Positions 1 through 37,922 of a stretch of DNA of 37,922 nt are shown in pieces (the stretch's first letter is position 1; every line of letters starts with the position of its first letter). The DNA comes from Candidatus Nanopelagicales bacterium (GTDB lineage: Bacteria; Actinomycetota; Actinomycetes; S36-B12). The stretch is from the NCBI GenBank assembly GCA_018609125.1, contig JABAYF010000015.1, positions 67,281-105,202 on the forward strand. Reading direction: 5' to 3'. The position numbers were made by a program, and so were the translations under genes. The notes below the pieces were generated by a model. It was not told where the DNA came from and did no database searches. It saw nothing but the letters and a program-made list of their open reading frames with translations.

Positions 1-458
1 CCCATGCTTGCCACGTGCACGAGGGACCCGCTGCCCGCCTTCATCATGTGTTGGATGGCGTACTTGGAACAGAAGACGTATGAATCAAGATTGATGGCCA
101 TGACCTTGTGCCACCACTCGGCGGTGGTTTCGTGCAGGGCCGCCATGGATCCAGGATTGTCAATGCCGTATTGCCAGCCGACGCCAGCGTTGTTGATCAG
201 CACATCGATGCGTCCGTAGGCATCGATAGTGGCATCCATCAGGGCCTGGCAGTTCGCATCAACCGAAAGGTCGGTTGCGTAGACCATTCCCTGACCACCG
301 TTGCTCAACGCAGAGGCGAGGGATTCGTCGAGGGTGGACTGAGTACGTGCTGATCCGACGACGATGGCGCCTTCTGCCGCGCACCGCTCCATTGTTGCTC
401 GACCGATACCGGTGCTTGCGCCGGTGATCACGACGACCTTGTTGTCTAGACGGCCCAT
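1..458 (-). CDS. SDR-family oxidoreductase, N-terminal part (cut by window edge)
   Basis: NAD(P)-dependent short-chain dehydrogenase/reductase; about 152 N-terminal residues are present and the gene runs off the left edge. Visible are the cofactor motif TGASTGIG near residue 12, the structural NNAG motif, and a catalytic-serine region (HVAS) just before the edge; the YxxxK active site lies outside the window. Two adjacent ATG codons exist (461 and 458). AGGAGG ends at 464, giving a workable 5-nt spacing only for 458, so that start is preferred. It lies 43 bp downstream of the zinc alcohol dehydrogenase on the same strand and is probably co-transcribed with it, suggesting consecutive oxidation of an alcohol or polyol. 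Substrate unknown; the family call is secure. Confidence 0.9.
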   Translation of the reverse strand, partial: MGRLDNKVVVITGASTGIGRATMERCAAEGAIVVGSARTQSTLDESLASALSNGGQGMVYATDLSVDANCQALMDATIDAYGRIDVLINNAGVGWQYGIDNPGSMAALHETTAEWWHKVMAINLDSYVFCSKYAIQHMMKAGSGSLVHVASM

Positions 459-501
459 CATGTCCTCCTGGAATTGTTCAGTTCAACGACGGATAGAAAA
501 T

Positions 502-1548
502 TTATGGCTTTACTTGAACCTTGATCGAGATGTCTTTATCCAATTGCGTTCTAAACGCCTGTTCGATTTGCTCGAGCGGAAATGTGTGGGTGATTGCCGG
601 AGCAGCAGTGATGCGGCCGGAATCGAGTAGCTGTAGGACCTCTGCGAACTCGCCCTTATAAGCGAAGGTACCCGAAACGCTCATTTCCTTTTGGACGATT
701 TGATTAGCTGGGATAGCAGGCTCGCCTTCGTAAAGGGCTGCGATCCGAAGTTTTCCCGCAGTCCTAGTCATGGAAATCGCCTGGCTCAATAGCGCTGCGG
801 AACCGGAAGCTTCGATGACTATGTCTGCACGAGCTCCCACACCGTATGCTCCCTCGCCGGTGATTCGCGTCACAGCAGCAAGGGGATCCTCATCTCGGCC
901 ATTGATAGTGATATCGGCACCGAACTCGCGGGCGAGATTGAGTCGCGCGGCTGAAACATCGATACCAATGATTCGTCCGGCGCCCATGGCCTTGAGCATC
1001 TGCACGGTGTTTACGCCGATGCTTCCAAGCCCAATCACTACGCAGGTATCTGTGGGCAGTGGCGCCGCAGATTTAGCTGCATGGAGTGCGACCGCCAAGG
1101 GCTCAACGAGCGCTGCGGCTGCATCATCGACCGATGCGGGAATGACGTGTACGTTGCCACCGCGAACCGCGTTGGGAACGCGGACGAATTCGGCAAAGGC
1201 ACCGGGCAGGCCGTAGGCGATACTTGCGGCTAACCCGGTCTCACAAAGATGCGTGGACCCTTCGAGGCAGCGCGGACAGCGTCCGCACACAGATAGTGGT
1301 ACAGCGGTGACCCGGTCACCGATAGCGATGTCTTGGACGTTGGCACCACGAGCGATGACCGTACCGCTGAATTCATGACCCATGATCTGGCCGGGAGCAA
1401 CAAATGCTCCTTCAAGATAGGAGTGCAGGTCCGAACCGCAAATTCCACAGTCGGCTACCTTGACGATGATGTCGCTCGAACCACATTCAGGGTCGGGCAC
1501 GTTATGTAGGACTAACTTTTCCGGGCCTTCGAAAACTGCTGCGCGCAC
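502..1548 (-). CDS. Zinc-dependent medium-chain alcohol dehydrogenase (butanediol/threonine dehydrogenase-like)
   Basis: 348-residue medium-chain dehydrogenase of the Tdh/sorbitol/2,3-butanediol dehydrogenase group, the usual length. The catalytic-zinc region is CGICGSDLH and GHEFSG near residues 34-60; the structural-zinc cysteines are CGRCPRC plus a later Cys near residues 93-107; the Rossmann motif is GLGSIG near 173. It oxidises a secondary alcohol or polyol with NAD(P). The start is GTG, chosen because GGAGGT lies 5 nt upstream and the N-terminus MRAAVFEG is typical. It has its own upstream region with a TACTAT -10 box and GGTCTGATGTT motifs shared with the livK and SDR promoters, so it may be co-regulated with the transporter. 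Exact substrate cannot be told from sequence. Confidence 0.88.
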   Translation of the reverse strand: MRAAVFEGPEKLVLHNVPDPECGSSDIIVKVADCGICGSDLHSYLEGAFVAPGQIMGHEFSGTVIARGANVQDIAIGDRVTAVPLSVCGRCPRCLEGSTHLCETGLAASIAYGLPGAFAEFVRVPNAVRGGNVHVIPASVDDAAAALVEPLAVALHAAKSAAPLPTDTCVVIGLGSIGVNTVQMLKAMGAGRIIGIDVSAARLNLAREFGADITINGRDEDPLAAVTRITGEGAYGVGARADIVIEASGSAALLSQAISMTRTAGKLRIAALYEGEPAIPANQIVQKEMSVSGTFAYKGEFAEVLQLLDSGRITAAPAITHTFPLEQIEQAFRTQLDKDISIKVQVKP

Positions 1549-1564
1549 GGTGGACCTCCGAAAT

Positions 1565-1577
1565 TGGTCTGATGTTC
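1565..1577. promoter_or_regulatory. Operator-like motif TGGTCTGATGTTC upstream of the alcohol dehydrogenase
   Basis: TGGTCTGATGTTC lies in the adh leader and continues into an imperfect palindrome (CTGATG-TTCA-CATCGG, 1569-1584). A second, inverted copy of the core (CTCTGATGTTT on the minus strand) lies at 1628-1638. Near-identical TGGTCGGATGTTT occurs upstream of livK (7642) and of the SDR gene (8495). The left half resembles half-sites of FadR-type GntR regulators (TGGTCNGACCA). Functional role is inferred. Confidence 0.4.
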
Positions 1578-1596
1578 ACATCGGTTCGTCGACTAG

Positions 1597-1602
1597 ATAG
1601 TA
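1597..1602 (-). promoter_or_regulatory. Candidate -10 box (TACTAT) for the alcohol dehydrogenase operon
   Basis: TACTAT on the minus strand about 50 nt upstream of the GTG start, followed by CTAG. The livK promoter candidate has the same TACTAT followed by ATTAG. No good -35 box is seen at 17-18 bp, which would fit an activated or repressible promoter. Confidence 0.4.
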
Positions 1603-1658
1603 GAAGTTTCTCGGGCTTCGCGCAGACAAACATCAGAGGTTTCTGCGTGAATGTGGTC

Positions 1659-1685
1659 ACTCCGATGGCTACGCGGCATCGGAGT
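1659..1685 (-). terminator. Hairpin at the end of livF
   Basis: Perfect 9-bp inverted repeat ACTCCGATG / CATCGGAGT with a 9-nt loop that contains the livF stop codon. No U-tract follows, as is common in actinobacterial terminators. It would end the liv transcript before the adh promoter. Confidence 0.5.
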
Positions 1686-2385
1686 CTGTTCCTGCTGTGA
1701 GGTAGGCGTCTTCGATCTCGCTGATCCGTTCGCGAGCCTCTGCTCCGGTCAGATCCAATACGACGGAGCCGCGCTGCATCACGATGGCTCGATCGGCATA
1801 AGCCAGCGCCTTGCGGGCATGCTGCTCCACCATCAAAACTCCGGTCTGGCGCTCATCGGCAGCCTGACGAACCGCTTTCAGGAGGCGATCTACGATAAGT
1901 GGCGCCAACCCCAGCGATAGTTCATCAGCGAGCAGGAGCCGAGGTTCCCGTGCCAAGGCTCGGCCGAGTGTCAACATTTGCTGCTCGCCGCCGGAGAGTA
2001 ACCCTGCGCGTGTGGTGAGTCGGGATTCCAACTCGGGAAAGAGTGCGGTGACTGACTCGATGGGTAAACCAGCGCAGCGAATATTTTCTGACGTCGTCAG
2101 GCTCCTGATGATTGAGCGTTCCTCGGTCACGAACGAAAGCCCGGCACGCGCCTTGCGATAGAGCGGCTCGTCGGTGAGGCCATCCAGCATCTCAACGGTC
2201 CCCGCCATCAACGGTAGTACCCCTGTGATGCCGAGCAGTGTTGTGGTTTTTCCAGCACCATTTGGGCCAAGCAAGCAGACAACCTCACCCGGCCGCACAG
2301 TGAATGAAACATCCCGCACGACAGGCTGCCCGACATAGCCGACGCTGAGGTTGCTTGCTTTCAGTACGGCGGAGTCTACGGTCAT
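1669..2385 (-). CDS. livF: Branched-chain amino acid-type ABC transporter ATP-binding protein LivF
   Basis: 238-residue cytoplasmic ATPase, the second nucleotide-binding subunit of a Liv/HAAT-type importer. Walker A GPNGAGKTT near residue 40, signature LSGGEQQ near 134, Walker B LLLADE near 155, and switch histidine in VEQHA. The start ATG overlaps the stop of the upstream LivHMG fusion by 4 nt (ATGA), with GGAGGC 6 nt upstream, so translation is coupled. It pairs with the ATPase domain fused to the permease. The family is secure, but Liv-like systems import many substrates besides branched-chain amino acids (amides, urea, aromatic acids), so the ligand is open. Confidence 0.93.
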   Translation of the reverse strand: MTVDSAVLKASNLSVGYVGQPVVRDVSFTVRPGEVVCLLGPNGAGKTTTLLGITGVLPLMAGTVEMLDGLTDEPLYRKARAGLSFVTEERSIIRSLTTSENIRCAGLPIESVTALFPELESRLTTRAGLLSGGEQQMLTLGRALAREPRLLLADELSLGLAPLIVDRLLKAVRQAADERQTGVLMVEQHARKALAYADRAIVMQRGSVVLDLTGAEARERISEIEDAYLTAGTDSDAA

Positions 2386-5300
2386 GGTTTTGCCTCCACG
2401 CCTGTCTCGTCTCGGTCAATGAGTTCTTGTTGGTGATGAGCGTCCTCGGGATCCTCATCACCCAGGTAGGCCGCGATAACAGCCGGATCATTACGGACAT
2501 GATCGGGAGATCCGTGACTGATTTTGCAACCGAAGTCCAACACGACGATGTCGTCACAGACGCTCATGACGAAATTAATGTCGTGCTCAACGAGCAAGAT
2601 GGACATGCCCCACTCATCGGCCAGCCGTTTGACTAGCGCCGCCAATTCGCGAGTCTCCGATTCGTTGAGGCCCGCTGCTGGCTCATCGAGTAGTAAGACA
2701 CTCGGTTGCCCTGCTACTGCGCGCGCGATCGCGAGCAACCGCCGCTTGCCGTAGGACAGATCATCAACTCCCCGAGGCAGATCATCTTCAAGTTTGAACT
2801 CCTGGACAGCGTTGACCAGGGCCTGGGGAGGTTGAGCCTGAACCGGCCAGACCAGGTCTCTGAAGTAGGAAATAAAATCGCGGGGTTCGCTGGCGGCTCG
2901 AAGGTTATCGATAACCGTCATGTCCTCGAATAACTCCAGCGCCTGGAATGACCGACCCACACCTGCTCGACTGCGTCGCGTGGTGACCCAGTTGGTCATA
3001 TCTAGGCCATCGAGTTGAATTCGCCCGGCCGCGGGCTTGGTGAAGCCGGTCACCGCGTCAATGAGCGAGGTCTTGCCCGCACCATTGGGCCCGATGAGCC
3101 CGATGATCTTGCCGGGAGCGATCTCAAGATCCACTGAGTCCACGGCTGTAGTTCCACCGTAACGCACAGTGAGCCCCTCGACGGTCAGAGTTTTCGGCGG
3201 AACCTTGATGATGGTCGCGCTGACCTCGGGCATTTTGATGGGCGCTCCAGGGAGATCACGAGGGCCGATGATCAATTTGATAATCGCCAGGACCGCGAAG
3301 ACGGCGGCAACTGGATACATCGTGAGCATGGTCATGAGAAGGGCACCGAGAAGAGCCTCGGTGACGACGAATGCGCTGATGCGTTGTCGGGCAGACATCG
3401 TTGTGTGCAGGAGTGTCGCCAATGTGCTGATCTGAGCGAGGATCAGCGTCATCGCGGCGACGGCTTGCCAGTCGAGAAGGTATGCGGCGATCGGCACGGC
3501 GACAGCTACAGCCGCGACACCGGCACCCGTAGCGGCCGGCATCTTTACGTCAGCGAATAGCGGCGCAATCGCTAAAGCGATGAGTGAGGTCGCGATGAGT
3601 GGGGTCGTCTCTGGAATGGAACCTAGGAGAGCTAAGACGGCTGCGAGCGCGACCGGCAGGCCAAGGGCCGCCGAGGCGGCACCGATCGTGGGCGTTTCAC
3701 GCGTCAAGATCCAGGTAGTGGCTCCGATGACGATCACGATGAGAGCCAGCGCTAGGCCGCCCCGGTCGGGTCCCTGCACGGCGTACACGACGGCTGCACC
3801 GATGAGGGCGACGCCGAGGGTCGCAACTGCCGCGCCCAGACCAGCGCGCAGCGGGTTTCGTTTGAGTACAGCGAGCGTGATCGTAGCCATCAAGACCACC
3901 AACATGATGACGGTGACTGAACCTCCATCGAGCGCGATGGAGACGATTGCCAACAGCAAACCGAATATGCGCGTGGCTAGCCCACCACCACGCACTGCTG
4001 TCATGCCGGCGGCAACGCCGATTCCGATGAGTGCGATTTCCAACCGGAACCAAGTCCACCAGGACAGTTCAGGGATCAAAGCAACAGCAGCGATTCCCAA
4101 GACGAACCCCACGCCCGGAAGAATGATCCACGAGGGGACTCGGATTCCTTCGCGCAGGTATCGGCGCATCAACTGCGCATTGGTCATGACCTCTTTGACA
4201 ATGCCATCCTGATTAGCGAGCACCATGATTATGAGCGCCACACCACCGATGAGGGGAATCCACGCATCGATGCCGTCGCCCAAGGAGTTGAGAATACGCG
4301 CGTTGAACCCGCCACCGAAGAGCGTTCCGGCAAGCGGTGCGCCAGCAAGGTAGCCAATGCCACCGATCATGGCGTTGCCGATGAGAAGGATCGAGTCGAA
4401 GTTTGTGAACGTTGAATACGATGCTGCCGTGTTTCGGAACACGTAGAGCACGCCGCCCAGCGCTGCGATTCCAGCGCCAATGCCGAAGGCGTACATTTTC
4501 GCACTGACGATTCCGATGCCAAGTGCCGCGGCCGCGCGCTCGTTGGCGCGCACTGCCAAGAGGCGACGACCGACCCGACCTCTGCGAATATTGCTCACCA
4601 CTAAAATCATCAGTAGGAGCACGCACAGCGTGAAGATGGCATAACGCTCTGGGAACTCGTTGCTGCTGAGGTTGATACCCGCGATGGTGGGGTCGGGCAA
4701 TAGGGTTCCCTGGATGCCACCGGTGAGGTCTTGATTCTTGAACAAGACAAGTTCAAGGACGGTGCCCAGGCCAAGTGTCAAGATTGCTAGGTTGATGCCG
4801 CGAGTGCGAACTGCGGGAAGGGCAAAGAGCAGGCCCAATGGAACCGTGGCAATGACACCTGCCGCGATGGCCAGTAGGAAGGGTATTTCAAAGACAGCAG
4901 TGAGGCGCCCGGCGACGTATGCGCCGAAAATCGCTATCGAGAATTGCGCAAGTGATAGTTGGCCTGCATAGCCGGTCAAAACGATGATCGACAAGACGAT
5001 GATCGAGATGGTGATCGTGACGATGAAACTGTCAATCCACAACGGTGTCACGGAAAAGACCATCGCGCCAACAATGAGTAGCGCGGCACCAACGAGGCCC
5101 CAGCGAATCTGGCCGGTACCAACTGAAGGAAGTCGCTGCAAGATGTAGTCGCGTTGAGGAATTCCTTGTCCACGCAACATCATCCACACAACTATGAAGG
5201 CGAATGGGACTGCTTGGCCGATACCTGGAAGACCCGGAACGAGTGAACTCACCTCTGTTTGGGTTACGCCAATAGCTAGGCCTGCTAAGAGTGCAATCGG

Positions 5301-6014
5301 GAATGAACGGAACCCAGCAACGAGCGCGGTCGACGTTGCAGCAAGCACCAGATTGGTCATGACGCTCGGCTGCAGGGTCACGATCGGCATGATGAGCACG
5401 GCTGCAACGCCAGCGAGGGCACTGCCGATGCTCCAGTTGATGATTGCGACGCGGCTGGGTGACCAGCCCAAAGAGGAGGCTACGACCTCGTTCTCAGCAA
5501 CGGCAGTTGTGCCGAGACCAAATCGGGTGTAGCGGTAAAAGACATAAAGTCCAAAGGTGACGGCGATGGCGATGAGAAGCAGAACTAGTCGATCAGCAGT
5601 GAAGAAGACGTCACCAAAAACGTTGATGCGATCGAGGGGAAGGCTGCTCTTCACAATCTTGGGGGCTGAGCCGTAATAGAGGATTGCGATCGACTGCAGG
5701 GTTATCAACACGCCCAATGTGGCAATGACGCGGACGAGTGGAGAACGTTTGCGTAGCGGCCGCATGATGAACTGCTGGACAAGTGCGCCGACTAATGCTG
5801 AAGAGAGCCCACCGGCGGCAAGCGCCACGAGAAATGGCATCCCCTGATTGACCTGCAGTTCCCAAGCGACGTATGCGCCCACCATGCCGATCGCACCCAA
5901 GGCAAGGTTGAGTACGCCTGAGCCGCGAAAAATGACGATGAGTCCTTGCGCAGCGAGAACGTAGAGGGCGCCAATGCCGAGGCCGAGGAGGCCGAAACGT
6001 ACGAGATCTTCCAA
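2382..6014 (-). CDS. Fused LivH-LivM-(extra membrane domain)-LivG ABC transporter protein
   Basis: A single 1210-residue polypeptide carrying both permeases and one ATPase of a Liv-type importer. Residues 1-295 match LivH; about 305-610 match LivM (TGYAGQLSLAQFS near 347); 942-1190 are a LivG-type ATPase with Walker A GPNGAGKTS (975-983), signature LSYGK (1086), Walker B VLLLDEP (1106) and switch His1144. Residues about 622-920 are an additional very hydrophobic region with roughly 11-12 candidate membrane helices that shows no LivH or LivM signature to my eye. Separate proteins, or LivM-LivG fusions, are the common arrangement. The start appears to be TTG at 6014 with GGAG 9 nt upstream; the N-terminus fits LivH. 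The frame is open throughout, so this is not a sequencing merge. Translationally coupled to livF. Confidence 0.9.
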   Translation of the reverse strand: MEDLVRFGLLGLGIGALYVLAAQGLIVIFRGSGVLNLALGAIGMVGAYVAWELQVNQGMPFLVALAAGGLSSALVGALVQQFIMRPLRKRSPLVRVIATLGVLITLQSIAILYYGSAPKIVKSSLPLDRINVFGDVFFTADRLVLLLIAIAVTFGLYVFYRYTRFGLGTTAVAENEVVASSLGWSPSRVAIINWSIGSALAGVAAVLIMPIVTLQPSVMTNLVLAATSTALVAGFRSFPIALLAGLAIGVTQTEVSSLVPGLPGIGQAVPFAFIVVWMMLRGQGIPQRDYILQRLPSVGTGQIRWGLVGAALLIVGAMVFSVTPLWIDSFIVTITISIIVLSIIVLTGYAGQLSLAQFSIAIFGAYVAGRLTAVFEIPFLLAIAAGVIATVPLGLLFALPAVRTRGINLAILTLGLGTVLELVLFKNQDLTGGIQGTLLPDPTIAGINLSSNEFPERYAIFTLCVLLLMILVVSNIRRGRVGRRLLAVRANERAAAALGIGIVSAKMYAFGIGAGIAALGGVLYVFRNTAASYSTFTNFDSILLIGNAMIGGIGYLAGAPLAGTLFGGGFNARILNSLGDGIDAWIPLIGGVALIIMVLANQDGIVKEVMTNAQLMRRYLREGIRVPSWIILPGVGFVLGIAAVALIPELSWWTWFRLEIALIGIGVAAGMTAVRGGGLATRIFGLLLAIVSIALDGGSVTVIMLVVLMATITLAVLKRNPLRAGLGAAVATLGVALIGAAVVYAVQGPDRGGLALALIVIVIGATTWILTRETPTIGAASAALGLPVALAAVLALLGSIPETTPLIATSLIALAIAPLFADVKMPAATGAGVAAVAVAVPIAAYLLDWQAVAAMTLILAQISTLATLLHTTMSARQRISAFVVTEALLGALLMTMLTMYPVAAVFAVLAIIKLIIGPRDLPGAPIKMPEVSATIIKVPPKTLTVEGLTVRYGGTTAVDSVDLEIAPGKIIGLIGPNGAGKTSLIDAVTGFTKPAAGRIQLDGLDMTNWVTTRRSRAGVGRSFQALELFEDMTVIDNLRAASEPRDFISYFRDLVWPVQAQPPQALVNAVQEFKLEDDLPRGVDDLSYGKRRLLAIARAVAGQPSVLLLDEPAAGLNESETRELAALVKRLADEWGMSILLVEHDINFVMSVCDDIVVLDFGCKISHGSPDHVRNDPAVIAAYLGDEDPEDAHHQQELIDRDETGVEAKP

Positions 6015-6089
6015 GAGATAACTCCAGATCTGGCGGCGGTTAGGTGACGGGGATTGATGGGAGTCAGAACCTATGGCAGTAGGGCCTAT

Positions 6090-6139
6090 AGAAGAGGGGT
6101 TCCACAGCCATCAATGGATGACCGTGAAACCCCTCTTCT
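6090..6139 (-). terminator. Long hairpin between livK and the LivHMG fusion (attenuator or mRNA-stabilising element)
   Basis: In minus-strand RNA a nearly continuous 23-bp stem closes on a 4-nt CAUU loop: 16 outer pairs with one wobble (AGAAGAGGGGUUUCAC against GUGGAACCCCUCUUCU), then a G-U pair and GUCAUC/GAUGGC. It starts 11 nt after the livK stop. There is no U-tract, so partial termination or 3'-end protection of livK mRNA is more likely than full termination. This would give an excess of binding protein over membrane complex, as described for other ABC operons. Confidence 0.6.
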
Positions 6140-6149
6140 GCGGAGACTA

Positions 6150-7454
6150 TTAGTCGGAGATGATCGGGCCGACGTTGTCAAATTCCCCACAGGCGCCAAG
6201 TGGAGCAATGACGCCATCTTGAACCTGAGAATAGACAACAGAGGTGTTGAACATCCGCAGGAACGCGGGGAATCCGGTGAATTCATCCCGGAAATTCACA
6301 TCCGGAATCATGCCCGGCAGGTTCACGACCGCGGTACTTGCCGCCGTCGCGAAGTTAGCCGCATTGACATCGTCGGTCATCGACTCGACGATCTGGCTGA
6401 AGCCCATGTAGGCCGTCCAGGTACCCAATCCACCGAGGCTGTTGTAGTCCTCAGAAGCCGGGGCGCTAATTGTGTCAAGCGCACCTCGGTAGTCGGCCCA
6501 CACATCACAGCTGAGGTCAGGGTAGGCGCCCACGACGTATGCGCCCTCTGACGCATCAGGAGACTGTGCGACGACCTTGCTGGACAGGTTGCCCTGCGGG
6601 CCGAAGAGCTTGGCGGTGGGGGCGGCTTGCTCCCACGCTGGCATCCAAGCAAGGAACGGCGTCTCAGAAACCACCATCAGCACGCAGTCCGTGCCACCGG
6701 CGAGTGCCTCGGCCACCTGTGGTGCATAGTCCTGGGCCGTGGCAGGTAGGACAGTGAATTCCTGGTCAAGCTTGTCAGCGCCACCCAGACGCTCGGCGGC
6801 CACCTGCAGGACACCGAAGAAGGATTCAGCACCCTGGATGATCACGGCGTGCATCTTCTCGCAGCCTTCTTCAAGGCCCTTCTTGACGAAGCCAACGCCG
6901 TACATCTGATGGCTACCGAGTGGGAAAGCCAACTTGCTCTGGAATTCCTGAGCACCGAGCATGCAGCAGGCACCGAAGTACGCGACGTTGGCAGGCTCGA
7001 GAATGTCCACGATGGCGTCGGGGGCGAAGTTGAACGAACCGACGACCGCGACGACTCCGTTGTCGACCGCTTTACGAGCACAGGCTGTGGAGCCATCGGC
7101 AGTGCCCTGGCTGTCACAGACGTCAACCTCGAGCGGGCGACCGTTGATGCCACCGTTGGCGTTAATCCACGCCTCGTAAGCCTCAGCGGTGTATTCGATG
7201 TTGGGGTAAATCGGACCTTGCGAGTTGATGTCCGTCACGGTCATCGTCTTGATCGGTTCACCAACGGGTTCCGGCGAAGGGGCCGCCGAGGTGGTGGCAT
7301 CAGTGGGGGCAGGGGCGGTAGTGCTGCCCGAGTCACCGCCTGAACCGCCGCATGCTGCTAGCACGAGTGTTGCCGCAGCCGCGACTGCGGCTACGCGCCA
7401 AGACATTTTGCTGCGGCGCAGCGCACCTGTCTTGGGGAGGAAAGATTGAGTCAT
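6150..7454 (-). CDS. livK: Liv-type ABC transporter substrate-binding lipoprotein
   Basis: 434-residue extracytoplasmic binding protein of the receptor-ligand-binding (Peripla_BP_6/LivJ) family. The N-terminus has basic residues, a hydrophobic stretch and a lipobox LAAC with Cys35, so the mature protein is lipid-anchored outside the membrane; a Gly/Ser/Thr/Pro-rich linker follows. Internal features such as GGINGRPLEVDVCDSQGT and ARKAVDNGVVAVVG are typical of the family. ATG 7454 is preceded by AAAGGCGAGG; the internal Met17 is a less likely start because it would shorten the signal peptide n-region. It is the first gene of the transporter set, with about 220 bp of AT-rich upstream DNA. Ligand not predictable by eye. 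Confidence 0.9.
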   Translation of the reverse strand: MTQSFLPKTGALRRSKMSWRVAAVAAAATLVLAACGGSGGDSGSTTAPAPTDATTSAAPSPEPVGEPIKTMTVTDINSQGPIYPNIEYTAEAYEAWINANGGINGRPLEVDVCDSQGTADGSTACARKAVDNGVVAVVGSFNFAPDAIVDILEPANVAYFGACCMLGAQEFQSKLAFPLGSHQMYGVGFVKKGLEEGCEKMHAVIIQGAESFFGVLQVAAERLGGADKLDQEFTVLPATAQDYAPQVAEALAGGTDCVLMVVSETPFLAWMPAWEQAAPTAKLFGPQGNLSSKVVAQSPDASEGAYVVGAYPDLSCDVWADYRGALDTISAPASEDYNSLGGLGTWTAYMGFSQIVESMTDDVNAANFATAASTAVVNLPGMIPDVNFRDEFTGFPAFLRMFNTSVVYSQVQDGVIAPLGACGEFDNVGPIISD

Positions 7455-7607
7455 ATGCCTCGCCTTTCGGAAGTTACCGCCGCTGGGACGGATCCGGGAG
7501 TGGTGCGTAGGACGGTCGTCCGATGTCTGAGTATTGTCAAGGGATCACCGGACTTCTGACACACGATTGCAATAATTGATATGGAAATATGTCTGATTTA
7601 CCCTAAT

Positions 7608-7613
7608 ATAGTA
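7608..7613 (-). promoter_or_regulatory. Candidate livK promoter in an AT-rich 221-bp upstream region
   Basis: The stretch between livK and the upstream SDR gene is clearly more AT-rich than its surroundings. It holds TACTAT (this feature), resembling the adh -10 box, and a direct repeat GGAAATAT at 7583-7590 and 7615-7622 (32 bp apart, about three helical turns). A second candidate is TTGACA (7540-7535) with GACCGT 17 bp downstream (7517-7512). Which one is used cannot be decided from sequence. Confidence 0.35.
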
Positions 7614-7641
7614 CGGAAATATTTTTTGTGACGTCCGCAGA

Positions 7642-7654
7642 TGGTCGGATGTTT
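7642..7654. promoter_or_regulatory. Operator-like motif TGGTCGGATGTTT upstream of livK
   Basis: Exact 13-nt match to the motif at 8495-8507 upstream of the SDR gene, and 11 of 13 to that at 1565-1577 upstream of adh. It lies about 30 bp upstream of the candidate livK -10 box, a position typical of activator or operator sites. The DNA-binding protein is not in the window. Confidence 0.4.
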
Positions 7655-7675
7655 CACCGAAAGGGGGCCGGTACT

Positions 7676-8431
7676 TCAGCGAATGACGCTACCGCCATCA
7701 ATGGGTATCGTGTGCCCGTGGATGAAGTCGGCATCATCGCTGGCCAAGAAGCACACGAGTTTGGCTACATCGCTGGCAAGACCGTAGCGGCCAGCGGGTG
7801 CCTGGGTCGTGAGTTCATGAAATGGCCCGCCCTCACAAGTCCACTCGGCGGTTAACGGAGTTTCGATCACGCCTGGACCAATGCCGACAGCGCGAATACC
7901 TAGGTGGCCGTAGTCGTAGGCTGTCTGCTTCGTTAGCCCGGTGACACCATGTTTTGCAGCGGTGTACTCCACGCCAGTTTTGCTGGCAATGAAACCTGAC
8001 ACCGAAGCGACATTGATGATGACGCCCTTGCCGCGCTTGAGCATTCCCGGGATCGTGAATTTAGAACAAAGGAATACTCCTTTCATGTCAACACTTTGCA
8101 CGAAATCCCAGGATTCCTCCGACACCTCGTGAAGTGGTTTGAGTTCACCGACAACTCCGGCATTGTTCACCAAGATGTCAATGCCCCCGTAGGCTGACTC
8201 GACGGCCTCGACCATTAATTGCACAGATGTACTGTCACTCACGTCGACGTGGATTGCCATCCCTTGCCCACCGGAGCTGTCAATCATTGACACTGTTTCT
8301 TGGGCGCTTTCCGCGTTGATGTCCGCCACCGCTAATCGAGAGCCGCTACCGGCCAGCGCCAGAGCCGAAGCGCGGCCGAGACCGGAACCGGCGCCGGTGA
8401 TGAGACAGACTTTATTTGCAAGACCCTGCAT
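7676..8431 (-). CDS. SDR-family NAD(P)-dependent oxidoreductase
   Basis: 251-residue classical short-chain dehydrogenase: cofactor motif TGAGSGLG near residue 11, NNAG near 88, catalytic Ser in NVASVSG and YTAAK active site near 155, and C-terminal GG(S) typical of the glucose/3-ketoacyl-type group. The ATG at 8431 is chosen because GGAGG lies 5-6 nt upstream and the N-terminus MQGLANKVCLITG is canonical; a 39-residue upstream extension in the open frame lacks family similarity. It is followed on the same strand by livK after 221 bp and shares a promoter motif with it. A role in oxidising the transported compound or a derivative is inferred; substrate unknown. Confidence 0.88.
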   Translation of the reverse strand: MQGLANKVCLITGAGSGLGRASALALAGSGSRLAVADINAESAQETVSMIDSSGGQGMAIHVDVSDSTSVQLMVEAVESAYGGIDILVNNAGVVGELKPLHEVSEESWDFVQSVDMKGVFLCSKFTIPGMLKRGKGVIINVASVSGFIASKTGVEYTAAKHGVTGLTKQTAYDYGHLGIRAVGIGPGVIETPLTAEWTCEGGPFHELTTQAPAGRYGLASDVAKLVCFLASDDADFIHGHTIPIDGGSVIR

Positions 8432-8494
8432 CGTTACCTCCGTTGCCCGTTCGGACGATGAAATGACGCATTGATCGACCGAGCGTCCATTGAT

Positions 8495-8507
8495 TGGTCG
8501 GATGTTT
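8495..8507. promoter_or_regulatory. Operator-like motif TGGTCGGATGTTT upstream of the SDR gene
   Basis: Identical 13-mer to that at 7642-7654. The same upstream region (8432-8591) also has a perfect palindrome CGGACGTCCG at 8531-8540. No convincing -10/-35 pair was identified. Confidence 0.4.
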
Positions 8508-8591
8508 GTGTTGCACCGTCGCACAATTGACGGACGTCCGGCACACAAATAAGCAAAGTCAGGGGTGGAAAGAGATCATGCCTTAGCTGGG

Positions 8592-10889
8592 TCAGGATAA
8601 AGAGCTGCCAAACAGCCTGGGCAGGGTGGCTTCATGGGCGAGGCGTAGTTCGGATAGCGCAATCGTGAACAGCCCGGCGAACTGCAGCACTTGATCGTCA
8701 AAGCCTTCGTCTGATCCAAGGCCAGAATCTACGACCCCGATGCGCGCAGCAGGCATGCCGCGGGCTGCGCACATCTGGCTGAAACGCATCTCCTCGGTGC
8801 GGGGGATCACCATGATCGCGCGGCCTGGGGTCTCCGACCAAAGGAGAGTTGCTGCTTCTATCCCGTCTGGCGCCCATACGCGCGCCCCGACGTCGGCGCG
8901 CAGCGCCATCTCAACCAGTGCCTGTGCCACACCGCCGTCGGAAACATCGTGGGCCGCGGTCACCATGCCATCGCGGGAAGCCGCAATCGCTATCTCACCC
9001 AGCAGTTTTTCCTGATCAAGGTTCGCCCGCGACGGATGGCCACCAAGATGGCCGTGCATCGTCCGAGCCCACTCGCTGCCGTCAAAGTCGGGGCCGGTAC
9101 CACCAAGGAGATAGATCAATTCCCCATCAGGACCCCACGCCATGGGTGTGCGGCGAGCAACATCGTCAATGACGCCAAGGACACCAACGACCGGGGTGGG
9201 CAAAATAGCGGTGTCAGCGGTGGAGTTATAGAAACTGACGTTGCCCCCGGTCACCGGGATGCTCAGTTCAAGGCAGCCATCGGCGAGCCCCCGAACAGTC
9301 TCGGCGAAAGTCCACATGACCTCGGGATCCTCTGGTGAACCAAAGTTCAAGCAGTTCGTCACCGCGATAGGTCGAGCACCGCTGATCGCAACATTGCGGT
9401 ATGACTCGGCCAGGGCCAACCGAGCTCCCTCGTAGGGATCTAGGTAGGCGAATCTGGCATTGCAGTCGGTTGAGATCGCCACGCCAAGCCCAGACACCTC
9501 ATCGATTCGCACCATGCCGGCGTCCTCGGGCTGGGACATCACCGTATTGCCAAGGACGTAGCGGTCGAACTGGTCAGTGATCCAAGATTTGCTCGCTAGA
9601 TTGGGAGTTGCAACCATCGCGAGAAGTGTGGCGCGCAGTTCTTCGACCGTTTCAGGTCGCGCCAGACGATCAGCTGAGTCTGCTTGCAGCGCATCAAGAT
9701 TGGCTGGCCGCGACATGGGACGGTGATAGACGGGTCCGTCATGAGCGACGGTGCGCGGGGGCACATCAACGATTCGCTGGTCATGCCAGTCAATGGTGAG
9801 GCGACCGGTATCGGTAACTTCACCGATAACTACAGCCTCCACCTCCCATTTCGCGCAAATCTGTTGGAACGCATCAATGTCGTCTGGTTGCACAACCGCG
9901 CACATTCGTTCCTGTGACTCACTCATGAGGATCTCTTCAGGACTCAGTGTTGGGTCCCGCAGTAGCACGCGGTCGAGCCATACGTGCATGCCCCCCTCGC
10001 CGTTTGATGCGAGTTCGCTTGTGGCGCATGAGATTCCGGCCCCACCGAGGTCTTGAATTCCTTCAACGAGACCAGCCGCAAGCACTTCAAGGGTGCATTC
10101 AATGAGCAATTTCTCCATGAATGGATCACCCACCTGAACACTCGGGCGCTTTGCCGGACCGTCAGCGTCGAAAGTCTCACTGGCTAGTACAGATACACCA
10201 CCGATGCCGTCCCCACCGGTTCGTGCGCCGTAGAGAACAACGAGGTTGCCCACTCCTTTTGCTGACGCAAGGTGAAGGTCTTCGTGGCGCATTGCCCCCA
10301 CGCACAGTGCGTTGACCAGCGGATTACCGGCATAGCTTGGGTCAAAGAACACCTCGCCACCGATATTGGGTAGTCCCAGACAGTTTCCGTAGCCGCCGAT
10401 TCCAGCGACGATGCCGGGTAAGACGCGCTGGGTGTCGGGAGCCTCAGCCGCACCAAAACGAAGCGGATCCATCACGGCCAGTGGGCGAGCACCCATCGAC
10501 AAAATATCGCGCACGATGCCACCCACCCCGGTGGCTGCGCCCTGATACGGCTCAACGTAAGAGGGGTGGTTGTGGCTCTCGACCTTGAAGGTGACCGCCC
10601 AGCCATCCCCGATATCAACGACACCGGCATTTTCGCCAATACCGACCATGAGTTGGGGCCAGCCGCCATCGGGCTGTTTGTCACCAAACTGACGGAGGTG
10701 AACCTTGGAGGACTTATAGGAGCAGTGTTCGCTCCACATCACCGAATACATGGCGAGTTCACTAGAGGTTGGACGCCGGCCGAGAATGTCGCGGATCTGC
10801 TGAAATTCTTCAGGCCTGAGTCCAAGTTCAGCGAAGGGCTGGGGAAGCTCAGGGGAATTGGTGGCTGACGCGACAGTGTCCAGGGTCAC
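8592..10889 (-). CDS. purL: Phosphoribosylformylglycinamidine synthase, PurL subunit
   Basis: 765-residue small-type PurL (FGAM synthase subunit II), which uses ATP and PurQ-derived ammonia to convert FGAR to FGAM in de novo purine synthesis. Landmarks are [11 protein letters not shown] with the catalytic-region His55, [18 protein letters not shown] near 104, and a second AIRS-like half in the C-terminal part ([23 protein letters not shown]). Length is usual for the purS/purQ/purL three-subunit type. The start is GTG at 10889 with a weak GGGAAG upstream; GAAGAT at 6 nt could instead serve as a leaderless -10. It is the last gene of purS-purQ-(secreted protein)-purL on this strand. Confidence 0.97.
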
Positions 10890-10944
10890 CGCACGATCTT
10901 CCCACGGCGAGCCCTGGACACCGACACAGTGTCAGGAGTTGGTG

Positions 10945-11715
10945 CTACCGAGCGCTACGACGCTCAATGCGCTGAGCAACAACGATGGCCAAGGTGGATA
11001 CGAACTCACGGTTCACTCGGCTGATAGAGCCCGGGCTGGCACCATTAATATTGGCGTATTCGACCCGGATGATTGACTGGCCGGCGAGGTAGTAGTGGCC
11101 CACCTGATCACCGGCGATGTCGATGGTGAGATCACCAGCGCTGACATCAACGGTGACGTCAAGGTTGATGCCCACACCGGGACGACCGAACAGCACGGGG
11201 AGCGTTTCAACCTCGGTTTTCACCGACGCCTTGACTTCAACGCCCTCTTCTTCGATATCAAGGTCAATATTTGCAGCGCACTTGGCGACTGTGACATTCA
11301 GGCGATTCCACGCGCGCACGGCCGCCGAGCGATTGGCGTACTGATAAATGTTGGAATTGATTTCAACAGCGCTTAACTCGTCGACGTTTTCGCGCGTAAT
11401 GGCCACGCTCTCCATGTACTGCTTCGGGCGTGGTCCGAGCAACTGGGCGCCATTAGCGTCTAGGCATAAATCGGCCTGGGGTGGGCGGCGGCCATCCTTG
11501 TACATCTGGGTGAGCGAGGGATCGGCGGTGTTAATCATCCATCGGGGTAGGTCGCCCAGTTTGACCGAGGAGGAAGCCAGTGCATCCTCAGACATGGCCT
11601 TGGTCTTGGCAGCCTGTGCTGGATTGGCCATCAAAAGCGACCCGGAGAGGGCAACAATCATGCCCCCCACAGCGATAGAACGTAGACCTTTGCGACTTGT
11701 CGCAGATTTAATCAT
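10945..11715 (-). CDS. Secreted protein with PknH-like extracellular sensor domain (tentative)
   Basis: 256 residues: basic N-terminus, hydrophobic core and a signal-peptidase site near NPAQA/AKT (residue 35), then a soluble domain. The pattern of a conserved Cys after LCLDANG, YANRSAAVRAWNRLNVTVAKC, and the C-terminal VSTLAIVVAQRI resembles the PknH-like extracellular domain of mycobacterial lipoproteins and kinases; two cysteines could form a disulfide. Function unknown. ATG 11715 is chosen because TTGACA-17-TTGCAT lies exactly 6 nt upstream; the alternative TTG at 11727 falls inside the -10 box. It sits between purQ and purL (66-bp and 55-bp gaps), unusual company for purine synthesis. The domain call is from memory of the family pattern, so moderate. 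Confidence 0.65.
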   Translation of the reverse strand: MIKSATSRKGLRSIAVGGMIVALSGSLLMANPAQAAKTKAMSEDALASSSVKLGDLPRWMINTADPSLTQMYKDGRRPPQADLCLDANGAQLLGPRPKQYMESVAITRENVDELSAVEINSNIYQYANRSAAVRAWNRLNVTVAKCAANIDLDIEEEGVEVKASVKTEVETLPVLFGRPGVGINLDVTVDVSAGDLTIDIAGDQVGHYYLAGQSIIRVEYANINGASPGSISRVNREFVSTLAIVVAQRIERRSAR

Positions 11716-11721
11716 GTTTCT

Positions 11722-11750
11722 ATGCAATCTGACTGCGACCGCGATGTCAA
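11722..11750 (-). promoter_or_regulatory. Leaderless promoter of the secreted protein gene (TTGACA-17-TTGCAT)
   Basis: -35 TTGACA at 11750-11745, 17-bp spacer, -10 TTGCAT at 11727-11722, then AGAAAC and the ATG at 11715, so transcription would start at or next to the A of ATG. No Shine-Dalgarno is present. It gives purL a possible second promoter inside the operon. Confidence 0.65.
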
Positions 11751-11781
11751 CACGAAGTGGGGAGATCCCGATGAATCGCGG

Positions 11782-12462
11782 CTAGGCACGGCTGAACGTG
11801 CGCAAAATCGATGTGAAGAATGCAAGTCCGTCGGTACCGGGGCCAAACATGTTTTCAACCGCATGCTCCGGATGCGGCATGAGGCCCACCACATTGCCGG
11901 CCGGATTCGCTATGCCAGCGATATCGCGCCGGCTGCCGTTGGGATTTGTCCCGACATAGCGGGCCACGATGCGCCCAGAGTTTTCCAATTCATCCAGGGT
12001 CGCCTCGTCTGCGATGTAACCGCCTTCACCATTCTTCAGCGGAATGATGATCTCTTGGCCCTGGTTGAAGTCACTCGTCCACACCGTTGACGTTGACTCG
12101 ATGCGCAGCGACTGGTCGCGGCAGATGAAGTGCAGATGGTCGTTGCGCGTGAGAGCACCCGGGAGTAGCCCGGCTTCGCACAGAATTTGAAAGCCATTGC
12201 AAATGCCGAGAACAGGCAGGCCGGTGTGGGCGCGGTCGACAATGGACTCCATGACAGGAGCAAACCGTGCGATTGCACCGCAGCGTAGGTAGTCGCCATA
12301 GGAGAAGCCACCGGGAAGGATGACCGCATCCACATGTCGCAGGTCTGTATCGGCATGCCACAGGTGAACCGGCTCGCTACCTGCGATGCGAACCGCCCGG
12401 GCCGCATCCTGATCGTCTAACGAGCCGGGAAAGGTAACGATGCCGACTCTGTGTGAACTCAT
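11782..12462 (-). CDS. purQ: Phosphoribosylformylglycinamidine synthase, PurQ glutaminase subunit
   Basis: 226-residue class-I glutamine amidotransferase that hydrolyses glutamine and feeds ammonia to PurL. The nucleophile Cys is in LGICNGFQ, and the catalytic His-Glu pair is in MPHPEHAVE near the C-terminus. N-terminal [12 protein letters not shown] is canonical for PurQ. ATG 12462 is chosen for this N-terminus and for GAAGGTG upstream; a longer open frame adds 14 unrelated residues. It follows purS by 10 bp, clearly in one operon. A 66-bp gap with its own promoter separates it from the secreted-protein gene. Confidence 0.96.
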
Positions 12463-12472
12463 CAATGCACCT

Positions 12473-12727
12473 TCATGACTGGATGTGGAGCACGTAGTTC
12501 TCAATCACCGGATTACTGAGCAGTTCCGCTGCCATCCGATGGAGTTCGGCGAGGCGATCTTCGGTGACTTCGCCCTCGAGGGTGATTTCGAATCTTTTAC
12601 CCTGACGCACATCGACCACGCCATCAACATGAAGCCGACCCAGGGCGGCCACCACTGCACGGCCCTGTGGATCCAAGATTTCTGGCTTGAGCATGACGTC
12701 CACGACGACGTGGGATTGGGCAGACAT
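12473..12727 (-). CDS. purS: Phosphoribosylformylglycinamidine synthase, PurS subunit
   Basis: 84-residue PurS, the small subunit that bridges PurL and PurQ in the FGAM synthase complex. The patterns [16 protein letters not shown] at the N-terminus, FEITLEG in the middle and [11 protein letters not shown] at the end are characteristic, and the length is normal. ATG 12727 has AAGGAG 5 nt upstream. It is the first gene of the pur cluster, with a promoter candidate (-10 TAGACT) in the tail of the upstream EamA gene. The leader also contains a 12-mer (TCACATGACACA on the plus strand) found again upstream of ppk. Confidence 0.95.
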
Positions 12728-12766
12728 CCGGCTCCTTCACATGACACAACAGTGGTCGAGGCTTTT

Positions 12767-12797
12767 AGTCTAGGAGTGTCCAGGCACGGTAAATCAA
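12767..12797 (-). promoter_or_regulatory. Candidate purS promoter (TTGATT-19-TAGACT)
   Basis: -35-like TTGATT at 12797-12792 and -10 TAGACT at 12772-12767, leaving a leader of about 35 nt with a good ribosome-binding site. The spacer of 19 bp is long. The promoter overlaps the EamA stop codon; readthrough from glgM-EamA is also possible because no terminator is seen. Confidence 0.45.
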
Positions 12798-13753
12798 CGG
12801 GATCGCTCTGCGATGTAGACGCCGATCAACACGATGACCCCGCCGATTACCTGGGGTAGGGACAAGATCTCGGCGAGTGCAAGCCAAGCAAATCCTGCCG
12901 CCATGACCGGCTCAATCATTCCGATCGTTGCCGCCTGCGCCGCCCGGATGTGATGCAGCGAAGCGACGACGAGCCAGAACGGCGCAACGGTGCCGAGCAG
13001 CACCATCCAGCCGGTAAGGACCAACAGGGCCACCTGTGGGCCATCTGAGCCAAGTGGAGTACCTGTACCCGCGAGTGATTCCCACGGAAAACTCCACCAG
13101 GGCTGGATAACGGCGAAGAACGCTGCTGCCGCCCCGAAGCCCCACATGGTGAGCGAGACCGGATCACGCGGGTTCGGTCTGTGCAGTTGGTCCTCAGCGG
13201 TGATGTAGTAGACCGACAGTGCTGCGGCGGCTGCGAACGCGGCGGCAACACCGAGCGCATCTAGGGTGAACCCTTGCCATACCTGTGCGACAAACATGAG
13301 GCCGGTAAGGGCGAGCACCAAACCCAACCACACTGTTGGGCGCACAGACTGTTGTCTAACGAATCGAAAATACAGGGCGACCATGATGGGCGCGGTGAAT
13401 TCGATGATGAGGGCTATCCCCACCGCGAGACGTTCCAGCGCGATGAAAAACATCCATTGCGTCATGGCGATGCCGGCGATGCCGAAGAACAAAATCAGCA
13501 GGACTTCGTCCTTGCGTATCCGTAATGCCCGCGGCCTAGTAATGGCCACGATGGTGAGCAGCACGAGGAAGGCAGCGGTTACTCGTAACTCAATAAGCCG
13601 AGAGGGTGTGATGCCTGTCAGCAGAATGGACTTACTTACTGTGCCGTTGACGGCGAAGAGGAGTGCTGCCACCACGTAGAGGCTGTAGCCGATGACCGGA
13701 TTGCGATTTTTGGACAGGGGCACCCCAGGCAGGGGCTCAGCTAGATCGGTCAT
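12794..13753 (-). CDS. EamA/DMT-family transporter (RhaT/YdcZ-like exporter)
   Basis: 319-residue integral membrane protein with about ten hydrophobic segments arranged as two EamA repeats, starting YSLYVVAALLFAVNGTVSKS and, in the second half, VLLGTVAPFWLVVASLHHI and AATIGMIEPVMAAGFAWLALAE. The last two are the typical EamA conserved segment. Such proteins export amino acids, nucleosides or other metabolites; the substrate is unknown. The ATG at 13753 lies 7 bp after the glgM stop, so it is translationally linked to glgM; a longer frame adds 30 residues that overlap glgM and look non-coding. No functional link to glycogen is evident. Confidence 0.85.
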   Translation of the reverse strand: MTDLAEPLPGVPLSKNRNPVIGYSLYVVAALLFAVNGTVSKSILLTGITPSRLIELRVTAAFLVLLTIVAITRPRALRIRKDEVLLILFFGIAGIAMTQWMFFIALERLAVGIALIIEFTAPIMVALYFRFVRQQSVRPTVWLGLVLALTGLMFVAQVWQGFTLDALGVAAAFAAAAALSVYYITAEDQLHRPNPRDPVSLTMWGFGAAAAFFAVIQPWWSFPWESLAGTGTPLGSDGPQVALLVLTGWMVLLGTVAPFWLVVASLHHIRAAQAATIGMIEPVMAAGFAWLALAEILSLPQVIGGVIVLIGVYIAERSR

Positions 13754-13760
13754 CTTCGGG

Positions 13761-14924
13761 TCATGACTGCAACACGCCTTGGTAGACCTTGAGGGTTTGT
13801 TCGGCGATGGCTGACCAGCTGAAGTCAGCCTCTGCTCGCGCACGGCCAGCGATTCCCATGCCGGTAGCTCGTGTCGGGTCTGCGACCAGGCTGTTCACAG
13901 CTTCGGCCAGTGAACGTTGAAATTGCTGCTCGTTCTCAACCTGGTACTCAACCAGGATTCCGGTTTCTCCATCGACGACAACTTCTGGAATTCCGCCAAC
14001 TGCGCTCGCTACCACTGCCGTCTCACACGCCATTGCTTCCAGGTTCACAATGCCCTGAGGCTCATAGATGGACGGGCAAATAAAGGTGACCGCGTTAGTG
14101 AGGAGTTGTCGTACCGCTGGGCGGGATAACTGCTGCTCAATCCACACCACTGATTCGGTGCCGCGTTGTGCGCGTAGTTCTGCAACTGCTGCTGCCACCT
14201 CAACGCCCATTTCCGGGGTATCGGGGGAACTAGCGCACAGCACCAGAACAACATCGACGTTGAAGAATTCAGTGGCGGCTAGGAGGTGCTGGATACCTTT
14301 TTGGCGCGTAATGCGGCCTAGGAAGGCGACATACGGTCGGTTGGTGGGTACACCCAATGGTTCGATCAGATCGGTGTTGGTGTCGGGTCGATATTCATCG
14401 GTATTGATGCCGTTGTAAACGACGTGAACTCGATCAGGGTCGACGCGGTTGTAATGGGTAAGAACATCGGCTCGCATCCCCTCGCTCACCGCGATGATCG
14501 CATCGGCACTGTCATAGGCGGTGGCCTCGACCCAGGACGACACTCGGTAGCCACCACCGAGTTGCTCTGCTTTCCACGGACGAAGCGGCTCAAGGGAGTG
14601 GGCGGTCATGACATGGGGAATGTTGTACAGCAGCGAGGCGACGTGCCCGGCAAAGTTCGCGTACCAGGTGTGAGAGTGCACTACATCTACTTCGCCACTG
14701 CCTTGGATCATCGCCAGGTCAATGCCCAGGGTTTCCAGCACCGGATTCGCGCCGAGCAGTTCTGTCGGCACCTGATAGGACAGTGCATCGGGCCGTTGAG
14801 GGCCAAAACACTGCACCACCACATCAGCCAAGGGGCGCAGATTTTCCACCAGATTGACCACATGGACCCCGGCACCCCCGTACACCTGCGGCGGCCATTC
14901 TTTGGTCATGATTCCCACCCGCAT
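13761..14924 (-). CDS. glgM: Actinobacterial glycogen synthase / alpha-maltose-1-phosphate synthase (GT4)
   Basis: 387-residue GT-B retaining glycosyltransferase of family GT4. N-terminal VGIMTKEWPPQVYGGAGVHV carries the nucleotide-sugar/phosphate loop; C-terminal SIYEPQGIVNLEAMACE has the ExxxxxxxE donor-binding motif. Mycobacterial homologues, annotated glgA, act as ADP-glucose-dependent maltose-1-phosphate synthases (GlgM) for the GlgE alpha-glucan route. The divergent glgM/glgC arrangement here is the same as in mycobacteria, which supports this assignment over classical GT5 glycogen synthase. ATG 14924 has AAAGGAG about 9 nt upstream. GlgE and GlgB are not in the window, so the maltose-1-phosphate role is inferred. 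Confidence 0.88.
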   Translation of the reverse strand: MRVGIMTKEWPPQVYGGAGVHVVNLVENLRPLADVVVQCFGPQRPDALSYQVPTELLGANPVLETLGIDLAMIQGSGEVDVVHSHTWYANFAGHVASLLYNIPHVMTAHSLEPLRPWKAEQLGGGYRVSSWVEATAYDSADAIIAVSEGMRADVLTHYNRVDPDRVHVVYNGINTDEYRPDTNTDLIEPLGVPTNRPYVAFLGRITRQKGIQHLLAATEFFNVDVVLVLCASSPDTPEMGVEVAAAVAELRAQRGTESVVWIEQQLSRPAVRQLLTNAVTFICPSIYEPQGIVNLEAMACETAVVASAVGGIPEVVVDGETGILVEYQVENEQQFQRSLAEAVNSLVADPTRATGMGIAGRARAEADFSWSAIAEQTLKVYQGVLQS

Positions 14925-15008
14925 TGGTACGGCTCCTTTGGTGGCTCGAATAACGCAAAAGTTTGGCCGAGGTCACTGTAGGGCCTAACACGCGGTGGTG
15001 AGGGGGTC

Positions 15009-15014
15009 TAGGGT
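15009..15014 (+). promoter_or_regulatory. Leaderless -10 box (TAGGGT) of glgC
   Basis: TAGGGT followed by 6 nt (GATGTC) and the ATG of glgC, with no Shine-Dalgarno at the right distance. The 96-bp divergent region to glgM (14925-15020) must hold both promoters; no clear operator was recognised. Confidence 0.55.
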
Positions 15015-15020
15015 GATGTC

Positions 15021-16247
15021 ATGCAGTCTGGTCCCAGGGTTCTGGCGATCGTCCTCGCCGGCGGTGCCGGGAAGCGGTTGTTGCCGCTGACTGCCGACCG
15101 AGCGAAACCAGCCGTGCCCTTCGGTGGCACTTACCGCCTCATCGACTTTGTGCTCTCCAATCTCATCAACTCCGGGCTACGCCGCGTATGCGTACTGACC
15201 CAGTACAAGTCACACTCACTCGACCGTCACATCACGCAAACGTGGCGGATGCCCACCTTGTTGGGCGACTACGTCACTCCGGTGCCGGCTCAGCAGCGGC
15301 TCGGTCCGCGCTGGTTCACCGGCAGTGCCGATGCGATCTTGCAGAGTCTGAACTTAATCGTTGATGAAGACCCCGATTATGTCGTGGTATTTGGCGCCGA
15401 CCACGTCTATCGGATGGATCCGATGCAAATGTTGGCTGACCACATCGATGCGGGTGTGAGTGTCACCGTTGCTGGTATCCGCCAGCCGCGGGCGCTTGCG
15501 CACCAGTTTGGCGTCATCGAAACGGCACCGGATGGTCGCATGATTCGGCAATTTCTCGAGAAGCCCGCTGATCCCCCATCAATCCCAGGTGAACCTGAAT
15601 CTTCGTTCGTCTCCATGGGCAATTACGTGTTTACAACGAGTGCATTGGTTGAGGCGTTACGCGAAGATGCCGCCGACGAGGGTTCGGTGCACGACATGGG
15701 TGGCGACATCATTCCGATGATGGTCAAGCAGGGCGAAGCCATGGTGTACGACTTCAGTAGCAATGTGGTGCCCGGCAGCACTGACCGGGATGCTGGCTAC
15801 TGGCGCGACGTGGGCACGCTGGACGCATATCACGACGCGCACATGGACCTCGTTTCGGTGCACCCCATTTTCAATCTGTACAACCGCACGTGGCCGATTC
15901 TGTCTCACCTACCGCCCTACCCGCCGGCGAAGTTTGTCGAGGGCGGGAACGCACATGAGTCGATGGTAGGTGCCGGTTCGATCGTGTCCGGTGCTCACGT
16001 GCGCAATTCCGTGGTTTCCTTCGATGTCCAGATCAGTGGGGGCGCCTACGTGGATGGATCCGTTGTGATGCCCGGTGTTCGCATCGGCAGAAACTCGGTG
16101 GTGCGCAGAGCAATTCTGGACAAGAATGTGATTGTTCCCGACGGTGTGCACATCGGCGTCGATCCCGAACGAGACCGTGAGCTTTACACCATCAGTGAAG
16201 GCGGCATCGTGGTTCTTGGCAAAGGAATTATCGCTCACCGTCAGTGA
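15021..16247 (+). CDS. glgC: Glucose-1-phosphate adenylyltransferase
   Basis: 408-residue ADP-glucose pyrophosphorylase, making ADP-glucose from glucose-1-phosphate and ATP, the donor for GlgM/glycogen synthesis. The nucleotidyltransferase signature [18 protein letters not shown] is at residues 14-30, the [10 protein letters not shown] metal/catalytic region is near 123, and a left-handed beta-helix domain with hexapeptide-like repeats ([18 protein letters not shown]) follows from about 315. Length is normal. ATG 21 nt after a TAGGGT box suggests a leaderless mRNA is wrong in frame for the upstream ATG at 15016, so 15021 is kept. It is divergent from glgM and its stop overlaps the next SDR start by 4 nt. 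Confidence 0.96.
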
Positions 16248-17062
16248 GTACTACGACGATGCGAGAGTCCTCATTTGACGGCCAGGGTCGAGTAGCCGTT
16301 GTCACCGGTGCGGGACGAGGTCTTGGCCTAGCCATCTGTAATACATTGCGTGCCAACGGCTTTGAGGTCATCGCCACTGATATTAACGGTGCGGACCATG
16401 TGCTTGATGTTACTGATGCCCGTGCATGCCGAGAGCTAGCCCAACGAGTGCAGCCAAGCGTATGGGTCAACAATGCCGGTGTTCTCGGAGCCGGTGACTC
16501 CACCACGCAGTCTGATGAACTCATTGCCACCATCGTCGGTGTCAACCTGTTGGGGGTGATGAACGGCACGAGGGCGGCTGTTGAAGTAATGCGGCACCGC
16601 AATAGTGGTCAAGGCGCAGGTCACGTCATCAATATCGGGTCGCTTGCCTCGTGGGTTCCGGTTCCGGGTGAAGCCGTCTATGCCGCCACGAAGGCTGGCG
16701 TCTTGTCTTTCACCCTGGGGCTCGAAGGGGATCTTCGTCGCGGTGGAGTCAAGGGCTTGCGCTTTAGCGTCATTTGCCCGGACGGAATGCTGACTCCGAT
16801 GATTGCTGACGTTATTGATGACCCGGCGATCGCACTGACGTTCAGCGGCTTTCGGCTGGTTCAACCAACGCAGGTTGCCGATGCCGTCCTGAGCGTTTTG
16901 CGACGACACCGTCGCGTGGTGAGCGTCCCGCATTGGCGGGGTCTGCAGGTGCGTAGTTTCGGGGCCGTCCCCGACCTCGTGCTGGGGGCAGGGCCATTGT
17001 TTATGCGACTGGGACGAATCCAGCAGGAGCGGGTCCGACGGCGCACGCGAGGCGTGACGTGA
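16244..17062 (+). CDS. SDR-family oxidoreductase downstream of glgC
   Basis: 272-residue short-chain dehydrogenase with [10 protein letters not shown] near residue 21, NNAG near 77 and the YAATK active site near 147. The C-terminal region after about 190 ([27 protein letters not shown]) is basic and hydrophobic, as in SDRs that act on lipids or steroids and touch the membrane. The GTG start overlaps the glgC stop (GTGA), which argues for translational coupling; the ATG at 16259 is an alternative, but neither has a strong ribosome-binding site. The stop overlaps the next gene in the same way. Substrate unknown. Confidence 0.82.
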
Positions 17063-17553
17063 TCTATGGTGAAGACGTGAAAAGTGACGTGAAGGTAGTG
17101 GACACGGGCAACCGATGGATAATCGCGCGCTCTGTTCTTATTGAGGCTCCGGCGCAGGTCGTCTTTGACGTGATCGCCGACCCACGCCAGCACGCGGCGT
17201 TCGATGGCTCCAAAACCGTTGAGGGAGTTGTCGATGCTCCCGACCGGCTGGCCCTCGGAGATCAATTTCGGATGAAAATGCGCATCAAGGTGCCGTACAA
17301 GATCGGTAGCAAGGTAATGGAGTTTGAGGAGGGTCAGCGCATCGCGTGGGCGCACGTCGGAGGACATCGCTGGCGCTATGAAACGCGGGCCACTTCTGAC
17401 CAGCAGTGCGAAGTAACCGAGATCTTTGACGCCTCCTATGCTCGCTCTGCTCAGGCGCTGCGGTTGATGAACGCCTACACCAACAACACCAAGGCCATTG
17501 AACGAACGCTGTGCCGCTTGAAGAGCTACGTTGAGGAGAGTGCAGCGGGTTAA
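17059..17553 (+). CDS. SRPBCC-family (START/polyketide-cyclase-like) protein
   Basis: 164-residue single-domain SRPBCC (Bet v1-like) fold protein: IEAPAQVVFDVIADPRQHAAFDGS near the N-terminus is the hallmark pattern, and a long C-terminal helix (RLMNAYTNNTKAIERTLCRLKSYVEE) closes the ligand cavity. Proteins of this type bind hydrophobic ligands or act as small cyclases; the role here is unknown. GTG 17059 overlaps the SDR stop by 4 nt; GTG 17077 is an alternative. The coupling to an SDR suggests that both act on one lipid-like substrate. It is convergent with the mutT1-like gene: the two stop codons share 17550-17553. Confidence 0.82.
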   Translation: MIYGEDVKSDVKVVDTGNRWIIARSVLIEAPAQVVFDVIADPRQHAAFDGSKTVEGVVDAPDRLALGDQFRMKMRIKVPYKIGSKVMEFEEGQRIAWAHVGGHRWRYETRATSDQQCEVTEIFDASYARSAQALRLMNAYTNNTKAIERTLCRLKSYVEESAAG

Positions 17554-18455
17554 AACTCGTGGCGCTCCACCGAAATAATGTGCGGTTCTCCGTGGGCGTT
17601 GAAACTGCGGTGCGCAACGACGAACCCTCCCGGAGATAGTTTTGGATCCAGGGTGTCCGTTGGCTCCGTCAGGTATTGCCCAACCTGTTGTAGTAGAGCC
17701 GGAAGCACCGGCCGGTGACTGCAGATCACGAGAGGTTTTGGATCGTGCAGCAGGTCATTGATGCGGCGGGCAGCCTGTTTCGGTCGTTCGACGTGACCCT
17801 CTTCGCTGACACTTGATTCTGATTCAATGCGGACGTCAATATATTTGGCGTAGCGCTGCAATGTTTGCTGGCATCGCAACGCATCGGAGGCATACAGGTG
17901 GCGGACATCGAAGGCGGACAATAACGGGACAAGAGCGTTTGCCTGCGAGCGTCCCTTCCCGGACAGCGGCCGTTGCGCATCCTTGTCACCCTTGTAGTCC
18001 GAGCGCTTCACCGCCTTGGCGTGGCGCAGCACGATGAGCGGTGAGGTTGCGGGCAGGTCGATGGCCACATTGATGAGGTCGACATCACGCGGGTAGGTCA
18101 GCAGCGCCTTCGCTTCGGGTAAATCAACCCAGCGGACCTCGTCGACCTCTTCATCCGGTGCAAAGCCAACCTCGGAATTAACCCCGGCCCTCCAGTAGCG
18201 AACCTCTTTCGGAATCCCCAGTGCCAGATATTGCTGAAGCGGAAGTGGGGGTCCGAGCGTGGGTACGATGCCGGTCTCTTCATCGCACTCCCGGACAGCA
18301 GCAACAACGGGGCTCTCGCCCGGGTCGAGTTTGCCCTTCGGTAGGGACCAGTCGGCGCGATGAGGTCGATGGACTACCGCGATCTGGGGACCGCGACGGC
18401 CAGGGCGCAGTAGTACGACACCGGCAGCCCGCACGACAGTTTCATCGTTGGTCAT
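17550..18455 (-). CDS. MutT1-like Nudix hydrolase fused to a histidine phosphatase domain
   Basis: 301 residues with two domains. Residues 1-135 are a Nudix hydrolase with the box at 41-63 (GKLDPGES..RECDEETGI), which has Cys at the position usually hydrophobic. Residues 138-300 are a SixA/phosphoglycerate-mutase-like phosphatase with RHAK at 144-147, Arg194 and His247 in SHRP. Mycobacterial MutT1 has this architecture, cleans oxidised guanine nucleotides and splits diadenosine polyphosphates, and lies next to ppk as here. ATG 18455 is preferred because its sequence joins the Nudix fold directly and begins 10 bp after the CHAD gene stop; a longer frame overlaps that gene. Third gene of ppk-CHAD-mutT1. 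Confidence 0.88.
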   Translation of the reverse strand: MTNDETVVRAAGVVLLRPGRRGPQIAVVHRPHRADWSLPKGKLDPGESPVVAAVRECDEETGIVPTLGPPLPLQQYLALGIPKEVRYWRAGVNSEVGFAPDEEVDEVRWVDLPEAKALLTYPRDVDLINVAIDLPATSPLIVLRHAKAVKRSDYKGDKDAQRPLSGKGRSQANALVPLLSAFDVRHLYASDALRCQQTLQRYAKYIDVRIESESSVSEEGHVERPKQAARRINDLLHDPKPLVICSHRPVLPALLQQVGQYLTEPTDTLDPKLSPGGFVVAHRSFNAHGEPHIISVERHEF

Positions 18456-18465
18456 GGGTTCACTC

Positions 18466-19995
18466 TCACCATGTGCGCTTCGCCGTTCGGCTGATGTCTG
18501 GCCATCGGGCATCAAGGAATTCGCTACGGCATCTCACTTGTGCAGCTAACTCCAACTGAGATAGCAGCCCGAGGGAAAAACCGGTTGAGCCATTGGTAGA
18601 GAGGGCTATGTCTGAAAGTTTCCGCTGGAAAACATAAGCGTCTTGATGGAGGCCTAGAACCTCAGTACCGCGGCTCAATTCCCTTGCCAGACGTTTGGTC
18701 TTTTTACCCAGGGTAGGCGCAGCGGCCTCCGCGGCATATCGGGCGCGCTTCGCAATGATCCGAGCTGCGTGCCATTGTGTGGCTGGTGAATCCATAGTTA
18801 AAGCACTTACTGCGTGACTCAGGCGCTTGTAGTTGTGACGCACAATATTCGGCAGCACCGAGCCCGCGGGCACTTCGGCCCGGCGAGTCAGTGGCGGGTT
18901 CTGGGCAGCATCAACGAGTAAGTTGAGCAGTTGCGTGTATCGCGCGGTGTGCAACTGGGCATGCGCGCCCGCGACACCGTTATGTAGTTGCTCGTTTAGG
19001 GCGTGGGCGACCTCGGCATATGCTCGCTCCGCATCTGCTACCGGCAGGTGTGAGCACTGTTCAGCGAGCCGGAGTAGGAGGACTTCGCCGTCGCGTGCTT
19101 GTCCAAAACTTCGACCAATCCAGGTGAGTTCTTCGTGCAATGCATCAGCCCAGGCGCGATCGAGGAATGGCCGGAAGATGCGTAAGCCACTGCGGAGCCG
19201 ACGGGCGGCAACCCGAAACTGATGTACCGAATCGGGCATATCTTGTCGGAACTGAACGTCGGCGAAAAACAATTGACGGACATGGGTCGCGAAATAAGCG
19301 CGGACAACCTCCCCGACAGGATCTCTGCGACGAGGCCGCTTCGGTTCGGGTACATCGCACGCCGCACTCGTTTGAGCGCCCAGTGCAGCAGCGGCCTTAC
19401 TCATCGAACCGCGCACAGCCCCTGCGTCAATAACCCGATTCACCACCGCATTCACAACGGCAAGGTCGAGCCGACCGTCCTGATCGGGCACCGCTTCGAC
19501 TTCGATCTCGCGAAATGCGAAAGATTTGGTGTCGTCGTCGCCAATACTCACCGTGTCGTCGACAAATTCAGCAATGACACGACCTGCAGAATTCCGAAAC
19601 AGCATCGGACTGCGCTGGCTGTGCAGGGTTACGACCTCGGCGATGGGCGCATCTCGCAGGAAAGCGGCCACAATCGTGGTGAGCTCCGCTGGCACATGGT
19701 GTTGATCGTCGGTGAGCGGCATTCGCACTTCATCTCGAACTGTCCCTCCGAATCCCGCGACGGGAAGTTTGAGGTGCCAACCCGCATCAGGCCCGCCCTC
19801 TCTGCGACGCAGGGTTACCCGCCAGCGAAAGAGCGCGAAGTCGTGAGTATCGAAATACACATTGCGCATCTGAAATGTTGGTTGGGCTTCGACGGAGACA
19901 TCACCAGACCCCACACCCTCGAGCGAGGGCAGGTGGAAATCACGATCAACGCGAAGTTTGAATTCAACCTCGCGGTAGGTGCTCGCGGTGGGCAT
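18466..19995 (-). CDS. CYTH and CHAD domain protein (polyphosphate-associated)
   Basis: 509 residues. N-terminal CYTH (triphosphate tunnel) domain with the ExExK motif at 9-13 (EVEFK) and conserved basic/acidic strands up to about 205, then a linker and a CHAD domain (about 228-500) with HQFRVAARRLRSGLRIF at 258 and several further His/Arg/Lys helices. CYTH enzymes hydrolyse inorganic tri- or polyphosphate; CHAD domains bind polyphosphate and target proteins to polyphosphate granules. The position 10 bp after ppk and before mutT1 supports a role in polyphosphate turnover. ATG 19995 is followed by a standard CYTH N-terminus; no strong ribosome-binding site, consistent with coupling to ppk. Confidence 0.9.
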   Translation of the reverse strand: MPTASTYREVEFKLRVDRDFHLPSLEGVGSGDVSVEAQPTFQMRNVYFDTHDFALFRWRVTLRRREGGPDAGWHLKLPVAGFGGTVRDEVRMPLTDDQHHVPAELTTIVAAFLRDAPIAEVVTLHSQRSPMLFRNSAGRVIAEFVDDTVSIGDDDTKSFAFREIEVEAVPDQDGRLDLAVVNAVVNRVIDAGAVRGSMSKAAAALGAQTSAACDVPEPKRPRRRDPVGEVVRAYFATHVRQLFFADVQFRQDMPDSVHQFRVAARRLRSGLRIFRPFLDRAWADALHEELTWIGRSFGQARDGEVLLLRLAEQCSHLPVADAERAYAEVAHALNEQLHNGVAGAHAQLHTARYTQLLNLLVDAAQNPPLTRRAEVPAGSVLPNIVRHNYKRLSHAVSALTMDSPATQWHAARIIAKRARYAAEAAAPTLGKKTKRLARELSRGTEVLGLHQDAYVFQRKLSDIALSTNGSTGFSLGLLSQLELAAQVRCRSEFLDARWPDISRTAKRTW

Positions 19996-20005
19996 CGTAG
20001 GAGAC

Positions 20006-22162
20006 CTAGGCCAATCGACCGCGTGTTCGGCGCACAGAAATCAGCGTTTCTTGAATATCGAGCAGCGGCTCGCCCTGTTCATCATGCGTGCGCCGCAGCC
20101 AGGTGCCGTCGGACTGCAGGACCCATGCCGCCGTATTCGGTTCGAATCCTAGTTGGAACAGTGCGTCAATTTCGGCGATGTGCTCCGGTGCTTTCAGACT
20201 GACCAGCGATTCAACACGTCGATCAAGATTGCGGTGCATGATGTCGGCTGAACCGATCCAGGCTTCAGATTCACCGCCGTTGGCAAATTCGAAAACGCGC
20301 GAATGTTCAAGGAAACGCCCAAGAATGCAGATGACGTCGATATTTTCACTCAGACCAGCGACTCCGGGTTGGATGGAACAGATTCCGCGCACCCAAACCT
20401 GCACGGGCACACCTGCTTGTGACGCCCGGTACAGCGAGTCGATGATGTGCTCGTCCACAATCGAATTACATTTAAATCGAATACGCGCTGGTCTTCCGGC
20501 GCGGTGATGGTCAATCTCGCGCTCGATGCGCTCAATGAGTCCGCTACGAATGGAGTGGGGTGCGACGAGCAACCGGTGGTAGTCGGTATTCATTGAGTAA
20601 CCCGACAGAACGTTAAACAGGTCGAGTACGTCATCGCCGACCTGCGGATCGCACGTGAACAGACCAAGGTCTTCGTACAGCCGCGCGGTTTTCGGGTGAT
20701 AATTGCCGGTGCCTAGGTGGCAGTAGCGGCGCAACTGGTCGCCATCGTCGCGGACAACGAGAGAGAGTTTGCTGTGCGTCTTAAGCCCGACCAATCCATA
20801 CACCACGTGAACGCCGGATTCCTCGAGTTTGCGGGCCCACTCGATGTTGTTTTGCTCATCGAAACGAGCCTTGATTTCCACGAGGGCGAGCACCTGCTTG
20901 CCTGCTCGTGCCGCACTGATGAGCGCATCAACGATGGGTGAGTCGCCGCTGGTGCGGTAAAGCGTTTGCTTGATGGCTAGGACATGTGGGTCTTTAGCAG
21001 CCTGCTCCAAGAACAGTTGCACGCTCGTAGAGAAAGAGTCATAGGGGTGATGTACGAGAACATCACGCTCACGGATGACCGACAGCATGTCTGGCGGCGA
21101 AGCGGATTCCACCTCAGACAACTCACGGCTGGTGCGGGGCACAAACTTAGGTTGGCGAAGGTCGTCACGATCAACGCCGTAAATGGCCCAGAGTCCGGTG
21201 AGGTCCAACGGTCCGGGCAGGCGAAAAACCTCCTGCTGCGTCACACCCAGTTCTTCGATGAGCAAGTCAAGGACGTGCGGATCGATAGACTCCTCCACCT
21301 CTAATCGAACCGCGGGGCCAAACCTGCGGCGCAGTAGCTCACGTTCCAGGGCTTTGAGAAGATTCTCGGCATCGTCTTCCTCAACCTCGACGTCTTCGTT
21401 GCGGGTCACGCGAAATGCATGGTGCTGCAACACATCCATGCCGGGAAAAAGCTCGTGTAGGTGGCTGGCAATGACGTCTTCCAGCGGCACGAATCGCTCG
21501 CCGCCGAGGGAAACGAATCGAGGTAGGAGTGGTGGCACCTTGACCCGAGCGAAAAGTTCGGCGCTTGTCTCCGGATTGCGCACAACTACGGCGAGGTTGA
21601 GCGAAAGCCCACTGATGTACGGAAACGGGTGTGACGGGTCAACGGCTAGCGGTGTGAGCACCGGAAAGACCCGCTCGTCGAAGAAGGCGTCCATGGATGC
21701 TTTTTCCGCTGCCGAGAGGTCATTCCAATTGAGCAGGTGAACACCAGCGGCATCGAGAGCGGGCCGTACTTCGGTGGTGAAGATTTCGGCCTGCTTGATT
21801 TGCAGTTCGTGGGAGCGCGACCAGATAGCGTCGAGAACTTCGCGGGGGGTGAGTCCACTCGCGGCGCGCACCGCGATCCCGGTAGCAATTCGGCGCTTGA
21901 GCCCGGCCACCCGAACCATGAAGAACTCATCAAGGTTGCTTGCGAAAATTGCGAGAAATTTGGCCCGATCAAGGATCGGCAGATGTTCATCCTCGGTTAG
22001 TTCCAGAACACGCTTGTTGAACGCCAGCCAGGACAGTTCCCGATCGAGGAAGCGTCGCTCAGGAAGGGGGCCAAATTCGTGGGCTACCTCGGCCGTTCGT
22101 ACTGCGTCAGCCACGATTTCCCCCACGGGGAGGTCGGCTTGGGGCCCCTCCACAGAAGTCAT
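20006..22162 (-). CDS. ppk: Polyphosphate kinase 1
   Basis: 718-residue PPK1, which reversibly polymerises the gamma-phosphate of ATP into inorganic polyphosphate. The N-terminal domain has [17 protein letters not shown] (38-54) and [16 protein letters not shown]; two phospholipase-D-like catalytic domains follow. The autophosphorylated His is His463 in KTHSKLSLV, and the second histidine is in [18 protein letters not shown] near 432 binds nucleotide. Length is normal. The ATG at 22162 lacks a clear Shine-Dalgarno. The 52-bp region to mshD contains a direct repeat (22174-22209). First gene of a ppk / CYTH-CHAD / mutT1-like operon. Confidence 0.97.
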
Positions 22163-22173
22163 GGTTATACAAT

Positions 22174-22209
22174 CTCACATGACACACAGGTACGACCTCA
22201 CATGAGACA
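22174..22209. repeat. Direct repeat CTCACATGASACA upstream of ppk
   Basis: CTCACATGACACA (22174-22186) and CTCACATGAGACA (22197-22209), one mismatch, 23 bp apart (about two helical turns), centred in the 52-bp mshD-ppk gap. The 12-mer TCACATGACACA occurs again in the purS leader (12737-12748). A regulator site is possible; it does not match the PhoP (GTTCACC) box known for streptomycete ppk. Confidence 0.4.
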
Positions 22210-22214
22210 AACGA

Positions 22215-23168
22215 TCAACGACTGAACAAAATGTCGGTGTCCCAGCGGGCAAAGCCGAGTGACTCATAAAGCGCCACGGCCCCGGAATTTACTGCATCCA
22301 CATAGAGCATCGCTGCGGAGAGGCCGCGGGTGCGAAGGTGGCTGAGTCCGGCAAGCAGCAGGGCTCGGCCAAGACCGGTCCCCCGCCAGTGATTGGCAAC
22401 GGCGATGACATACACCTCGCCGATCGCTTCGTGACCGTGCCCATCAGTACCGTTACCCGGATGAGCGCCGTGCACCTTGGTCCAGTGAAAACCAACGAGC
22501 CGCCCATCTTCAGCGTCCTCGGCCACCAAAAAACCGTTGAGATCGCACCAGGGTTCGGCCAAGCGATTGGTGAGGTCATCGGCCTGCCAATTCCCCTGAT
22601 CGGGAAGGTCCGCGAATGCCTCGGCGTTCACCGCGAGCCAGGCATCGTTGTCGCGGCCAGGCTCGAAGGTACGGAGCACGATTCCTTCGGGGAATCGCGC
22701 GTTGGGCAGGTTGGCGAAGAGGGACCGACGCATCTGCCATAACTCGCGGGCCTGGTTGAAATGATGAGCTCTCGCGAGGTGTGCCGCATCGGAATGTCCA
22801 CCATGGGCCCACAGGCGCAGGTGGCCGCGGGGGGAGAGTTCGGTGAGTTTGTCAACGAGTAGATGTCCGATGCCACGGCGGCGAAAACTAGGTGCGACGG
22901 CAAGTTCGGCGGAGGGGCCTGCCACCGGATCGGTGAGGTCTAAGTGGGCGTAGCCCACGAGTTGGCAGTCGATGCGCACCCTAATATGGCAATCGCCGTC
23001 ATCGCCACCGTGGCGTAAATGCAACAGCACATGTTCGGACAGCGGTGAGACGTCATCGGCTTCGGTCACGGCATTGACGAGGCTGAGGGCTTCGGCAACT
23101 TCTTCCACATTGAGTCGATCGGCCGAGTCAATCGTTGGTTCGCTGGGCGGTGAACTTGGCGCGCTCAC
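22215..23168 (-). CDS. mshD: Mycothiol synthase
   Basis: 317-residue tandem GNAT acetyltransferase that acetylates Cys-GlcN-Ins to mycothiol, the actinobacterial redox thiol. The first half contains [14 protein letters not shown] and [15 protein letters not shown], which is typical for MshD; the second contains [25 protein letters not shown] (acetyl-CoA loop) and [13 protein letters not shown] at the end. Length is usual. GTG 23168 overlaps the glnR stop by 4 nt (GTGA), so the two genes are translationally coupled. The glnR-mshD order matches that of Mycobacterium (Rv0818-Rv0819). Confidence 0.95.
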
Positions 23169-23932
23169 GTGATCGTTGGGCCTAGATCTGACGTAGCGTG
23201 CGTGATCGCTCGATCGTCATGGCTGTGGCTGAGTGCTGCGTTCGTTTTTTCATCGGTGCGGCCCGGTACAAATCGGTAACCCACATTACGAACGGTGCCG
23301 ACAAGCGACTCGTGCTCGGGGCCTAGTTTGGCGCGCAGCCGCCGCACGTGCACGTCTACGGTGCGCGTGCCGCCAAAGTAGTCATAGCCCCACACCTCTT
23401 GAAGTAGTTGGGTTCTGGAAAAAACGCGACCGGGGTGCTGTGCGAGGAATCGCAGCAACTCAAACTCTTTATAGGTGAGGTCGAGAATGCGTGAACGGAT
23501 TCGGGCGGTGTACCCGGCTTCATCAATCGTGAGGTCACCTCGGCGGATTTCATCAGTTGATGCCGCGCTGCTGTCTAGGGTTGCGCCATAGCGTGCGGCA
23601 CAGACCCGAAGTCGAGCCTCTACCTCAGCCGGCCCGGCAGATTCAAGGAGGAAATCGTCGTGTCCCCAGTCAGACTGCAATGCGGTGACGCCGCCCTCGG
23701 TGACGATGACCAGGAGCGGGGAGGGCACACCAGTTTGGCGCAACAGACGGGTGAGGCTGCGAACTGCAGGAAGGTCTGCACGAGCGTCCACCAGGAGAAC
23801 GTCGATGTCGTGAACGTTTAAAAGAGCAGTGGCCTGAGCAGGAGCGACCCGCACCTGGTGTGCTAGCAGACCCAGCGCAGGCAGAACTTCGGTGGAAGGT
23901 TCCACCGCCTGAGTGAGCAACAGCAAGCGCAT
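23165..23932 (-). CDS. glnR: GlnR-type OmpR-family nitrogen regulator
   Basis: 255-residue response-regulator-like protein: a degenerate receiver domain (1-115) and a winged-helix DNA-binding domain (about 135-230, [45 protein letters not shown]). The N-terminus [23 protein letters not shown] and [23 protein letters not shown] strongly resemble mycobacterial GlnR, the global regulator of nitrogen assimilation. As in GlnR, Asp49 remains but the usual receiver Lys and acidic pocket are lacking, so it probably works without a sensor kinase. ATG 23932 is preferred over an upstream ATG at 24115 that would overlap the divergent hydrolase gene; a TATTGT -10 box lies 6 nt upstream of 23932. Confidence 0.92.
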
Positions 23933-23938
23933 TTCTAA

Positions 23939-23944
23939 ACAATA
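23939..23944 (-). promoter_or_regulatory. Leaderless -10 box (TATTGT) of glnR in a 19-bp divergent promoter
   Basis: TATTGT, then TTAGAA and ATG on the minus strand. The gap to the divergent hydrolase gene is only 19 bp, so both -10 elements overlap; the plus-strand candidate is AATAGT (23941-23946), 5 nt before ATG 23952. The -35 regions must lie inside the opposite coding sequences, so the two promoters probably compete. Confidence 0.6.
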
Positions 23945-23951
23945 GTGGACT

Positions 23952-24743
23952 ATGGCAACCCCCAGGCAGCCTCGTGAGCAGATCATGATCGCCAGCGCTG
24001 ATGGGGTGGCACTATCTATCGCGCATCTGCCTGGCGATGACACGGGGGATTTTGCCTTTATTGTGGTGCACGGTTTCGCTGGTAGTTGGCGCCAGGACAG
24101 GGTGGGCAAGGTCATGGATGCGCTGGCATCCCATGGTGGGGTCGTTGCCGTTGATCAACGTGGCCACGGCCGTTCTGCCGGTAGGACCACCATTGGGCAT
24201 CGAGAACCACTCGATGTCGAGGCGGCCGTATCGTGGGCGCGCCAGGCTGGGTATGCGCGGATTGTTCCCGTGGGATTCTCGATGGGCGGGGCGGTAGCGA
24301 TTCGACACGCTGCATTGCTGGGACGAGCGCCAAAGGCAGCCAGGATAGATGCCGTAGTGAGCGTGAGCGGGCCTGGATTTTGGCACTACCGGGGAACACC
24401 ACCCATGCGCTGGCTGCATCGGGCTGTGGGCCATCCCCTAGGCCGCGCTTATCTTCGGTGGGGTCTGGGTGCTTACGTTGACCCCACACCATGGCCGCAA
24501 CCGCCGCCCATGCCTCCCACCGAGGCTGCCAAAACCGCCGTTGCTGCGGGGTTGCCCGTGCTGATCGTGCACGGCGATGCCGATCCGTTCTTTCCCCTGG
24601 ACCATCCACACGCCCTACACGCATCCGCGCCCGGTAGCGAACTGTGGATTGAGCCAGGGTTTGGCCATGCAGAGGGTGCCATTGATTCAGCGCTGGTTCA
24701 CCGCATCGCTCGGTGGGCGCGGCAGACGGTGGACTCCACCTAG
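23952..24743 (+). CDS. Alpha/beta-hydrolase family protein
   Basis: 263-residue alpha/beta-hydrolase with oxyanion region HGFAGSW (40-46), a conserved DQRGHGRS stretch (68-75), nucleophile elbow GFSMGG with Ser110, acid region VHGDADPFF near 220 and catalytic His in GFGHAEGA near 241. This is a serine-hydrolase triad typical of lysophospholipase/esterase-type members (COG2267/COG1073-like). Substrate unknown. The ATG lies 19 bp from the divergent glnR start; no Shine-Dalgarno is visible, so leaderless expression is likely. No functional tie to nitrogen control can be claimed. Confidence 0.88.
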
Positions 24744-24758
24744 ATTCCCACCACCCGC

Positions 24759-24764
24759 TAGGCT
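24759..24764 (+). promoter_or_regulatory. Leaderless -10 box (TAGGCT) of the small membrane protein
   Basis: TAGGCT followed by CATCGT and the GTG at 24771, the same 6-nt spacing as in glgC. It supports 24771 as a real start although no ribosome-binding site exists. Confidence 0.5.
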
Positions 24765-24770
24765 CATCGT

Positions 24771-24872
24771 GTGTTGGAAATCGTATTCACCGGACTCCTG
24801 GTGCTAGCCATCGTGTTCATCACCTGGTTCTCCGGTTACGTCGTCTACAAGTTATATAAGGGTCAGGGTTAA
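24771..24872 (+). CDS. Small single-pass membrane protein (33 residues)
   Basis: GTG-initiated 33-codon frame reading MLEIVFTGLLVLAIVFITW, then FSGYVVYKLYKGQG. It has a single hydrophobic helix of about 20 residues flanked by an acidic N-terminus and a basic, Tyr/Lys/Gly-rich tail, so an Nout/Cin topology is expected. It ends 4 nt before the nitrobindin-like gene and has a well-spaced -10 box, which supports real expression. Too short for usual gene callers. Function unknown. The main doubt is its short length, so comparative evidence is needed. Confidence 0.65.
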   Translation: MLEIVFTGLLVLAIVFITWFSGYVVYKLYKGQG

Positions 24873-24876
24873 CCAC

Positions 24877-25434
24877 GTGGCGCCGCTGCCCTCAAGCCTG
24901 CCCCCTGAAATTCTGCCGCTTTCGTGGCTGCTGGGCAGTTGGGCTGGGGTGGGCCTTGGCCAGTACCCCACGATTGAGGATTTCCGTTTCGGTCAGCAAA
25001 TCGTGGTCACCAATGACGGTCGGCCCTTCCTCACCTACGCCTCACGCAGTTGGCTACTGGACGACGATGGCCATCGGATCCGTCCGTTGGCCACGGAAAC
25101 CGGCTACCTGCGACCCCGTCCGGACAATCAGGTGGAATTCGTGCTCAGCCACCCGGCCGGATACAGCGAAATCTGGGTGGGTGAGGTTGAGGTCCTCGCC
25201 CTAGACACCGCGGTGATCACCTCGGCTCGTGCGAGCCTGCGCACCGACGTGGTGGCGCGGACGGAAAGCGCTAAACCTTACGAAGCCGGTGAGCGTCTCT
25301 ATGGCCTAGTGGATGGTGAACTGATGTGGACCTTCGACATGGCCTCGATGGGCCAATCGATGACTAACCATCTGTCTGCCCGGCTTAAGCCCGGTACCGG
25401 CGATGACGAGGACAGCACAGCGCCTTCATCCTGA
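24877..25434 (+). CDS. Nitrobindin-like heme-binding beta-barrel protein (DUF1794/FABP-like)
   Basis: 185-residue protein of the nitrobindin/THAP4 C-terminal family, often annotated FABP family. Characteristic are LLGSWAGVGLGQYP at 18-31 (the GxWxGxG-type motif) and the C-terminal NHLSARL, whose His165 corresponds to the proximal heme ligand. Members bind ferric heme in a ten-stranded barrel and react with NO or peroxynitrite. GTG 24877 follows the small membrane gene by 4 bp with AGGG about 8 nt upstream. The last ~18 residues (TGDDEDSTAPSS) are an acidic, disordered tail. The neighbouring fur gene suggests a link with metal or oxidative stress, which is inference. Confidence 0.86.
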   Translation: MAPLPSSLPPEILPLSWLLGSWAGVGLGQYPTIEDFRFGQQIVVTNDGRPFLTYASRSWLLDDDGHRIRPLATETGYLRPRPDNQVEFVLSHPAGYSEIWVGEVEVLALDTAVITSARASLRTDVVARTESAKPYEAGERLYGLVDGELMWTFDMASMGQSMTNHLSARLKPGTGDDEDSTAPSS

Positions 25435-25467
25435 TGAGGGGGCAATCCTAACGGAAAGGGGTGAACG

Positions 25468-25938
25468 GTGAACGACAACGCGACGCCCCGATGGGACGAT
25501 CAACTTCGTGCAAACGGATACCGAGTTACCCCGCAGCGTCACCTAGTTTTTCAGGCCGTGGCTGAACTCCACCATGGGACTCCGGAGGAAATTTACGGGC
25601 ATGTGCATTCACAGGTGGAGGGGGTCAATCTCTCCACCGTGTATCGCACGCTAGAGGTTTTGGAAAATGTTGGCCTCATCACCCACACCCACATTGAGCA
25701 CGGATCCCCGACGTATCACGAGGTGCAGTCACAGGGCCATGTTCACCTCGTCTGCCGCCAATGCAAGGCCGTTAATGCACTCGCGGCAGAACAGGTCCGG
25801 CCGTTTGTGGAAGCTCTGCAACAAGACCCTGGCTTTACCGTTGACCTCGGCCATCTAGCCATCCACGGCATGTGCGCCGGGTGTTCGGAAACATCTGGCG
25901 TGGCTGTTGCAATCCGAAAGGATCACACCGATGAATGA
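25468..25938 (+). CDS. Fur-family metal/peroxide-responsive repressor
   Basis: 156-residue Fur-family regulator. Winged-helix region RVTPQRHLVFQAV and VNLSTVYRTLEVLENVGLI (recognition helix), then a dimerisation domain with HVHLVCRQC and a second CAGC pair forming the structural zinc site. The usual Fur/Zur/PerR/Nur sensing histidines are partly visible (HVH; H33-H34-H41 region), but metal identity cannot be told. GTG 25468 has GGAAAGGGG upstream. The stop overlaps ygfZ by 8 nt, so the two are one operon, probably with the nitrobindin-like gene. Among actinobacteria this position is compatible with several Fur paralogues. Confidence 0.9.
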   Translation: MNDNATPRWDDQLRANGYRVTPQRHLVFQAVAELHHGTPEEIYGHVHSQVEGVNLSTVYRTLEVLENVGLITHTHIEHGSPTYHEVQSQGHVHLVCRQCKAVNALAAEQVRPFVEALQQDPGFTVDLGHLAIHGMCAGCSETSGVAVAIRKDHTDE

Positions 25939-27013
25939 GGCGCCAATGGCACCGACCTATCAAAGCCCGGCTCTGCAGGTGCCAGGTGCTGTTCCGCCGC
26001 CCGATCACAGCGTTGATTCAGGCGTGCCGTGGCACTATGGCGACCCGCATGGCGAGCAGCGCCTATTGGCGGCTGGCGCAGGCGTTGTCGATTTATCCCA
26101 CCGCGGAGTCCTTCAGGTGATAGGCCCAGATCGATTGACCTGGTTGCATTCCCTCACCACCCAGGCGTTAGAAAAACTCCTGCCGAACATGTCGACGTCG
26201 GCACTCATTTTGGACCCACACGGGCACGTCGAACATGAATTGCATCTCGTTGACGATGGCGAGAAAACCTGGATCATTGTTGAGGCGGCCGCGACCGAAC
26301 CTCTGCGGCGCTATCTGGATTCCATGAGATTTATGCTGCGCGTGGAGGTAGTCGATGTTTCGGCTGACTTTGCCGTTGTCTGGCAGCCTCTCTATGAGCG
26401 CCATGTTGCTTATCCCACCTGGTTGAGTTCACCGGAGTTTTCTGGAATCGGCACTAGCGAATCCGGTACCGACAGGGGTGGGGATGCGAGCAAGTACATC
26501 GATCATCGGCCGGAAAAATTTGCGGTGCGCGAAACCATTGTTCCTCGCACTGATCTGCCAGGCCTGTTGCAGGAACGGGCCGGTGAACTAGCTGGCACAT
26601 GGGCTTATGAGGCATTGCGTGTTGCCGCGGGCGTGCCCCGCGTTGGTTTGGAAACTGACCATCGCACCCTGCCGCATGAGGTGGGCTGGATCGGGCCGGC
26701 CGTGCATTTGTCCAAGGGGTGCTACCGCGGTCAAGAAGCGATCGCGCGCGTACACAATATGGGTAAGCCACCGCGGCGTCTGGTGCTGCTACACCTCGAT
26801 GGTGGTGCTGAAATTTTGCCGGAGCACGGTGACGCGGTGTACCTCGGCGATCGTGAGATCGGTTGGGTGGGTTCAGCTGCTCGCCACTACGAGTTGGGGC
26901 CCATCGCGACAGCGATCATCAAGAGATCCATCAACACTGATTCAGATCTCATCGTGATGACCGGCGCGGGAGAGAGTGTCGCGGCATCAGCAGAATCCAT
27001 CATCACGTCGTAG
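25931..27013 (+). CDS. ygfZ: Folate-binding protein YgfZ (CAF17/GcvT-like)
   Basis: 360-residue GcvT-superfamily protein. Diagnostic is [12 protein letters not shown] near residue 262, the conserved Cys-containing motif of YgfZ/IBA57, with [22 protein letters not shown] upstream and a C-terminal barrel. These proteins bind tetrahydrofolate and help assemble or repair Fe-S clusters. ATG 25931 is preferred (AAAGGATC about 9 nt upstream); it overlaps the fur stop by 8 nt, which implies coupled expression. The N-terminal 35 residues are a Pro-rich extension without a known role. The 3' end overlaps the convergent dtd gene by 11 bp. Confidence 0.93.
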
Positions 27014-27494
27014 CGGGAGCGTCTTCCTCTAGCCAAAGAGTCATCGGCCCGTCATTTGTCAGGCTCACCCGCATATCGGCGCCAAAAATTCCGGTCGAAA
27101 CATCTGCCCCGAGTTTTTGCAGGGCGGCGACAAACGAATCAATGAGGGGTTCTGCCACCGGGCCGGGTGCCGCTGCACTCCAGCCAGGTCGCCGCCCTTT
27201 TCTGGTGTCGGCATACAGGGTGAACTGGCTGATCACCAGCAGGGGTAGGCCGGCTTCTGCCGCGGAAACTTCCCCCTTAACGCCCGGGGGCAGACACACA
27301 TTGGTGTGCGTGAGATTCGTGGGGTTGAATATTCGTAACGCGTACACTTTCCGGGCGAGACGTTCAGCAACCGCAGGAGTATCGGTGTGGGTAACGCCAA
27401 CAAACACCACAAGGCCGGGTCCTTCGACTGCTCCGACGTTTTGGTGATCGACGTCCACTCTTGCGCCATCCACTCGTTGAATCAGTACTCGCAT
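27003..27494 (-). CDS. dtd: D-aminoacyl-tRNA deacylase
   Basis: 163-residue DTD that releases D-amino acids (and Gly from tRNA-Ala) from mischarged tRNAs. Hallmarks are [15 protein letters not shown] near residue 78 and the cross-subunit [10 protein letters not shown] near 150 (the usual form is NxGPVT, so Met replaces Val). N-terminus [13 protein letters not shown] is canonical. ATG 27494 is preferred to upstream ATGs because TAACGT lies 7 nt upstream (leaderless) and the family begins there. It is slightly longer than the usual ~145-150 residues. Convergent with ygfZ, overlapping by 11 bp; divergent from acetoacetyl-CoA synthetase. Confidence 0.93.
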
Positions 27495-27501
27495 ACCCAT
27501 C

Positions 27502-27507
27502 ACGTTA
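27502..27507 (-). promoter_or_regulatory. Leaderless -10 box (TAACGT) of dtd
   Basis: TAACGT then GATGGGT (7 nt) and ATG 27494. No Shine-Dalgarno. The 82-bp divergent region to the acetoacetyl-CoA synthetase gene holds both promoters. Confidence 0.45.
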
Positions 27508-27564
27508 GTCAGTCTTGCTCGGCATGGATCCTGACGCGCTGAAAACCCGGCGAGTGACCTTTGC

Positions 27565-27570
27565 CAAGAT
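27565..27570 (+). promoter_or_regulatory. Possible leaderless -10 box (CAAGAT) of acetoacetyl-CoA synthetase
   Basis: CAAGAT, then ATGGTC (6 nt) and ATG 27577. The same CAAGAT-6-ATG arrangement precedes kynA. It keeps the second A and last T of TANNNT but not the first T, so it is weaker evidence. Confidence 0.35.
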
Positions 27571-27576
27571 ATGGTC

Positions 27577-29619
27577 ATGAGCGCCGAACCGCTGTGGCGG
27601 CCGAGTCCAGACGACATCGAGGCCACGCGCATAAACCGGTTTCGTGGCTGGGTAAACAATCATGCGCTATCAGTTGATACTTCCCCCCTGGCTGATGTCG
27701 ACGCGTTACATGCTTGGTCTGTCGAGCATCCCGGTGCATTTTGGGCGGCCGTGTGGAAGTTTTTTGGTGTGATCGGCGACCCCGGTGATACGGCGCATGT
27801 CCCCGCGGAGTTACCGGAGGCGAAGTTCTTCCCACACGCAACCTTGAATCTGGCCGAGAACATCCTTGGGTACGCGTCAAACCGGGACGATGCAGGGTTA
27901 CCGATTCTTGTCGTGACGGCCGAAATGGGAACCGGCATCGGTGTACTGGCGCAACTCACTCGCGACCAACTCATTGACGCCGTCGCTGAAACGACCGCCG
28001 CTCTTCTAGATCGAGGAGTGCGCCCTGGCGACCGGGTAGCGCTCGTTCTGCCTGCTGGACTCGATGCCTACATCGTCAATCTGGCAGGCTTGGCGATTGG
28101 CGCCGTCATGTGCAGTGCATCCCCGGATTTTGGGGTTGCCGCCATTGTTGATCGCTTCGCTCAGTTAGACCCGGTTTTACTCGTGGGCACCACGTCGTAT
28201 CGCTGGAATGGAAAGAGACACGATCGACAAGAACACCTCGTGGACCTAGCGCGATCCCTCCCGTCCCTGAGGTCGCTACTGATTGTGCCGGGCACCGACG
28301 ACCTCACCGCATCTGTTGATCCTGACATTGTCGATCGAGGGAAAATCGCCGCGCTCATTGCCGCCGGTCAGCACCGTCCACTTCAGGTGTCGCTGCTCAG
28401 CGAAGCGCGGGCTGTCCACGAGGGAGTTAAGCCTCATTTCGAGCAGCTTCCTTTTGACCACCCGGCATATATTCTCTTCTCTTCCGGCACAACGGGAAAG
28501 CCGAAATGTCTTATCCACCGTCAAGGCGGCGTTCTACTCAAACATCTTGTTGAGGCCGGTCTCCATGTAGATGCCCGACCTGGCGACCGTGTGCTGTTTT
28601 ATACGACGACCGGCTGGATGATGTGGAACTGGGCAGCCACGGTGCCGGCCACTGGAGCGACCCTTGTCCTGCATGACGGCGCACCCAACTTTCCCGCTGT
28701 GGACACGCTTTTTGACATCGCAGATCGAACCCAGCTCACCCACCTAGGCGTCGGTGCTCGGTTACTCGAATCGATGCGCACCGAACATATCGAGGTGCGG
28801 GCTGAGCGTGAGCTCAGTGACCTTCGCATGGTGATGGTGACCGGTTCGCCGCTTACCGAGGTCACGGCCAAGTGGGTGGTGGGACAACTCGGCGAAAACG
28901 TGCAGCCGAACCCAATTTCTGGTGGCACAGATCTTGTCGGATGTTTTTTGTCTGGCGACCCGACGCGCCCGATGTGGGCCGGAGAACTACCCGGTATCAC
29001 GCTGGGCATGGATGTTGATGTCGTTGATGATGACGGAGCTTCGCTGCAGCCCGGTATAGCTGGGGAATTGATCTGCCGCAACACTTTCCCAACGGTTCCA
29101 TTGGGAATCTGGGGAGATGAAGACCGATCACGATTACAGTCAACCTATTTTGAGCAAATCCCCGGCGTCTGGACGCACGGCGACCTTACGTCGCGTACCA
29201 CAAACGGTGGCTTCATCATTCATGGTCGCTCAGATGCAACGCTTAACATTGCCGGGGTTCGCATCGGAACGGGTGAGATTTATAGTGCGCTGGAAGAGAT
29301 TGATGAGGTAAACGACGCGCTTGCCTTCGCCCAGGTCTGGCAGCAAGACACACGAATGGTCTTGCTTGTAGTGCTTCATCCCGGATCTGTGCTTACCGAT
29401 GCACTCCAGGAAGAGATTCGACAGACCTTACGAAGCGGGGGATCACCGCGTCATGTGCCGGCCCTGATCTTGGCGGTAGCAGACCTACCCCGCACCCTCA
29501 CCGGGAAACTTGCTGAGGTTGCCGTGGCCTCAATCGTGAATGGTCGGCCGGTGAGAAATCGAGATGCGCTGGCTAACCCCGCCGCGCTAGACGCGATCGC
29601 AATCGCCCTGCAAGCGTGA
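27577..29619 (+). CDS. Acetoacetyl-CoA synthetase
   Basis: 680-residue adenylate-forming enzyme that ligates acetoacetate to CoA with ATP. The AMP-binding signature [13 protein letters not shown] lies near residue 302, followed by [10 protein letters not shown], which is typical of acetoacetyl-CoA synthetase rather than acetyl-CoA synthetase. The adenylation region GGTDLVG (about 449) and C-terminal lysine in [10 protein letters not shown] (about 648) are present; the N-terminal extension [17 protein letters not shown] is also characteristic. Start 27577 is favoured by the 6-nt -10 spacing; ATG 27571 two codons upstream is possible. It overlaps convergent kmo by 47 bp, so antisense interference between this gene and the kynurenine operon is possible. 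Confidence 0.9.
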
Positions 29620-30934
29620 GGCCACTCGCTATCAATCCGAGGCCGGTCGCGATGGCGACTGCCCTGCGTTGAGCGCGCACCCGTGGCTCGATTGACGCAT
29701 ACGGCGTTGTGGAAAAAGACACCATCTCGTAGCGTGTTCGGTAGTGCTCGCCCAGAAGGCGATGCAGAGTATTTTCGGTGGCTCGTACGGCGCGATATGT
29801 TCGTGAATTCACCGAGTCACGCATTTCAATAAAATTGTGCAGTGCCAAATCTGCAACCGCGTTGGAGTTAACCACTCGATCCTCTGCGTAGGCGGGCATT
29901 GCCATTGCCCAATCACCCTGTGCCGCATCAATTGCAGCTACGAGGCTCAGGCAATCCTCAAACGAGGCGTTTGCACCCTGGCCATAAAAAGGAACGATTG
30001 CGTGCGCTGCATCACCAAGAAGCACACAGCGGTTCATCCACCACGGTGAGCAACGAACGGTAACGAGCGATCCCACCGGATTGTGGGTGTAGTCGTCAAC
30101 AAGTGATGGCATCAGAGTTGCTGCATCTGGGTAATGTTCATCGAAAAAGTCTGTGATCTTCACCGAGGTATCCAGAGCAGCGAACGAGTCGTCGCCACTT
30201 TTGGGCCAAAACAGGGTGCAGGTAAATGAACGGTCAAGATTGGGCAGAGCGATCATCATGGATGATCCGCGGGGCCAAATGTGAAGAGCGTCCGGGTTGA
30301 GGGCAAACTCACTGTTTTTGGCGGGAATGGTGAGTTCTTTGTATCCGTAGGGCAGGTAGTCCTGCTCGAAGTTGAAACCATCGCGCAGGGTGAAAGCGCG
30401 ACGCACTGCGCTGTATGCGCCATCGGTGCCGATGATGACATCTGCCGTCACGATCTTTTCACCGTCGTCAGTACCCAGAGTGAGTTGAGTCTGATCAATA
30501 TCGCAATCTTCAACCCGGTGTTGGAAGAAGATTTCAACGCTTGGCTGTGCTTCAGCGGAGTTGAGAAGCAGCGCGTTTAGTTCGCCACGACTGATGGAGT
30601 TGATAGCTCGCTGGCCGTCGGCGCTATAGCTTTGATACTCCTGCTCACCGTTAACGGGGTGCAGCATGCGCCCGTGCATCGGAAGTCCGCGAGCGAGGAC
30701 TTCATCGGTCAGGCCCACACTGTTGAGTGCTGTGAGTCCGCGGGTTGAGATCGCTAAGTTGATGCTGCGCCCACGTGCGGCTCCGGTGAGGCGCGGATCC
30801 GGACGACGCTCATAAACTCGAACCCGGTACCCGCGTTGGCCCAACATGGTTGCCAGCAGTGATCCGGCAAGCCCGGCACCCACGATGACCACGTCGCCGG
30901 TGGCGCTGGGTTGGTTCGACAGCGTTGTGCTCAT
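29573..30934 (-). CDS. kmo: Kynurenine 3-monooxygenase
   Basis: 453-residue FAD monooxygenase that hydroxylates L-kynurenine to 3-hydroxykynurenine with NADPH and O2. N-terminal VIVGAGLAGS (FAD GxGxxG, 17-26), YERRPDPR after the second strand, GTDGAYSAVRR (about 165), and the second FAD motif GDAAHAIVPFYGQGANASFED with the KMO-specific FYGQG. The C-terminus ends in a hydrophobic helix ([14 protein letters not shown]) like the membrane-associating tail of other KMOs. ATG 30934 shares one base with the ACMSD stop (TGATG), so re-initiation is likely; a 10-residue-longer frame is less plausible. Last gene of the kynurenine operon, overlapping the convergent acetoacetyl-CoA synthetase by 47 bp. 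Confidence 0.93.
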   Translation of the reverse strand: MSTTLSNQPSATGDVVIVGAGLAGSLLATMLGQRGYRVRVYERRPDPRLTGAARGRSINLAISTRGLTALNSVGLTDEVLARGLPMHGRMLHPVNGEQEYQSYSADGQRAINSISRGELNALLLNSAEAQPSVEIFFQHRVEDCDIDQTQLTLGTDDGEKIVTADVIIGTDGAYSAVRRAFTLRDGFNFEQDYLPYGYKELTIPAKNSEFALNPDALHIWPRGSSMMIALPNLDRSFTCTLFWPKSGDDSFAALDTSVKITDFFDEHYPDAATLMPSLVDDYTHNPVGSLVTVRCSPWWMNRCVLLGDAAHAIVPFYGQGANASFEDCLSLVAAIDAAQGDWAMAMPAYAEDRVVNSNAVADLALHNFIEMRDSVNSRTYRAVRATENTLHRLLGEHYRTRYEMVSFSTTPYASIEPRVRAQRRAVAIATGLGLIASGLTLAGRLRSRLARRG

Positions 30935-31974
30935 CAGGCCGGATTCTCCATCTGTTGTTGCCACGTAGTTAGTCGAGCGCCTAGGAAAACTTCCGCGTTT
31001 CCGCCAAGCATGCTTTCACGCTGGGTGGCTGAAATGAAATCAGCTCGGTTGATCACGGCGCCAGCCGGCCGCTCGCCTAGGGGATAAGGATAGTCCGAGC
31101 CAAGCATTACTCGGTTACTGCCATGCGTGTCGACCAGTAGCCGCAAAGCTTTAGTGTCGAAAACGACTGAATCCACGCTGAAACGATCCACATATGCAGA
31201 GGGAGGCAGTTGAGAGGTGGCGATGACGTCGGGACGCCTCGACCACGCGTTGTCCATGCGGCCACTCCACATGGCGAACGATCCACCACCGTGGGCGAAA
31301 CACAAGCGCAGATCTGAACTGACTCGATCGAACACGCCACCGAGAATTAACGCCAGAATGGATAAATGAGTCTCAGCGGGCATCCCCACTAGCCACTGGG
31401 CCATCCAGCGTTGGTTTCGCGGGGTTGCCTGCATGTCCCACGGATGGACGAAGACCGCGACATCTCGGTGAGCACAATGCTGCAAAAACTCAACGATACC
31501 GCCATCGTCGAGATCCCGATCGCCAACATGATTGCCAATCTCAACGCCCACGTGTCCAAGGTCTAGACATCGGTCCAATTCGCGGCAGGCAGCCTCGGTG
31601 TCTTGCAGGGGTACTTGGCAAAAGGGCACGAGGCGGGAGGGGGCTGCCACGCACATTGATAGTGCTAGATCATTAAAAACAGAGGCGATGCGTTCGGCAT
31701 CAGCAGCTGCATGCTGGTAATGAAAAAACACCGGCGTCGGTGAGACAACCTGCATGTCGATGCCGTCTACGTCCATATCGGCTAGTCGATGTTCAGGGCT
31801 CCAGCAGGATTGGTCAATGGGTCGAAAGTCTTTGTTGCCCAGCATGATCATGGCCGATACATCGTTGATCTGGCGCAGCCATGGCCACTCGCCGTCCGTT
31901 CCGGTGAGTGCGGCGAGGTCGGGCCATCCCTGCGGGACGAAGTGTGAGTGCACATCAATGACCGGTGGTGTCAC
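30934..31974 (-). CDS. 2-Amino-3-carboxymuconate-6-semialdehyde decarboxylase (ACMSD)
   Basis: 346-residue amidohydrolase-2-family TIM barrel that decarboxylates ACMS to 2-aminomuconate semialdehyde, diverting flux from quinolinate/NAD. All residues known for the Pseudomonas enzyme fall at the same numbers: His9 and His11 (HxH zinc ligands), Arg51, His177, His228 in AHGGG, and Asp294 in GSDYPYPLG. The assignment is therefore strong. GTG 31974 has AGGGGT upstream and lies 6 bp after the dioxygenase stop. It fits a catabolic rather than an NAD-biosynthetic kynurenine pathway. Confidence 0.95.
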   Translation of the reverse strand: MTPPVIDVHSHFVPQGWPDLAALTGTDGEWPWLRQINDVSAMIMLGNKDFRPIDQSCWSPEHRLADMDVDGIDMQVVSPTPVFFHYQHAAADAERIASVFNDLALSMCVAAPSRLVPFCQVPLQDTEAACRELDRCLDLGHVGVEIGNHVGDRDLDDGGIVEFLQHCAHRDVAVFVHPWDMQATPRNQRWMAQWLVGMPAETHLSILALILGGVFDRVSSDLRLCFAHGGGSFAMWSGRMDNAWSRRPDVIATSQLPPSAYVDRFSVDSVVFDTKALRLLVDTHGSNRVMLGSDYPYPLGERPAGAVINRADFISATQRESMLGGNAEVFLGARLTTWQQQMENPA

Positions 31975-31980
31975 TGGGTA

Positions 31981-32505
31981 TTACCCCTGACCCGGATGAA
32001 GATGGTCACACTGTGGGCAGCGGCGTGCACTTTCGTCAGCATAGAAGGCAGCGAATACCGGGGGTAGATCAGCAGCAATATCGCGCACCTGCAGTTCCAC
32101 CTCGTGCACCAGCGCGTTGCACTGCGGGCAGTACCATTGGAACTTTTCCAGCGTGCCCTCATTGCGTACCCGTTCAAAGACCAGGCCGATGGAACCAGCT
32201 TCGGGCCGCTGCGGTGAGTGCGGCATTAACCGCGGGAGTACCCACATCTCGCCAGCACCAACGGTGACGCGTTCGGGCCCATCGGCGGTCATCAAGTCGA
32301 CATGCATGGTTCCCTTGACCTGATAAAAGACCTCTTCGAATGGGTCCACGTGGTAGTCGGTTCGAGAGTTGGGCCCACCCACCACCATGACGATGAAATC
32401 ATCGCCGCCGGGAAACATCTCCTTGTTGGCAACCGGTGGCTTTAACTCTGGGCCGTTTTTGGTGACCCACTCGTTGAAATTTAGTGTTGTGGTGAGGTCA
32501 GTCAT
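31981..32505 (-). CDS. 3-Hydroxyanthranilate 3,4-dioxygenase
   Basis: 174-residue cupin Fe(II) dioxygenase that opens 3-hydroxyanthranilate to ACMS. Residues match the Cupriavidus (Ralstonia) metallidurans enzyme shifted by one: iron ligands His52, Glu58 and His96, substrate residues Arg48, Arg100 and Glu111, and a C-terminal rubredoxin-like iron site with Cys126, Cys129, Cys163 and Cys166. ATG 32505 overlaps the RidA stop by 4 nt, with GGGAG 6 nt upstream. It sits directly before ACMSD, so the unstable ACMS product is handled by the neighbouring enzyme. Confidence 0.96.
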   Translation of the reverse strand: MTDLTTTLNFNEWVTKNGPELKPPVANKEMFPGGDDFIVMVVGGPNSRTDYHVDPFEEVFYQVKGTMHVDLMTADGPERVTVGAGEMWVLPRLMPHSPQRPEAGSIGLVFERVRNEGTLEKFQWYCPQCNALVHEVELQVRDIAADLPPVFAAFYADESARRCPQCDHLHPGQG

Positions 32506-32951
32506 GAGCGCTCCCTGGTTCCGGCGCCTCGATGAGCCACCGCTTGGATTTCGATGAGGAGGTCGGGGTGTGGCAGTTCCTTAACCGCTACCGTGGTTCG
32601 GGTTGGGCCTGAGGAGTCGAAGAACTCGGCGTAGGCACGGTTGTATTCGGCGAAATCGGCCATATCTACTAGGAAACAGGTGACCTGCACGAGGTCAGCC
32701 AAGGTGCAATCGGCCGTGGCGAGCAGATCACCAATGTTGGTGATGACAGCCCGTGTTTGCGCAGTGATATCAAAATGTTTGGTTCCGTCAGGGGCTATCT
32801 CAACGCCCACGAACGTGTCGTCAGCACGCCGACTGCTGGTGCCCGACACCCACACCAGATTGCCAACCGACTTCACGTGCGGATAGGCACCACGCGGGGT
32901 GGCCTTATCCGCCACGACGAGGCTGGCAACCTGAGGGTTGTTTGAGTTCAC
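32502..32951 (-). CDS. RidA/YjgF-family deaminase, probable 2-aminomuconate deaminase
   Basis: 149-residue RidA-fold protein (GAYPHVKSVGNLVWVSGTSS; LADLVQVTCFLVDMADFAEYNRAYAEFF; conserved Arg in SGPTRTT and Glu in IEIQAVA). In nitrobenzoate and 3-hydroxyanthranilate meta-cleavage pathways a protein of this family deaminates 2-aminomuconate to 4-oxalocrotonate, and the operon context here supports that role over generic enamine/imine deamination. GTG 32951 is the start; the gap to the formamidase gene is 55 bp, the largest inside the operon. The dehydrogenase that should produce its substrate is missing from the window. Confidence 0.8.
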   Translation of the reverse strand: MNSNNPQVASLVVADKATPRGAYPHVKSVGNLVWVSGTSSRRADDTFVGVEIAPDGTKHFDITAQTRAVITNIGDLLATADCTLADLVQVTCFLVDMADFAEYNRAYAEFFDSSGPTRTTVAVKELPHPDLLIEIQAVAHRGAGTRERS

Positions 32952-33006
32952 TTCAACATTGTGTCGCTCGCTCCACGATGAAACAAGGCGGGGATCGCGC
33001 CGAGCC

Positions 33007-33819
33007 TCAATCTTTCAGTGTCTGGAGCAGGGAGCGGCGAAATGTACTCACCTGCGATGTGGGGTCGAGGATTTCGTAGTGACCATCATTTTCGAAAATG
33101 ATCAACTCGCCGGGATTCCCATTGCTTCGGGCATGCTCCAGATAAGCCTCGCTGATGTGCAGTGGTACGTCTTCGTCTGCGCGACCGTGCAGTAGATAGA
33201 TCACCGTCGACGGTTTCGGGCGAAGCAGGAAGGGATCGGTGAGTGCATAACGCTGCGGGGCGTCGGTGGCGCTGCCACCCATCATGTGGTCCACAGCACC
33301 ATCGCCCAGTCGTTCACTGCTCGCCTTCGTTAAGCAGGCCACCGGCGCTGAAGCGATCGCGAGTTGGAAACGGTGGTCAACACTGAGTTGGTCTGGACCC
33401 TGGGTGGACGGTGGTGGCTGACAGATGGCCCACAGAGCCAGCGCACCACCGGCAGAGTGGCCAAGAATCGCACTGCGTCCCGTGTTGATGTCGTGCTGGT
33501 CGGCGTAGGTGATTGTGGCGGCGATACCTGCGGATACGTCAGCGAAGATGGCCGGCCAAGCGTTGTCGTACGCGCGGTATTCAATGTTGCAGACGGCAAA
33601 ACCGTGCTCGGCGAGATCAAGACACGTCGCATCCTCAATTTCTCGGGTCCATTTCGGGCGCCAGAAACCGCCGTGAACCACCACAACCAGTGGAGCCTGC
33701 TTGACCGAAATTGGCAGGAACCACTCGCACACCTGTCGCTCATGCGGGCCGTAGGAAACGATTTCGCGTGCCACGGGAGTGCTCGCGGCCGATCGTGCGC
33801 GATCCTCGCCGGTGTTCAC
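33007..33819 (-). CDS. Kynurenine formamidase, alpha/beta-hydrolase (AFMID-like) type
   Basis: 270-residue alpha/beta-hydrolase. HGGFW near residue 60 is the HGGxW oxyanion motif of AFMID-like kynurenine formamidases, GHSAGG near 134 holds the nucleophile Ser, the acid is in HGRADEDVP and the His in DGHYEIL. It hydrolyses N-formylkynurenine to kynurenine. Most bacteria use the unrelated metal-dependent cyclase-like KynB; this gene is the eukaryote-like fold. The start is GTG 33819 with AGGTGG 5 nt upstream, 8 bp after the kynureninase stop; a longer frame reads back into kynU. Position between kynU and the ring-cleavage genes supports the role. Confidence 0.87.
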   Translation of the reverse strand: MNTGEDRARSAASTPVAREIVSYGPHERQVCEWFLPISVKQAPLVVVVHGGFWRPKWTREIEDATCLDLAEHGFAVCNIEYRAYDNAWPAIFADVSAGIAATITYADQHDINTGRSAILGHSAGGALALWAICQPPPSTQGPDQLSVDHRFQLAIASAPVACLTKASSERLGDGAVDHMMGGSATDAPQRYALTDPFLLRPKPSTVIYLLHGRADEDVPLHISEAYLEHARSNGNPGELIIFENDGHYEILDPTSQVSTFRRSLLQTLKD

Positions 33820-33827
33820 GCATCCAC

Positions 33828-35096
33828 CTAGGTAAGTATGTCTTGGAGTCCGGCGGCTGCACGCCAACAATCCTCGTAACTTGTGTAAAGCCCGACCGCT
33901 GCAAACCGAATAATGTCCGGATTTCTGCTGTCGGCAATCACGCCGTAGTCGTCACGAAGACGGTGCGAGATGACGTTGATGTCTGAGGTGAAACGCAACG
34001 AAATCTGGCATCCGTGGTTAGTCGCATTAACCGGGGTGACCATGTGAATGGCCCCGGCGGGCAGACTGGTTGCGATCTCGGCCAGACATTCGCGCAGGTA
34101 CTGATTGAGTCGTTCGCTGCGCTGTCGAATAGCGGGCATTCCGACTTCATCAAAAATACGAAGTGACACTTCAACGGGTGTCATGGACAAGATGGGGGGA
34201 TTGGAGACCTGCCACGCATCGGCCGTGGGTGGTGGATCGAAATGTCGCTCCATCCGAAACCGCGTTTCTGTTCGGGTGCCCCACCAGCCTGCGAGGCGGC
34301 CCATTTTCGTATCAGTGGCGTGGCGCTGATGAATGAACGCACCTGCTGCAGCCCCGGGTCCTGAATTGACGTACTTATAGGAGCACCACGCGGCGAAATC
34401 GACATCCCAGTCGTGCAGATGCAACTCGACATTGCCGATCGCATGGGCAAGGTCCCAACCAACGACCGCGCCAACATGATGCGACGCTGTCGTGATGCTT
34501 GAGATGTCCATGAGTTCACCGGTCAAGTAGTTCACGGCACTGAAAAAAACGAGCTGGAGTTCATCGGCATTCTCAGCGATGACAGCAAGAACGTCATCGG
34601 TGCGTAGGGTGTCCTCACCCGGCCGCGGTCGAAGGCGAATGACTTCGTCATCTGGCACCAGCCCGTGCCATTGCACCTGGGAGTCCACGGCGTAACCGTC
34701 GGAGGGGAAGACGATGTCCTCCATCAAGATCTTGCTCCGACGTCCGCTGGGGCGGTAAAAGGTTGCCATGAGCAGGTGCAGGTTGACGGTGAGTGAATTC
34801 ATCACCACGGTTTCATTCGGAAGTCCACCCACCAGACGAGCCGCGGGATCACGCAGCGCCTCGTGATAGTCCTTCCAGGGACGAGGCCCGTTGAGTTGGC
34901 CCTCCACCCCCATCTCCGCCCAGCGCTGGAGTTCTTCGTTAACGGCAGCGACGGTAGCTTTTGGCTGCAGGCCGAGGGAGTTTCCAGCAAAGTAGGCCAC
35001 CTCAGCGTAGGCCGAAGTGCTCGTATCGGCGGGGATGCAAAACAGCGACCGCCATCCTGGATCATTGGAGTCAAGGGCGGGATCGAATGCACGCAT
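33828..35096 (-). CDS. kynU: Kynureninase
   Basis: 422-residue PLP enzyme (class V aminotransferase fold) that splits 3-hydroxykynurenine (or kynurenine) to 3-hydroxyanthranilate (or anthranilate) and alanine. Landmarks are YFAGNSLGLQP (35-45), GWDLAHAIGNV with PLP-pyridine-binding Asp215, and the Schiff-base Lys241 in CSYKYVNSGPGA. C-terminal HRLRDDYGVIADSRNPDIIRFA is also typical. Length is normal. ATG 35096 lies 34 bp after kynA; no Shine-Dalgarno is visible, and CAGACT 6 nt upstream could be a weak own promoter. With KMO, HAO and ACMSD present, 3-hydroxykynurenine is the likely substrate. Confidence 0.96.
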   Translation of the reverse strand: MRAFDPALDSNDPGWRSLFCIPADTSTSAYAEVAYFAGNSLGLQPKATVAAVNEELQRWAEMGVEGQLNGPRPWKDYHEALRDPAARLVGGLPNETVVMNSLTVNLHLLMATFYRPSGRRSKILMEDIVFPSDGYAVDSQVQWHGLVPDDEVIRLRPRPGEDTLRTDDVLAVIAENADELQLVFFSAVNYLTGELMDISSITTASHHVGAVVGWDLAHAIGNVELHLHDWDVDFAAWCSYKYVNSGPGAAAGAFIHQRHATDTKMGRLAGWWGTRTETRFRMERHFDPPPTADAWQVSNPPILSMTPVEVSLRIFDEVGMPAIRQRSERLNQYLRECLAEIATSLPAGAIHMVTPVNATNHGCQISLRFTSDINVISHRLRDDYGVIADSRNPDIIRFAAVGLYTSYEDCWRAAAGLQDILT

Positions 35097-35130
35097 GGGC
35101 GAAGTCTGTCAGGTGCAGCCGTTGATAGCG

Positions 35131-35991
35131 TTAGATACGGGTGCGAGCCGACCACAGTTCTGGGAAGGCGTTGCGAGCAAGGCTTCGCTCCAGCCATGCC
35201 AGGCCGGCTGATCCACCACTACCACCCTTGGCGCCCATGGCTCGACGCACGGCCATCACATGTCTATATCGCCAGTCGCTGAACGCTTCAGAAACATCGG
35301 TGAGTGCTTCGGCAAGTTCACGCACCGGGTCGCCATGATTGGTTTGTTCGTACACGTTCACCCAGAGATCTTCGATGTCCGGGTGGGATTCGTAGGTGAG
35401 TGACGGGTCACGGTTTAACACTTCAGCCGGAACTTCGTAGCCATGACGAGCCAAATAGCCGAGTGCATCGTCATAGAGGGAGTTTGCCGCGAATGCTTCC
35501 TGTAATTGGGCGTAGTGATCGCCCGCCACATTCTTATGTGGCCGCAGCAGAGCAGCATCTTTGAAGCCCAGAAGGAATTCCAGGTGGCGGTAAAGAAATG
35601 ACTGAAAGCCAGAGGCCTCGCCGAGGTCATCGCGAAAAGCATTGAAGTCTGCCGGAGTCATCCATCGAAAGCTGACCCACGACGCATTGAGCGCCTCAAA
35701 ATGATCAGTGCTGCGGCGCAGTGTGACCAAGGCCTCGCCTAGATCGTCATCCCGGAGGGCATCTTGGGCATGGCGCCATTCAAAACTGAGCAGATTGAAA
35801 TACAACTCCATGATCTGTGAGCAGACCAAAAACATGTATTCACCCGGAACATCGGTCTTGGTGTGCTGAAGCTGAGCGAGCGTGGAGGCACGCACATAGG
35901 CGTCATAGGGCGTGGTCTCCTCAAAGGTCAGTTTTGGGGTTGTTGCGTCCACCTGAGGATCACCTCGGCCTATGTTTCGTCGGCTTGTCAT
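35131..35991 (-). CDS. kynA: Tryptophan 2,3-dioxygenase
   Basis: 286-residue heme dioxygenase that opens the indole ring of L-tryptophan to N-formylkynurenine, the first step of the kynurenine pathway. TDO landmarks are GEYMFLVCSQIMELYFNLLSFEW, SGFQSFLYRHLEFLLG, and the C-terminal WRYRHVMAVRRAMGAKGGSGGSAG with the proximal heme-ligand region His. Length is usual. ATG 35991 is preceded by CAAGAT at 6 nt, suggesting a leaderless mRNA. First gene of the operon kynA-kynU-kfa-ridA-hao-acmsd-kmo; divergent from a small lipoprotein gene across 151 bp. Confidence 0.97.
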   Translation of the reverse strand: MTSRRNIGRGDPQVDATTPKLTFEETTPYDAYVRASTLAQLQHTKTDVPGEYMFLVCSQIMELYFNLLSFEWRHAQDALRDDDLGEALVTLRRSTDHFEALNASWVSFRWMTPADFNAFRDDLGEASGFQSFLYRHLEFLLGFKDAALLRPHKNVAGDHYAQLQEAFAANSLYDDALGYLARHGYEVPAEVLNRDPSLTYESHPDIEDLWVNVYEQTNHGDPVRELAEALTDVSEAFSDWRYRHVMAVRRAMGAKGGSGGSAGLAWLERSLARNAFPELWSARTRI

Positions 35992-35997
35992 GGACTC

Positions 35998-36003
35998 ATC
36001 TTG
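35998..36003 (-). promoter_or_regulatory. Possible leaderless -10 box (CAAGAT) of the kynurenine operon
   Basis: CAAGAT, then GAGTCC and ATG 35991. No clear -35. The remaining 151 bp to the lipoprotein gene (35992-36142) show no riboswitch or operator that I recognise. Confidence 0.4.
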
Positions 36004-36142
36004 CTCGCCGGCGGTCCGGTTAAGGGCACAGGGGGTGTGGCGGCGCGCGATGAATGGGAACCAGGGAATCGAGCGGAGCGTCTATCAGGGTGTTGGTTTC
36101 ACCATTGCCGGTGGCTTGGCACCCAATCGAAAAAGAGGAACT

Positions 36143-36547
36143 ATGCGTAAGATTTCTCGCCGTAGTGCAGCAGTCACCATGACCGCGGTTTTGGCGCTCG
36201 GGGGCACCGCAGTTTTGAGCGGCTGTTCGTCCAGTGACACATCAACACCCGCCACTTCGGCTAGCGATATGGGAGAGCAGATGATTGGTCCTGTCATCGT
36301 CGAGCCAGGGCAGACCGAGGTAAGCATGGCGGTAGGCCGCACCGTAGTTTTCAATGTTGTGGACCCGACGAAAGAGACCATCGCTACCGATGACGCGACT
36401 ATTGTGAGTGTGACGCCAGGTCGAGATGACGGCTCGGCCATTTTCAATCCCGGGGGCGAAGCGCTATCAGTGGGCACTGCGACCGTCACGTTAACCAACG
36501 TAGACACCGGTGTTGTGCAAATCGTGACCGTGACCGTAACTGAATAG
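36143..36547 (+). CDS. Small lipoprotein with an Ig-like beta domain
   Basis: 134 residues: basic N-terminus, hydrophobic core and lipobox LSGC with Cys28, followed by Ser/Thr-rich spacer and a ~85-residue beta-rich domain (VIVEPGQTEVSMAVGRTVVFNV, ATDDATIVSVTPG, LSVGTATVTLTN..VQIVTVTVTE). The alternation and the GxAxVTL pattern resemble Ig-like/Big-2 or BACON-type repeats of surface proteins. It should be anchored on the outer face of the membrane. ATG 36143 has AGAGGAACT directly upstream; the long upstream frame is non-coding. Function and partner unknown. Confidence 0.8.
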   Translation: MRKISRRSAAVTMTAVLALGGTAVLSGCSSSDTSTPATSASDMGEQMIGPVIVEPGQTEVSMAVGRTVVFNVVDPTKETIATDDATIVSVTPGRDDGSAIFNPGGEALSVGTATVTLTNVDTGVVQIVTVTVTE

Positions 36548-36555
36548 CACCATGA

Positions 36556-36586
36556 CGGTGCCGTACTCTGGTTAAGTGCGGCACCG
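36556..36586 (+). terminator. Hairpin after the lipoprotein gene
   Basis: Inverted repeat CGGTGCCG / CGGCACCG (8 bp, 15-nt loop) starting 9 nt after the stop. No T-tract. It probably separates the lipoprotein gene from the phosphotransferase gene. Confidence 0.45.
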
Positions 36587-36618
36587 CCAACTCAGCCCGT
36601 GAGACCACAGATTCTGCG

Positions 36619-36624
36619 TAAACT
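36619..36624 (+). promoter_or_regulatory. Leaderless -10 box (TAAACT) of the phosphotransferase gene
   Basis: TAAACT followed by 7 nt and GTG 36632. This supports a start 11 codons downstream of the first GTG in the frame (36599), which lies within 13 bp of the preceding hairpin. Confidence 0.5.
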
Positions 36625-36631
36625 CACCCGG

Positions 36632-37708
36632 GTGACCAACTCAAGTTTTGATCTTGACGTGGCAGCCGTTCTCCCCTGGTTTAAATCCGAGGGACTGACA
36701 GCAGATGGGACTACGCCCTTCGCCGCTGAATTGCTGGCTGGCGGTCGATCAAATGTGACGTACCGCGTTCGGCAGAATGAAGATGAGTGGGTGCTCCGTC
36801 GGCGACCCTTTGGCCACGTGATGCCCAGCGCCCACGACATGGAACGAGAATTTCGCGTTCTCACCGGCATGCATAGGGCGCTTTTTCCCTCACCTGAGCC
36901 ATTTGCCTACTGCGCTGATGAGTCCCTCATTGGCGCACCATTTCTCGTCATGGAGTTCGTCGATGGCGGCATCTATGCCCACGCCGAGCAGACGAAACTG
37001 CTCTCATCGGATCAGCGAACTGCCTTGAGCAAAGAGTTGACGGAAGTATTGGCCGCCCTGCACGACGTTGACGCACATGCGGTGGGACTTGCCGACCTTG
37101 GTAGACCCGAGGGTTTTCTCCAGCGCCAGGTCGCCAGGTGGCAAAAGCAATGGTCTCTGAGCCGAACCCGGGATTTCCCTGCCATGGATGAACTGGGTAT
37201 TCGAATCAATAAAACATTGGAATCCGCGGTCCTAGACAACGAGTGGGGAGTCATCCACGGGGACTATCGCCTCGACAACACAATCGTCGATCCCAACACC
37301 ATGCGCATTCGGGCCGTTGTTGATTGGGAAATGTCGACCCTGGGCGATCCCCTTGCAGATCTAGCGCTTTTGCTGGTCTATTGGACTCAACCCGGAGATC
37401 GGCTGCGCAGTCAGGTACCGCTCACTGACGGGGTCACCGACCTTGCTGGGTTCTTTACTCGTAGCGAACTGGTGGAGAGCTACACGAGATTGAGTGGGCG
37501 CTCGGTAGACAACTTGGATGCCTGTATTGCCCTGTCCTGTATGAAGTTAGGCGTTATCTTGGAATCAATTCGAAAGCGAATGATGGACGGGGCGCAGGTG
37601 GGTGGCAGTGACGAACTCGCTGAGCAAATGCGTGTTGCCACTGATGCACTGATTGAGATCGGTCACCTGTCAATATCTGATGGGGGACTGGCCGCCCTAA
37701 GTAGTTAG
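36632..37708 (+). CDS. ACAD10/11-like phosphotransferase (APH family)
   Basis: 358-residue aminoglycoside-phosphotransferase/choline-kinase-fold protein. N-lobe AGGRSNVTYRVR and WVLRRRPFGHVMPSAHDMEREFRVL match the ACAD10/11-like subgroup; catalytic VIHGDYRLDNTIVD and metal site VVDWEMSTLGDPLADLA are intact. Members act on hydroxyacyl-CoA or related lipids in fatty-acid oxidation, or have unknown substrates; real aminoglycoside resistance is unlikely. GTG 36632 is favoured by a TAAACT box 7 nt upstream, GTG 36599 is an alternative. It is the last gene in the window, followed by a hairpin. Confidence 0.88.
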   Translation: MTNSSFDLDVAAVLPWFKSEGLTADGTTPFAAELLAGGRSNVTYRVRQNEDEWVLRRRPFGHVMPSAHDMEREFRVLTGMHRALFPSPEPFAYCADESLIGAPFLVMEFVDGGIYAHAEQTKLLSSDQRTALSKELTEVLAALHDVDAHAVGLADLGRPEGFLQRQVARWQKQWSLSRTRDFPAMDELGIRINKTLESAVLDNEWGVIHGDYRLDNTIVDPNTMRIRAVVDWEMSTLGDPLADLALLLVYWTQPGDRLRSQVPLTDGVTDLAGFFTRSELVESYTRLSGRSVDNLDACIALSCMKLGVILESIRKRMMDGAQVGGSDELAEQMRVATDALIEIGHLSISDGGLAALSS

Positions 37709-37733
37709 GACCAAGGTCCTTGCTTTTTGCAAG
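37708..37733 (+). terminator. Tandem hairpins after the phosphotransferase stop
   Basis: GGACC-AA-GGTCC (37708-37719) immediately followed by and partly sharing CTTGC-TTTTT-GCAAG (37719-37733). The two are alternative or stacked hairpins directly at the stop codon; only a weak T-rich loop, no trailing T-tract. Likely a transcription end. Confidence 0.45.
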
Positions 37734-37742
37734 TTGCGTCGG

Positions 37743-37796
37743 CTTAGGGGTTGCGCCCTGGTCGATGACCTGACAAAGCGAACGCAAACCCCCTAG
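37743..37796. other. Structured non-coding stretch near the right edge
   Basis: An imperfect inverted repeat CTTAGGGGTTGCG (37743-37755) / CGCAAACCCCCTAG (37783-37796), needing one or two bulges, encloses a small perfect hairpin GGTC-GAT-GACC (37760-37770). It does not fold like a tRNA. From 37797 to the edge I see no open frame with coding character and no recognised RNA family. It could be a terminator, an RNA element of the next gene, or an edge of something cut off. Confidence 0.3.
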
Positions 37797-37922
37797 ACAG
37801 ATCTTGCCCGTCCCCAAATACCTGCTGCAGATGGAGACATCCGAAGAGTTTCACGTGCATAAGATTCTTCGATCCTTTCTCAACTCCTCTGGCCGTTGAA
37901 GACACCACTGCGCCTGCAAGTG

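What the first reader, a model, noticed from the sequence alone, without database searches (positions are those of the whole stretch)
2382..6014. Liv-type transporter fused into one 1210-residue protein with an extra ~300-residue membrane domain
Residues 622-920 lie between the LivM and LivG parts and contain roughly 11-12 hydrophobic segments, enough for a third permease-sized domain. They lack the LivH/LivM signatures visible in the first 610 residues. A normal Liv complex has one LivH and one LivM with two ATPases. An added membrane domain could be a coupling, channel or energy-linked module, or a relic of a duplicated permease. LivM-LivG fusions are known; I do not know of this arrangement as a described system.
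Basis: partly seen in the sequence, partly recalled or inferred. Interest (0 to 1): 0.65.

Follow-up and report, generated by a model that had tools for sequence, protein, structure and literature searches.

The report
Nutrient importer with extra 12-helix domain
A bacterial nutrient-import pump whose two channel halves and one ATPase are joined in a single protein carries, between channel and ATPase, a 12-helix membrane domain that matches no family we could search; the fused pump itself is ordinary in this phylum, and the added domain is a lineage-specific extra of unknown role.

Summary
Confirmed: minus strand, 6014→2382 encodes LivH–LivM–X–LivG (1210 aa, TTG start), overlapping livF by 4 nt, with a livK-like lipoprotein gene upstream. 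X (residues ~612-935) holds 12 predicted TM helices with a clear positive-inside pattern (K+R 126 inside, 16 outside over 8 sequences), both ends cytosolic. X matches nothing in Pfam, NCBIfam or the PDB, and profile comparison does not relate it to LivH or LivM (hhalign probability ≤0.6%, whereas LivH against LivM gives 95-98%). Plain LivH-LivM-LivG fusions (~905-930 aa, no TM at the junction) are common in Actinomycetota. X was found in only 8 genomes of 3 genera in the window's order (Nanopelagicales-like), always inside this fusion, as one clade; one genus has 14 TMs. Two other fusions carry 2- and 4-TM inserts at the same junction. X evolves 2-3 times faster than its neighbours but under purifying selection (dN/dS 0.05-0.10). 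Few polar residues are conserved in its helix interiors. Most likely X is a TMD0-like accessory membrane scaffold, not a transport unit; this is inference. The permease-relic reading is disfavoured; coupling or channel roles are untested. New variant of a known kind, moderate interest.

The parts
5139..6014 (-). LivH-like permease domain, residues 1-292
   Evidence: BPD_transp_2, 2 stretches in the protein; NCBIfam UrtB-like 9-285; AF2 pLDDT mostly 75-93
4197..5117 (-). LivM-like permease domain, residues 300-606
   Evidence: BPD_transp_2 329-567, E 1.9e-47 for the protein; detectable homology to the LivH part, hhalign prob 95-98
4149..4202 (-). Short helix, residues 605-622, basic, just after LivM; possible cytosolic interface helix leading into the extra domain
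   Evidence: AF2 helix H605-622; K/R-rich in all 8 relatives
3267..4133 (-). Extra membrane domain X, residues 628-916, 12 predicted TM helices, N-in/C-in
   Evidence: no significant Pfam, NCBIfam or PDB match; conserved in 8 genomes
3192..3266 (-). Cytosolic linker, residues 917-941, joining X to LivG
   Evidence: Low pLDDT, no regular structure; length and sequence vary
2445..3191 (-). LivG-like ATPase domain, residues 942-1190 (Walker A IGPNGAGK, signature LSYGKRR, Walker B LLLDEP, H-loop EHD; BCA_ABC_TP_C tail)
   Evidence: Foldseek TMt up to 0.93 to LptB chains
1669..2385 (-). livF-like second ATPase, 238 aa, start overlaps the fusion's stop by 4 nt
   Evidence: UrtE/LivF models; ORF coordinates
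6150..7454 (-). livK-like substrate-binding lipoprotein, 434 aa, lipobox LAAC
   Evidence: Peripla_BP_6 E 6.3e-25

Best explanation
The locus encodes a complete Liv/HAAT-type ABC importer: LivK-like lipoprotein, LivH and LivM permease halves, LivG and LivF ATPases. LivH, LivM and LivG are one polypeptide. In this lineage a 12-TM domain X has been added at the LivM-LivG junction. X enters from the cytosol after LivM, crosses the membrane 12 times and returns to the cytosol before LivG, so LivG stays on the correct side. The likeliest role is a TMD0-like accessory domain: a lipid-facing membrane scaffold packed beside the LivH/LivM core that ties LivG to the membrane and may dock a partner or organise the complex, not a second translocation path. 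Shown by computation: the architecture, the predicted topology, selection on X, a single clade among sampled sequences. Inferred: packing against the core, the scaffold function, and that the import cycle is otherwise that of Liv systems.
For: Positive-inside topology with both termini inside. Other fusions carry 0, 2 (L044) or 4 (L068) extra TMs at the same junction, X has 12 and one genus 14: every non-zero count is even, as needed to keep LivG cytosolic. X is present only with this transporter: the same 8 genomes are positive for X and for the close LivHM part. X evolves faster than LivHM and LivG (28-36% vs 63-70% identity between genera for X vs LivHM) yet under purifying selection. Few conserved polar residues inside helices: Q861 in all rows and E886 (Q in one row); R682, R878 and K913 lie near predicted cytosolic ends. 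TM number varies.
Against: No experiment and no confident structure: AF2 pLDDT for X is about 50-66 in the full-length model, up to 71 in one block, and 53 alone, so packing is unknown. Only 8 sequences, several near-identical, underlie the conservation argument. Twelve helices is large for a passive scaffold; Q861 and E886 could be functional.
Confidence: 0.5

Rival explanations
1. X is an active transport or coupling module (channel, ion-coupled carrier or substrate vestibule) fused to the importer, for example passing a hydrophobic substrate or linking import to an ion gradient.
For: Transporter-sized 12-TM domain under purifying selection; a conserved intramembrane Q861 and E/Q886; nearby catabolic genes (zinc dehydrogenase, SDRs, and in relatives acetoacetate-decarboxylase-like proteins) suggest an unusual organic substrate. 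VIA-align lists complex I antiporter-like subunits at Z 6-8 over about 200-257 residues, but that is within the range for unrelated helical bundles.
Against: No match to any carrier or channel family; few conserved buried polar residues; low sequence constraint compared with the permease core.
Confidence: 0.2
2. X is nearly neutral elaboration: a hydrophobic expansion tolerated at the junction, kept mainly because most changes would disturb membrane insertion.
For: Fast evolution, TM number differs between genera, other fusions have short TM inserts at the same junction.
Against: dN/dS of 0.05-0.10, retained in three genera with 2.0-2.6 Mb genomes, and specific invariant residues.
Confidence: 0.2
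3. X is a decayed duplicate of LivH or LivM (third permease copy).
For: It lies next to LivM and is about the size of a permease domain.
Against: hhalign of X against LivH or LivM gives probability at most 0.6% while LivH against LivM gives 95-98%, also with the same 8 rows; no BPD_transp_2 hit in any of 8 members.
Confidence: 0.05

Closest known systems
Fused LivH-LivM-LivG importers of Actinomycetota (e.g. loci from Williamsia muralis L042, Desertimonas flava L046, Pseudonocardia lacus L043, Solirubrobacterales L039)
   Same: Order of domains, start, permease and ATPase sequence (53-61% identity over the LivHM part)
   Different: They have a short TM-free junction (203-231 aa from a LivM motif to Walker A, against 496-497 here)
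HAAT/Liv branched-chain amino acid ABC importers (E. coli LivKHMGF) and urea UrtABCDE
   Same: Subunit set and domain families
   Different: Three parts fused, extra 12-TM domain; below the curated NCBIfam cut-offs for LivG, LivF, UrtB, UrtD and UrtE, so the substrate is not assigned
TMD0 accessory domains of ABC transporters such as Ycf1/MRP1 (ABCC) and TAP (from general knowledge; not compared by sequence here)
   Same: Extra TM domain attached to a complete ABC core
   Different: TMD0 is N-terminal with about 4-5 TMs and sits on exporter-type folds; X is internal, 12-14 TMs, on an importer; no homology claimed

Membership tests
Liv/HAAT-type ABC importer | Two BPD_transp_2 permease domains | tested here: met
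   Two stretches, E 1.9e-47
Liv/HAAT-type ABC importer | Two ATPases, LivG-type with BCA_ABC_TP_C tail and LivF-type | tested here: met
Liv/HAAT-type ABC importer | Cognate Peripla_BP_6 substrate-binding lipoprotein in the operon | tested here: met
   6150-7454, E 6.3e-25; an ORF of similar size and lipoprotein-like start is adjacent in most relatives
Liv/HAAT-type ABC importer | Transport of branched-chain amino acids | not testable with these tools
   All specific NCBIfam models fall below cut-off
LivH/LivM permease family (for domain X) | Profile match to BPD_transp_2 or to the LivH/LivM of the same protein | tested here: not met
   (positive control LivH-LivM passes)
Tandem 2-TM hairpin repeat | Hairpin units more alike in register than out of register or than control windows | tested here: not met
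   mean hhalign score 11.0 in register, 10.8 half-shifted, 9.6 against LivHM windows
TMD0-like accessory domain | Additional TM domain outside the translocation core, with targeting or scaffold role | not testable with these tools
   Architecture compatible; function needs experiment
Any solved fold (domain X) | Confident structural match | tested here: inconclusive
   Model pLDDT 53; Foldseek best E 0.21, no VIA-align row clearly above the background for helical models

The most novel reading that the evidence does not exclude
X is a previously undescribed membrane domain family that adds a function (coupling, substrate guidance or regulation) to a substrate-binding-protein-dependent ABC importer, and the LivM-LivG junction of fused importers is a site where TM domains have been added independently several times.
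Probability: 0.2. Interest if true: 0.7.

Novelty: new variant of a known kind. Interest (0 to 1): 0.42.

Why it matters
ABC importers of the Liv type are common nutrient-uptake systems, and their membrane part is normally just two permease domains. A conserved 12-14 helix addition inside the LivM-LivG junction would show that importers, like some exporters, can acquire accessory membrane domains, and gives a defined deletion target to ask what such a domain does.

Tried and rejected
Permease duplicate: rejected by profile comparison with positive control. Internal hairpin repeat: the six helix pairs look regular by eye, but unit-to-unit scores equal half-shifted controls. Homologue elsewhere: a phylum hit (G692, E 8.5e-4) lies in a P-type ATPase and was rejected; no plasmid match. 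Fold search of X: low-confidence model, no significant Foldseek match; GPCR, McpS, ABC exporter and complex I rows in VIA-align are within background for helical bundles. Homology of the 2-TM (L044) and 4-TM (L068) inserts with X was not tested formally; the tree puts L044 in another clade, while L068 is a long branch of unsure place, and a search of L068's insert in its genus gave, apart from itself, one partial match covering query residues 122-181 only. The same search could not be centred on L044's genome. Literature searches found no description of this architecture (titles and abstracts only were looked at), but the library holds only open-licence papers.

Full report
Observation. The ORF 2382-6014 is on the minus strand and encodes 1210 residues from a TTG start. 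Pfam and NCBIfam show LivH, LivM and LivG parts. Between about residue 612 and 935 no Pfam model matches the window protein even at E 10; among the eight relatives only stray matches to unrelated or uncharacterised models appear (best E 0.034), and neither a single-sequence nor a profile search of PDB sequences gives a significant match. Hydropathy gives 12 peaks, and AlphaFold2 of residues 1-1195 gives 12 TM-length helices there plus a basic helix after LivM. Over the eight relatives the alternating loops carry 126 K+R on one side and 16 on the other, a clear positive-inside pattern that puts both ends of the domain, and therefore LivG, in the cytosol.

Is it real? In the window's order (166 genomes held) eight genomes of three genera have the domain, and the same eight, no others, have the close LivH-LivM part. 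All are single open frames of 1206-1281 aa. Two of the relatives are MAGs titled Candidatus Nanopelagicales, so the window very probably comes from that group. In five genome pairs dN/dS of the domain is 0.051-0.099, against 0.017-0.042 in the flanking domains. Between genera it keeps 28-36% identity against 63-70% for LivHM. It is a real domain, constrained but more relaxed than its neighbours. In a tree of 34 fusions all eight form one fully supported clade, nearest (SH-aLRT 85) to plain fusions from Thermoleophilia/Solirubrobacterales and related MAGs. The copy from G047, same genus as the window, groups with another genus, which suggests transfer or old duplication.

How common is the frame it sits in? 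Plain LivH-LivM-LivG fusions of about 900-950 aa are widespread in Actinomycetota. The distance from a LivM motif to Walker A is 203-231 residues in the plain fusions measured; 278 in L044, which has two extra TMs; 311 in L068, four extra; 496-497 in the window's group, twelve; 559 in L022/L023 (= L036/L037), fourteen. The hydropathy scan alone undercounts some members (10 peaks in several); the count of 12 for them rests on the alignment with the window protein. Every extra count is even, as LivG topology requires. No X relative outside the known clade was found among 395 genomes drawn from the class or 396 from the phylum: the one marginal hit is a P-type ATPase. These are samples, so a rare relative elsewhere is not excluded.

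What is X? Not a detectable LivH/LivM copy: hhalign relates LivH to LivM at 95% (same 8 rows) to 98% (34 rows) probability but X to either at no more than 0.6%. Not a demonstrable repeat. Fold searches are uninformative because the model of X is weak (pLDDT 53 alone, about 50-66 in context). Conserved polar residues well inside helices are limited to Q861 and E886 (Q in one row), with R682, R878 and K913 near predicted cytosolic ends. This is not the pattern expected of a typical ion-coupled carrier, though eight sequences cannot exclude one.

Mechanism. The importer core should work like other Liv systems: LivK delivers substrate, LivH/LivM alternate access, LivG/LivF hydrolyse ATP (inference from family knowledge). 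X most likely sits beside LivM as an accessory membrane scaffold that also tethers LivG (inference, confidence 0.5). A coupling or transport role (0.2) and near-neutral elaboration (0.2) remain open; a permease relic is unlikely (0.05).

Substrate. Neighbouring genes include a zinc-dependent dehydrogenase and an SDR, and in relatives further SDRs, acetoacetate-decarboxylase-like proteins and a tyrosine-phosphatase-family protein. All specific Liv/Urt models fall below cut-off. The substrate is therefore unassigned and need not be a branched-chain amino acid.

Verdict. It is a lineage-restricted new variant of a known importer type, of moderate interest until its function or structure is known.

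Noticed in passing
window 29573-35991, minus strand: A run of genes for tryptophan breakdown by the kynurenine route: tryptophan 2,3-dioxygenase (below its cut-off), kynureninase and 3-hydroxyanthranilate 3,4-dioxygenase by NCBIfam, with a FAD monooxygenase (kynurenine 3-monooxygenase-like), an amidohydrolase (ACMSD-like) and an alpha/beta hydrolase (formamidase-like) between them, the last three named from sequence only.
   Followed up: partly
window 17550-22162, minus strand: A polyphosphate-kinase-like gene next to a CYTH/CHAD-like protein and a NUDIX/phosphohistidine-phosphatase-like protein; identified by eye only.
   Followed up: no
L044:4448-7396 and L068:1501-4614: Fused Liv importers of other Actinomycetota with 2 and 4 extra TM helices at the LivM-LivG junction; each seen once in this sample.
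   Followed up: partly
L056:6010-9456 (Dactylosporangium vinaceum): Fused importer with two ATPase domains in a row (LivH-LivM-LivG-LivF in one ORF; two Walker A motifs).
   Followed up: no
L021:7075-10695 (G047): Copy from the window's own genus groups with another genus in the tree, suggesting horizontal transfer or an old duplication.
   Followed up: no
L017, L018, L019 and L020 flanks: In relatives the importer lies near SDRs, acetoacetate-decarboxylase-family proteins, a zinc dehydrogenase and a Y_phosphatase3 protein, hinting at a catabolic cluster for an unknown organic compound.
   Followed up: partly
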